Shown: positions 1 to 64,000 of the stretch, one piece after another | Layout of the letters: the number at the start of each line of letters is the position of its first letter | Numbering within the stretch: position 1 is the stretch's first letter | NCBI RefSeq assembly: GCF_026151205.1 | Contig: NC_087072.1 | Location: forward strand, 8,615,669-8,679,668 | Length of the DNA stretch: 64,000 nt | Source of the DNA: Bolinopsis microptera | Taxonomy: Eukaryota; Ctenophora; Tentaculata; Lobata; Bolinopsidae | Reading direction: 5' to 3' | Notes under the pieces: generated by a model | Told to the model about the DNA's origin: nothing | Seen by the model: only the letters and a program-made list of their open reading frames with translations | Database searches by the model: none | Program-made: the position numbers and the translations under genes

Positions 1-1586
1 GTGACGTGTGTATTATGTATGTAATATGTTCATATTTATATATAATATATATATTTTATGCGTACATACTAAATTGACCCATTAAATGGGGTGTGGTGAA
101 TATATAATATATGAGCACTTCTTGAAGCTAGCATTTGAAGAAATACCTGTAAATTTTACTGCTGAAAAGCATGTACGCTTGCCGGAATGCTTTATAAAGT
201 TATAATATTCATCAAAATATTTGAAGTTAAGTGGACTAAAGGTAAGCACGTTCTCCTAAATCTATTTTTACCAGAGTAAATCTTTAGCGGACAGTGATAC
301 TTGTTGGAGTTGAGCCAGATGAATGTGATCAGTGTTTTAGAGTGTTATTAGTGGCTGGGGTGTATGAAGTTTCATCCTGAACTCCTCCGTCTTATCGCCT
401 CCCTAACACTAGTCATTAACAACTTGGTTAACTTGGTTAACTGCCATGCTAAGGTCACGTCCATCATTGCCATGGGGCTGTGTATTATCATAATCATGAT
501 AATGGGGAATGTTGCAAAATTGATATAATATATGGTTTGGCGCTATGCCCTCAAATGTAGCGGCGAGGGAGATGGAACTTGCAAATTTAACGTTAGCGTG
601 TCTAAAATGTTTAACATAGTTTGGATGAGCAGGAGCTCGCACTGCACTGCAACAGTTTGAATTACACTAGTCTATACACCTACCCTCTGTGTATATCATA
701 GTTCCTTTTAAACTGGGATTCTGCCCAGTTTTAAATTCCTTCATCCTCTGCAATGAAAGTAAGATTGCAGACGCCGTTTTCCTGTTTTAACAGGTAGATA
801 TTGACGTAAAGTAGGGATTTTACCCCCCTTGATGATGTCCACAAGACTCTGAGATGTGCGGTGCAAGTTGTGTCGCCCTATTATCAGTTATTATACCTGT
901 ACATGATGTACCGCCACGCATAGTAACCGGCTTGCTGGAGAGCTGGAAATGAGATCTGCGACCTGCCGATGTATTGAGCTAATGCTCTCCTATATTCCTG
1001 AGATCAATGCGACTTTTTGGCTCAACATTTTACAGTAACAATTGCTCCAGCAGTTAACGCAATACCATTATCTTTTATTTTATTTGTTTTAAACCAAGCT
1101 GGAACTAAGCATTTCTTAGCCTAATAGGCAATTATTCGGCCAGCGAGGCGTCCAGATATCGACTGCAGGTTTTATTTAAAACAATCAATTACCATTGTTG
1201 TGACCATCTAATAGAGCCCCTCTCTCGTCGAGTCTTTAGATTTATAATTTCTGGCATAAGCTTGGGTGCAATCTCTATTAAGAGTCGTGCTATTTTAAGA
1301 TATCTACGAGAACGCAAGTGGCATAATCAATAAAATGGTCTCTATAGTAAGTTTTTACGTAACGCGCGGCTTCGCCATTTTAGTTTTGTCAGCGCATAGC
1401 ATGCGCGCGTATAAATTAAATTTCATTTTATATCATTTATTTATTTTATTTCTCTTATTTCAACACGGCCCGGACCTGTCCCTCAGAAGAAATGGCGATT
1501 GTTAATTATATACGTCTGTAAATTATATACGTCTTTCTGGTTCAATGTTAAATCTGTGCTAATACCCTAACATTTCGCAACTTCAG
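1..1586. other. AT-rich stretch without a recognised gene
   Basis: I see no reliable exon here. It lies directly 5' of the first recognisable deacetylase exon, so it may contain upstream introns or a missing 5' exon of that gene, but nothing resembling the expected MEF2-binding region could be identified. A 39-codon ORF near 85-205 is too short to call. Confidence 0.5.
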
Positions 1587-4500
1587 GATACCGTCAGTAA
1601 GCAACTTGAGGAAAGCTACGTCAGAGCCCAATATAAAAGCCAAAGCAAGACACCCTCGCCAGAAACTCCCTGCTTTTAACAGATCAGCTACTTTTTCAAC
1701 CGCTTACTCGCCCAGAAAGGAACTCCATCCCGCTCTAAGAGCCAGAGCTCCGTCCATGACGGACGAAGCCAACCATAATGTGAGAACCTTGTACATTACA
1801 CTTCTGCTGACGTTGGTTACCTTCTGTTTTTGTGACAGCTTTATAAATCTAAATACTTTTAGACAGCAATAGACAAGCGTGGGCTGTCGCTTGGGTCTCT
1901 TTGATATTAAACAGAAGACAATGTCTAGATCACTTACGAAGCGTATATATTTCAGTCTAAACACGATTGTTCTCCGCCCTTCAAGTTTCCGAAGCTGGAG
2001 TCAAACTTCTTCAAGTCCCTGCCAAACATGAAAAACATATCCAGTTCAGATATAGCCGACAAAGCTAAAATGGTATGTTCACTGTTCAGTTACTCTTGAA
2101 TTCTATAAATAGCAAGTTAAAAATGTTGTAACGTTTGTTCAAATTCTGTGGAATTTTTTTGAGCTTGTACTTTTTCAGCAAATATCCACCGACGACTCTG
2201 CCCTGAGGTCACACCCATCGCTGAAAGACGCAACAATGGAATCTATGAGCGGGTCATCTCTTACTACCTTTTACCCCAGCCTTGCTAAACTTATAAATGG
2301 CGATATGACAGAAAGAACAAAAGTAAGACTTCTTCATATTGGCACGCACCAACAATTATACCACTTTGATATCTATTGACTGACGTATTCTACTAAAAAT
2401 ACCTCCATTACTTATCGCTATATTTTTTAGCAGGATATATGGAGGGGGCAGGAACTGATGAAAGGACTACGAATGCCCGAACCGAGTATTTTGAGTTCAT
2501 TCTCTCCGGCAGCTAGGCCTCTCTTTCCTAATGGCTCCCTGTTATCAACCCCACCTGAAAGATTGGACTTGTCATCCAAAAATATCCTCGAATATGCTCA
2601 GGTAAATTGACTGTATGTAGTAATGTAGGATTGTAACGATCTGTCAGATGTACTTAAAGTATTTCTTCTCCAGTCATAAGGAGAGCTATTTATAGTACTA
2701 TTATTTCAGTCTTCTAAAATGTCCATATTTTCAGAGCCAACTGATTCAAATGCAGCAACTATCACAAGAGCAGGAGGAGATTAAGGAGCAGCAGAAAGTA
2801 CTGATGCAGCAACAAGAGCGTATCCTGAAGGAGCAGGACGCACTTCGTCAGCGAGAAGTTTTCATACGCAAGATATTCTATGATGCCTCAGCAAACATGG
2901 CTGTTGCAGATCACATGGTCAGTGCCATGATCAATCAAAGCCATGTTATGAGCAGCCCTCTGGTAAGATCTACTTTTATGTCAATATCCAGTCCTATCCG
3001 TATCTTAAATGTTTTATAGTGTCGGGGTTTGTGGACCCGAATATTCAGCATCCAACTGTTAAAGATATGAACTTGTCATAAATTAAAATCATTAGTAACT
3101 AACTTTCCAACTTTCAGAGCATGTCTGTACCAGATTTCTATTCCTCCACGAAACACGCCGAGATGCTTTTGAAGAAAGCTCAAGAACAGCAACTTGCTGT
3201 TAGCCAGGCTGAGCAGCTGTTACTCTTACAGCGATCCGCCGGAAACTTAAAACTTAATTCCGCATTTGGGCATTACAACCCTGGCACCAGAAATAGCATA
3301 AGTAAGTACTTGTATGTACATATTATGATATTATAATATTGCTGAGTTAATATAACGAAACCTGTACAGGAACATTAAATATGACTTCTGACTATTTTGG
3401 ACCTGACATCTCCTTTAAAAGTTGTGTTATTGACCTCTCTCGTTGAATTTGCCAGGTTTCCAAGGCTTCAAACTGAAACCCCAAGTAACCTGCTAGGCTT
3501 TACCCTGAGCCCAACCCCAGGTTCCCAGTCAGCCCCCAATGTACAGTCCCTCGCCGCGGAGATGGTCACGGACCCTCCCCCTCTGTCGGGACGGACTGGT
3601 ATTATCTACGACAGCATCATGTTGAAGCACATCTGTACCTGCTCCAATCCCGTGGTTCACAAGGAAAGTCCGGGTAGATTGAGCAGCATTTGGGCTCGTC
3701 TTACGGAGACGGGTGTAGCTAACAGATGCGCGCGTCTCAAGTCTCGCAAAGCGACAAATGACGAGCTGGAGCTGATCCACAGTCCTGAACATGTCTGTAA
3801 ATATGGTGGAATGAGAAGCAAGACTTCGCCAGATGGTATGTTTTGACGTATTCTCCGCTGGTTTTATTCTTCAGAAAATATACTTATTTGTTACTTTATT
3901 CCTACGAAAATATTTATTCCTAATAATTTATTCTCGTCTAACATACTAGAACCTAAAAGAGTAACATTCCCCACAGTAGACGGTGAAGACTTTGTCAAGC
4001 TGAAATGTGGTGGTATCGGAAAGGATGAGCAGACCATCTGGAATGACCTTTGCTCGGCACAAGCCGCTCGAATCGCTGCTGGATCAGTGCTGGAGTTGGC
4101 AACCAAGGTTGCAATGGGCGAGCTGAAGAACGCGTTTGCACTGGTGCGCCCACCGGGTCACATGGCAGAGCGAAGTGAGGCTAAAGTTGGTTGTTACTTC
4201 AACAATGTGGCTATCGCTGCCAAGTACCTCACCACTCAGAAACTTTCTAACAGAGTCCTCATAGTAGATTGGGTAAGTTATCCTCTTTATTATTGTCGGA
4301 CACTTAACGTGATGTTCCCCTGGCCTACTTTATCATGTATCACAGCTGCGATGTCCACGTTGAAAGCAGTGCATAATTAACCAATTTTCCAGGATTTGGA
4401 GCACGGTAACGGATTGCAGCAAGCATTCTACAACGACCCTAACGTACTGGTGATAAACATTCACCGCTACGATAACGGCACATTTTTCCCCCGAACGGGG

Positions 4501-5574
4501 CACGCCACCTGCGAAGGAGCAGGCGAGGGGAAAGGGTTCAACATCAACATTCCTTTCTCTGGGTCTGGTCAGGCCGAGTATGGTGATCCTGAGTACCTCG
4601 CAGCGTTCAGGTGAATACCTCTCCACACTTGTTGTGAGATCGTCATAATCTGAGCTAGTACTTATTATATTCCTTGTTTTACTCGGTTCCGCTTTTCATG
4701 ACAAAAAACTTGTTTTTGCAGATGTGTGATAAAGCCGGTAGCGGAACAGTTTTGCCCAGACATTGTGTTGATAGCAGCTGGCTACAATGCTATGAGTGGG
4801 CACGATAGCTACAACGTAACCGCAGAGTGTTTCGCCTTCATGACCCAAGAGCTGGGCCGCCTCGCAGAGGGACGGATAATGATTGCTCTGGAGGGGGGAT
4901 ACAACCTGGTGTCCCTTTCTCAGGCGTGTGAGATGTGCATCAGATCTCTTCTAGGAGAACAGGTCAGTTAAAATAATGCATATTACCTTAATTTACGGTT
5001 TTTGTCATTTCATTCATATTGCTGCCAAGTTTGGTAACTTTCAGTTTTATTGTAGCATATAGTTGATGCAGAGAAGTCACCTTCTTCTTTTCAGATAACC
5101 CACCTGCCAGCAAAAAGTTTGAAGTGTGCTCCAAATACATTTGCCGTGAAGGCTATCGAAGAGTGTATTACCATCCACAGTAAGTTTAAAAGATGAAGCT
5201 GCGACAATATCCAACCAAATTAACACTCATTCGAGAAGGGTCTCTTTTCTTGTTTACTGTTCCGCAACATGATATCATTATGACGTATATGAACATGAGT
5301 AATGGTTATGAGGCAGTAACACCTAACAGTTTGTCATGTGAAATCATACTATGATGACATATGACATAACGAACGTCAAACTGTTACGTGCCCTGTCCCC
5401 AGGGGGGCACCCTTTAATCAACTAACTTCGTCTTCTCCAGGGAAGTACTACCAGTTCGCCCCCTACCTCAATCACATCTCCCTGAGCGTTTACGATGCAG
5501 TCAAGCGAGACCAGGAAGAGGTTGACACTATTACCGCACTTGCGTCCCTTAGCATGCAACACCCCAATAAGTAA
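1587..5574 (+). CDS. Class IIa histone deacetylase (HDAC4/5/7/9-like), 5' partial, probably catalytically dead
   Basis: Twelve exons with consistent phases: 1587-1779, 1986-2072, 2179-2322, 2431-2601, 2735-2962, 3118-3301, 3497-3835, 3977-4272, 4393-4610, 4722-4962, 5095-5179, 5441-5574 (TAA). Exon 1 carries LRKATSEPN, matching the family's 14-3-3/CaMK phosphorylation site (LRKTASEPN in vertebrates). Exon 5 encodes the Gln/Glu-rich coiled coil. The deacetylase domain spans exons 7-12 and ends with the family-typical TITALASLS. The class IIa structural zinc set is kept (CTC, H, later KCGG). Catalytic positions differ: RPPGHM for RPPGHH, WDLEHGNG for WDVHHGNG, AAGYNA for the GFDA motif. Two of three zinc ligands (His to Glu, Asp to Asn) and one active-site His are therefore replaced, whereas the LEGGYNL Tyr is present where vertebrate class IIa enzymes have His. 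I infer a scaffold or transcriptional corepressor in nucleus and cytoplasm, not an active enzyme. The first exon(s) with the start codon are not found; the exon 7 acceptor is the least certain boundary. Confidence 0.93.
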
Positions 5575-5595
5575 TTACTGCAATCGTTAATCGTC

Positions 5596-5601
5596 AATAA
5601 A
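5596..5601 (+). terminator. Polyadenylation signal of the HDAC gene
   Basis: AATAAA lies 22 bp after the TAA stop. This makes a very short 3' UTR that ends at the edge of the heptamer satellite. Confidence 0.7.
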
Positions 5602-5648
5602 ACGTGTGATCATGATGTGTGATGTGTGATGTGTGATGTGTTGCAAGT

Positions 5649-5757
5649 GTGATTTGTGATTTGTGATTTGTGATTTGTGATTTGTGATTTGTGATTTGTG
5701 ATTTGTGATTTGTGATTTGTGATTTGTGATTTGTGATTTGTGATTTGTGATTTGTGA
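5649..5757. repeat. Heptanucleotide (TTGTGAT)n array
   Basis: About 15 near-perfect tandem copies of TTGTGAT, flanked by degenerate TGTGATG units. It begins about 50 bp past the HDAC polyadenylation signal. The minus strand shows a repetitive open frame (QITNHKS units) that I regard as a by-product of the array. Confidence 0.95.
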
Positions 5758-5799
5758 TGTGTATAGTGTGATGAGTGATTTGTGATGTGACTAAAACGT

Positions 5800-7929
5800 C
5801 AGCTAGTCGACAATTATAAGCAGATATAAAGTCAGAAAGCGAGCAGTTTAAAAAAATAGTTAAACAAATGATCTGCAGTGCAATATAAGTGAAGCTGGTG
5901 CTATTTTGTCGGTTGGGATATCTTATCACCAGAGAGAGAGAGAGAGAGTGACTCTCAGAGTGAGATATGAGCGGTGAAATACACAAACGTGATTCTACTA
6001 ATTCAGCTGATTTAACAATTAATTTAGCTGAGCTGACTTCTACCACTAAGCTCTAAAATCTAAATCTATTAACACAAAAAACGATTTTCTTATCTGTATC
6101 ACGGTTAATTGCGTGTAAAATTAGCCGCTGTACATGTATATCAAATATGTTTTATACAAGCTGCCCCTAATATGACCACTTACTAAGTAATTTTCAGCTT
6201 TAATGCCGCCGCCGCCGCCAACGGATCAGCTCTTCTTCAAAATCGATCTGTCTGAGGTTTAATGACGACATCACCAAAATCTTTCAATAATCCGAACTAG
6301 CTTACGCTGAAAGTTCTAACATCACTGTTGTCGCTCAAGGAATCAGGTGTGAGGAACCACGGGCGAGGAGTAACGCGTGAGCTGCGTGAGAAGTAACGCG
6401 TGAGCTGCGTGAGAAGTAACGCGTGATATTGCTACCCAGACTCTGTAGGCACGCGCCCGTGATATGTAATACGATTTTTTGTTGTTGATGTATTTTGACT
6501 TTTATTATGTAACCTGCCTACCATTCGAGCTAGACTCAATAATTTGTAATTTGAAGTGCTGGACGCGCACTAAAGAATCAACACGTGCATATAATATCGC
6601 TTTTTATCATGTTTTATTGCTAAATTTTAACCCTTTGTTGAGTTTGGTGGTCACACGTTGAAGTCGAAACAAACACGCATACTTCGCACATTATTTTAAT
6701 GATAAATAGCTGATTGCAATGCCATTAAATGGTGTTTATTGTTAATGTCGGGTTCATTTAGCCGTTCAAATTTTTAATACATCATGATTTGTAGTGAAAA
6801 TTATTTTCAAGAAAAAGATTACTATCATCATTATATCAGCTCCAATTTATTGCTTTCGGCTATTAGTTTTATATGATTGGAAATAGAAGATTTGGTTTGC
6901 AGAGTTGTTTTTAAAATGTGCTATGCCATCCACAATTACATTAACAAAACTTCCTGAAATTTCTTTTCGACTAAGCTGTGTTACCAAATTTTTACCACTA
7001 ATTTCTTCCACCACAAAGAAAAATCAATGGAAATGTAGATGAATTGGCCCATTTTCAGTGCGTTGGTTACACAATAAGAATTTTTTATTTGGTTAAAATT
7101 TCTCAACCAGGTCTAATTGTTCAGTGAACAAGGCCTAGTTGTAGTTTTTGTCACTAACAACTTCACATTTAACGCTGTCACTTTATTCAATCCTTATGAC
7201 TATCACCATCAGTTTATTAGTATCACAAACGCTCATAAATTGAATTGCTTCACTATCAATTATCTTTCTTAAATTATTCCATGGATTAACATAATGTTAT
7301 TTTATTTTCAAGTTAAATTATATGGTTCGTATCTGCTGGCATCTGAGTCGCGCGGGTTGGCAAGGATGTGACTGAATTAATCAATTTTACACTGGTAACT
7401 AAAATCTTGTTTCCATTTATCCCTTTGAACAGCAATTCTCCAACCAGTAAGAGCAGCTGTATCAAGGCTTGCCTATAGGAAGTTCATCATAAATTCCGAC
7501 CAAAGATTAAGACTATATTCACTCGGGTATGCATCTTGAAACCTAATATGCGCATTCCTAAGATCCGTTCTTGTCCCACCCAGTTTGTTGCAAGTTGTGT
7601 AAATACTGCTGCTGTGTAGAAGAGGGTGCTTTTATTGTTTAAGGAAGAATAATATTTAAAGTAGACTTTTACACGTTCATGTCAGTCAAATTCATCTTTG
7701 TTAAAATTCGCAGATGTATTTTTCCTAAGCTGACTCAACCATATTATTCAAAATTCTGTTATAGGAAATTGATTGAATATTGCAAATATTCTGCATACCT
7801 TTTGATCTTTAACATTTAATATCATCGTTTTAATTTGAAGTTGTTGTAAATGACGATTGACGAATATACAAATAATTTAAAATTAAAGTGAAATAACCTC
7901 CCCTACATAGCCTTTTCTGACAGTCTGAT
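5800..7929. other. Intergenic, no recognised gene
   Basis: AT-rich sequence with only short ORFs. The one structured element is a 23-bp tandem repeat at 6370-6425, listed separately. Confidence 0.5.
6370..6425. repeat. Short tandem repeat, 23-bp unit
   Basis: The motif GTAACGCGTGAGCTGCGTGA recurs about 2.5 times at a 23-bp period, giving repeated ACGCGT sites in otherwise AT-rich DNA. Confidence 0.8.
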
Positions 7930-7937
7930 ACTTGGAG

Positions 7938-8497
7938 CAGGCACGTAGCCAGGGGGGGCTAGGGGGGCGGCAGCCCCCCCGGAAAAAATCGAACCCCAGA
8001 AAAAAGATAAGCCCCCTAGTCGCCTGGTAACTGGGCTGTGTTTATGACTGCAGTCAGTCAAAGATTTGAACTGTGGATTAGTAAATATATGTCATTAAAT
8101 CCAAGCAAACATTCTAGAAGACTTCTATAATTATAGTCAATAGTGTCCCCTAGACCGTAGGAAATGTAAAAATCTTAAGACGATGAGGCCTGAGTAAGTC
8201 GTAAATTCTGATTGGAGAATGCAGATTGCTGTTGTGAAGTTACCAAATTTACGTGAGTACTTGATTCTTTTCAATCCCAGTTTATTGCTGTCCTACAAAT
8301 TTCTTTAATGCCAAATGTCGTCTAAAACACCCTGTTTCGCAAAAAATTTCCGGGGGGCTGCGCCCCCTAGCCCCCGCCAAGGGTCTCCGCCCCTGGACCC
8401 CTGCCACAGCTTGCTCGCTGCGCAGCTTGATTGGACGCGTCGGCTCGATTCGCTCGCCGACAGCCCCCCTCAAAGAAAAATCCTGGCTACGTCCCTG
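7938..8497. mobile_element. Non-autonomous hAT-type element (560 bp) with 8-bp target duplication
   Basis: The ends are inverted repeats: CAGGCACGTAGCCAGG at the left, and CCTGGCTACGTCCCTG at the right, 15 of 16 positions matching. The flanks ACTTGGAG at 7930-7937 and 8498-8505 are a perfect 8-bp target duplication, the length made by hAT transposases. The subterminal DNA is rich in G and C homopolymer runs. It has no transposase. A related unoccupied sequence, TTGGAGGACTTCG, occurs near 63,150. Confidence 0.9.
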
Positions 8498-8660
8498 ACT
8501 TGGAGGACTTCGACGCGCCGCGCGAACTAGCATTCTTGCTTCGCATCGATTAATCTCTTAACGATACACCGTGTATATGGTATACGCGTAGGCTTCTTTC
8601 AGTTTCTCTCATGTCACTGTCAACGTCCTCTCCTTTTCGGATTCTTCTTCCCCTTTTTGG

Positions 8661-9151
8661 TTGTAGCGCGATGCACTACTGGGCCGCGCCGCGCATCAAA
8701 TAATTCTTCTCGCAACCACCGTATGCAGATCGGCGAGATGCGAAAGATTGACATCGTGAATCAACCTTGATGGCGACTTGTGTCACTGATCTCACCGACT
8801 TCACTGATTGGTTAAATTTCTGCTGCTGGTAAAAAATTCAGTCGAAAGCGCGAGATTTCGGTCAAGGCCAAGCCGGAAATGGCAAAAAAGACTTTTCTTC
8901 TAAAATCTCCTAAAATCTTCCAAAATCTCTTTTTCTATTCGCAGATCCTAAAGTTTTTCGGTTTATCAATACATTTTCATTTTGTATTCAACCTCACTCT
9001 CGTTCATGAAAGAGGGTCCTGCTATAACTTTTAATGTAGGGTAGAAACTTGATTCACGATGTCAATCCTTCGCATCTCGCCGATCTGCATACGGTGGTTG
9101 CGAGAAGCATTATTTGATGCGCGCGCGACCCAGTAGTGCATCGCGCTACAA
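8661..9151. mobile_element. MITE-like element with about 100-bp terminal inverted repeats
   Basis: Left arm 8661-8766 and right arm 9049-9151 are near-perfect reverse complements, beginning TTGTAGCGCGATGCACTACT. The 280-bp centre is non-coding. No convincing target duplication was found, so the superfamily is unassigned. Confidence 0.85.
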
Positions 9152-9493
9152 GGTAGAAACATATTCGTACGAATTTTTGGATACGTATCCAAAAATTATT
9201 AGTTATTAATTATCCAAAGTTATTATAGCTTACTTTTCTGCAGCAGCATCATGGACTTCTAAATAACGGCATCGACGCGACTGTAGTATTAGTTACTACT
9301 AGTGTGTAGTGTGTATACGTGATACTAGTATAGACTCGAGTTTGTCTTCTGATGCATGGTTCTATGATATGGGATGTCCAAATTTCATGTGTGATTACGT
9401 TTCAGTTTCAGATTTATTATTAATCAACTATTTACAGCAAACACAAGATAATAGAAATTAAATCATAAAATCGAGTGGCCGAGTAGTCTCGAC
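9152..9493. other. No recognised feature
   Basis: AT-rich spacer between the inverted-repeat element and the LINE remnant. I see nothing coding in it. Confidence 0.5.
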
Positions 9494-10193
9494 TCACTCA
9501 TAACTTCTCCAAAGACGTCTATCATGAGCTTTGTACACTAAATCGTTGAAATTACTTAAACTAAATCTTTTATTTACAATCACAATAATTTGTTTTGTCA
9601 TAATGTCTTTTAATAATAAATCAAATAAATTTGAACGAGGTCTGCCCCTCCTCCCTTTGTAGTCAAAACATCCTAAACATGCAAATCTGAAAGATAATTA
9701 AGAAGACGGGAGTGTCATCACCGCTTCTGAGAACGTGCCCAAGCATCTTCCATCTTGATTTCTTGATCCTTTCAGTAAGGGGTCTGACATTACATCTCTT
9801 ATATAAATTCTCGTTACTGATAACCGTAGGCCAATAGGTGTTGATTATCTGTCTCAGATGCTTCCTTTGAAGAACGTCGACAGATGCCATTACGGTTTCA
9901 GGAGCAGCCCAGCTGCTACAGTTATACAACAACACTGAAGTGACAAGAGCTTCGTACAGCTTCAGCTTTCTACTCTCACTGATCTGAACAGAACTATTCA
10001 ACCAGACTTTCTTGTAGGTGTAGAAGGCAACATTGGCTTTGTTGCGTCTGTTGACAATGTCTCTTTCTGAGCAGAGCTTTGATCCTAATAGAACTGACTC
10101 TCGCCACTCTTCATCTCCTCTAATTTTATTGCCATGGGCATCTAAAGCATCTGTATCTGCCAAATACACTCTTGTAAACAGATTTATATTCAA
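9494..10193 (-). pseudogene. 3' end of a LINE reverse transcriptase ORF
   Basis: This is the C-terminal part of a non-LTR retrotransposon polyprotein downstream of the RT core. The first frame (10193 down to about 9690) has the LLYNCSSWAAP and HVLRSGDDTP motifs usual in that region. After a frame change near 9680, a second frame continues through KGRRGRPR and ends HDRRLWRSYE at the stop 9494-9496. The RT catalytic core and endonuclease are absent. It is a dead, 5'-truncated, frameshifted copy, and its sequence is unlike the LINE at 18-19.9 kb. Confidence 0.8.
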
Positions 10194-12030
10194 TTAAATA
10201 ATTATAAATATTAGAATTAAATAAATATAAAATTTGTCGCTGACCTCTTTAATTAGTTAATTCAATTTTTTCGTCAAATTCTGACTAGTGCTAGTTGAGT
10301 AGTATTTGTAGCACAGCACAACATTGTTGTGAATTTTACTAAATAACGAAGCTTCTGCCAATAATCTTTTTCAATTTTCCCACGATACTTGCTGCTAAGC
10401 TATCTCACAACATTGATTTTACAATTGTAAAATTCATAAGTTACCACAAATTTTAACTCTCCTAGACCATCCAATGCCTTTATTCAAGAATCAAATGAAT
10501 TTAAAATTCATTGGAACTTCTAAAAATCTTCGGCCTCGAAGCTTCCTCATACGTTAACAAAAGATATTTTAAAACATTGCATCATCATATAGCGTGCCCA
10601 CCGTTTAAAGTCGTTGTGTGACTATATAACAGCCAGTTTTAATACAATATAAATCATGACTCAAGGGATGCCGTGATCACCGGTGTGTTAAACGGACAGC
10701 ATCTTATTCTTATGCTAATGCAGCATATCGTGATATATGTTACGCTCTAAATAAATTAAAAACAGCCGGTCAATCAAGGGGGGTTGTGGGGACCATGTGA
10801 TAAGCACGTGTTCCCGCTACTGCTTGTTATCGGCCCAAGTAACAAAAATAATTTGATAACCGTTAAGAGTGCTTGAGGCAGCTTCGTCAAAAAAGCACGT
10901 TAATGATCAAGTGGTGTAATCGGAAGGCTGTGGTTTGCTGAAAATTACTACATGTCGACTGATTGGCCGTGAGTGCACCGCCGGAGTGGATGATTTTATC
11001 AGTCAGCGATACTTTCTCTCATAGTAGTAGTCTACTCTTTTGTTATGGGCGCTCCTTGCAAAGGGGACAGAACATGCGAATTTCAGACGAACTTTTAAAT
11101 ATGTTTATAAAGGAGCGGTCACGTGCAGTGCACTGCCCTCTCACAGCCTGCTAAATATTGTATTCCAAGTAATTATGAACCGCTGGCGTGTCAGCTTGGT
11201 ATAGATTTCGGAATGGAACTAAAGTTTTAGTATTCTGCGGGTTTATCTGACGTGCTGGTCAATTTATAACTTACTTGTCCTGAGAAAAAAAGCCTTTTCT
11301 TCTCCATTCACTCACATTAATCGATTGAATTTGTCTTCTAAGAAGACTTTTCTTGATACTGTTATTTTTGAAGCGTCGCGTCATGTCTGATAAAATGCAG
11401 GTCCGAAAATCTTCAGGTGCGCAAAGTTCTTTGAATACAAACAACCCATAAATAGTTTAATAATTTGAATTGTTATCGAATCGCTGATGCAGAGATGGCG
11501 ATCAATTTATTTGATCTTTAAAATAGCGTACTTTTGCTATGCCTATAGTGGTCACTTGTTCGTTAAAAATTAATTTTGTTCCTGACAACATGACTCAACA
11601 CTCGTCCTATACCACGAATAAAATGATCGATTCCGAATTTTACCATAAACCAGTGACCACTATAGCAAAAGTTCGTAAACTTATCGATTGACAGAAATTA
11701 TATCAAATTTACAAAGAATCACGTACTAACTGAAAATAATAACATTCCGCAAAACTTCCTCAACACATATTGATATAGCACCGAGAACATTTTAGTTTAG
11801 TTCGTTTGCTGCTGTGAGGATATAGTCCTAGGATTACTCATTACACGTCCATTGATTTTATCATATATTAATGGGCTAAACACACTGGAAGATTGTCCAA
11901 ATTAGAGCTGTTATCACTTTTCTTGATAGTCAGTGCGAACTACTCGCATGGTTTGCTAACTCTGACGTGCTGACCATAATGCTGGTGCGCTATACTCATG
12001 ATTTAAACTGATGAAATGAACCTTTTGCAG
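10194..12030. other. Intergenic, no recognised gene
   Basis: Only short ORFs were seen. It contains the small inverted repeat at 11525-11680 and may hold upstream exons of the small + gene starting at 12031, which begins mid-frame after a splice acceptor. Confidence 0.45.
11525..11680. repeat. Small inverted repeat, possible MITE
   Basis: ACTTTTGCTAT...AGTGGTCACT at the left is matched in reverse complement by AGTGACCACTATAGCAAAAGT at the right. The left arm has 6 extra bases. No clear target duplication was found. Confidence 0.5.
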
Positions 12031-12744
12031 AGAATTTGATGCCGGATTTGGTGAAGAGTTTGGAGCATTTAGGATCGAGCGAATATTGGAGATACTATGA
12101 TTACGATGCCTCGGACTCAGAGTCCGACACTAGATCCTCCTACTCCATTGCCAGCCTTACCTTTCAGGTAAAACTCAGCTCCATCTTACGATTGTGTTTT
12201 AGCTCTGATCCTGGACTCAATCAAATTAGCAACAAAATTTAGTTTCCTGCTGTAAAAGGAACAGACTAGTAAGAGTACTACAATAAACGAGATTTTTCTA
12301 AATTTGTAGACAAACAAACAATTTTTAATTTGTATCGTTTTTCAAATTATTGATTCAAAATAATAAATCTTCTAGAGAGATCGGCGAGGAAAAGTATTTC
12401 CAGACATCGTGGACAAACACCAAAACGGCAAAAAAGACTCAAACTATAAACTGACTGAAAAAACAATCGCTCTTCCGGACATTTCATCCTGTGTTGTTAT
12501 GACATCTCGGAGAAGGATGAAGAAGACAAAGAAGAAACCAAGAATAAAGTCCGGAAGATACTTCCCAGAAATTTCTAACGAAGCAGTTCAGAGAGAGAAA
12601 GAAGCTCTAGATTTTCCTCGGTCTATGTCATCAGCGGAAGAATATTCACCCAGAATTCAGCGAAAGAAGAAAACATCCACTTTTTCGTCAAAGCACAGGC
12701 AGAAGAGCTGCAAGGATGATCAGATAAAGCTGCCCAACATATGA
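12031..12744 (+). CDS. Unknown small basic protein, 5' partial, two exons seen
   Basis: Exon 12031-12167 follows a TTTTGCAG acceptor and ends with CAG before GTAAAA. Exon 12376-12744 follows a TCTAG acceptor in matching phase and ends at TGA. The first part is acidic (Tyr-, Asp- and Ser-rich). The C-terminal part is strongly basic and ends KLPNI. I do not recognise the family. Support for coding comes from degraded copies at 57,661-57,779 (KKKTSSLSSKQRKMSYKDE against KKKTSTFSSKHRQKSCKDD here) and at 60,200-60,330, both next to sulfotransferase copies. It is convergent with the sulfotransferase at 13.3-14.8 kb, and the pair appears to have been duplicated together. The start codon exon is not found. 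Confidence 0.6.
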
Positions 12745-13346
12745 TTGATAAGCTCAAATAGGATCTAGGAGGATTGATATGTGAATTTCGAAATGAAATT
12801 CTGGAATCTATTGAAGTTTGTCATTATCTTATCAAAGGAATGGAAAGAATGGAAGACCGAGACGAAAAGGATTATCTTTGGCTGCAGCTCAACAACAAAA
12901 GCAAAATCATTGAACATTATGGTTACATAAATTGTGCCACTGATGTAATCAAACATGGGAAATTTGTGTTTTGATTCTATTCTTTCGAAATCAAGTGAAG
13001 GGACCCTCAATGACTTTACCTGATAAGAAACTTTGAAGTCATTATTGTAAGTTAACAATAAAATACAGAAAAGTTTGAATACTGATGTTCATTTACAAAT
13101 ATTTTGTCAAAGAAAATTAAGAATTATTTTTATCGAATTATTATGAGCCAATTTTAGCATATTTGTAATAATTTTGCAATTTTTTAATCATAATTTAGAT
13201 AAAGACTTTTACTGCTAAACCGATAAATGCAAATGGACAACAATAAAAATAATAAATTTCGATTATAAATGTAATGAGTATTTAGTAATAACAATTCATT
13301 CTAGCATCATAACAGTTCATTATAGGTCTTAAAAGAGATCATCAAA

Positions 13347-14776
13347 TCAAACATAAACTGGACGAACTCCATGATCATCGAATGATCTTTGTAGACCCAT
13401 AACCAGTTCTTTCTGTTCCTCATCCATTGGTTCATTTTTTTTCGTAAATTGTTTCATGATCTCATCCCCATTTGGAATTGGTAAAGTAAAGTCTTTTTTG
13501 ACCTGAAGTTCACTGACAAAGAAATCCAACAAAATATCTCTCATATGAAGCATAGTGCATGATTTTTCCTGCTTCCCAAATTCCGTAAGAATCCAAGCTT
13601 TGTTAAAACTTTGGTTTTTTAGGTCATCTTCGGGCTTGATGAAGCAACTACTCTCGAATTCCGTCCTCAACCGACGAAATTCGGCTGTCTTTTCTTGAAG
13701 TAATTTTTCTCCGAATGCAAGGACTTTCATTTTGAACATTTGGTGGAAAAAGTTGTATAATTGAACGTCTACAATATTGTACTTCAAAATTAAATCAGCT
13801 GTTTTTTGGCTAAGCTCGGAGTCTTTCCTACTCCGATCGGCTGTTGAGAACCGCTTCATGAAAAATATATCCTCGACCTCCCAGCCCATCTGTTCTTTGA
13901 GCAGAACCAAACTCTCGTCAAAGTAGTCTGTGAGGAGCACGAAATCAAATTCTTGTGCAAGATCCGCGATGAAGTCGTCTATCTTTTCTTGTAAAGTTCC
14001 GTCTCTAAGGAGATTATTGAGTTAAAATAAGACGAATAGCATTGAGTAAACAATCACATCTTGTCATAGTTGTAATAATATTAAACAATGCCTGAAAATT
14101 TAACCGCGCGATTTATCCTGACGAATAATTTTGAACGCAAACTCTGCCAAAAAGATATAGTGAAAAGGTGATTGTTTTTCAAAATATTGTCTTAATAATT
14201 GTAGCCAAGAATCTATATACCTTTGTAAATATTTATTAAATCCAAGATCTTTAGATATCCCATTTACAATATTTCCCAGAGAACAGGAAGTATTATTTGG
14301 TTCTAGCCCAGCTTTATTATCATCCAACCACTTTGATATAGTTTCATCCAAGGATAGAAATTCTCCATCAGTACCTTGCCTCTGAAAATAGTTCTCTATA
14401 AAGCTTACACCAAAATTTGTAAATCCTTATCCCAATTTAATCAAAAGATCATGTCCATTAAGCATGCATTCATAATATGATAAGGTGAACATCGAGGGCA
14501 GGACTAAAGGCATGTTTCATTTTCAATCGGCATACTTTCAACTTTTCGAGACAAACGAATAACAATGTTAAAGTTGACATTTGAAAGTTACTTACGTATT
14601 TCTTATCTGCACCAAAGTAAGCAAAAGCAGAGTTAAAATGTTTGATAGGAGATCGAATAATTGTTGTGTAGAAAGTGCGAAACTTGGGAAGAATCTCATG
14701 CTGCCTTTCAGGCTTAAACCTAACATGAGCGATTTGAAAGTTGTAGTCTCCACCAGGTCGCGGAGGAAGCAGAGGT
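13347..14776 (-). CDS. Galactose-3-O-sulfotransferase-like gene, copy A (exons 2-4 only)
   Basis: The family transfers sulfate from PAPS to galactose on glycans or glycolipids in the Golgi. Exon 2 (14776-14596) carries the 3'-phosphate-binding motif TTIIRSPIKHFNSAFAYF, exon 3 is 14381-14221, and exon 4 (14004-13347) contains FVLLTDYFDESLVLLKEQMG, a family signature, and ends at TAA. All three are open and in phase with 2 bases needed from exon 1. No exon 1 (transmembrane anchor and 5'-PAPS site) lies between 14.8 and 17 kb. The nearest unpaired exon 1 is at 42,424-42,911 on the same strand and joins in frame, but every copy shares that phase, so this does not prove one gene. It is either a gene with a roughly 27.6-kb intron or an exon-1-less remnant. 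Confidence 0.85.
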
Positions 14777-16290
14777 CTGAAATAGAACAAAATTTAGAGA
14801 AAAGATAGGTAGAATACCAACAAACTAAGTCATAGAGACATGTCAGGTTAAGAATAAAAGGGCTACCCCATTTCGGATAACCAAGCGATCTTACTACAAT
14901 TGCTCAGACGCAACCCTTGAATAGCTCACTTAATTCGTATTAGAATTATACAAAAATTTCAGGGATTACAGATACGAGTGTCAAACTTAGATTATTCTCT
15001 GAAAGTTTCGTAAAATTTCATTCATTACTATGCGTGACATGCCACTTCCTCTTTTTTAATATTTTTGTCACAAAAAAGGTGTAATCAATCGTGCAGTACG
15101 ATGGAATCACGTGGTACTTGGTTTATTATTTTCGTAGATTGAATACGATTCACCCTGATCGCTAATTCTTCCAGAACATTCCATAGGAAATAGAATCTTG
15201 AATCAACTTCGTTGTTAAACTATCAGCTCCTGCCTCCTGTGCGGACTGCGGACTGCGGGGGCAGTAGACTAGTTTAACTCTTCTCTTTTTACTGTTAACA
15301 TTGGCCTCACGTAGATAGGTCGTGGGAACGACTTCTGTACAGTTCATGTTCATCATTTCTACGTACGACTACGTGTTCATCGTTTAAGTTTTACTGCTTT
15401 AGAGAAATTTGATAAGTTGATTATATTTATACCTTAGATCAAGCGACGTCTTAACACCAGTGAACGACCGGGATTCCCGGCAAGAGCTGCTCACTCCCCT
15501 GGCAAATTGCCAGATGTCTTCTCCCTGAGGTCCGGTGGCAGTTATAACACAAAGTTTAAACTGTAAACACTGTTAGTTCCGCCGTTACTAGTCCAAGTAA
15601 CGAGATAGAACTTGACCACACAGCTGATCAAACACCTGAAGACCACCGGTACCTCAAGTTCCAATATCCCTTCTCAACATCATTTATTGTTCTCGTGATA
15701 TTTTGTACTTCATATTTATGTTTAGGAGGGGAAAAAGAAAGAAAAATACAAAAAAGTTTAAAACAAAAAAAGCACAAAATGGAAAAACCAAGAAAGATAT
15801 ATGTGACTGAGACAGCAGTAATTTAACTTTAAGATATATCTCCTAATATTTATCCAAAATAATTGCAGCACAGACTGCCGATATTCAAAGATACCCATAC
15901 CAGTCTTAACAAATATTTATTATTTATTGTGTTACTCATGAATTTATTGAATAGCTTATACTTATAGTTATAAACATTATTAACATATCATCGTATATCA
16001 TTGTAGTTTGTGTTATTTGTCTCCCAGTTAATTCCCCTTCTTGCTTCTCGCTCGTTCAAAACTTTTATTCTTCTGTTCTAGCTCTTGGTTTCGTGACTAG
16101 GTGAATTTTAAATCTAGTGGTTTTCTCTCGGGCGTTGACTGACCAGTAGAAGTCCCCCAATCTTAAGATTGTGTTCAGCAATCTGTGTTTTATTGTATCA
16201 GTATAGCAAATAAACAATACAAATCTGATCTCAATTTCCGAGTGTTTGTAATCATGCTTTTGTCAACATTCTTCTTTCTTTTTTAATACC
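14777..16290. other. Upstream of copy A, no recognised gene
   Basis: Searched for the missing first exon (KTHKCGTST motif) on the minus strand without success. Otherwise it is AT-rich spacer. Confidence 0.5.
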
Positions 16291-16300
16291 TATATAATTT

Positions 16301-16376
16301 TTACCTGGGGACCTCAGGCTATCATGTTTATAAACATAGAGATTAGGCGGAATGACAGGCTGAGCGCGGCCCAGTA
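16301..16376. mobile_element. Tiny 76-bp transposon-like element with 9-bp target duplication
   Basis: It begins TTACCTGGGGACCTCAGG and ends GCGGCCCAGTA, so the ends are imperfect inverted repeats (TTACCTGGG against CCCAGTA). ATATAATTT flanks both sides (16292-16300 and 16377-16385). It contains the palindrome ATGTTTATAAACAT. Related copies occur at 46226-46242 plus 52411-52472 (split by a larger element) and near 47085-47260. Confidence 0.8.
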
Positions 16377-16559
16377 ATATAATTTACATTTCAAACAAAA
16401 TAATTCAAGCACAAATTTAACCAAAGTTTCAACTAATTAATTCATAATTTCTCATTATACTTGGTAAATATAAATTGTAAAAACCTGTTTATCATTCTGC
16501 TCTTATTACCCCTTTAATAAATTATAAAAGTTGTCTGGTAAGAATAAGATGGGTAGATT

Positions 16560-17380
16560 ATGTGTTCTTGTCAAATAATTCGTAGTCAAATGTTTTGAGA
16601 AATTCGCTGCAGGCTTTTTCAATGATTGCAATCTTGTCCCCGTCCATTGTGCGCCATTTCTCCGCAACTTTAGAATCTTTAATAACACCAAAGTTAGACA
16701 CGGATGAATGTCCTGTCATTGAAGTGTCCACAAAGTTCGTAACTCTCTCCGTGACCGGCTTGTTCACAAAGTTATACAAATCTTCCACTTTATCGTAGGG
16801 TTTATCAACCATATCTTGGTATCGTATTCTCATGTATCTTTCTTGTAACCATGGGTCTTTGGCTGCAGTGGCGTAACGTTGCCTGTTGGCGCCCCCCTGC
16901 CGAAAAGGCGCGCCCCTGTTGGCGCCCCCTCCCCTTTTGGTGCCCCTCCCTAAAATTGAACAAATTAGGTGATTTTAGAGGATACGCCGGTAAAATCTCT
17001 AAAAAAGTGTGTATCTAGAGCAAAACGCGCAGTTTTGCTAGTACTTTAGTTAAGTTTTCGAAATTGTCCCACATTCAAACGACGATTTGGCGCCCCCCTA
17101 AGACGGCGCCCCCCTGCACAGCGGGGTCAGCAGGGCCCTTCGTTACGCCACTGTTTGGCTGTAGCCCCGTTCTTCACACCGTTAGTACACAATGCAACCG
17201 CCGCTTCGTAAATCATCTCCTCACTCATTTCCTGGGAGTCGGCTGTTTTTTGTCTGTTGCCACTGTAGAGCTCGTGAAAAGTAACCATTCTGGATCTTAT
17301 AGAACAGCTCTGGGATCTCGTATCAAATGTACAACATGGAAGTTAGAGCAGCCGAACTCAGGTAACCGTTTTATTTTGTT
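16560..17380 (-). pseudogene. Carbohydrate (GlcNAc-6-O/chondroitin type) sulfotransferase pseudogene, 3' part
   Basis: Reading the minus strand, the 3'-phosphate-binding region VVHLIRDPRAV is followed by a 2-base TA duplication near 17300 that shifts the frame. The correct frame then resumes as RSRMVTFHELYSGN and continues to LCTNGVKNGATAKDPW. There a 288-bp hAT-type element (16866-17153) interrupts the codons for the last residues. Beyond it come QERYMRIRYQDMVDKP and the C-terminal FDYELFDKNT with the stop near 16558. RYxDxV after an LCxxG segment is typical of the Sulfotransfer_1 CHST families. The upstream half with the 5'-PAPS motif was not found. The frameshift and the insertion are two independent lesions, so this copy is dead. 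Confidence 0.85.
16866..17153. mobile_element. 288-bp non-autonomous hAT-type element inside the sulfotransferase exon
   Basis: The terminal inverted repeats are CAGTGGCGTAACG and CGTTACGCCACTG, a perfect 13-bp match. The host sequence TTTGGCTG is duplicated exactly on both sides (16858-16865 and 17154-17161), giving an 8-bp target duplication. Internal sequence is rich in GGCGCCCCC blocks. Removing the element and one target copy rejoins the host reading frame, so it inserted into a formerly intact exon. Confidence 0.93.
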
Positions 17381-17439
17381 CATTTTGGCTATTAAATGTG
17401 TGTCAGATTTGTGTAATAGACGTATTAATTGCTGAGGAC

Positions 17440-17684
17440 TGTATTTTACACTCTAATATTATGTTCCTAGTCCTCTTGGAAGCCTTGTCTCTTGTTTATA
17501 CAACTTATATTTCTCTTGTATCATGTAATACAAGTAAAGTTTGTAGATAATACTGGTTAACGTTTAGGGTGAGTTTTATATTATAGAGTTATAGTATTAT
17601 GAGTGTAAGATTTGTGGATTTTGTAATATACACTGCGGTTATTTCTCCCGTATTTCTTCCCTTGCGTTGCAAGCCCTGTCTCTT
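17440..17684 (+). repeat. Repeat family S, upstream segment
   Basis: Contains CTCTTGTTTATACAA, CAAGTAAAGTTTGTAGATAA and GTTAACGTTTAGGGTGAG. These recur as close variants at 21195-21280 and 22800-23130, and the 3' part recurs at 19887-20040. This looks like a dispersed, possibly SINE-like repeat; no RNA polymerase III boxes were confirmed. Confidence 0.6.
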
Positions 17685-17970
17685 GTAAAAACATAATATA
17701 TTCTGCTACTAATTTTGTAGATACACTCAGTTTCTACGTCTTTTATCCTCTGGGTACGTAAAAACATAATATATTCTGCTACTAATTTTGTAGATACACT
17801 CAGTTTCTACGTCTTTTATCCTCTGGGTACGTAAAAACATAATATATTCTGCTACTAATTTTGTAGATACACTCAGTTTCTACGTCTTTTATCCTCTGGG
17901 TACGTAAAAACATAATATATTCTGCTACTAATTTTGTAGATACACTCAGTTTCTACGTCTTTTATCCTCT
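17685..17970 (+). repeat. Four tandem copies of a 73-bp unit
   Basis: Near-identical units start at 17685, 17758, 17831 and 17904. Each begins GTAAAAACATAATATATTCT and runs through TACGTCTTTTATCCTCTGGG. The same segment is present once in the related S-family copy at about 23000-23090. The array ends exactly at the left edge of the LINE insertion. Confidence 0.95.
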
Positions 17971-19869
17971 AGGGTATCGGAGAGGAGGAGAACTCTGTTT
18001 CAGGCCAAAGACGCATATCATGAGAATCCTACAGAGGAGAGTAGAGAGGTAGTTAAGGAGTGTAAGGATGCACTTGCAGTGAGCTACAAAGAGGTTGAGG
18101 AGGAGACTCTTGTTTCTCGGATCAGGCGGGCTGAGGATGCTGCTGACAGGTGCAAGAATAAGGAAAGTTGGGACCTTATTAATGACATAAATGGCAGGAA
18201 AAGCAAGCCATGCAGCCTGGTTGATGGAGGTAGTGCAGAGGGGAGATTGAAGAGCTGGAAGGACCACTTCACTAAGCTCCTGGGTCAACCACCATCTGTA
18301 CCTGACCAGGAAATAGTTATCCAAACCATCCACCCCCAGCAGGATATAGAGACTGGTCTGTTTTGCAGGGAGGAGTTAGCGGAGGCGAGGAAGCAGATCA
18401 AGGAGGGTAAGGCCTATGGTGATGATGGCATAGCTCCAGAGATTCTCAAAAGAGTGGACATGGACGACCTGATTCTAGAGTTCTGTAACAGCGCTCTGGT
18501 TGATGGAAAAATCCCTGATCAATGGCGGCAACTCAACATCGTGCCTGTGCCAAAGAAAGGAAATCTAACTAAAGTGGATAACTACAGAGGAATCGCTCTT
18601 ACGTCCATTGTTAGTAAGACCCTGAATCGTATGATCCTTAACAGAATCAAACCAGCGATGGAGAAAATCCTGAGGATCAACCAAAACGGATTTCGGGAGG
18701 GACGCAGTACCACCAGCCACATTCTGTGTCTAAGGAGGATCTTGGAGGGGGCCAGAGACAAAAACCTGACCGCCCTTCTCTTGTTCATCGATTTTAAGAA
18801 GGCCTTTGATAGCATTCATAGGGGTATATTGATGAAGATACTCCTGGCATATGGGATACCAGAGCCCATTGTTAGGCTGATAGATGCTATGTACAAGGAC
18901 ACCATGGCACGAGTCATCACGGAGGATGGTCTGACTGAAGCTTTCCTTATACTCGCTGGAGTTATGCAGGGAGATACACTGGCGCCATACCTCTTCGTGA
19001 TTGTCATTGACTGTGTGATGACAACAGCACTTAGAGGCAAAGATCTGGGCTTCACTGTCAACCCTAGAAGAAGCAGGAGATACCCAGCAGTTAAGATGAC
19101 AGATGTCGACTTTGCTGACGATCTTGCACTGACAACAGACACCGCAGAGCAAGCGCAAGATCTTCTCCTCAGTGTGGAGCTGGCTGCTAACTCTGTTGGA
19201 CTTCACCTCAACAAGAGTAAGACGAAGTACATCAGAGTCAATCTCTCTGAGTCTGACTCTACCGTCATTAAAGCAGCAAGTGGGCAGGAGACAGAGCAAG
19301 TAGATGACTTTGTCTACCTTGGAAGCAGAATAATGAGTGCGGAGAAGGACTTTGATGTTAGGAAAGCAAATGCATGGGGGGCCTGTCATCAGTTAAAGAC
19401 AACCTGGAAGTCTGGAATGCGCAGGGACTTAAAGATCCGTGTCTTTCGAGCAACGGTTGAGCCCGTACTCCTGTACGGCTCTGAAGCTTGGACGATAAGC
19501 CAATCCATGACTAAGCGGATCAATGGATGCTACACTAGAATGCTCCGGATGGCCTTGAACATACGTTGGCCACAAATCATCAACAACAGTGATTTATACG
19601 GCAACATCCCCAAGCCATCAGCGATGATAGCCTCCAGAAGAATGAGACTGGCTGGACATGTAGCCAGGCATGACGACCTTCTGGCAAACCAACTTCTGTT
19701 CTGGGACCCTCAGCATGGAAACAGGAGACCGGGGAGGCCCCACCTTACGTTTCTGGACATGCTAAAGAAGGACACCAGCCTTTCCTGTGTTGAAGAGATA
19801 AGATCTGTTATGCTTGACCGCGACGTGTGGCGAGGAATTGTAGTTGCTCGGACCAAGAAGCCGACTTAA
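17971..19869 (+). CDS. LINE reverse transcriptase, N-terminally truncated
   Basis: An uninterrupted frame of about 632 codons. RT motifs in order: FFIDFKKAFD-type block seen as LFIDFKKAFDSIHRG (motif A), GVMQGDTLAPYLF (motif B), DVDFADDLALTT (motif C with the FADD catalytic pair) and LHLNKSKTKYI. After the RT come the LLYGSEAWT and RLAGHVARHDD motifs and RRPGRPHLTFLD near the C-terminus, as in RTE/CR1-like proteins; I do not assign the clade. The N-terminal apurinic-type endonuclease is missing, so this copy cannot retrotranspose alone. The intact frame suggests recent insertion. Confidence 0.92.
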   Translation, partial: RVSERRRTLFQAKDAYHENPTEESREVVKECKDALAVSYKEVEEETLVSRIRRAEDAADRCKNKESWDLINDINGRKSKPCSLVDGGSAEGRLKSWKDHFTKLLGQPPSVPDQEIVIQTIHPQQDIETGLFCREELAEARKQIKEGKAYGDDGIAPEILKRVDMDDLILEFCNSALVDGKIPDQWRQLNIVPVPKKGNLTKVDNYRGIALTSIVSKTLNRMILNRIKPAMEKILRINQNGFREGRSTTSHILCLRRILEGARDKNLTALLLFIDFKKAFDSIHRGILMKILLAYGIPEPIVRLIDAMYKDTMARVITEDGLTEAFLILAGVMQGDTLAPYLFVIVIDCVMTTALRGKDLGFTVNPRRSRRYPAVKMTDVDFADDLALTTDTAEQAQDLLLSVELAANSVGLHLNKSKTKYIRVNLSESDSTVIKAASGQETEQVDDFVYLGSRIMSAEKDFDVRKANAWGACHQLKTTWKSGMRRDLKIRVFRATVEPVLLYGSEAWTISQSMTKRINGCYTRMLRMALNIRWPQIINNSDLYGNIPKPSAMIASRRMRLAGHVARHDDLLANQLLFWDPQHGNRRPGRPHLTFLDMLKKDTSLSCVEEIRSVMLDRDVWRGIVVARTKKPT

Positions 19870-19886
19870 GTAAGTCAGTAAGTCAG
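17971..19886 (+). mobile_element. 5'-truncated LINE (non-LTR retrotransposon) with 9-bp target duplication
   Basis: TTATCCTCT occurs at 17962-17970 and again at 19887-19895. The intervening 1916 bp is the insertion. It is open in frame from its first base, lacks the endonuclease, and ends in a short AAGTAAGTCAGTAAGTCAG tail. The flanking S-family sequence resumes with GGCCCCTAGGGTTAGCTGAC, matching the copy near 23080, which confirms the boundary. Confidence 0.93.
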
Positions 19887-19895
19887 TTATCCTCT

Positions 19896-20345
19896 GGCCC
19901 CTAGGGTTAGCTGACTCCAAGGAAAATTACCAACTGCCAAGGTTTGATTCCTAGCAGTCGAACTCGAAACCTCTTAAAAAGACCCCGATGTTCCTTCTCT
20001 TGCTCTGCAAGCCCTGACTCTTGTTTATACAATTTAGGTACTACAAACCCGCTAGTCGAAAGCTTTGTTCGAGGAAATTTTATAAATCAGTTATATCTTT
20101 ATATGACTAAGTTTTAATTTATTTTCATCGTCTAGCTCTGTTATACTGCAGAAAGTATGGATTTTATTTGACAATGAGGACAACGTTGTAAGTATTCGGA
20201 TTCCCTAAACGATACTTCTTTCTTTATATCTAAAGTTTGTTCGCCAATGGGGTGTGTCTGGGTGTCAAAGATCTTCAAGGTGGGTGCTACTTGTGATGAA
20301 CTCTAGAAGAGTAGAAGGATGGGATGGTAATACTGTAATACTCGG
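19896..20345 (+). repeat. Continuation of S-family repeat, then unassigned spacer
   Basis: The S-family sequence interrupted by the LINE continues to about 20060, including CAAGCCCTGACTCTTGTTTA. The rest to 20345 has no recognised feature. Confidence 0.55.
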
Positions 20346-20352
20346 TCTGGCC

Positions 20353-20743
20353 GTCTGGAAGCCCATAGAATTCCAGTTCAGAAACCGAGTAAGGAGGTGC
20401 GGCTACTGATGAGAAGCCTCCTTAAAGTTTATTTGGGTTAGAAACGACATCTGGGTCCCTACCCTCGCACAAGATTATTCTCAGACTCAATTTTCTTGTT
20501 GTGTTCCACAACTGTACTTCTGTACACTTCAGTGATTGGGCTGATGACTACAGTGAAAGCGCTGTTGACTCTAGTGAAAGTAATATCGTCTGGAAGCCCA
20601 TAGAATTCCAGTTCAGAAACCGAGTAAGGAGGTGCGGCTACTAATGAGAAGTCTCTTTAAAGTTTATTTGGGTTAGAAACGACATCTGGGTCCCTACCCT
20701 CGCACAAAATTATTTTCAATTTTCTTGTTGTGTTCCACAACTG
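20353..20743 (+). repeat. Direct duplication of a roughly 160-bp segment
   Basis: 20353-20514 and 20588-20743 are near-identical, both starting GTCTGGAAGCCCATAGAATT and ending TTGTGTTCCACAACTG. They are separated by about 75 bp. No coding potential was seen. Confidence 0.92.
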
Positions 20744-20759
20744 CATCAAAAATTGTCAA

Positions 20760-21687
20760 TCACAACCAAAGTTATGACTTTATGAATAGTCATAGCGTGA
20801 GCGTAAATGTGAGCTGGTCATGACGTATCATAAAGAGATAAAGCATGGCAACGCGCGTTGCTAACCAGTGCTTGCTCGCGCACGTGCAATCTCTTGCTGT
20901 TGCTACGCAACGACGCACTGACGCAGTAAAATTTTGTTGAATGGACGACATTATTCTAACGTTTATTTTGCCTCACTTACGACGTTAATTATAAAATGCT
21001 TTAATCAAAATTCTAAGAATGCAGTGTCCTATTTTTATCCTTTTTCTACAACCCTGCTAAAAATCGCAAGGTTCCAACTTCATTTGCAAGCTGAAATTGT
21101 CCACAAAGAAGGGTCAGTTTTTGGTCAATTTTCAGTGTTTTTTTCAATGTTTTTTTCAGTGTTTTTTCGCCGCGGCGTTGCCGGCGGAATTTCGTCAATT
21201 TTAAAATATAATATAGATATTTCTCTTGTGCAAGTGAAGTTTGTAAATAATACTAGTTAACGTTAAAGTTGAGTTAGTGGATTTCACGGCCGGGATTTCA
21301 CTGCCGCAGTTAAAAAGGGTAGGAGTAAATACCCGCTGAGTCAAAACCCGCATTAGGAATAGGTGACCACATAGTATCTTAACCAATAATTTTATAATCA
21401 GTTCTTTCTCGTGGATAATTAAGTCATAATTAAGTAATTAAGCACCACATTCCATGATCATAAGAGCATAAGTAATGGTCCGAACACCGACTATTACACC
21501 TCATTACTACCGTCTTGAACCGCTTTCCATTTTTATTTAAATCGTTTTAGAAATTAAGCCTTGTTAACTCCGCACCCAGCACCACACCCACCTATTATAT
21601 TTGAAAACACGCATAACATTTTCGTATGAAAGTATGAACTCTCTCTGCAGTCCAAACAGACCCCAAACACTAACAGTGCCCCCTCCC
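20760..21687. other. No recognised gene
   Basis: Contains a fragment of the S family at 21195-21280. Otherwise it is AT-rich spacer. Confidence 0.5.
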
Positions 21688-21690
21688 TAA

Positions 21691-22479
21691 CACCCCTGTT
21701 CCATGCCCAATGAACGATGAACGAGGATGCACACGAGAATATGATTTCCATAATTTCGACGAAATTTCATACTTTCATAAAGCTATAAAGGTATCCTCGC
21801 GGTGATCCTCGTGCGATCCTCGTGGGATCCTCGCGATGATACCCATATACCCTGAACATACCCAAAACCCAGGTTTAAGGTGCTCTACTTGTAGCTAGTG
21901 GTCTCCTGAACTCATATATGAAATTTCATCAAGATTGGACAAAAAATGATGAGGAGAAAACCCTCGCGATACCCTCGCGAGGATGGAAATGTCCAATCAT
22001 TTCATCGCGAGGACATCATCCTCGTGGGAAATTGTGCACGATGATGATTTACCCTCGCGAGGATGAGTATTTGCGCGAGGATTTGGAGGCATCGTTCACA
22101 ATTTCCCATGAGGATGATTTCCTCGCGATGAAATTATTGGACATTTCCATCCTCGCGAGGGTATCGCGAGGGTTTTCTCCTCATCGCACGATGATGAAAT
22201 TCGAATAAATCACTGATTTTTCCAAAAAGGTATGACAAATTTGGTATTGTGAAAATTCTCACAGTCTCTAGAAAACAGTGGTACAAAAATTTTAAAAATC
22301 CGAGCAAGTTTATTTTTATCGTGCACCCCCTAGTATCATCGCGAGGATCCCACGAGGATCGCACGAGGATCGCACGAGGATCACCGCGAGGATACCTATA
22401 TGAAATTTCGACGAAATTATGGAAATCATATCCTCGTGTGCATCCTCGTTCATCGTTCATTGGGCATGGAACAGGGGTG
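21691..22479. mobile_element. Harbinger-like foldback element built of TCCTCGCGAGGA motifs
   Basis: The ends are inverted (CACCCCTGTTCCATGCCCAA and its complement) and flanked by TAA on both sides (21688-21690 and 22480-22482), as for PIF/Harbinger-type targets. The outer arms are about 150 bp. A second, inner inverted repeat lies between about 21945 and 22195. The palindrome CCTCGCGAGG and its CCTCGTG variants recur through both. It is non-coding, so superfamily assignment rests on the 3-bp target only. A fragment of its centre (GTTTATTTTTATCGTGCACC) recurs at 63,945-63,970. Confidence 0.75.
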
Positions 22480-22799
22480 TAATAAGCTTATGGTATAACA
22501 TTACAGCGAATCTTCCCGGGCTAACTCAATTATGCAGCTACATATACAGTAATGGGAAAGAGAGCGAGACCCGTAACTCTTACCATTCTGCTCAAGCTAT
22601 TTTATGTAACATTTGTGGTACAAAACCATCAATTAAACCACTTACCACCTACCGATTAAAAAACCCTTTACCATTTAACTTCCTCATAGTTTTGTCGGCA
22701 CTATACCGAAAAAACCAGCCCCGTAACTCTTACCGTTTTCTTGATTAAGCCGCTCGGAAATTACACACGCACGCATGCACACACAGAAAACACACATCT

Positions 22800-23130
22800 T
22801 GAAAATATTATTATAGATATTTCTCTTGTGCAAGTAAAGTTTGTAAATAATACTAGTTAACGTTAAAGTTGAGTTTGTGGATTTTAATAGTTTCTGTGTA
22901 AGATCATTGAATTTTTTATTTGCTGAATTCTGTAATATTCACTTTGTGGTTATTTCTCCCATATTTTTTCCCTTGCGTTGCAACTGCAAGCCCTGTCTCA
23001 GTGTTTCTTGTGAAAACATAGTAAAATCTGCTAATACTTTTGTTGATACTCCCTGTTTCTACGTCTTTACTTGTTATTCTCTGGTCCCTTGGGTTAGCTG
23101 ACTCAGTGACTCCGGGCCAGAGGAATTGAA
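22800..23130 (+). repeat. Repeat family S, single full-length-looking copy
   Basis: Starts ATTATAGATATTTCTCTTGT and runs through CCCTTGCGTTGC, AAGCCCTGTCTCA, CTACGTCTTT and GGGTTAGCTGAC. It matches in order the pieces found on both sides of the LINE at 17.4-20 kb, so it serves as the unoccupied reference. Here the 73-bp segment is single copy. Confidence 0.75.
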
Positions 23131-23460
23131 ATTTATAGAGACCCTTTATCTTACTATATATAAAGCAAGACGATATATATATATATTTGAGACATTCAGT
23201 GAAACAGTAAAACACCAAATTCACATTAAGCTATCGATTGTGTAATCTTTACATGTCTCATTCTGAAAGCAAGTTTATTAAAATAACTGTTCTATGAAGT
23301 AAATTAAAAATATGACAAAAATAGATCATAACTGAGATGGGAAATTTGTGAGTAAGTCTCATTCAATCATAAGATATAAACAAAAGATGCAGAGGTGAAA
23401 GTAAACATCAAAATGTAAGTGTCTGTGGAAAGATTAATATTAAAGCATATCATATAAAGG

Positions 23461-25317
23461 TCAATTTTTTATTTCATTAAGAGCACTACGTTTATTAAGT
23501 CCTCCAAAATCACTGAGGGTCATAAGCTGGTTTTGCCAAAATGATTCTCTTTCTTTAGCAACCCTACTTCTATCTTCTAAGGTTAAACATTTTATAAAAT
23601 CTAGCTTTTCAAAAATAATAACCTCTATCTGATCGGATAACTCATTGTCAAACGTTTTTAAGGGCTCTTTGGTAAGATTATGGAACTGGTTATCGTTAAA
23701 ATGACAAGAAATTTCACAACTCCTAACCGCTTTCCTAATATGTGATTTGTGGTTCTGCCATCTGGTCTTAAAATTGTTAACTGTGCTTCCTACTGAAGCA
23801 CGTCTGCAGACTTTATCCCTTACTAGATAGCACACCCCTACTGTGTTGCAGTCTAGTTGTCCAATGATGTTAACAGTGTACCCCGAGTGGTAGCTCTGAG
23901 CTGTTTTTGATTCACAAATATACATTCTACAGGCTTTACATCTGGAGTTACAATGATAACATCCCCCCTCTTCTATACTAGTAGGCAGAGCCACATTTTC
24001 AGTGTTAGAGTTTAAAGCTATAACATTACTATCTTCATGATACTTACGATCTTCTGAAAGTTTACTCGGAACTAAAGTTTCTTTGATAGTTTTGTTACCA
24101 CGATATGAAACAAATACTTTACTAGGCTGGATCACAGACTTTAAAAGGGGGTCTAGGCCAAGGATAAATTTATTCTTGTTAACTATTTTACCAATTGGAG
24201 GTAAGTTAGGGTCAAAATCACAAACTAAAGGAAAACATCTTTCACTCTTCTTACTATTAGAGCTTGTAAGGTTTTTTGAAATCAGATCATCCCGTTTAAG
24301 TAACTCAACTTTCTCAAAGGATTTATGGATAAGATCTTTATTGTAATTCCTATCTTCTAGATATTCACTAAATTCAATTTTACATTTCAAATACTCTTCT
24401 TCCTCTGAACAGTTTTTGAACACTCGATGTGCTACTCCATATGGAATATTCTCTGCTATGTGTGTAGGGTTGCAGGATTGTGGGAGTAAATAGCTATGGG
24501 CATCACTAGGTTTGCAGTACGTCCTAGTTTCTAGCTTGCAATTTTTCGAGTAAATAAACAGGTCTAGAAATTCAGTCCCCTCTGTAGAAGGTGTCGACAT
24601 TGTAAACTTGAGGTTTGGATGGTATTGATTGAGCCAAAGTAGGAACTGGTATAGCTTCTCCAGTGACTCAGTCCAGGTGATGTATATGTCGTCACGGTAT
24701 CTGCCATAGAACTCAGGGGTTGTGATTTCTTGGCTCTCCACTATCTTACTGTCCAAGGGGCTGAGAGCTGAGTCTGCATACTGGCAAGCATTATTTGGAC
24801 CCATCGCAGTTCCACTTGTCTGTACATACATGTTGCCATTGAAAACAGTGATGTTGTTATCCAGGGTTATCTCCAAAGCTTCCATAACGCAGTCTGTGGA
24901 GAAAAGTTTAGTACTTCTTTGGTCTAGTAAGGTTCTACAGGCTGGTAGTCCAATCTCCTTTGAAATGCTGGGGAACATGTTTACAATATCAAATGTAACG
25001 TGGTAGATGGTCTTCCCAGTCAATCTTCCTGACTCATTGAGTTCTTTCATCTTCATAAGTAGATCATTAGAATCCATGAGGCAGTGGGGCAGGGTTACCT
25101 TCTTTAGTTCTTCTGCTGTGAATATTGAGAGGTTCTTGATGTAAGAGTTACATCCAGTGCTGATAAGTCTCCCAGGGTAGTTTTTCTCTGGTTTGTGAGC
25201 TTTCAGGTTCATGTAGTTTACTCCAGGTTCATTTTCCTCTTCACTAGGTGTTACCCATTCCATAAAGTTTGGGGTCATGCCAGGGCAGTCAGCATCGCTG
25301 AGTATTTCAGAACCCAC
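23461..25317 (-). CDS. PLE1 reverse transcriptase and GIY-YIG endonuclease ORF
   Basis: RT motifs in order: MNLKAHKPE (a PLE hallmark, usually PKxHKP), VTFDIVNMFPSI (motif A), SGTAMGPNNACQYAD (motif B) and GRYRDDIYITW (motif C). Next comes FLDLFIYS, then a CYHCNSRCKACRMYIC zinc-finger-like segment and the GIY-YIG domain. That domain reads VGVCYLV...RASVGST: the second motif has Ser where the PLE2 copy has Tyr (QSYVGYT), so endonuclease activity is doubtful. It overlaps the upstream ORF by 43 bp in another frame, so the polyprotein is split by a frameshift. Length is 618 codons from the GTG that opens this frame. Confidence 0.92.
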   Translation of the reverse strand: MGSEILSDADCPGMTPNFMEWVTPSEEENEPGVNYMNLKAHKPEKNYPGRLISTGCNSYIKNLSIFTAEELKKVTLPHCLMDSNDLLMKMKELNESGRLTGKTIYHVTFDIVNMFPSISKEIGLPACRTLLDQRSTKLFSTDCVMEALEITLDNNITVFNGNMYVQTSGTAMGPNNACQYADSALSPLDSKIVESQEITTPEFYGRYRDDIYITWTESLEKLYQFLLWLNQYHPNLKFTMSTPSTEGTEFLDLFIYSKNCKLETRTYCKPSDAHSYLLPQSCNPTHIAENIPYGVAHRVFKNCSEEEEYLKCKIEFSEYLEDRNYNKDLIHKSFEKVELLKRDDLISKNLTSSNSKKSERCFPLVCDFDPNLPPIGKIVNKNKFILGLDPLLKSVIQPSKVFVSYRGNKTIKETLVPSKLSEDRKYHEDSNVIALNSNTENVALPTSIEEGGCYHCNSRCKACRMYICESKTAQSYHSGYTVNIIGQLDCNTVGVCYLVRDKVCRRASVGSTVNNFKTRWQNHKSHIRKAVRSCEISCHFNDNQFHNLTKEPLKTFDNELSDQIEVIIFEKLDFIKCLTLEDRSRVAKERESFWQNQLMTLSDFGGLNKRSALNEIKN

Positions 25318-26591
25318 TCTTTAATGGTGATGATGGTTGTGTGGATCTGTTGTTGTTGATCCGATACTTGTTTGAAAGTGCTCTGATCTTTTAGAGCAGC
25401 TTCTACTCTATTGATGTAGTCTGATTTGTCTAACACAAAGAACCCTGTCCCTTTATCAAATAATCGAATTACAGCATCATCCCAGCTTTTGAGCTCTTGG
25501 ATTGCTTTTGTAGTCTCCTTGTCTACATTCCTAGGAGCTGGCTTTGGTTTTCTAGGGTGATTAGATATCTGTTTCTTGACATTGCTGATGAGCAGTTCTA
25601 ATGCATGATTACCACTGTTAGAGAAATTCTTCTTCTTTGAGGTTTTTATTCCTAGAACTTTCTCCATTTGCTTTACCTTCTGGTCAAGGGTTTTCTCATG
25701 TTCTTCTACATTTTGGGTGGGGATTACAACTCTACTGAGGACGAAACTCATTCTAAGTGAGTTTGCCCAGGAGTTTACATCTTCTACTAGTTTATCTATG
25801 TTCGTTTTAGAAGGAGTAACTGCAAATGATTCTCCAAGGTGGAAGACAAACTTATGAGCATTTGTAACTGTTTTGGACGAGAGATTAATGACAGTTTTGT
25901 CTAATGCAGCTTGGCTGACATTGTTTCTGTTAAGTGGTCTTGATTTTATCCCATCCCTCCTGTGTTTATGGACAGATTTCCTTTTTCTAGGTTTAGTGAC
26001 TTTTGATTTTTTCTCCTTGCGCCTACGAGTTCTCGTTTTTGTTAGAGATATCCTGGGTACTTCTGGTTGTTCTGGTAATGAAGTATAGCTGTTTTTGATG
26101 TATACCTCTGTTCCATTCACCTTGTCTCTATTTAACTTAGAATCGTGTGTTTTCTCACATTCCAGTTTCTGTTGGCGGATCTTGTGTTGGACAGTAGCCA
26201 TACCTCTCTCAAAATGGTTTGTTGGCACAGCAGTTTTAAACTCATTTTCCAGTTTGTAGTAGTTCTCTCTTAGTCTGTTTGACCAGTTGTGGTAGTAGAG
26301 GATTAAGATATCCAAGATTCTGCTAGCTGTGAATATCATCATACTGGCGGTCAACTTCTCTAAAACAGGGTCTCTGACACTACACTGAAATTGACACTGT
26401 TCAAAGATACCTTTTGGTATTGTTGATTGTTGCTTGCTTTTCATAAGGTAGAAGTACTGCTGTTGTATACGGATGTTTTTCCTTCCAGCATTAGACAAAG
26501 CAGCAATAAACCTATCGGAAGTGTTAGTAGGTCTGTGGTACATATTTTGGGGGAGACTTTGTTGCGATGAGTGTGGAGAGTGTATTAACAA
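25275..26591 (-). CDS. PLE1 N-terminal ORF
   Basis: The 438-codon frame upstream of the RT ORF contains VINLSSKTVTNAHKFVFHLG followed by FAVTPSK, and DKGTGFFVLDKSDYINRV near the C-terminus. Both correspond to conserved N-terminal PLE segments (NLSS...L..G..F.PTP and DKG..VV..D...Y). A Lys/Arg-rich stretch around residues 180-215 is probably nucleic-acid binding or nuclear targeting. It stops where the RT frame begins, and the two together read as one protein broken by a single frame change near 25,300. The start codon is the first ATG; no promoter was seen. Confidence 0.85.
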   Translation of the reverse strand: MLIHSPHSSQQSLPQNMYHRPTNTSDRFIAALSNAGRKNIRIQQQYFYLMKSKQQSTIPKGIFEQCQFQCSVRDPVLEKLTASMMIFTASRILDILILYYHNWSNRLRENYYKLENEFKTAVPTNHFERGMATVQHKIRQQKLECEKTHDSKLNRDKVNGTEVYIKNSYTSLPEQPEVPRISLTKTRTRRRKEKKSKVTKPRKRKSVHKHRRDGIKSRPLNRNNVSQAALDKTVINLSSKTVTNAHKFVFHLGESFAVTPSKTNIDKLVEDVNSWANSLRMSFVLSRVVIPTQNVEEHEKTLDQKVKQMEKVLGIKTSKKKNFSNSGNHALELLISNVKKQISNHPRKPKPAPRNVDKETTKAIQELKSWDDAVIRLFDKGTGFFVLDKSDYINRVEAALKDQSTFKQVSDQQQQIHTTIITIKEWVLKYSAMLTALA

Positions 26592-26693
26592 AGTTTACAG
26601 ACTGGTGCACAAACATGAACGTAAACAAAACACTGATATGACAAGGACAGGATGAACTTCTGGATCACTCTACTGGTAGAAGAATATATATAT

Positions 26694-27078
26694 TTATTTA
26701 TCCGCACCATTTTACTGACACCACGGCATCAACTTTAACACAGGTTTCCGCAAAAACCGTACAAGATATAAAACTGAAACTTTTTTAACTGATTCAAATG
26801 CTTTAATGGCCTTCAAATCAGCATGAAAAAATCGAAAATCGGCCAAGGAATAAGAATTTTAGTACCCTAAATTTGGACCCCCAAGTGGTGTCAAAAACGC
26901 GAATTAAATAGGTAATAATTATTTTTACTGGGAGACTTTAGGGTAGGAAACTGATCCGGCCACCAAAGAGCCTTGACACCAGTCTTAAAGGTTTGACGGG
27001 TTCCTGCTAGTGTAAAGAAACGTGTTGGTTTTTCTTGGGAGGATTATGACATTGCTTGTATCACGTTTTGATAAATAA
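26694..27078. other. Unique-looking spacer between PLE1 and the R2 array
   Basis: No ORF or repeat match within this window was recognised. Confidence 0.5.
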
Positions 27079-28671
27079 TCACAGTGCTGGCAAGCACGAG
27101 TGGTGTCTTTATTTGGGGTATACTATGTACCCCCTTTACTATTGTACCCCCTTTACTATTATACCCCCTTTGGTACACATTTGAAGCCTCTTTCGTGCAC
27201 GCGAAGCGTGCACTCCGGCAGGAGTTTTTCAGGCATTATAGACTCATCGGAAGTCGTTCAGCAGATTTATTTTTAGTTCAAAACATTCTAATTTGATGTC
27301 AAAGATGACAGGAATAAAAAATAGTTATGTTGAGATTTTTAAGAAATTTGCATAAAATACTCGCCAGCACTGTTATACGAAATTCGGTAAAAAACCCAAA
27401 ATCGCCATATTCAGGTGCCTTAAAAACCATGTTCAAATTGAGTTTGAGATCTGAAATTTTTCAGGGCGTCTAGACGTTGACCAAATCGACTGCAAAAAAA
27501 GTTTCAGATTTCAGGAGCATTGGGAAGTGGGTTTTCTAGAACCCCTGTTTTACGACAGATTGTCGTGATATCTATCTATCACAATGCTGGCAAGCATGAC
27601 CGTGCCTCTTATATTCACAATACTATTTACCCTCTTTACTATTTACCCCCTTTACTATTTACCCCCTTTACTATTTACCCCCTTTACTATTTACCCCCTT
27701 TACTATTTACCCCCTTTACTATTTACCCCCTTTACTATTTACCGCCTTGACTTTTATACCCCCTTTACTAGTATACCCCTTTATTGTTTTTCAAGCATTA
27801 AGACTCATCGAAAGTAGTTCAGCAGGTATATTTAAGTTCAAAACATTCTAATTTAATTTTAAATATGACAGGAATAAGAAATAGTTATGTGAAGGTTTTT
27901 GAGAAATTTGCGCAAAATACGCGCCAGCATGTTATACGAAATTCGGTAAAAAAACCCAAAATCGCCATATTCAGGTGCTTTAAAAACCATGTTAAAATTG
28001 TGTTAGAGATCTGAAATTTTGCAGGGCGTCTAGACGTTGACCAAATCGACTGTAAAAAAAGTTTCAAGTTTCAGGAGCATCGGAAAATGGGTTTTCTAGA
28101 ACCCCTGTTTTACAACAGATTGTCGGGACATATCACAGTGCTGGCAAGCACGACCGTTGCATTTATTGTGGGTATACTATGTTCCCCATTTACTATTATA
28201 CCCCCTTTACTATTATACCCCCTTTACTATTATACCCCCTTTGGTACACGTTACAAGCCTCTTTTGTGCACGCGAAGCGTGCACTCCGGCCGGAGGCGGC
28301 GGCCGAAGGCCGCCGCCTCCGGCAGGAGTTTTCCAGGCATTAAGACTCATCGGAAGTCGTTAAGCACAATTATTTTTAGTTCAAAACATTCTAATTTGAT
28401 GTCAAAGATGACAGGAATAAAAAATAGTTATGTTGAGATTTTTAAGAAATTTGCATAAAATACTCGCCAGCACTGTTATACGAAATTCGGTAAAAAACCC
28501 AAAATCGCCATATTCAGGTGCCTTAAAAACCATGTTAAAATTGAGTTAGAGATCTGAAATTTTTCAGGGCGTCTAGACGTTGATCAAATCGACTGCAAAA
28601 AAAGTTTCAGGTTTCAGGAGTATCGGGAAATGGGTTTTCTAGAACCCCTGTTTTACGACAGATTGTCGTGA
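27079..28671 (+). repeat. Three head-to-tail copies of repeat R2
   Basis: Copies at 27079-27570, 27579-28130 and 28133-28671. Each starts TCACA(G/A)TGCTGGCAAGCA, contains a TACCCCCTTTACTAT minisatellite, has GACTCATCGG/A and AATCGCCATATTCAGG blocks, and ends with the small hairpin ACGACAGATTGTCGT followed by (TA)n. Copy 2 expands the 16-bp minisatellite to about eight units (about 27610-27770). There are no ORFs, no long terminal inverted repeats and no target duplication. Copies 1 and 3 carry a GC-rich hairpin module. The architecture resembles non-autonomous rolling-circle (Helentron/DINE-like) elements, but no replicase is present to prove it. Confidence 0.85.
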
Positions 28672-28687
28672 TATATATATATATACA

Positions 28688-30035
28688 TTTGACCAAAACC
28701 CATAATCATGGGTAGAGTGTACCGCTGCCAGTGTCTCTCTTTTCCAAACAAAAGGAAATGATATTAATTTGAGGAACCGTCCGCTAATGCAAATTGATAC
28801 CGAGAATGAAATCGGTCGCTCGCTTTTCCCATTCATTCACGGCTTACGAATTGTAATAAAGCTTATTAAATGGGAAAAGCGAGCGACCGATTTCATTCTC
28901 GGTATCAATTTGCATTAGCGGACGGTTCCTCAAATTAATATCATTTCCTTTTGTTTGGAAAAGAGAGACACTGGCAGCGGTACACTCTACCCATGATTAT
29001 GGGTTTTGGTCAAATATCATTTCTTTTTGATTATAATGTCAGGATAATTTACACAATCGAAACTTCATTAACAAGGAGGTAATTCCGACGATTTCGAAAT
29101 TCTGCCTTTGAAAACGTTTCCTTGTGTTTAGTTAGGTATATCTGTCGATAACCGACTGAATATGGCACTTTTTACTCATTCAAGTTGGCATTAAATTCAT
29201 ATATAATGCCATTTAAATATCGTGGAAAGCAGAATATATTCGAAATCACGAATGAGCAAAATTCTCACCTTTCGCACGTGCAAACTTTGAGCGGACGTTG
29301 CGTGCGCATACAATATTGAATCACCGTAAATTTTTGCATAGTGGTATTTAATATATAGTTTGATAAGCATGCAAAGTTTCAGAAGATTTCAAAAAGAACT
29401 TGGATCACAACGGGACTCCAAAGTTGATAAAAATCGTGAAAATCAAAATTTTTAGTAATTTTAGCTATTTTAAATAAATTTGGGCGTGTCCCCACGTGTG
29501 CAACTTTTTGATTTTTAACTTTAAAACTAGCCTATAACACAATTTACACCTTTAAGAAGCAAAATTGAGCTCCACAACCCAAGGGATGACCCAACACCAG
29601 AGAATACTAATTCACAACTTTTGTGTTTTTATAAAATTATTCTTCAAAAAAGCACTAACTTCAATAGCAAATATCTTTATGAAGGAGCAAGGTAGGAAAC
29701 TATTCCGGTAGATTTTCGGAATGCTTGAACAATTATCTAAGATAAAAATGTCCTCAGATTTTGAATAAAATTACTCCTTAATAGCGTAAAATCGATTTGA
29801 AAAGTTGTTACTTTGTCAAAAATCAAGTTTTTAAAACACTTAATTTGATGACGTCATCAAGTGATGATGATGACGTTAAATTATTTTTCAATAAAATGTA
29901 AACTGAAGTTTAAACGATTATCTTTAAAACCTGTGGTTCGAGATGACTGTATCGTTTATACTTTCGAATCTACGGACACTTAAATGTAGGCTACAATTGA
30001 CTGCAAAAAGCGTCTATATTATATAATATATATAT
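28688..30035 (-). repeat. E1 element, subtype b, reverse orientation
   Basis: In element orientation, about 1 kb of non-coding sequence (R3) is followed by a 328-bp palindrome (R1, 28688-29015) with about 147-bp perfect arms. R3 contains the CRE-like palindrome with core TGACGTCA. The outer edges abut (TA)n runs. Confidence 0.9.
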
Positions 30036-30040
30036 ATCTT

Positions 30041-30460
30041 CACGACAATCTGTTGTAAAACAGGGGTTCCAGAAAACCCACTTCACGATACTCCTGAAAC
30101 ATGAAATTTTTTTTAAAGTCGATTTGGACAAGGTCTAGACGCCCTGCAAAGTTTCAGATCTCTAACTCAATTTTAACATGGTTTTTAAGGCACCTGAATA
30201 TGGCGATTTTGGGTTTTTTACCTAATTTCGTATAACATGCTGGCGCGTATTTTGCGCAAATTTCTTAAAAACCTCCATATAACTATTTCTTATTCCTGTC
30301 ATCTTTAACATTGAATTAGAATGTTTTGAACTTAAATGTACCTGCTGATCTACTTTCGATGAGTCTTAATGCCTGGAAATCAATAAAGGGGATATAATAG
30401 TATAGGGGGTAAATAGTATTGTGAATATAAGGGCGACGGTAATGCTTGCCAGCATTGTGA
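30041..30460 (-). repeat. R2 copy, short subtype
   Basis: Lacks the GC-rich hairpin module and carries the A/T-type terminal hairpin (ATGCTTGCCAGCAT when read with its end variant). It lies between two E1 copies at TA-rich junctions. Confidence 0.85.
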
Positions 30461-30462
30461 TA

Positions 30463-31994
30463 TTCAGGGATAGACGCTTTGCCAGTCAATTGTAGCCTGT
30501 ATTTAATTGTCCATAGATTCAAAAGTATAAAAGATAAAGCCATTTCCGACCACAGGTCTTGCAAATAATTGTTTCCACTTTAGTTTACATTGTATAAAAA
30601 AATTATTTGACGTCATAAACACCCCTTGATGACGTCATCAAGTTAACCGTTTTTAAAACTTGATTTTTGACAAAGTAATAACTTTTAAAATTAATTTTAA
30701 ACCATTAAGGAGTAATTTTATTCAAAATCTGAGGAGATTTTCATCTTAGATAATTGTTCAAGCATTCTGAAAATTTACCGGAAAGTTTTTCTAGCTTGCT
30801 CTTTCATAAAGATATTCGTCATTGAAGTTTGTGCTTTTTTGAAGAATTATTTTATAAAAACGTCAATTTTGCGATTTAGTATTCTCTGGTGTTGGGCCAT
30901 GCCTTGAGTTGAGAAGCTCAGTTCTGCTTCCTATAGGTATAAATTGTGCATTAGGCTAGTTTTGAAGTTGAAAATCGAAAAGTTGCACACGTGGGGACAC
31001 GCCCAAATTGATAGAAAATTGCTAAAATCACTGAAAATTGCTGTTTTCGTCATTTTCTGTCAACTTTAGAGTGCCGTTGTGATTACAGTTCTTCTTGAAA
31101 TACTTTGAAACTTTGCATGCTTATCAAGCTATATATAAAACAATTACATGAAAAAATTTACGGCGATTCAATATTGGATGCGCACGCAACGTCCGCTCAA
31201 AGTTTGCACGTGCGAAAGGTGAGAATTTTGCTCATTCGTGATTTCCAACAAATTCTGCTTTGCCACGACAGTTTAATGTCATTATATATGAATTTAATGC
31301 CAACTTGAATGAGTATTAGGTGGCATATTCAGTCAGTGATCGACCGATATGCTTACCTAAACACAAGGAAATGTTTTTAAAGGAAAATTTCGAAATCGTT
31401 GAAACTTCCTCCTTATTAATTAATGAAGATATCAGTTTATATTTCGACTTTATAAAGTACCCTGACATTATAATCAAAAAGAGATGATATTTTACCAAAA
31501 CCCATATTCATGGGTAGAGTGGACCGCTGCCAGTGTCTCTCTTTCCCAAACAAAAGGAAATGATATTAATTTGATTGACCGTTCTCAAATGCAAAATGAT
31601 ACCGAGAATGAAATCGGTCGCTCGCTTTTCCCATTCATTTACAATTGTAATAGATTAAGAAGATCTACCCAAAGGCAGCTGTACTCGGCAATAAAGATTC
31701 AATAAACTTCAGCTAATTCAATAAGCAATAACTACTACCCTTACCCCGAAATACTAGGTATCGATCCGAACGCAACCCAAAGAGATTTTTACAGCATCTG
31801 ACTGATGTAATCAATCGAAATTTATTACAATTCGTAAGCCGTGAATGAATGGGAAAAGCGAGCGACCGATTTCATTCTCGGTATCATTTTGCATTTGAGA
31901 ACGGTCAATCAAATTAATATCATTTCCTTTTGTTTGGGAAAGAGAGACACTGGCAGCGGTCCACTCTACCCATGAATATGGGTTTTGGTAAAAT
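30463..31994 (+). repeat. E1 element, subtype a
   Basis: Starts TTCAGGGATAGACGCTTTGC. R3 runs to about 31488 and includes the perfect 18-bp palindrome CTTGATGACGTCATCAAG at 30625-30642. The R1 palindrome (about 31491-31994) has arms of roughly 155 bp and a 190-bp unpaired centre. It is nearly identical to the copy at 49,908-51,438. Confidence 0.9.
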
Positions 31995-32010
31995 ACAGAT
32001 ATACATATAT

Positions 32011-33009
32011 ATTCAGGGATAGACGCTTTGCCAGTAAATTATAGCCTGTATTTAAGTGTCCATAGATTCAAAAGTATAAAAGATATAGCCATTTCCGACC
32101 ACAGGTCTTGCGAATAATTATTTACACTTTAGTTTACATTGTATGAAAAAATTATTTGACGTCATAAACACCCCTTGATGACGTCATCAAGTTAACCGTT
32201 TTTAAAACTTGATTTTTGACAAAGTAATCACTTTTAAAATCGATTTAACACCATTAAGAATTAATTTTATTCAAGATTTGAGGGCATGTTGAAGTTAGAT
32301 AATTGTTTAAGCATTCTGAAAATCTACCGGAAAGTTTTTTTACCTTGCTCCTTCATAAAGATATTCGTCATTGAAGTTTGTGCTTTTTTGAAGAATTATT
32401 TTATAAAAACGTCAATTTTGCGATTTAGTATTCTCTGGTGTTGGGCAATGCCTTGGGTTGTGGAGCTCAGTTCTGCTTCCTATAGGTATAAATTGTGCAT
32501 TAGGCTAGTTTTAAAGTTGAAAATCAAAAAGTTGCACACGTGGGGACACGCCCAAATTGATAGAAAATTGCTAAAATCACTGAAAATTGCTGTTTTCGTC
32601 ATTTTCTGTCAACTATAGAGTGCCGTTGTGATTACAGTTCTTTTTGAAATACTTTGAAACTTTGCATGCTTATCAAACTATATATAAAACCCCAACATGA
32701 CAAAATTTACGGCGATTCAATATTGGATGCGCACGCAACGACCGCTCAAAGTTTGCACGTGCGAAAGGTGAGAATTTTGCTCATTCGTGATTTCCAACAA
32801 ATTCTGCTTTGCCACGACAGTTTAATGTCATTATATATGAATTTAATGCCAACTTGAATGAGTATAAAGTGGCATATTCAGTCAGTGATCGACTGATATG
32901 CTTACCTAAACACAAGAAAATGTTTTTAAAGGAAAAATTTCGAAATCGTTGAAACTTCTTCCTTATTGAATTTGATGAAGATATCAGTTTATATTTTGTA
33001 TTTCAACTA
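32011..33009 (+). repeat. E1 element, subtype a, lacking its R1 palindrome
   Basis: Starts ATTCAGGGATAGACGC, head-to-tail behind the previous E1 copy. It breaks off after the AGATATCAGTTTATATTTTG block and abuts the next element's R1. It forms the asymmetric centre of the giant inverted repeat. Confidence 0.85.
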
Positions 33010-34545
33010 TTTGACCAAAACCCATAATCATGGGTAGAGTGGACCGCTGCCAGAGTCTCTCTTTCCCAAACAAAAGGAAATGATATTAATTTGATTGACC
33101 GTTCTCAAATGCAAAATGATACCGAGAATGAAATCGGCCGCTCGCTTTTCCCATTCATTCACGGCTTACGAATTGTAATAAGTTTCGATTGATTAGGTAC
33201 ATCAATCAGATGCTGTAAAAATCTCTTTGGGTTGCGTTCGGGTCGATACCTAGTATTTCGGGGTAAGGGTGGTAGTTATTACTTATTGAATTAGCTGAAG
33301 TTTATTGAATCTTTATTGCCGAGTACAGCTGCCTTTGGGTAGTTCTTCTTAATCTATTACAATTGTAAATGAATGGGAAAAGCGAGCGACCGATTTCATT
33401 CTCGGTATCATTTTGCATTTGAGAACGGTCAATCAAATTAATATCATTTCCTTTTGTTTGGGAAAGAGAGACTCTGGCAGCGGTCCACTCTACCCATGAT
33501 TATGGGTTTTGGTCAAATATCATCTCTTTTTGATTATAATGTCAAGGTACTTTATAAAGTCGAAATATAAACTGATATCTTCATTAATAAGGAGGAAGTT
33601 TCAACAATTTCGAAATTTTTCCTTTAAAAACATTTCCTTGTGTTTAGGTAAGCATATCGGTCGATCACTGACTGAATATGCCACTTAATACTCATTCAAG
33701 TTGGCATTAAATTCATTTATAATGACATTAAACTGTCGTGGCAAAGCAGAATTTGTTGGAAATCACGAATGAGCAAAATTCTCACCTTTCGCACGTGCAA
33801 ACTTTGAGCGGACGTTGCGTGCGCATCCAATATTGAATCGCCGTAAATTTTTGCATGGAATTGTTTTATATATAGCTTGATAAGCATGCAAAGTTTCAAA
33901 GTATTTCAAAAAAGAACTGTAATCACAACGGCACTCTAAAGTTTACAGAAAATGACGAAAACAGCAATTTTCAGTGATTTTAGCAATTTTCTATCAATTT
34001 GGGCGTGTCCCCACGTGTGCAACTTTTCGATTTTTAACTTTAAAACTAGCCTAATGCACAATTTATACCTATAGGAAGCAGAACTGAGCTCCACAACCCA
34101 AGGCATGGCCCAACACCAGAGAATACTAAATCGCAAAATTGACGTTTTTATAAAATAATTCTTCAAAAAAGCACAAACTTCAATGACGAATATCTTTATG
34201 AAGGAGCAAGCTAGAAAAACTTTCCGGTAGATTTTCAGAATGCTTGAACAATTATCTAAGATGAAAATTTCCTCAAATTTTGAATTCAATTACTTTTTAA
34301 TGGTGTAAAATCATTTTTAAAAGTTATTACTTTGTCAAAAATCAACTTTTAAAAACGGTTAACTTGATGACGTCATCAAGGGGTGTTCATGACGTCAAAT
34401 AATTTGTTTATACAATGTAAACTAAAGTGTAAACAATTATTTTCAAGACCTGTGGTCGGAAATGGCTGTATCTTTTATACTTTTGAATCTATGGACAATT
34501 AAATACAGGCTACAATTGACTGGCAAAGCGTCTATCCCTGAATAT
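33010..34545 (-). repeat. E1 element, subtype a, reverse orientation
   Basis: R1 palindrome 33010-33516, then R3 in reverse to CCCTGAATA at 34545. The palindrome centre is the reverse complement of that in the 30.5-kb copy, confirming orientation. Confidence 0.9.
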
Positions 34546-34548
34546 GTA

Positions 34549-35404
34549 TCACAATGCTGGCAAGCATTACCGTCGCCCTTATATTCACAATACTATTTAC
34601 CCCCTATACTAGTATATCCCCTTTATTGTTTTCCAGGCATTAAGACTCATCGAAAGTAGTTCAGCAGGCATATTTAAGTTCAAAACATTCTAATTCAATG
34701 TTAAAGATGACAGGAATAAGAAATAGTTATGTGGAGGTTTTTAAGAAATTTGCGCAAAATACGCGCCAGCATGTTATACGAAATTAGGTAAAAAACCCAA
34801 AATCGCCATATTCAGGTGCCTTAAAAACCATGTTAAAATTGAGTTAGAGATATGAAACTTTGCAGGGCGTCTAGACCTTGTCCAAATCGACTGTAAAAAA
34901 AATTTCATGTTTCAGGAGTATCGGGAAGTGAGTTTTCTGGAACCCCTGTTTTACAACAGATTGTCGTGAAGTATATATATATCACAATGCTGGCAAGCAT
35001 TACCGTCGCCCTTATATTCACAATACTATTTACCCCCTATACTATTATATCCCCTTTATTGATTTCCAGGCATTAAGACTCATCGAAAGTAGATCAGCAG
35101 GTACATTTAAGTTCAAAACATTCTAATTCAATGTTAAAGATGACAGGAATAAGAAATAGTTATATGGAGGTTTTTAAGAAATTTGCGCAAAATACGCGCC
35201 AGCATGTTATACGAAATTAGGTAAAAAACCCAAAATCGCCATATTCAGGTGCCTTAAAAACCATGTTAAAATTGAGTTAGAGATCTGAAACTTTGCAGGG
35301 CGTCTAGACCTTGTCCAAATCGACTTTAAAAAAAATTTCATGTTTCAGGAGTATCGTGAAGTGGGTTTTCTGGAACCCCTGTTTTACAACAGATTGTCGT
35401 GAAG
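34549..35404 (+). repeat. Two head-to-tail R2 copies, short subtype
   Basis: 34549-34975 and 34982-35404, separated by a few TA units. Both lack the GC-rich module. The second is the mirror partner of the copy at 30041-30460. Confidence 0.88.
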
Positions 35405-35423
35405 ATATATATATATTATATAA

Positions 35424-36756
35424 TATAGACGCTTTTTGCAGTCAATTGTAGCCTACATTTAAGTGTCCGTAGATTCGAAAGTATAAACGATACAGTCATC
35501 TCGAACCACAGGTTTTAAAGATAATCGTTTAAACTTCAGTTTACATTTTATTGAAAAATAATTTAACGTCATCATCATCACTTGATGACGTCATCAAATT
35601 AAGTGTTTTAAAAACTTGATTTTTGACAAAGTAACAACTTTTCAAATCGATTTTACGCTATTAAGGAGTAATTTTATTCAAAATCTGAGGACATTTTTAT
35701 CTTAGATAATTGTTCAAGCATTCCGAAAATCTACCGGAATAGTTTCCTACCTTGCTCCTTCATAAAGATATTTGCTATTGAAGTTAGTGCTTTTTTGAAG
35801 AATAATTTTATAAAAACACAAAAGTTGTGAATTAGTATTCTCTGGTGTTGGGTCATCCCTTGGGTTGTGGAGCTCAATTTTGCTTCTTAAAGGTGTAAAT
35901 TGTGTTATAGGCTAGTTTTAAAGTTAAAAATCAAAAAGTTGCACACGTGGGGACACGCCCAAATTTATTTAAAATAGCTAAAATTACTAAAAATTTTGAT
36001 TTTCACGATTTTTATCAACTTTGGAGTCCCGTTGTGATCCAAGTTCTTTTTGAAATCTTCTGAAACTTTGCATGCTTATCAAACTATATATTAAATACCA
36101 CTATGCAAAAATTTACGGTGATTCAATATTGTATGCGCACGCAACGTCCGCTCAAAGTTTGCACGTGCGAAAGGTGAGAATTTTGCTCATTCGTGATTTC
36201 GAATAAATTCTGCTTTCCCGCGATATTTAAATGGAATTATATATGAATTTAATGCCAACTTGAATGAGTAAAAAGTGCCATATTCAGTCGGTTATCGACA
36301 GATATACCTAACTAAACACAAGGAAACGTTTTCAAAGGCAGAATTTCGAAATCGTCGGAATTACCTCCTTGTTAATGAAGTTTCGATTGTGTAAATTATC
36401 CTGACATTATAATCAAAAAGAAATGATATTTGACCAAAACCCATAATCATGGGTAGAGTGTACCGCTGCCAGTGTCTCTCTTTTCCAAACAAAAGGAAAT
36501 GATATTAATTTGAGGAACCGTCCGCTAATGCAAATTGATACCGAGAATGAAATCGGTCGCTCGCTTTTCCCATTTAATAAGCTTTATTACAATTCGTAAG
36601 CCGTGAATGAATGGGAAAAGCGAGCGACCGATTTCATTCTCGGTATCAATTTGCATTAGCGGACGGTTCCTCAAATTAATATCATTTCCTTTTGTTTGGA
36701 AAAGAGAGACACTGGCAGCGGTACACTCTACCCATGATTATGGGTTTTGGTCAAAT
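35424..36756 (+). repeat. E1 element, subtype b
   Basis: R3 followed by R1 (36429-36756), the mirror image of the copy at 28688-30035. Confidence 0.9.
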
Positions 36757-36759
36757 ATA

Positions 36760-38040
36760 TATAGACGCTTTTGCAGTCAATTATAGCCTACATTCAAGTG
36801 TCCGTAGATTCAAAAGTATAAAAGATACAGTCATTTTGAACCACAGGTCTTGAAGATAATCATTTACAATCCAGTTTTCATTATATCAAAAAATAATTTA
36901 ACGTCATCATCATCACTTGATGACGTCATCAAGTTAAGTGTTTTTAAAACTTGGTTTTTAACAAAATAACAACTTTTCAAATCGATTTTAAACCATTAAG
37001 GAGTAATTTTATTCAAAATATGAGGACATTTTCACCTTAGATAATTGTTCAAGCATTCTGAAAATCTACCGGACAATTTTCCTACCTTGCTCCTTCATAA
37101 AGATATTCGCTATTGAAGTTAGTGCTTTTTTGAAGAATAATTTTATAAAAATACAAAAGTTGTGAATTAGTATTCTCTGGTGTTGGGCTATCCCTTGGGT
37201 TGTGGAGCTCGATTGTGCTTCCTAAAAGTCTAAATTGTGTTATAGGCTAGTTTTAAAGTTAAAACTCGAAAAGTTGCACACGTGGGGACACGCCCAAATT
37301 GATAGAAAATTGCTAAAATTACTGAAAATTGCTGTTTTCACCATTTTTATCAACTTTGGAGTCCCGTTGTGATCCAAGTTCTATATGAAATCTTTTGAAA
37401 CTTTGCATGCTTATTAAATTATATATAAAATACTGCTATGCAAAAATTTACGGTGATTCAATATTGTATGCGCACGCAACGTCCGCTCAAAGTTTGCACG
37501 TGCGAAAGGTGAGAATTTTGCTCATTCGTGATTTCGAATAAATTCTGCTTTCCCGCGATATTTAAATGGAATTATATATGAATTTAATGCCAACTTGAAT
37601 GAGTAAAAAGTGCCATATTTAGTCAGGTAAAATTTTGAAATCGATGAAATTACCTCCTAATTATTAATATAGATATTAATGAAGTTATTAGTTTACATTT
37701 CGGCTTTGTAAATTATCCTGACATTATAATCAAAAAGAGATGATATTTGACCAAAACCCATAATCATGGGTAGAGTGTACCGCTGCCACTGTCTCTCTTT
37801 TCCAAACAAAAGGAAATGATATTAATTTGAATAACCGTCCGCAAATGCAAATTGATACCGAGAATGAAATCGGTCGCTCGCTTTTTCCATTCGATCACTG
37901 CTTACGAATTGTAATTGGTAATAAAGCTTATTGATTAGAAAAAGCGAGCGACCGATTTCATTCTCGGTATCAATTTGCAATTTGCATCAATTTACTGGCA
38001 GCGGTACACTCTACCCATGATTATGGGTTTTGGTCAAATA
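36760..38040 (+). repeat. E1 element, subtype b, second tandem copy
   Basis: Head-to-tail after the previous E1. Its R1 (37746-38040) has lost part of the right arm by deletion (AATTTGCAATTTGCATCAAT scar), so it is the least symmetric palindrome of the family. Confidence 0.88.
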
Positions 38041-38054
38041 TATATATATAGATA

Positions 38055-38580
38055 TCACGACAATCTGTCGTAAAACAGGGGTTCTAGAAAACCCACTTCC
38101 CGATGTTCCTGAAACCTGAAACTTTTTTTGCAGTCGATTTGGTCAACGTCTAGACGCCCTGAAAAATTTCAGATCTCTAACTCGATTTTAACATGGTTTT
38201 TAAGGCACCTGAATATGGCGATTTTGGGTTTTTTACCGAATTTCGTATAACAGTGCTGGCGAGTATTTTATGCAAATTTCTTAAAAATCTCAACATAACT
38301 ATTTTTTATTCCTGTCATCTTTGACATCAAATTAGAATGTTTTGAACTAAAAATAAATCTGCTGAACGACTTCCGATGAGTCTTAATGCCTGAAAAACTC
38401 CTGCCGGAGGCGGCGGCCTTCGGCCGGAGTGCACGCTTCGCGTGCACGAAAGAGGCTTGTAACGTGTACCAAAGGGGGTATAATAGTAAAGGGGGTATAA
38501 TAGTAAAGGGGGTATAACAGTAAAGGGGGTACATAGTATACCCACAATAAATGCACCGGTCGTGCTTGCCAGCACTGTGA
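38055..38580 (-). repeat. R2 copy with GC-rich hairpin module, reverse orientation
   Basis: Contains the GTGCACGCTTCGCGTGCAC hairpin at 38429-38447 and a shortened second hairpin. It carries the G/C-type terminal hairpin. Confidence 0.88.
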
Positions 38581-38586
38581 TATATA

Positions 38587-39981
38587 TTCAGGGATAGACG
38601 CTTTGCCAGTCAATTGTACCCTGTATTTAGGTGTCCATAGATTCAAAAGTATAAAAGATACAGCCATTTCCGACCACAGGTCTTGCGAATAATTGTTTAT
38701 ACTTTAGTTTACATTGTGTAAAAAAATTATTTGACGTCATAAACACCCCTTGATGACGTCATCAAGTTAACCGTTTTTAAAACTTGATTTTTGACAAAGT
38801 AATAACTTTTAAAATTAATTTTAAACCATTAAGGAGTAATTTTATTCAAAATCTGAGGAAATTTTTATCTTAGATAATTGTTCAAGCATTCTGAAAATCT
38901 ACCGGAAAGTTTTTCCAGCTTGCTCCTTCATAAAGATATTCGTCATTGAAGTTTGTGCTTTTTTGAAGAATTATTTTATAAAAACGTCAATTTTGCGATT
39001 TAGTATTCTCTGGTGTTGGGCCATATGCCTTGGGTTGTGGAGCTCAGTTCTGCTTCCTATAGGTATAAATTGTGCATTAGGCTAGTTTTAAAGTTGAAAA
39101 TCGAAAAGTTGCACACGTGGGGACACGCCCAAATTGATAGAAAATCGCTAAAATCACTGAAAATTGCTGTTTTCGTCATTTTCTGTAAACTTTAGAGTGC
39201 CGTTGTGATTACAGTTCTTCTTGAAATACTTTGAAACTTTGCATGCTTATCAAGCTATATATAAAACAATTCCATGCAAAAATTTACGGCGATTCAATAT
39301 TGGATGCGCACGCAACGTCCGCTCAAAGTTTGCACGTGCGAAAGGTGAGAATTTTGCTTACTCGTGATTTCCAACAAATTCTGCTTTGCCACGACAGTTT
39401 AATGTCATTATATATGAATTTAATGCCTACTTGAATGAGTATTAAGTGGCATATTCAGTCAGTGATCGACCGATATGCTTCCCTAAACACAAGGAAATGT
39501 TTTTAAAGGAAAAATTTCGAAATTGTTGAAACTTCCTCCTTATTAATGAAGATATCAGTTTATATTTCGACTTTATAAAGTACCCTGACATTATAATCAA
39601 AAAGGGATGATATTTGACCAAAACCCATAATCATGGTTAGAGTGGACCGCTGTCAGTGTCTCTCTTTCCCAAACAAAAGGAAATGTTATTAATTTGATTG
39701 ACCGTTCTCAAATGCAAAATGATACCGAGAATGAAATCGGTCGCTCGCTTTTCCCATTCATTTACAATTGTAAATGTAATAGATTAAGAAGAACTACCCA
39801 AAGGCAGCTGTACTCGGCAATGAAGATTCAATAAAATGGGAAAAGCGAGCGACCGATTTCATTCTCGGTATCATTTTGCATTTGAGAACGGTCAATCAAA
39901 TTAATATCATTTCCTTTTGTTTGGGAAAGAGAGACACTGACAGCGGTCCACTCTACCCATGATTATGGGTTTTGGTAAAAT
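38587..39981 (+). repeat. E1 element, subtype a
   Basis: R3 38587 to about 39610, R1 39612-39981. This is the right edge of the repeat mosaic, after which unique sequence resumes. Confidence 0.9.
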
Positions 39982-40431
39982 AAGTTATCCTGAAAACCAC
40001 ATAATATTAAACGCAGGTGCAGCGAAGAAGGAAAATGTTAGAACTAATTGTTGTTTTAACTATTTAAATTTTGTTTTTTTTATGATTCCTGAAGTGGAGC
40101 TATGAGTACCGTGACGCTGATTTAAATCGCTAGGTAATTTTTGGGCCCCCTTCCCCTCCACCAATGGCAATAAGTTAGGAAACTTTAAAGACCCATACCT
40201 TTTGGAAGACAGTATAAATAAATAAATTATAACTCATTACATTTTCAGTTAAATTTTAGCTTTTGTAGTGCGCTTCCTGCTATCGATATTTACAATTTTT
40301 TTGTTTATGTTAACTTGTTGGAGTGCTGCTAGGTATGAACATGCTACTGCTAGGAAGTACCAAATTATGTCAACAATTATTTTATTGAAATCTTTCAAAT
40401 CAGTCAATTACATACAAGTTTACACAATGAA
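39982..40431. other. Spacer, no recognised feature
   Basis: Single-copy-looking AT-rich DNA. On the minus strand, an AATAAA near 40380-40386 would serve the small ORF that stops at 40432. Confidence 0.45.
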
Positions 40432-40704
40432 TTAGTTAAATATAATATTGTCCTCTAAGCGTGGATTGTCAAAGTTGAAATTGTCTCGGACAAAATGTAT
40501 GTAACCAAAGGACCTGAGGGTCACCAAAACACAGATATTGAGTGCAAATGCAGCTCCTGCACAAGCATGGGCCCTAATGATATCGATTAAAATTTGTTTA
40601 ACGTTTGATACAGTCCTGAATTGTTGTGTTGTACCACTTACCATGCAGTGGCGAGCATTACGTTGTTTTTTACCTTTGTATGAATTTTGCGTATATTCGT
40701 ACAT
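40432..40704 (-). CDS. Hypothetical 90-residue protein
   Basis: A single open frame starting MYEYTQNSYKGKKQR, with a hydrophobic stretch near residues 45-65 (AHACAGAAFALNICVLVTL) that could be one membrane segment, and a polar tail ending EDNIIFN. I recognise no family. An AATAAA about 50 bp past the stop and the divergent position relative to the Ly6 gene make it plausible, but it could be a chance ORF. Within the frame, GTAAGTG and CAG lie only 26 bp apart, too short for an intron. Confidence 0.35.
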   Translation of the reverse strand: MYEYTQNSYKGKKQRNARHCMVSGTTQQFRTVSNVKQILIDIIRAHACAGAAFALNICVLVTLRSFGYIHFVRDNFNFDNPRLEDNIIFN

Positions 40705-40976
40705 TTAATTAATTGATGTTTAATTTGATTAATTAGACGAAAACCAGACGATGATCCGATTTCATACTTATTTCATAGTTTTTATTTTGATTTCGCTTCC
40801 ATATTTTTCCTACTGTGGCAAACACTTTTATGTTCTTCTCTATTGAAATTGTGGTGTTACAATTGCAATTTAATTAACAATGGTAATTCATATTCAGGAG
40901 GTTCTGAAATTTCATGGAAACATTTGATTTTTATATATATTATACCATTTTTGTATAAACCAAATTTTATAGGGAA

Positions 40977-41834
40977 ATGGTCAGATCGCTGTTACTACTA
41001 GCCAGTTTAGTGGCACTGAGCTATGCGTTAACCTGTAAATCATGCACCAGTTCAATCAAACGGCTACCAAACGGTCACCCGTTTGGTAGCCGTTCAGAAG
41101 AGGACCTTCAGTGTGTCACGAAAACATGCGAATCTGACGAAGATATCTGCGCATACGGATACGCTACTGTCGGCTACAAAACTGCTTTCTCTCTGACTGA
41201 AGAAGAGGAGGATGCACCAGAGGTTGATATGGAAATAGTAATTGACTGGATGAAAGATTGTGGAAAGTCTGCCGAAGTCAAGTGTGAGAACCTAAAGGAT
41301 ATGATGAAATTGGAACTAGGTGCAGATAGCAAAGTATCCGTGTCAAAATGCGACATGAAGACCTGCACCACCGATAACTGTAATGATAAAACGGTTGCAG
41401 AAATAAACCCAGACCCCATTGAAGAAATTGTCTGCTACACTTGCAAAAAGAGCACTGTTGATGGAAAAGCAAACCCTGATACAGAGGATCCAGATCAGCC
41501 AGAATGCTCGGAGAGCCACAAGGAAAAGTGTCCTTATGGAACAGAGTTCTGTTTGTCAGGTAACATGGTGGCGACCATGGGAGGACAAGAAATGGAATTG
41601 GAATATATCAAAGAATGCGGCAGTGGTCCGATGAGGAGTTGTGAAGCATACGAGGAAACGCTGAAAGATTATCTTGGAGCAGATTCCGTGAAAATTGCAT
41701 CTTGTAACATCAATGCCTGTGAAGGAAATCTATGCAACACCATGACTGCCGCTGAGGTCAAAGCTTACAGCAGTGGAACAACTCATGGGTTGAGCTGCTT
41801 CTTGGCTTCCTTACTCGTCTACCTTTGGGTTTAG
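40977..41834 (+). CDS. GPI-anchored protein with two Ly6/uPAR (three-finger) domains
   Basis: A 285-residue single-exon frame. Residues 1-18 are a signal peptide (MVRSLLLLASLVALSYA). Each of two repeats has ten cysteines in the three-finger order, starting LTCKSC and VCYTCKKS and ending TCTTDNCND and NACEGNLCN. A Ser/Gly stretch and the hydrophobic tail LSCFLASLLVYLWV with no cytoplasmic residues indicate GPI anchoring, so I infer a cell-surface adhesion or receptor-modulating protein. A TTTTATAG acceptor 4 bp before the ATG suggests an intron in the 5' UTR. The first domain contains a 16-bp perfect hairpin in its coding DNA (41059-41094). An AATAAA at 41908-41913 closes the gene. The intermolecular partner is unknown. 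Confidence 0.9.
   Translation: MVRSLLLLASLVALSYALTCKSCTSSIKRLPNGHPFGSRSEEDLQCVTKTCESDEDICAYGYATVGYKTAFSLTEEEEDAPEVDMEIVIDWMKDCGKSAEVKCENLKDMMKLELGADSKVSVSKCDMKTCTTDNCNDKTVAEINPDPIEEIVCYTCKKSTVDGKANPDTEDPDQPECSESHKEKCPYGTEFCLSGNMVATMGGQEMELEYIKECGSGPMRSCEAYEETLKDYLGADSVKIASCNINACEGNLCNTMTAAEVKAYSSGTTHGLSCFLASLLVYLWV
41059..41094. repeat. 36-bp hairpin inside the Ly6 coding sequence
   Basis: AACGGCTACCAAACGG, loop TCAC, then CCGTTTGGTAGCCGTT: 16 perfectly paired bases each side. It encodes the residues around LPNGHPFGSR in the first finger. Confidence 0.95.
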
Positions 41835-41907
41835 GGGTCACTTGAGCATATAGAATTACCGTTTGTACGTGGTAGATAATCAAAATTCTACCATCTTCAC
41901 ATAGCAG

Positions 41908-41913
41908 AATAAA
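41908..41913 (+). terminator. Polyadenylation signal of the Ly6 gene
   Basis: AATAAA about 74 bp after the stop codon. Confidence 0.7.
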
Positions 41914-42423
41914 GTTTTATAATTCTTCCGAAACTGAATCCTTAACAAAAAAATTGTTATTGCTATTTGAATTTTACCTAGCCAATAAAAGTGCAATCTT
42001 TTAGAATTAATTCCGAAATTATCTCATTTTTTCTAATATTGGAAGGTAGATACACCACGTTCACAATGTTGTAGGTTATGATAAATTCATAACTAGAGAC
42101 CCTTTATAATAATAATTTACAGAGTTGTCTTGTGAACTCTACCCCAGATCTAGCCCATTTCTAGGTCAATTATAATTTATCCATGGATCACATCTCTAAT
42201 TAATCAGTTAATCGTCACTAATTGGGGACCGGATCAGTTTGGTTATATCCCAAGTCGGCCACCGTCTCAAATCTTCTATAATATCAGTATAAAAGTTTTT
42301 TGTTTGCACGAAATTTTGTAAAGCTTGGTTCCTTTAAAAAGTTAAAAGTTCAAAATAACCCACAGCTATGCACGCAATGTATATATTGTACGTATCATCT
42401 CTTCATAACTTAAAATCACTTAC

Positions 42424-42911
42424 TTGTCTACGTCGAGTTGCCTAGACCAAGGTTGAGTGACGAAGTTTAGCCGCCTCCTTAATCCGAATAGGTAAAACAT
42501 ATTGACCAAGGTGGAAGTGCCACATTTGTGAGTCTTAATGAACAAAAAACTGTCATCTTTTCCTTTGGGTACCTGAAGCCCTTCTCCCACTATTTTGAAT
42601 CCTTGCAATCCTGATTCCTCGTTAGTTTCATCAGTAGGTATAGGTTCCGTAGTGGGGGATTCTGTGGCAGATTGGGGCTGTAAAGGAGCTATCACGTTAA
42701 TTCTGGAGCCAGGATGGTGTTGTTGATCTGGCAGGTGGCGGTTCTCAAGAGAGATAATATCTTTGCTGATAAGAACAGGGGGATCTCCTGAAGATTCGGA
42801 GAGGTAGCTGGTGATGAGGTGGAAGAAAGTCCCAAAACAGACTATTAGGACAACTAATGAGAGGAGTCTGTCCAATCTACCGACGCCCATAATTCTCATT
42901 TTGGATGGCAA
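42424..42911 (-). CDS. Galactose-3-O-sulfotransferase-like gene, orphan exon 1 (copy F)
   Basis: Open from the conserved start MRIMG (ATG at 42899-42897) to a GTAAGT donor after 42424. It encodes a short cytoplasmic tail, a membrane anchor (LLSLVVLIVCFGTFFHLI), a stalk and the 5'-PAPS-binding loop FLFIKTHKCGTSTLVNMF, as in copies B and C. The stalk lacks the Thr/Ser/Gln repeats of those copies. The intron beyond the donor resembles that of copy B for about 100 bp (CTATGCACGCAAT), but no exon 2 follows before the Ly6 gene. It may belong to copy A (exons 2-4, 27.6 kb away, in phase) or be an isolated remnant. Confidence 0.8.
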
Positions 42912-45492
42912 TGATTGTTTTCTCCGGAGCTAGTGTTGTTTACAACCAACCTTGTTGTGAGTCTGGCTATCTGGGGTTTAAAATTGTGGCATTAAGAAAT
43001 GGAGATAATGGAGTAAACAAACTTGTTCAAACGCTTACAAATTCTCAAAGGTAACTGATTGTGTACATTTTCTGAAATGCTAGATAAAAATACAAGGCGT
43101 CCCAAAAAAGGTGACCAAACGATCACTGTTAATATTTAACTCTAAGAACGGTTTGAAAACGTAAATTATGATTTACATTGGCTGTATGTTAAATTGTGGT
43201 ATATTTTTAATTGTCCAATATCTAGCTCAGTTTTAATGCTATCGGCTTGTACTGCTTGGCGAAGATCGTGCGATTCTGAGCTTGGATTACATCATTTGCA
43301 ATTGCAGACCTCACATGAGTCGTGTAATGACTAATGAGCAATTAACAGATCATTATAAGATTATACCCACAATTACATAACTAGCTCCTTGACACTTAGA
43401 CAGGGTAAACCATCGTTGTACAGCTACTAAATAAGCTAAAGCCTTGTTATTTTAAAGTTCGACTCTGTTTTAGATTCTTAATACAATGTAATTCAAACGG
43501 TGATATGTATAAAACTCGGCAGCAGCACCATAAGCTATTTAAGCCTCTCGGGGGAAACAAAAATTGCACACTATTGAAAAACGTGGAATAAAGAGGTTCA
43601 CATGATCCCAATCCCCGGTATATGTAGCCTCTAAAACCTGGCTAGCGTCTCATATGTAGCCCACTTTTAGGCTTTATATGCATGTATAGTGCGTATTGTC
43701 ATGGATTACAGCTGACAGCTCGACGTGTATGAAAAGCACCACCAAATGCGATATTATGAGCTACGAAACATTACATTTCTTGCACAAATTGGTCAATTAA
43801 AGGTTAATTAAAAGTTTGGGGGGAAAGATTAGGTCCGGTATATCGAGGTGCCCGATAAAGAGAGGAGGTTCGATTGTAGAAGAATATGTGCAGAATGAAA
43901 ATGGAATACCGATTCTAATATATATGACTATAAAACAGCAAGTGTAATACAGTCCACATAAAACAACAACAACGTGACGAAGCTAGCAAGCTAGGGGCCG
44001 ACTTCCTTTTTATGTGGAGTTCGGCCACGGTCCTTTCGGTACAGATTTCCCTGCAGCATAGTCGGTACGCAAGTCATATGCACTCGTGTTATGTAATGCT
44101 CTATCTAATAGTAATACTATCATGCTGCGTAAACTATATAAAGTTCGAACTGATCTTTGTATATTAACATTAATTTGGTATCCTCCATTTTTGATGAGGG
44201 ATATTGCCATACGTAGCAAAAATCAGTTTGTTTGCATATTCGGCATCATGAAAAATGAACACAAATGCGTCACTATGCATGCTTAAAATACAATCTCTAA
44301 AGAACTGGAAACTCACTGGACTAAACAAACAATTATTGAATTAAAACTACACGTCAATTATGGCTACGAGAGTGTAATTATAATAAAAAACGGGGCTAAC
44401 TCTGCGTACAAACTATAAAGTTAGTACCGTAGCCTCATGAGGACACGTCTTATACTATAAAATTGTCAGTAGCAGTTGACCACATCCGATGTACCAACAC
44501 TACAAGCTTGTATATCGAATGTAAGTGACCGTTGTTATGGAACTGCGTACCTTATAGGACTGATCCTGAGCCGAAAGGACCGTGTTTAGTGTTCAAAATG
44601 TCTTGGCTTGGTGGGATCATCAAAATATGATATGAATGCATACATTCGCTGTTTCAATATTGTTGCTATAACATTTATATATATATAAACGTTTTCTTAA
44701 AGTTAGTTAACATTATTGTTAACAATTTATATTTATACCTTTTATCTTTGTTCGGATAACCCCTAAAGACCAGTTCATGGGCCTCCTCTGAACAACATAG
44801 TTAAACTTCTGCCTCGGCCTCACTCCTGCCAGATAAAATGCGTTCACCAGAGTTGACATCGGAAAATCCGGAGGACACTGCGAACCAGGAATCAATTACA
44901 AGGCTATCATCGCTCGATAATCGGTTTGGTATTACTTATTTTGATTTTCCGACTTTAAAGCTGATTAATTCTAAAGAAACCAAGAAATTAATTTTACTTT
45001 CCTAAAATTAAATCGTTGATTTCATTTCTATATCACTTTTTGTTTACATTCCAGTACATTGTGCAGACAGTTGGAGATCTAAATTTGGAAGTATGTAAGG
45101 ATCGAGATATGATATCGATCGAAATTACTAAAAATACTCTAGCATAATTGTAACTGCAGTTTTACAGAACTCTAAATGCTTAATGAATACACTTGCAGGT
45201 ACCACCCGTATTCACACTCAGTATTTAGTTTAGTCATTTTCCAATACGAGATTGGGGACGTGTTCTATAAACAAACAGACAAACAATCATGGAAACTGGA
45301 AAGGTATCTGGATATTATTTGAAACAGTAGATGGCAAAATAACTCTCAAGCATTCTTCTTCATCATCATTCGGCTTAGCTATTACATATTATAAAACAAT
45401 TTAAATGAGACATATCAGTTCCTTGATGGACATAAAATTAAACATTGAATACTAAGTTATGAAAATTAAAGTACATCCTGCAGTTTATCATA
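42912..45492. other. Intergenic region of the sulfotransferase array
   Basis: No gene seen. About 44,150-44,540 is similar to 57,850-58,088 plus 59,470-59,650 (shared GATGAGGGATATT, CACATCCGATGTACC and CACTACAAGCTTGTA), a trace of the duplication that made the array. Confidence 0.5.
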
Positions 45493-48400
45493 TTAGATAT
45501 AAACTGGATGAACTCCATGGTCATTGTATGCTTTGTGTATACTCATTATCATATCTTTTTGTTCTTCATCCATTGGTTGATGTTTTGTAAATTTTTTCAT
45601 CATCTTATCCCCTTTCTTTGAATGAAAGTCTTCCTTGACCTGAAGTTCACTAATAAAGTTATCCAACACAACGTCTGCCATATGAAGCAGGGTGCATGAT
45701 TTTTCCTTATTCCCAAATTCCGTAAGAATCCAAGCTTTATTAAAACTTTGGTTTTTTAGGACATTTTCGGGCTTGATGAAGCAAATACTCTCGAATTCCG
45801 TCCTCAACCGACGAAATTCGGTGGTCTTTTCTTGAAGTAGTTCTTCTCCGAATGCACGGACTTTCATTTTGAATATTTTGTGAAAAAAGTTGTATAATTG
45901 AACGTCTACGATATTGTATTTAAGAATTAGATCGGTCGTTTTCTGGCTAAGTTCGGAGTCTTTCCTACTCCCGGCTGTTAAGAATCGCTTCATGAAAAAT
46001 ATATCCTGGTACTCCCAGCCCATCTGTTCTTTGAGCAGAACTAAACTCTGGTCGAAGTAGTCTGTGAGGAGCACGAAATCAAATTCTTGTGCAAGATCCG
46101 CGATGAAGTCGTTTATCTTTTTTTGTAAAGTTCCGTCTCTAAGGAAATTATTAAGTTAAAATAAGACGAGCGCCGGTCAAAGCCGTTCCTCATATCATTG
46201 TCTTAAAAATAGTAACCTAGAATTTACTGGGCGGCACTCAGCGGTTCTTTTGCGATAGTCAAAACGCGACAACTAGCGCTGGATGGCGACAACTAGCGCT
46301 ATCCAGCGCTAGTTGTCGCCATCCAGCGCTAGTTGTCGCTATCCAGCGCTGGATAACGCTGGCCAGCGCAAAATATATTTGTTCGATAATTGTCGCTATC
46401 CAGCGCTAGTTGTCGCCATCCAGCGCTAGTTGTCGCCATCCAGCGCTGGTTGTCGCTATCCAGCGCTAGTTGTCGCTGGCTATGCGACACTGTCGCACGC
46501 AATAGTTTGCGATGGCCAGCGCAACTGGCCATCGCAGAAAACAGTTCGATAACTAGCGCGCTGGCCAGCGCTGGATAGCGCTGGATAGCGACAACTAGCG
46601 CTGGATGGCGACAATTAGCGCTGGCCAGCGCTTGTTGTCGCTATCCAGCGCTAGCCAGCGCTAGCCAGCGCTATCCAGCGCTAACCAGCGCAAAGTATCA
46701 ATTTTTGATAAATTTTCGATAAATTTTCGATAAATTTTCGCGACAAATAGCGCTGGATAGCGACAACTAGCGCTGGCCAGCGCTGGCCAGCGCTAAGCGA
46801 TAGCCAGCGCTAGCCAGCGCTGGCCATCGATAGCCAGCGCAACATTTTTGCGATATTATTCGTCAGCTAGCGCTGGCCAGCGCTATCCAGCGCTAACCAG
46901 CGCTAGCCAGCGCTAGCCAGCGCTGGCCAGCGCAATGTATCAAAATCATATACTTGCGATATTACTCGTCAGCCAGCGCTAACCAGCGCTGGCCAGCGCT
47001 ATCCAGCTAACCAGCGCTGGCCAGCGCTAGCCAGCGCTAGCCAGCGCTAGCCATATGGCTGTGTATTGCATACTGAGCCACATACTGGGGACCGCAGGCT
47101 ATCATCTTCATAAACACAGAAAATAGGAATGAGGCCAAATGACAAATTGAGCTTTACCTAGGGACCCCAGGCTACTATGTTTATAAACATAGAATAGAGA
47201 TAAACATAGAATAGAGATCCCGCGGAATGACAGGCTGAGCGCCGCCCAGTAAGTTGAGCTCCGCCCAGCTAGTAAGCCAACGCTAGCTGACGATTGTAGA
47301 TGTACGTTTATAACCGTTCCTTTACATATAAATGCGCACCGAGTTGGACTTGGATTTGAAAAAATATTTCCAATTTAACGAGTATCACCCGCGTTAAGCT
47401 GACAAGAAATATCGCAAATATATTGCGCTGGTCAGTCAGTGTCAGCTGACGATAAATGATATCGCTAATATTTGATTTTGGTATATTGCACTGGCCAGCA
47501 CTAACCAGCGCTAGCCATCGATTAATATCGCAAATATTTGATTTTTATAACATGCACTACCTAGCGCTGGTTTGTGGTTGACGAGTAATATCACAGTGCT
47601 GGCAAGCACGACCGTTGCATTTATTGTGGGTATACTATCTTCCCCATTTACTATTATACCCCCTTAACTATTATACCCCATTTACTATTATACCCCCTTT
47701 GGTACACGTTACAAGCCTCTTTTGTGCACGCGAAGCGTGCACTCCGGCCGGAGGCGGCGGCCGAAGGCCGCCGCCTCCGGCAGGAGTTTTCCAGGCATTA
47801 AGACTCATCGGAAGTCGTTAAGCAGAATTATTTTTAGTTCAAAACATTCTAATTTGATGTCAAAGATGACAGGAATAAAAAATAGTTATGTTGAGATTTT
47901 TAAGAAATTTGCATAAAATACTCGCCAGCACTGTTATACGAAATTCGGTAAAAAACCCAAAATCGCCATATTCAGGTGCCTTAAAAACCATGTTAAAATT
48001 GAGTTAGAGATCTGAAATTTTTCAGGGCGTCTAGACGTTGATCAAATCGACTGCAAAAAAAGTTTCAGGTTTCAGGAGTATCGGGAAATGGGTTTTCTAG
48101 AACCCCTGTTTTACGACAGATTGTCGTGATATATATATGGGTCCTAAGAACTCATGTGAGTATGCTGATTGTGCTATGGATAAGATTGATATTTTAGTTA
48201 ACGAAGGAGATCTAGAATATGGCCCGCCTCATAGACCAGCATTCTGGGGTAGATTACGTGATGACATTTATATGGCTTGGCCCGGTACTGTTGAGGAATT
48301 ATTACAATTCATGGAATGGCTCAATAGTATCCACCCAAACCTTTTGTTTACTTACGACTACTCTAGGGACGGCGTTGAGTTTCTAGACACCTATGTCTAT

Positions 48401-51400
48401 GCTGTTGGTGATGTTGTCCACACCAAACTCTACTCTAAACCTAGTGACACCCACTGCTACCTTATCCCCACGTCATGCCATAGGAACCATGTTGTAAAAA
48501 ACATACCTTTTGGAGTGGCAAGGCGGGTGAGACAGAACAACAGTGAAGACTCTAACTTCTTGGAGCAGAGAGAGGTCTATACACGTTACCTTCTAGCCCG
48601 AGGTTATCATTCCAGTATTATAGAAGATGCCTTTAACAAATTTAGTGATATAGCTAATAGGAAAAACTTGTATACCCTTAAAGACAAGGATGAGTCGACT
48701 GCCTGTTTAATACCCATGGTGATGGATCAAAATCCAGCACTTCCCAACATGGGGGGCATTATCCATAAGTATAAGCACCTTCTCAACCTTGATCCGGCCC
48801 TGAAGAAGCTGGTACGTGCGGACAGTGTATTCGTGAGTCATCGAAAGAATCAAACTATCGGTGGCATGCTTGTACACAATAAGTACCGTGCCAGTGGAAC
48901 TTTAAACTGTGATAATGAGAGAGAAACAACTGCAAGCCAGATCCAGGAACCAGACTCCGAAAGTCTAAGGGCGGTTCCCGGGGCTGTCGACCCAGGGTGC
49001 CATGCTTGTGGTAAATGTTATGTTTGTAAGCAAAATTTCCTGTCCCCCTGTTCCAATTTTAGTAGTCACCATTCTAAACAAGTTTTCCCTATAACTAAGT
49101 ATATATCTTGTCAGAGTTATAACCTCATTTATTTAATGGAGTGTAAGACTTGTAAACAGTCGTATGTCGGTTATACTACCTCAAATCTCCCTAAGAGATT
49201 CTCTAACCATAAGAGTCACATAAAGAAAGGTATAAGAAGTTGTAAATTAGTTAACCATTTTTTAGATATTGATCATGATTTAGATTTTAGTACCATAGCC
49301 TGCTATAATTCCTCACTTAGTAAGCACCTTTCTGTCATTATAGTAGACGCTTTAGTATTTGAGCCTAATATTAGTAAAGCAGACAAAGAAAAGGCTATGG
49401 AAGCTAGAGAGGGGTTCTACCAGACCCAACTGAAAACCCTTGAACGGTTTGGGGGTATGAACACCCTTGATAGTAACCATCTACTTTTTAAATCTGCCGG
49501 AGCTTAGTTTTAGTTTTAGTATATTTTGTAGATTTTATTTAGTTATACCATTATTCCAGAGACGTGCATATTACATTTTTTACTTAAGTATAAATTTTAC
49601 AGGTTTTTGTTGTGATTTTAAGTGATTTTCCGAGAATCAGTTATCAGTATTTAGATAAGAGATAAGATAAGAGTACATTTTTAACGGCTTTCAGTTTCTT
49701 TTTTAAATTTCAGTTCATCAGATTTTCCCACTGCTTTTAGTTTGTATTTATTCTCAACTGTATATGATTCGTATTTGTTATAGTTACTTTAATGATATAA
49801 TTTCTCAGAATTGATGTAAATAAACGATGCAAAGACTTTCGAAGATCTAATCACAACCGCTTTCTTTTATTGTGTAGAAGTCCAGCCATGAAATATATAT
49901 ATACATATTCAGGGATAGACGCTTTGCCAGTCAATTGTAGCCTGTATTTAATTGTCCATAGATTCAAAAGTATAAAAGATAAAGCCATTTCCGACCACAG
50001 GTCTTGCAAATAATTGTTTACACTCTAGTTTACATTGTATAAAAAAATTATTTGACGTCATAAACACCCCTTGATGACGTCATCAAGTTAACCGTTTTTA
50101 AAACTTGATTTTTGACAAAGTAATAACTTTTAAAATTAATTTTAAACCATTAAGGAGTAATTTTATTCAAAATCTGAGGAAATTTTTACCTTAGATAATT
50201 GTTCAAGCATTCTGAAAATCTACCGGAAAGTTTTTCTAGCTTGCTCCTTCATAAAGATATTCGTCATTGAAGTTTGTGCTTTTTTGAAGAATTATTTTAT
50301 AAAAACGTCAATTTTGCGATTTAGTATTCTCTGGTGTTGGGCCATGCCTTGAGTTGAGGAGCTCAGTTCTGCTTCCTATAGGTATAAATTGTGCATTAGG
50401 CTAGTTTTGAAGTTGAAAATCGAAAAGTTGCACACGTGGGGACACGCCCAAATTGATAGAAAATTGCTAAAATCACTGAAAATTGCTGTTTTCGTCATTT
50501 TCTGTCAACTTTAGAGTGCCGTTGTGATTACAGTTCTTCTTGAAATACTTTGAAACTTTGCATGCTTATCAAGCTATATATAAAACAATTACATGCAAAA
50601 ATTTACGGCGATTCAATATTGGATGCGCACGCAACGTCCGCTCAAAGTTTGCACGTGCGAAAGGTGAGAATTTTGCTCATTCGTGATTTCCAACAAATTC
50701 TGCTTTGCCACGACAGTTTAATGTCATTATATATGAATTTAATGCCAACTTGAATGAGTATTAGGTGGCATATTCAGTCAGTGATCGACCGATATGCTTA
50801 CCTAAACACAAGGAAATGTTTTTAAAGGAAAATTTCGAAATCGTTGAAACTTCCTCCTTATTAATTAATGAAGATATCAGTTTATATTTCGACTTTATAA
50901 AGTACCCTGACATTATAATCAAAAAGAGATGATATTTTACCAAAACCCATATTCATGGGTAGAGTGGACCGCTGCCAGTGTCTCTCTTTCCCAAACAAAA
51001 GGAAATGATATTAATTTGATTGACCGTTCTCAAATGCAAAATGATACCGAGAATGAAATCGGTCGCTCGCTTTTCCCATTCATTTACAATTGTAATAGAT
51101 TAAGAAGATCTACCCAAAGGCAGCTGTACTCGGCAATAAAGATTCAATAAACTTCAGCTAATTCAATAAGCAATAACTACTACCCTTACCCCGAAATACT
51201 AGGTATCGATCCGAACGCAACCCAAAGAGATTTTTACAGCATCTGACTGATGTAATCAATCGAAATTTATTACAATTCGTAAGCCGTGAATGAATGGAAA
51301 AAGCGAGCGACCGATTTCATTCTCGGTATCATTTTGCATTTGAGAACGGTCAATCAAATTAATATCATTTCCTTTTGTTTGGGAAAGAGAGACACTGGCA

Positions 51401-54165
51401 GCGGTCCACTCTACCCATGAATATGGGTTTTGGTAAAATTGAAAGTATATGATTTTGATGCATTGCGCTGGCCAGTGATGGCTAGCGCTGGCTAGCGCTG
51501 GCTAGCGCTGGCTAGCGCTGGCTAGCGCTGGCTAGCGCTGGCTAGCGCTGGATAGCGCTGGCTAGCGCTGGTTAGCGCTGGATAGCGCTGGATAGCGCTG
51601 GATAGCGCTGGATAGCGCTGGATAGCGCTGGCCAGCGCTGGTTAGCGCTGGCCAGCGCTGGCTGACGAGTAATATCGCAAGTATATGATTTTGATACATT
51701 GCGCTGGCCAGCGTTGGCTAGCGTTGGCTAGCGCTGGCCAGCGCTGGCCAGCGCTGGATAGCGCTGGATAGCGCTGGCCAGCGCTGGTTAGCGTTGGATA
51801 GCGCTGGATAGCGCTGGCCAGCGCTAGCTGACGAATAATATCGCAAAAATGTTGCGCTGGCTATCGATGGCCAGCGCTGGCCAGCGCTAGTTGTCGCTAT
51901 CCAGCGCTATTTGTCGCGAAAATTATCGAAAATTTATCAAAAATTGATACTTTGCGCTGGTTAGCGCTGGATAGCGCTGGCTAGCGCTGGCTAGCGCTGG
52001 ATAGCGACAACAAGCGCTGGCCAGCGCTAGTTGTCGCCATCCAGCGCTAGCCAGCGCTAGCCAGCGCTAGCCAGCGCTGGCCAGCGCGCTAGTTATCGAA
52101 CTGTTTTCTGCGATGGCCAGTTGCGCTGGCCATCGCAAACTATCGCGTGCGACAGTGTCGCATAGCCAGCGACAACTAGCGCTGGATAGCGACAACCAGC
52201 GCTGGATGGCGACAACTAGCGCTGGATGGCGACAACTAGCGCTGGATAGCGACAATTATCGAACAAATATATTTTGCGCTGGCCAGCGTTATCCAGCGCT
52301 GGATAGCGACAACTAGCGCTGGATGGCGACAACTAGCGCTGGATAGCGCTAGTTGTCGCCATCCAGCGCTAGTTGTCGCGTTTTGACTATCGCAAAAGAA
52401 CCCACTCAGCCTGTCATTCCGCCTAATCTCTACTCGGTTTATGAACATTATAGCCTGGGGTCCCCAGGTAAACTAGAATTTAAATTCTATATATTATAAT
52501 ACCTTTCTAAATATTTATCAAATCCAAGATCTTTAGATATCCCGTTAACAATGTCTCCCAGGTAGCAGGAAGTATTATTTGGTTCTAGCACAGCTTTATT
52601 AGCATCCAACCATTTTGATATAGTTTTGTCCAAAGATAAAAGTTTTCCATCATCACCTTCCCTCTGAAAATTGTTCGCTATTAAGTTCACACCAAAATGT
52701 TAAAACTTTTACCTTAATTTAATCAAAATATCATGTCCATTGAGCATGCGTTCATAATATGATAAGGTGGACATCGAGGGCAGGACTAAAGGCATGAACA
52801 TGTTTCAATCGGCATACTTTCAACTTTTCAAGACAAACGAATAACGATTTTAAAGTTCAAATTGAAAATTTGCTTACGTTATGCTTATCTGCGCCATAGT
52901 AAACAAATGCTGAAATAAATCTTTTGATAGGAGATCGAATAATTGTTGTGTAGAAAGTGCGGAACTTGGGAAGAATCTCATGCTGCCTTTCAGGCTTAAA
53001 CCTAACATGAGCGATTTGAAAGTTGTAGTCTCCACCAGGTCGCGGAGGAAGCAGAGGTCTGAAATAGAACAAAATTTAGAGAAAAGATAGGTAGAATGCC
53101 AACAAACTAAGTCATAGAGACATGTCGGGTAAAGAATAAAAGGTAAGAGATATTCAAATTATCCACTTGTATGTCAATCCGCACAAGTGTTGGCCAGTTA
53201 CGCTATCGTTCCGATTAAAAGTATTAATATTAGTAACAAAACTATTGACTTTAATGCAAATGGCTCCACCCACTGCCTTGAATGGCTTTATAGTTCATAT
53301 GGCTTCGCATCATATGATTTTGAAGGATCTGAACAATACGACGGCACAAAAGCACTTAATAATTCATAAGTATTTCAAACTTCAAAGTGTATCCTTTATA
53401 TCGGTATGCGATTCACCAAACTTTTTAAAGCTTGGTAACTTCAAAATAACACACACTATGCACGCAATTCATATATTATCTCTTTATAACTTAAAATGCT
53501 TACTTCTCTAAGTCGAGTTGCCTTGACCAAGGTTGGGTGACGAAGTTTAGCCGCCTCCTTATTCCGAATAGATAAAACATATTTACCAAGGTGGAAGTGC
53601 CACATTTGTGAGTCTTAAGGAACAAGAAACTGTCCTCTTTTCCCTTGGGTACCTGAAGCCCTTCTCCCACTATTTTGAATTCCTGTATTCCTGATTCCTC
53701 GGTAGTTTCATCAGTAGGTATAGGCTCCGTCGTGGTGAGTTCTGTAAACGTTTGGGTAGAAGTGGGGGGTTGTGTAATAGAAGTTTGGGTAGAAGTTTGG
53801 GTAGAAGTTTGGGTAGAAGTTTGGGTAGAAGTTTGGGTAGAAGTTTGGGTAGAAGTTTGGGTAGAAGTTTGGGTAGAAGTTTTGGTAGAAGTTTGGGTAG
53901 AAGTGGGGGTTTCTGAAGAAGTTTGGGTAGAAGTTGTGGGTTGTGTAGAAGCTGCTTTTTCGTTAGTTGTAAACTCTAGCTGTTGTTGCTGATCTGCTAT
54001 GTGGATTTGCTCCGGAGAGATAAGATCTGTACTGATAAGATTCGGTGGATCTACTGAAGATTGAGGGATGTGTCCTGTGAAGCTGTAAACGATAACCACG
54101 AAACACACCACAAGGAGTATTGATAAAAAGAGTCTGTCAAATTTACGGAAGCCCATAATTCTCAT
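45493..54165 (-). CDS. Galactose-3-O-sulfotransferase-like gene, copy B (complete, intron 3 invaded)
   Basis: Exons 54165-53504, 53058-52878, 52663-52503 and 46138-45493 join in phase to 549 residues. Order: cytoplasmic tail, membrane anchor (LFLSILLVVCFVVIVYS), a Thr/Ser/Gln stalk of about a dozen TSTQ-type units, the 5'-PAPS loop FLFLKTHKCGTSTLVNMF, the 3'-phosphate site TTIIRSPIKRFISAF, then VLLTDYFDQSLVLLKEQMG. It is a type II Golgi enzyme, presumed to sulfate galactose at O-3; the substrate is not determinable. The conserved MRIMG shared by copies C and F was chosen as the start; an earlier in-frame ATG exists at 54264. Intron 3 is 6364 bp because of nested transposons, about 108 bp without them. 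Splice sites remain good, so the gene may still function. Confidence 0.9.
47085..47265. mobile_element. Degenerate copies of the 76-bp mini-element inside the left foldback arm
   Basis: Two related stretches (GGGGACCGCAGGCTATCAT and CTAGGGACCCCAGGCTACTA) followed by GCGGAATGACAGGCTGAGCG and CCGCCCAGTAA. The right arm has no counterpart, so they inserted into or rearranged within the left arm. Confidence 0.7.
47591..48130 (+). repeat. R2 copy with GC-rich hairpin module
   Basis: Nearly identical to 28133-28671, including both GAA-looped hairpins (first one from 47724). Its 3' (TA)n is the junction with PLE2. Confidence 0.9.
48131..49897 (+). mobile_element. 5'-truncated Penelope-like element (PLE2)
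   Basis: Begins inside RT motif B directly after an R2-terminal TA run and ends at another ATATATATAC run, followed by E1. This is a second case of a PLE seated in a TA microsatellite. The roughly 390-bp 3' region is AT-rich with no ORF. Confidence 0.85.
48137..49507 (+). CDS. PLE2 reverse transcriptase C-terminal part with intact GIY-YIG domain
   Basis: 456 codons beginning MGPKNSCEYAD, which is the middle of RT motif B; the palm motif A and N-terminal domain are absent. Motif C is GRLRDDIYMAW. It continues with FLDTYVYA, a CHACGKCYVCKQ cysteine cluster and a GIY-YIG domain reading NLIYLMECKTCKQSYVGYT followed by KRFSNHKSHI. Unlike PLE1, the second motif retains Tyr. The ATG is created at or near the TA junction, so no normal start is implied. 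The frame is open throughout, which points to recent insertion, but the element cannot encode a working RT. Confidence 0.92.
   Translation: MGPKNSCEYADCAMDKIDILVNEGDLEYGPPHRPAFWGRLRDDIYMAWPGTVEELLQFMEWLNSIHPNLLFTYDYSRDGVEFLDTYVYAVGDVVHTKLYSKPSDTHCYLIPTSCHRNHVVKNIPFGVARRVRQNNSEDSNFLEQREVYTRYLLARGYHSSIIEDAFNKFSDIANRKNLYTLKDKDESTACLIPMVMDQNPALPNMGGIIHKYKHLLNLDPALKKLVRADSVFVSHRKNQTIGGMLVHNKYRASGTLNCDNERETTASQIQEPDSESLRAVPGAVDPGCHACGKCYVCKQNFLSPCSNFSSHHSKQVFPITKYISCQSYNLIYLMECKTCKQSYVGYTTSNLPKRFSNHKSHIKKGIRSCKLVNHFLDIDHDLDFSTIACYNSSLSKHLSVIIVDALVFEPNISKADKEKAMEAREGFYQTQLKTLERFGGMNTLDSNHLLFKSAGA
49908..51438 (+). repeat. E1 element, subtype a, inside the foldback element
   Basis: Nearly identical over its full length to 30463-31994, sharing the private ATATTCAT change in both R1 arms. 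The two therefore share a recent source or were copied between loci. Confidence 0.92.
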
Positions 54166-54435
54166 TTTGGATAATAATGATTGATCTGCAGGGCTAGAAT
54201 TCAGCTGTTTTTGACAACCAATCATGTCGATAGTCTCGCTATCTGGAGCTATATGTTGTGCCATTAAGAAATGCAGGTATTATTACGAAACAAACAAGTC
54301 CACACGCTTGCAAACACTTAGATGTGAGAAATGAAATACTAATAATCTGATGATGAGCATGATTATAATCTGTCTATTAGACACCGAATACGTGGACTAC
54401 AAGAAATACAAGGTATTCACATACACCACCTGGAA

Positions 54436-54825
54436 TTGGATGGAACAGTACTATACATTTTCATACAAATCATGATGGCAAACTCTTTAGTAGAAAGGCG
54501 GCATGAGCAGCTTATCACCAGAGTAACTAGTAACAACCCTCCGATGATAGAAGACGGCGAGGAACCCCCTGCAGAAACAGAAATGACCGATGGTGCTCAG
54601 GCAGCAAAGGAGTTAACTGGATAGTTTATCACCACAGGCACATCCTGGCCTCCTGAGTCGGACAAGAGAGTAGAGATTCTGCTGGAGGACTTAAAGCGCA
54701 CTATAGAACATGCTCCTAAGAAAAAGATGAAGACCAACATGACCCATCTTGAAGGCCTGTTATGGTGTCACGAGAATATAATGTTAAGGACATCACATAT
54801 CCCAGTAATAAAATTGGTACTCTAG
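54436..54825 (+). pseudogene. Open frame with one in-frame amber stop, unknown
   Basis: Reading in one frame, 62 codons end KELTG then TAG (54622-54624), and the same frame continues for 66 more codons (ITTGTSWPPESDKRVEILLE ... to TAG 54823-54825), with a Lys-rich HAPKKKMKTN segment. No family is recognised. It occupies the position, between copies B and C, where a small + gene lies beside copy A. It is either a pseudogene or a chance frame. Confidence 0.35.
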
Positions 54826-55055
54826 AGTATAAAACAGTCGGTCATTTTTGCTGAACTTTTAATGAATTCGCAGTGATTAAGAGATGACAGATTACAAACT
54901 AGGGCTTAGTTCAAATGTGCCACTGATTTGCAAAAAACAATAAAAAACTATTGTCCGTTATAATTATTTTGACAAAGAAAATTTGAATTATTATTATCGA
55001 ATTTTTTTTGAGTCAATTTTAGCATATTTGTATATTGTAATTGCAGTTCATAGAA

Positions 55056-57538
55056 TCATAAATAAACTGGATGAACTCCATGGTCATCGTATGCTTCTTG
55101 TATACTCATTACCATATTTTTCTGCTCCTTATCCATCGGTTTATTTGTTGACGTCCATTTTTCCATTATCTCGTCCCCATTTGGTAAGGTAAAGTCTTTC
55201 TTAACCTGCAGTTCACTGATAAAGAAATCCAAAACAATGTCTCTCATATGAAGCAATGTGCATGACTTTTCCAGTTCCCCGAATTCCGTAAGAATCCAAT
55301 CTCTGTTAAAACTTTGGGATTCAAGAAAATCATCTGGCTTGATATAGCACTGATTTTCGAATTCCATCCTTAACCGACGAAATTCGGCAGTCTTTTCTTT
55401 AAGTAATTCCTCTCCAAATGCACGGACTTTCATTTTGAACATTTTGTAAAAGAATTGGTGTAATTGAACGTCTACGATATTGTACTTAAGTATTAGATCG
55501 GTCGTTTTCTGGCTAAGTTCGGAGTCTTTCCTACTCCTATCAGCTGTTGTGAACCGCTTCATGAAAAATATATCCTGGTACTCCCAGCCCATCTGTTCTT
55601 TGAGCAGAACTAAACTCTCGTCAAAGTAGTCTGTGAGGAGCACGAAATCAAATTCTTGTGCAAGATCCGCGATGAAGTCGTTTATCTTTTCTTGTAAAGT
55701 TCCGTCCCTTGAAGAATTATTGTTTAGTGAACAGTTGACGGGCAAATAATAATATTATGTCTTAATTGAACTGACCATAATGCAAGATAATTTAACCTTT
55801 TGATCAATTTATAGCTTTGCAAAGTAATCCATCATGGTGAATACTCAATAGAATATTCGGTGCGATAACGTTTACGGTTTACCCTTATTAAAAACATAAT
55901 TTTTTTCCATTGCAATATTTAGTTAGAGATTATTAGAATAAGACATAAAATGTATCTTTACCTTTCTAAATATCTCCCAAATCCGAGATCATAAGATAAA
56001 CCGTTTATCACATAATTGAGTATTAATGAGCTATCTGTTGGTTCAAATTCAGTTCCATGAATATTAAAATACTTTAATATGGTATCATCCAAAGATAAGA
56101 GTTCGCCATCATTGCCGTATTTCTGAAAATAAACCGATATTAAAACATAAATTCAATATTCACTGAAAGACAAAAGTACCCCTGTCTTCTTCCTGATCCT
56201 AGACGACCAACTTACAATTATAAAATTATTTAAGCCATAAAGAACGAACAATATTGATCCTGATTCTACAAAGAACGAGGGAGATATAAAGGCATTATAT
56301 TGTATTTATTTTATTTTAAGAATAACATCATAACAGTGCTATCGAAACAAACTTACAATGGTTAACTTAAAATTTTGATTTACTTACGTGGTTCCTATCA
56401 ACATTAAAATAGTCGAAAGCAGAGTTAAATCGTTTGATAGGAGAGCGAACGATTGTTGTGTAGAAAGTGCGGAACTTGGGAAGAATCTCATGCTGCCTTT
56501 CAGGCTTAAACCTAGCATGAGCGATTTGAAAGTTGTAGTCTCCACCAGGTCGCGGAGGAAGCAATGTTCTGAAATTTATCAAAGATTAGAGAAAAGACGG
56601 GTGAAAATCAAACAAACAAGCATAATAGCCAACTATACCCTTCGATGACAACGATGAAAATTGCACCATTTAATGTCACTGGCTCTGATGGTGTTACTGT
56701 TATATCATAGCTGTACAATGCACATCAAATGATGTTATTGGTCATTGTCTTGCACATTCAATATTGGCTTTGGGTGCATTTTCGCTGATGGCAGAATTAA
56801 ATGATCTATAATTGTGTCAGAAATGTATTCAATGTTGGGTACAGTTGGCATTAACAATATTATTAGTTTCATAGTATAGGCTAATTTACCATATAATATA
56901 GACAAAGCAGATATCTAAAGGCCAACTTGTTAATTTTGAACTTAACACTTCACATTGCGACTGCTCGAAAATTTTATAATTTAAGATACATACTTTTCTA
57001 TGTCGAGTTGCCTACTCCAAGGATTGGTGACGAAGTTTAGCCGCCTCCTTATTCCGAATAGATAAAACATATTTACCAAGGTAGAAGTGCCACATTTGTG
57101 AGTCTTAAGGAACAAGAAACTGTCCTCTTTTCCCTTGGGTACCTGAAGCCCTTCTCCCACTATTTTGAATCCTTGCAATCCTGATTCCTCGGTAGTTTCA
57201 TCAGTAGGTATAGGATCCGTTGTGGGGGATTCTTTAACAGTTTGGGTAGAAGTTTGGGTAGAAGTTTGGGTAGAAGTTTGGGTAGAAGTTTGGGTAGAAG
57301 TTTGGGTGGAAGTTTCTGTAGGAGTTTCTTTTTCGTTCGTTGTAAACTCTAGCTGTTGTTGCTGATCTGCTATGTGGGGTTTCTCCGGAGACAAAAGATG
57401 TTTATTGATAAGAACCAGGGGATCTACTGAAGATTGGGAGAGATAGCTGGTGATGCTGTAAAAGAGAACCCCGAAACTGACTATCAGAAATATTGATGAG
57501 AATAGTTTTTCCAATTTACTGATGCCCATAAATCTCAT
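55056..57538 (-). CDS. Galactose-3-O-sulfotransferase-like gene, copy C (complete)
   Basis: Exons 57538-56994, 56568-56388, 56122-55962 and 55707-55056 join in phase to 512 residues. It has the same plan as copy B: membrane anchor (LFSSIFLIVSFGVLFYSI), a shorter TSTQ stalk (about five units), KTHKCGTSTLVNMF, TTIVRSPIKRFNSAFDYF and VLLTDYFDESLVLLKEQMG. Exon 3 is the most divergent part relative to A and B (FEPTDSSLILNYVINGLSYD), which may alter the acceptor site. All splice sites are canonical, no repeat insertion is seen, and the introns are short (426, 265 and 254 bp). It is the best candidate for a working enzyme. The start is the conserved MRFMG; an upstream in-frame ATG exists but lies before a likely 5' UTR acceptor (CCCCAG). 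Confidence 0.92.
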
Positions 57539-57660
57539 TTTGGATGGTAATGATTGCTCTCCAGAGCTAGTGCCACTTTTAGCAACTGACCTTGTTGATA
57601 GTCGAGCTATCTGGGGTTTAAAAGAAATAAAGGTATTATTACGAAACAAACAAATCCACA

Positions 57661-57779
57661 CGCTTACAAATTCTCAAGAAAGCAGAAGGAAAACACAAAA
57701 GAAGAAAACATCCTCTCTCTCATCAAAGCAGCGTAAGATGAGCTACAAAGATGAAATAAAGCTGGCAACATATGATTGA
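57661..57779 (+). pseudogene. 3' fragment of the small basic gene (copy of 12.0-12.7 kb)
   Basis: The encoded end KKKTSSLSSKQRKMSYKDE aligns with the C-terminus of the 12031-12744 gene. The downstream sequence ATGATTGATAAGCTCA and AGGATCTAGGAGGAT is shared too. No upstream exon was found. It marks the border of a duplicated unit. Confidence 0.7.
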
Positions 57780-58088
57780 TAAGCTCAGATAGGATCTAGG
57801 AGGATTTCTATGAGAACTGAGTTGTTCTAGCTGTTAAAGAATGTTTTTAATTTTTGATGAGGGATATTTATTATTCTTCTCAACAGAACAAATCAGTTCG
57901 TCTGTGTATAATCATAAACAATGAGCACTGAACATAGATGCATGGATGGATCTTTGGATGATTAAAATGTGATCTCTACGGAACTGTATGCTCACTAAAT
58001 TGAACAAACTACACGTAAGTTTCCAATACAACTACAAGAGTGTGATTGAAATTAAAAGCGCTAAACAAGGCTCACTCCGTGTATTATA
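57780..58088. other. Duplicated intergenic segment, left of the hAT element
   Basis: Similar to 44,180-44,400 (GATGAGGGATATT, AATCAGTT(C/T)GT). It contains no gene and ends with the hAT target copy GTATTATA. Confidence 0.6.
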
Positions 58089-59462
58089 CTTAGTTGTAGT
58101 GAACGCTGAACTTAGTCGTACTGAACGTACGTTCCAATCATTTTGTAGTGAACGTTTGTGAACGTTAGTGAACGTTAGTCAATATTTTGATAATTTTTCC
58201 GATAGTTTTTAACTTTAGATGGATACAATGAGATAAAACGATGTTGTCGAAATTATACTGTAAATAAACAATGATGAATAAAAATAAGTCACTAGTATAG
58301 CAAATAGTAATGAAATTATTGCTCCTTAATTCGTGAATTGTTCATAAGACGCAAACTTGCGTTAACATAAATAAGGTCTCGCTGCTTGTCAACTGTGAGG
58401 CGGTTTCTTTTTTGTTTATCAACCAGTACAGTCGTACAAGCTCCAATTCGTCTCACAGGGTGAGGCTGACGTCGATAGCGACAGCGCTTTCATTGCAAAA
58501 CTCTGTAGTTCGGGTACCTCGCAACCGAAGTTGCTCCACCAAGAGGCTAGATCGTCAGAATCTTGGCTAAAACTTGAGGCAGCGTCAGTAGAGAATAAGC
58601 CTCTTTTCTCTCGGTAGAACGTGTACTGCGAAAGTATCTTCTTCTTTGTTGCGCCGTCACACCACGTGTCCATGACATCTAGAAACTCCTTCCAGACATC
58701 CTGATTCGTGTGCTGATCATATCCCTGATAAGCTGGGTGAACACAAAACCCTACTGAATGTAGGGGGAATGGAGCTCGAGCCACCTTTTGTTGGCAAGAC
58801 TAACCATATCACTTTTATGGTTTCTATTGCGGAAAGCAAAATTTGCTAACTTTAAGGTGAACAGATAATATTTGTAATAAATTACACCGATGAAACCAAC
58901 AGGAATCTTAAGACTATTGTCTGAAAATCTAAGCAAGACTATTATCGGCTCAAGAATTGAGCATAAATAGTCGACTTCTATCCAGAAATGGGGGTCAAAC
59001 ACTAAATCTTAAGCGCACTCAAACAAATTCTTGTATGCATTACTTTTATTGCTAACAGACTCAGTAAGGGTTGACTTATCAATATAAGTCTCAATCAAAG
59101 TATCCTTGGAACCCTTCAGTCTCTCTAACATAATAAACTGGGTGGCAAACCGAGTTTCCCCTGGTTTTAGCAAATTGACATGAGAATGGGTTCTAAACGT
59201 TTTTAGAGTCATGTCGTGATTCTTCACATTTGTAACTATTTTGTTACAATTCGACAATGTCTCCTTGGTCCAGCTCAACTTCCCGACATCCTCGGCAAGA
59301 AGATCGAACTGGTGGGTTAAACAGCATGATCCTATGATGTATCCGGCATTTAAATTTCATAATAGCTATTAACGTTCCTTATGTTCCGAACGTTAAAATC
59401 TTTTAGCGAACGCGTTCACAAACTATTTTTAGTGAACGTTCCGTACGTTCACTACAACTAAG
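58089..59462 (-). mobile_element. hAT transposon with degraded transposase (1374 bp)
   Basis: Terminal inverted repeats CTTAGTTGTAGTGAACG and its complement; perfect 8-bp target duplication GTATTATA at 58081-58088 and 59463-59470. Subterminal GTGAACGTT motifs are repeated at both ends, as expected for transposase binding sites. The interior carries the C-terminal half of a hAT transposase. Confidence 0.95.
58419..59310 (-). pseudogene. hAT transposase, C-terminal remnant
   Basis: Three frames on the minus strand cover consecutive parts of one protein. The first (59278-59009) has RFATQFIMLERL. The second (59002-58751) contains MVSLANKRWLELHSPYI. The third (58784-58419) contains the hAT dimerisation region WWSNFGCEVPELQSFAMKAL, then CETNWSLYD. 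Frame changes and stops separate them. The N-terminal BED finger and the first catalytic Asp region are missing. It is inactive but clearly hAT, and it fits the 8-bp target duplication. Confidence 0.88.
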
Positions 59463-59470
59463 GTATTATA

Positions 59471-59809
59471 ATAAGACGATTTTTTCATAAGTGACGTGTT
59501 CAGTGTCCACATGAGGTTGTTGTACATAAGTATGTACAACAAGATACAACCTCATGGGGAACGTCACACATAAGAAAAACGTCCTGTGACATTTCCACAT
59601 CCGATGTACCCTCACTACAAGCTTGTACAATTTAACTGTAAGTGGGAGTGGAACTATATAAACCTAGAACGTAATTTAGAACGATCAATGATTTTGATTC
59701 AATGTGTTCACTGTTCACTGTTCAGCTTAATATTTTCATGAAGCTTGATCTCGAGATTGTATTTGACCAACAATCTAGGGCTTAATTTGTAATCAAAATA
59801 TCATATTCC
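59471..59809. other. Duplicated intergenic segment, right of the hAT element
   Basis: Similar to 44,440-44,560 (CACATCCGATGTACC, ACTACAAGCTTGTA). It also holds a small inverted repeat (AGGTTGTTGTACATAAGTAT ... TACAACCT). No gene. Confidence 0.55.
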
Positions 59810-59990
59810 CTGGTAGGCCCATAACAAGATCTTTCTGGGCTGCATCCATTGGTTCATGTTTTCCATTTTTTCATAATCTAATCTCCATTTGGTGAAGTAA
59901 AGCCTTCCTTGACCTGAAGTTTACTGACAGAATAATACAACACAATGTATTTTATGTGAAGCAATGTGCATAACATACGGAACAGTCCTG
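59810..59990 (-). pseudogene. Fragment of galactose-3-O-sulfotransferase exon 4 (copy E)
   Basis: Minus-strand sequence encodes LLHIKYIVLYYSVSKLQVKE then GFTSPNGD, equivalent to the LLHMRDIVLDFFISELQVKK region of copy C. It has stops and loses the rest of the exon on the 5' side near 59990. No other exon of this copy remains. Confidence 0.75.
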
Positions 59991-60199
59991 AAGATCCTGA
60001 AGTCCAAAAGACTAAAAGGTTGTAAAATGGGAATGAAAGGAATATGATACGTGCAAAAATTGTCAGTATCCAAGAAGCCCGACTCAGTTCGTGGACCACT
60101 TATAACATCTGCTTTCTATTTATAGCTTCATTATTACTTTATGGATATCATTTACACTCGAGATGACTTATAGTACTAATAAAACGAGAAACTGGGTTC

Positions 60200-60330
60200 T
60201 AAAACGTCGTGGACAGGCTCACAAACGGACAATTTGAGTCCAACTATAAACTGACAGAGACTATTGCCATGCCTGACGTTTCATCGAGTATTATGATAAT
60301 ATCTTGGAGCTGAAGATATTTCACAAATAT
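60200..60330 (+). pseudogene. Fragment of the small basic gene
   Basis: Encodes NGQFESNYKLTETIAMPDVS, matching NGKKDSNYKLTEKTIALPDI of the 12.4-kb exon, and then a stop (ISWS then TGA). As at 12-14 kb, it is convergent with the sulfotransferase copy that follows. Confidence 0.7.
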
Positions 60331-60550
60331 TCAGACGATTCAGAAAGAAAGGGATTCTCAGTACATTTTGTCAACTTCAAGAATATTTGCCGACACATAT
60401 TCAGTGAAAGGGAAGAATAGGATTGATATATTAAAATTCTTATTGAAATTCTGCAATTTTTGAAGTTTGCAGTTATCGTAAAACAAAAGATATGCTGCTA
60501 ATTTAACTAGGACGAAAATTAATATTAAGTTATCACATTTTATTAAAGCA

Positions 60551-61590
60551 CTATGAGCAGTTCATTAAATCAAACATAAACTGAATGAACTCCATTCTCA
60601 TTACCATATCTTTATATTTTTCATTCATTGGTTGCCCCCTTGTCCATTTTTCCATCATCTCATCCCCATTTTTTGAATGAAAGTCTTCTTTAACCTGAAG
60701 TTCACTGACAAAGAAATTCAAAGTAGCATCTTTCTGAATAAGCATTGTACATGATTTTTCTTGTTCCCATAATTCTGTAAGAATCAAACGGTTAATTAAA
60801 CGTTGGGCTTTAGGAGCATCTTCGCGCTTGATGAAGCACCGGTTCTCAAATTCCATCCTTAACCGACGAAATTCAGCAGTCTTTTCTTTAAGCAATTCCT
60901 CTCCGAATACACGGATTTTCATTTTAAATATTTTGCGGAAAAAGTTGTATAATTGAACGTCTACGATATTGTACTTAAGTATTAGATCGGTTGTTTTCTG
61001 GCTAATTTCGGAGTCTATCCTACTCCTATCAGCTGTTGAGAATCGCTTCATGAAAAATATTTCTTGGTACTCCCTGCTCATCTGTTCTTTGAGCAGAACC
61101 AAACTCTCGTCGAAGTAGTCTGTGAGGAGCACAAAGTAAAATTCAAAATCAAGATCCGCGATGAAGTCGTCTATCTTTTTTTGTAAAGTTCCGTCTCTAA
61201 GGAAATATTAAGTTAAAATATAACAAGCAAATAACAATCTTTTGATGTATCTTTTGATATAATTATTATATTGCCCATAATGACCGCGATACAATCTTTC
61301 GTGATAAAACATTTTACAGCAAGATTGGTACCGATAAGAAAGTTGACCCTAAGATAGGGTATCTAAGATAAAGTTAGAAATAAGAACGAAGTATAGTCTA
61401 TTTTTACCTTTTTAAATATTCGCCTAAGTGCAAAGGTCTGCAGATAAAGCGTTGACCACATAATTTCCAATAAAGCACGAAGTATTTGTTGGTTCAAACT
61501 CAGTTGCATGTGTCAAAACCACTTTAAATTAAGATAGTATCATCCATGGAGAGAAGTTCACCATCATTACCCTGCATCTTAAAAATATAT
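60551..61590 (-). pseudogene. Galactose-3-O-sulfotransferase-like copy D, exons 3-4
   Basis: Exon 4 (61196-60551) is open and carries VLLTDYFDESLVLLKEQMS, but a small deletion with frameshift replaces the usual C-terminus (…HGVHPVY(I/L)) with EFIQFMFDLMNCS. The exon 3 remnant (about 61,405-61,580) has in-frame stops and a damaged acceptor. Exons 1 and 2 are absent up to the PLE fragment at 62.3 kb. This copy cannot make a PAPS-binding enzyme. Confidence 0.85.
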
Positions 61591-61599
61591 CGATATAAA

Positions 61600-62280
61600 T
61601 TAAAGTGACTATCCGATAGAAACTCAAAAGTTATCATTTCCTCTCCCCGACCTCACATAAAACGTAACATTAATATTAGGTAATCCGGTAGATTCGTGTA
61701 GTGTTATTGATTCTCATGATTTGATAGTTCTTTCATTCAAATTTCTGATTGTTTCTGAATAGACTCAGTGAAGACAGATTCTAATGGAAATATATAGCTG
61801 AATAACGTATTGACATTTCTACGTCATACTCATATTCTGAAATAGTATTAATTCAATTATAACGATCAATATTCACATTAAAAATTTGACGACGAAATTT
61901 ATTTCAAACAAAATATATAACTGTAAAATAGTTATCTACTGTAAAATAGTTTTTAACGAAATCAGAGCAAATATGAACATAAAACTGACAAAATTTATCA
62001 AATAGGGCTCATCTGAAAATTAACGAATAGCGTGACGTGTACAGGAGATAAAAGATTAAAAGAGATAAAAGAAATTAATGGGCAGCAGAGGAGTGAAATT
62101 TAAACGAAAATATTACTATTTACACGTCACTCAACTAAAAACTGTGTTAGATTGTTCAACTCTGTTTTATCGTTGAGTGTTGGTTTCTTTTAACTTTTCA
62201 ACTAAAAATCGGGCTTCTTTAATCTTTCTGTTGATGAGTGATGTTCATTGTTCCTCTATCAACGATTTGAAGTTTAAGCT
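61600..62280. other. No recognised feature
   Basis: AT-rich spacer beyond the decayed copy D. Confidence 0.5.
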
Positions 62281-62299
62281 GGGGGGGGGGGGGGGGGGG
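62281..62299. repeat. Poly(G) run of 19 bases
   Basis: Nineteen uninterrupted G residues precisely at the 3' border of the PLE fragment (poly(C) on its coding strand). The length is likely to be polymorphic or error-prone in assembly. Confidence 0.95.
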
Positions 62300-62600
62300 C
62301 CTGTGTGCTGAGGATGACTTTCCCGGTAGTGCTTTGCTAGTGGCTTATCTTCGTAAGATTTTGCTGTTGGATTTTCCGCACTACGGTAATGTTCGTCGAA
62401 CCTGCACTTGATTGGTCTGTATGTTTCCCCACCATAGTTAACTCGTATCGGTGCAATTGTCTACTTCGCAAGTGATGTGGTAGACGGTGTTAGTTGTGGT
62501 GCATTCTCCATCGGTTAAAGCTGCGCATGTTCTGCAGTTTGATGTTGTGCAGGATTTCTTGTCAAGGGGTCTGGAGTCTGTAAGTGGACTCCCCATCACA
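62300..62600 (-). pseudogene. Penelope-like GIY-YIG domain remnant (PLE3)
   Basis: The minus strand encodes SCTTSNCRTCAALTDGEC, then TNTVYHITCEVDNC, then in a shifted frame VNYGGETYRPIKCRFDEHYR and KPLAKHYRES. This is the cysteine cluster plus GIY (VYHI) and YIG (YGGET) motifs of a third, more divergent PLE type. One frameshift lies between the two motifs, and nothing of the RT remains. It is a dead fragment. Confidence 0.75.
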
Positions 62601-64000
62601 ATTGTCGAGAAATCTGGACGTGTTTACACGTACTGCGTGACGCGCTTATTTCACAAGTAGAATATAGGAGCAAGGCGGCACCTGCACCTAGCTCCTGTGC
62701 CGCCTTCGGCGGACTCGCGCTACTGCAAGCAAAAGGGCTTTGTATCACGTCGTGACCCCCAATCTTGTTTAATGTTTCACCATAGTAAAGTTTCCACGAT
62801 ACAGGGGAAGCCGCGCACTTCGTGCGCGGCGGGTCATAAAACATATGACAAACTGACAAAGAGAGCTCTGGTTAGAGCAAATAGCAAAGCATGTATATAC
62901 AATGTAAATATTCATATAGCACGCATGCAACATCAAACATGAAATTGCAACCTGTACCTGTCAAAATAAAATCACAGTAGGCCGTGCGCCATCGACTTTG
63001 ACCATTGTTAATGATTTGGCCCGGCGCGCGCTACTTCGTAGCACTTGCCAACATTTCGAAAATAAATTTAGATGAGTAATATCCGTCAACATTGACTGTA
63101 AGACGCGCGCGCTGACCATTGAATGATTTTTAGCTTGTATTTCGGCTTGGAGGACTTCGCCGCTTCGACGCGCCGCGCAAACTAGCATTCTTGCAGAGCA
63201 ACGATCTCGACGGATTGACATCGTCAATCAAATTTCGGCCAAAACATTATTTCGAAAACAATCAATAAGTTATAATACTTCCCATATAACAATTTTGTTT
63301 AAATTTGGTCGGTCAGCTTTGTGTCACGTTGCACGTGGTAACCCCCACTGTCGCTTCACTGTAGAGTTTCAACGATACAGGGGGAGCCGTGCGCACCCGT
63401 GCGCGGCGGGTCATACGACGTATGACAAGGTCAGCTTACGTAAACACTTATGTTCTACTAAACCTAAATTAGTTTGAGCAATTTTGATGGTCAGAATTTG
63501 AGTTATCAACGAATTTGTACCTAATTTTTCATTTTTAGACCTCATAATGAAGGCCAATCTCTCCCAAATAATTTAAGTTCGGTAGTAAAAGTATGATTGG
63601 AAGGTTCTGACAAATTTTTAACATGATTCATGTTGATTAGGAAACGAAGATATGCAGAATGCAGAATAATACGACAAAAATCAACGAATTTCGTCAAATT
63701 ACGCGACTTTTATACCACACTTAATTTTGCTTGCTAAAGCCGTGCACGCATCAAATTTGTATCACGTGGTGACCCCCACGGTCGCTTCACTATACTGTAT
63801 CGTCTTCGACGATACAGGGGGAGCCGCGAACTTCGTGCGCGGCGGGTCATACAACGTATGACAACCATCAAATATGGCACCTAGGCGAAACTCACTGCTC
63901 ATTCCAAAATGAAAATAATGGTTTAAAAATTTTGAAATTCTGAGTAAGTTTATTTTTATCGTGCACCCCCACAAAAAGGCCTAACACCAGGTTTTTGATC
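62600..64000. other. GC-rich repeat fragments, no gene
   Basis: Contains the three repeats listed next, a sequence near 63,140-63,190 that matches the flanks of the 7.9-8.5 kb hAT-type element, and at 63,900-63,970 a piece related to the centre of the 21.7-22.5 kb element. Confidence 0.6.
62741..63864 (+). repeat. Three dispersed copies of a roughly 108-bp GC-rich repeat
   Basis: Copies at 62741-62850, 63320-63428 and 63759-63864. Each starts TGTATCACGT/GTGTCACGT, passes ACGATACAGGGG(G/A)AGCC, has a hairpin around GCGCACTTCGTGCGC, and ends GGCGGGTCATA then a CGTATGACAA-type sequence. They are in the same orientation, 440-580 bp apart. Confidence 0.85.

What the first reader, a model, noticed from the sequence alone, without database searches (positions are those of the whole stretch)
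3977..4962. Class IIa HDAC with two of three catalytic zinc ligands replaced but structural zinc site intact
The sequence shows WDLEHGNG where the family has WDVHHGNG, AAGYNA where it has the GFDA ligand, and RPPGHM for RPPGHH, so the D/H/D zinc triad would be D/E/N and one active-site His is gone. The class IIa CTC-H and KCGG structural zinc residues, the 14-3-3 site LRKATSEPN and the coiled coil are kept. The position where vertebrate class IIa enzymes have His is Tyr here (GGYNL), the class I state. A lineage that lost catalysis through the metal site rather than through Tyr-to-His would show that class IIa HDACs became pseudoenzymes by more than one route. The splice joins across these motifs are phase-consistent.
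Basis: partly seen in the sequence, partly recalled or inferred. Interest (0 to 1): 0.85.

Follow-up and report, generated by a model that had tools for sequence, protein, structure and literature searches.

The report
Catalytically dead comb-jelly class IIa HDAC
The only class IIa histone-deacetylase gene found in this genome, very probably that of the comb jelly Bolinopsis microptera, encodes an intact, apparently maintained protein whose metal-holding active site has been dismantled, a different way of becoming a non-enzyme from the one seen in vertebrates.

Summary
Window 1587-5574 (+) encodes a 12-exon class IIa HDAC, 797 aa, 5' end not visible. Against human HDAC4, two of three catalytic zinc ligands are changed (D840 kept, H842E, D934N) and active-site H803 is Met. 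Closed-state structural zinc ligands, a 14-3-3-type site and an NES-like tail remain. Assembly statistics match the ctenophore Bolinopsis microptera. No other class IIa gene was found; class I and IIb genes keep D-x-H-H. An open frame and high GC3 argue against a dead pseudogene, although its branch is long. D759, H803, F812 and H842 are also positions where human HDAC4 mutants lose HDAC3 association, so canonical corepressor docking is probably gone too. Best reading: a maintained, signal-regulated pseudoenzyme adaptor. Tyr at 976 is the usual non-vertebrate state. Activity, expression and spread within ctenophores are untested. New variant of a known kind.

The parts
1587..1779 (+). exon 1 of the visible model; carries the 14-3-3-type site LRKATSEPN (Ser codon 1621-1623)
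1986..2072 (+). exon 2 (linker)
   Evidence: GT-AG, phase kept
2179..2322 (+). exon 3 (linker)
2431..2601 (+). exon 4 (linker)
2735..2962 (+). exon 5, glutamine-rich coiled-coil-like stretch
   Evidence: by eye, no coiled-coil program run
3118..3301 (+). exon 6 (linker); could end at 3311 instead
3422..3835 (+). exon 7 (could start at 3456); start of HDAC domain with structural zinc ligands C667 (3634-3636), C669 (3640-3642), H675 (3658-3660)
3977..4272 (+). exon 8; structural zinc ligand C751 (4006-4008) kept; D759Q (4030-4032), H802 kept, H803M (4162-4164), G811V (4186-4188), F812G (4189-4191), D838 kept
4393..4610 (+). exon 9; D840 kept (4393-4395), H842E (4399-4401), H843 kept, S861N, F871 kept
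4722..4962 (+). exon 10; D934N (4786-4788), L943/G944 loop deleted, Y976 kept (4900-4902)
5095..5179 (+). exon 11
5441..5574 (+). exon 12 to stop; C-terminal DTITALASLSM resembling the HDAC4 nuclear export signal (resemblance recalled)
5596..5601 (+). AATAAA poly(A)-type signal about 20 bases after the stop codon

Best explanation
This is the single class IIa HDAC gene found in a ctenophore genome, very probably Bolinopsis microptera. It encodes a maintained pseudoenzyme. Shown from sequence: class IIa descent, an open reading frame, loss of H803, G811, F812, H842, D934, D759 and the L943 loop, and retention of the structural zinc ligands, a 14-3-3-type site and an NES-like tail. Inferred: the domain no longer holds catalytic zinc in the usual way and cannot deacetylate, and it no longer docks NCoR/SMRT GSI-type peptides through the pocket. 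It would then act as a signal-regulated shuttling co-regulator: phosphorylation, 14-3-3 binding and export control its nuclear presence, while the linker/coiled coil and the surface of the zinc-stabilised HDAC fold hold partners. The order of events (pocket given up once neither substrate nor corepressor peptide used it) is a guess.
For: Alignment to HDAC4 on checked numbering. 412 bits to HDAC4 in one domain against at most 255 bits for a single HDAC6 domain (two-domain HDAC6 chains top that list by summing). Grouping with HDAC4 at 95/100 (9 rows; 94/100 in the earlier tree). No other class IIa locus among 14 Pfam matches and 11 protein matches in G000; the class I and IIb regions keep D-x-H-H and a G-x-D motif. 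Exon GC 49.5%, GC3 53.8%, intron GC 34.7%. At least 11 base changes in the six altered codons; at a neutral divergence of 0.1, 9.7 stops would be expected in 2394 bases and none is present before the end. D759, H803, F812 and H842 are the only 4 of 21 listed SMRT-loss surface positions that differ (list in PMC4498904), and all four were among ten mutants with compromised HDAC3 association (section 19 read). HDAC4 H803A and D840N are described as lacking activity and HDAC3 binding yet supporting IFN signalling and STAT2 binding (PMC6575207 passages).
Against: No activity, zinc, expression or binding data. D840, H802, D838, H843, F871 and Y976 are kept, so residual or altered activity is conceivable. 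17 of 21 SMRT-loss positions are kept, though HDAC6 domains keep 14 to 16 of 21 as well. The window's branch is long: 0.78 against 0.27 for HDAC4 and 0.48 for the class IIb piece of the same genome, so constraint may be relaxed. The N-terminal part cannot be seen: 5,000 N lie directly upstream. Pfam found only Hist_deacetyl in the 797 aa. No second ctenophore was available to show conservation of the altered pocket.
Confidence: 0.7

Rival explanations
1. The pocket is not empty but repurposed: D840/E842/N934 with H802 and Y976 bind another metal or none and read or process a different ligand.
For: D838, D840, H802, H843 and Y976 are all retained, more than a wholly free pocket might keep; two acidic groups, an amide, a Tyr and a His could form a polar site.
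Against: F812, G811 and the L943 loop are gone, as are H803 and D759; retained residues may be kept for folding or potassium binding. No model or assay was made.
Confidence: 0.13
2. A decaying pseudogene or recently dead gene.
For: Catalytic residues lost; end branch 0.78 against 0.27 for HDAC4 and 0.48 for the class IIb piece of the same genome; 22 of 94 class II-invariant columns changed.
Against: It is the only class IIa copy found; 797 codons open across 12 exons, GC3 19 points above introns, expected stops not seen; an earlier tree with a hand-joined class IIb row gave equal branches, 0.70 and 0.69, so the rate difference depends on the row used.
Confidence: 0.08
3. Active enzyme made by alternative splicing, editing or an unassembled paralogue.
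For: cDNA is not available and the held assembly has gaps or withheld stretches.
Against: In window 1-8000, both strands, the catalytic-motif pattern scan found only the gene's own four motifs plus two stray GFC tripeptides; HDAC queries against the window gave no other match under E 0.3. Replacements need up to three base changes per codon, more than simple A-to-I editing could undo.
Confidence: 0.04
4. Corepressor scaffold in the human manner: catalysis lost but NCoR/SMRT-HDAC3 still recruited by the HDAC domain.
For: Closed-state zinc ligands needed for GSI binding are kept; 17 of 21 SMRT-loss positions kept; an NCoR-like gene with a DAD-type SANT and an HDAC3-like gene exist in G000.
Against: F812 and D759 contact the peptide directly and H842 through a water; mutants at D759, H803, F812 and H842 of human HDAC4 had compromised HDAC3 association; no GSI-type motif was seen in open frames of the NCoR-like region examined.
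Confidence: 0.2

Closest known systems
Vertebrate class IIa HDACs (HDAC4/5/7/9)
   Same: Class IIa domain with structural CCHC zinc site, 14-3-3-type serine site, NES-like tail; 181 of 359 aligned residues identical to HDAC4
   Different: They keep D/H/D zinc, H802/H803 and the F812/F871 tunnel and changed Tyr to His; this protein keeps Tyr and loses zinc ligands, His, tunnel wall and D759
Drosophila HDAC4 and other non-vertebrate class IIa HDACs
   Same: Tyr at the 976 position
   Different: No altered metal site was seen described for them in the papers listed or passages read (lists capped); their sequences were not compared here
HDAC10 C-terminal pseudo-deacetylase domain
   Same: An HDAC fold described as catalytically inactive (PMC11532494 passage)
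   Different: A second domain beside an active one in class IIb; here the only domain of a class IIa protein is affected
MITR (truncated HDAC9 form)
   Same: Class IIa regulation without catalysis; cited as support for dispensable catalysis (PMC7288346 passage)
   Different: MITR lacks the domain (recalled); here the fold is retained

Membership tests
Class IIa HDAC (by descent) | C-terminal Hist_deacetyl domain | tested here: met
   PF00850 E 3.6e-74 over residues 415-720 of 797
Class IIa HDAC (by descent) | class-specific structural zinc ligands C667, C669, H675, C751 | tested here: met
   all four kept; zinc binding itself not tested
Class IIa HDAC (by descent) | groups with HDAC4 apart from class IIb and class I | tested here: met
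   95/100 in a tree of 9 rows with one class IIa reference; 412 bits to HDAC4. With only two rows the label shuffle is weak: 52 of 500 as low
Class IIa HDAC (by descent) | 14-3-3-type serine site RKxxSEP in the N-terminal region | tested here: met
   LRKATSEPN, Ser codon 1621-1623; phosphorylation not tested; motif identity recalled
Class IIa HDAC (by descent) | N-terminal MEF2-binding/glutamine-rich region | tested here: inconclusive
   only PF00850 matched in the 797 aa; 5,000 N upstream hide the 5' end
Zinc-dependent lysine deacetylase (as enzyme) | D/H/D catalytic zinc ligands | tested here: not met
   D840, E842, N934
Zinc-dependent lysine deacetylase (as enzyme) | tandem active-site histidines H802/H803 | tested here: not met
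   H802, M803
Zinc-dependent lysine deacetylase (as enzyme) | measured activity | not testable with these tools
   needs recombinant protein
SMRT/NCoR GSI-docking class IIa domain | F812/F871 sandwich and D759 contact | tested here: not met
   F812G, D759Q; F871 kept

The most novel reading that the evidence does not exclude
[quoted passage not shown] The conserved class IIa job would then be the regulated shuttling adaptor, and the pocket conserved elsewhere would be held by ligand (acyl-lysine or GSI peptide) binding rather than by turnover.
Probability: 0.3. Interest if true: 0.75.

Novelty: new variant of a known kind. Interest (0 to 1): 0.52.

Why it matters
Why class IIa HDACs keep a nearly complete but barely active pocket is an open question (three interpretations are listed in a passage of PMC4505066). 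A lineage that gave the pocket up by a different route is a natural control: what it still does cannot depend on zinc catalysis, nor probably on GSI docking. If the altered pocket is conserved among ctenophores, it separates the regulatory roles of class IIa HDACs from catalysis.

Tried and rejected
Pseudogene, alternative-exon and intact-paralogue readings were tested and judged unlikely. Sequencing error was not tested with reads; it is judged unlikely because several separate codons differ by two or three bases without a frame break.

let-7 was tried as a lineage marker and was uninformative (it rang in no control). Innexin and homeobox searches fitted an animal but did not decide the lineage; the assembly statistics did. 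The NCoR family model PF15784 found nothing, yet a SANT search found an NCoR-like gene with a helix that looks like the GPS2-interaction region (recalled), so that negative was probably false. In one search the two best matches were a CoREST-like ORF; the NCoR-like exons came third and fourth (E 0.0145 and 0.0209). A viral-contig scan with exon 8 found no relative. The genome-contig collection was not scanned. No formal clustering test of the lost residues was made; 22 of 94 class II-invariant columns differ, many conservatively, so change is not confined to the pocket.

With exact pieces the branches are 0.78 and 0.48. I lowered the main confidence from 0.72 to 0.70 and raised the pseudogene rival from 0.06 to 0.08 for that reason.

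Full report
What is there. The window (G000:C1:8615669-8679668) carries near its left end a gene on the + strand of 12 visible exons, 1587-5574, coding for 797 residues and a stop. All 11 introns of the model are GT-AG and the joins keep phase. The join of exons 6 and 7 allows two readings, both in frame; it lies in the linker. A poly(A)-type signal follows the stop (5596). The first visible exon begins inside a codon, so the 5' end lies further left. The 5,000 bases directly upstream of the window read N in the held genome (L015 4670-9669), so the N-terminus cannot be seen.

Organism. The held genome has 264,652,675 bases with C1 of 26,206,493 and C11 of 20,825,282. Table 1 of PMC11797021 (passages read) gives Bolinopsis microptera 265 Mb, 13 chromosomes, largest 26.2 Mb, N50 20.8 Mb. 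The contig count differs (232 held, 346 in the table). A legend passage of PMC10232365 also gives 13 chromosome-scale scaffolds. I take the window to be B. microptera; this rests on statistics, not on a sequence match.

The observation. The PDB sequence search gives HDAC4 412 bits in one domain, against at most 255 bits for a single HDAC6 domain (two-domain HDAC6 chains top the list only by summing). On HDAC4 numbering anchored at D840, which places C667, C669, H675, C751, D759, F812, F871, D934 and residue 976 correctly, the window keeps C667, C669, H675, C751, D838, D840, H802, H843, F871 and Y976. It has H803M, H842E, D934N, G811V, F812G, D759Q, S861N, H678S and a deletion over L943/G944. 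So two of three catalytic zinc ligands, the second active-site His, one tunnel wall and the rim Asp are gone. Of 94 columns invariant in five class II reference domains (HDAC4; zebrafish and human HDAC6, both domains), 72 are kept and 22 changed. Many of the 22 are conservative, so the domain as a whole has also diverged.

Tyr at 976. [quoted passage not shown] The Tyr here is therefore taken as the ancestral condition, and the loss is independent of the vertebrate one.

Paralogues. PF00850 gave 14 matches in G000: 2 are this gene, 12 fall in four other regions. The window's own domain as query gave 11 matches: 6 in this gene and 5 elsewhere, at 43-49% identity in the D-x-H-H exon. Translation of the other regions shows an HDAC1/2-like gene (C11), an HDAC3-like gene (C9), a class I gene scoring near both HDAC1 and HDAC8 (C2) and class IIb sequence (C1:11.37-11.39M, taken as one region). 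Each region keeps D-x-H-H and a G-x-D motif. No second class IIa gene was found; gaps or withheld stretches mean that absence is not proven.

Is it a dead gene? GC is 49.5% in exons, 53.8% at third positions and 34.7% in introns. The six altered codons need at least 11 base changes (2+3+1+2+2+1, assuming ancestral D, H, G, F, H, D). Unconstrained drift of even 0.1 per site would give 9.7 stops in 2394 bases (chance of none about 6e-5), and none is present before the end. Against this, the branch is long. In a tree of 9 rows built from exact pieces, window and HDAC4 pair at 95/100 and the window branch is 0.78, against 0.27 for HDAC4, 0.48 for the class IIb piece of the same genome and 0.15 and 0.44 for its HDAC1-like and HDAC3-like rows. 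An earlier tree with a hand-joined class IIb row gave 0.70 and 0.69 and is not relied on. So constraint is supported by the open frame and composition, and may be relaxed compared with active relatives; no ctenophore relative was available for dN/dS.

Corepressor docking. In human HDAC4 the SMRT GSI peptide sits at the mouth of the active site: I+3 between F812 and F871, D759 to T+4 and a backbone nitrogen, a water to H842 (PMC6294515 section 17). Mutating C667, H675 or C751 abolishes GSI binding (PMC4505066 passages). A mutagenesis screen lists 21 surface positions whose mutation loses SMRT binding (PMC4498904 passages). The window keeps 17 of 21; the four changed are D759, H803, F812 and H842. 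As a yardstick, HDAC6 domains keep 14 to 16 of 21 and differ in other places, chiefly the structural zinc ligands. Those four are among the ten mutants tested for HDAC3 association, which was compromised (section 19 read). HDAC4 H803A and D840N are described as lacking activity and HDAC3 binding but still supporting interferon signalling and STAT2 binding (PMC6575207 passages). So the pocket loss probably removes human-style NCoR docking as well. In 28 kb around it, on its strand, the motif scan found no GSI-type motif in a long open frame and one bare GSI in a short frame between stops; motifs split by introns would be missed. Whether GSI motifs ever existed in this lineage is unknown. A MEF2-type MADS exon is present in G000 (L016; type recognised from memory).

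Mechanism. I commit to a maintained pseudoenzyme adaptor whose nuclear presence is set by phosphorylation and 14-3-3 binding, with the zinc-stabilised HDAC fold as a binding surface. Shown: residues, gene structure, lack of a second class IIa copy in the searches made. Inferred: no catalysis, no GSI docking, regulated shuttling, partner binding.

Literature. Searches (open-licence PMC only; broad searches listed only the top 10 to 20 of up to 16,417 papers) listed no paper whose title or abstract start concerns a ctenophore class IIa HDAC or loss of the class IIa catalytic metal site. 'ctenophore' with 'class IIa' and 'HDAC' gave 0 papers; 'Mnemiopsis' with 'HDAC4' gave 2, each holding either word once and by title on other subjects (not opened).

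Noticed in passing
window 13347-14018(-), 55059-55754(-), 42423-42929(-); by eye also 45493-46155, 53500-54279, 56981-57673, 60551-61207 (-): Several galactose-3-O-sulfotransferase pieces (PF06990), N- and C-terminal parts in separate frames, forming an apparent tandem array; two have threonine/serine-rich repeats (Pfam for three pieces, of which 42423-42929 is below the curated cut-off).
   Followed up: partly
window 17932-19869 (+): Uninterrupted 645-aa reverse transcriptase frame (RVT_1), looking like a retroelement copy.
   Followed up: no
window 48101-49507 (+), 23461-25320 (-): The first frame has a GIY-YIG domain; the second matched no Pfam family but looks similar by eye. They may be Penelope-like elements (recalled).
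   Followed up: no
window 5653-5785: Tandem repeat of TTTGTGA-type units shortly after the HDAC gene (ends; no repeat finder run).
   Followed up: no
L011 473-811 (-), G000:C1 about 11394.5-11394.8k: A second copy of the class IIb D-x-H-H exon whose end runs straight into sequence of the domain's start; it looks like a rearranged partial duplicate.
   Followed up: partly
L021 and L022 (G000:C2 about 8.64-8.65M, -); L019 (G000:C1 about 12.616M): NCoR/SMRT-like gene missed by PF15784 but found by SANT search, and a separate open double-SANT, CoREST-like frame of 594 aa.
   Followed up: partly
G000:C1:4254005 and 4378223; C7:6754013 and 6935049: Innexin frames present as pairs with identical scores on one chromosome, recent duplications or assembly duplicates.
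   Followed up: no
L015 4670-9669: Exactly 5,000 N ending flush with the window's first base, which hides the HDAC gene's 5' end.
   Followed up: no
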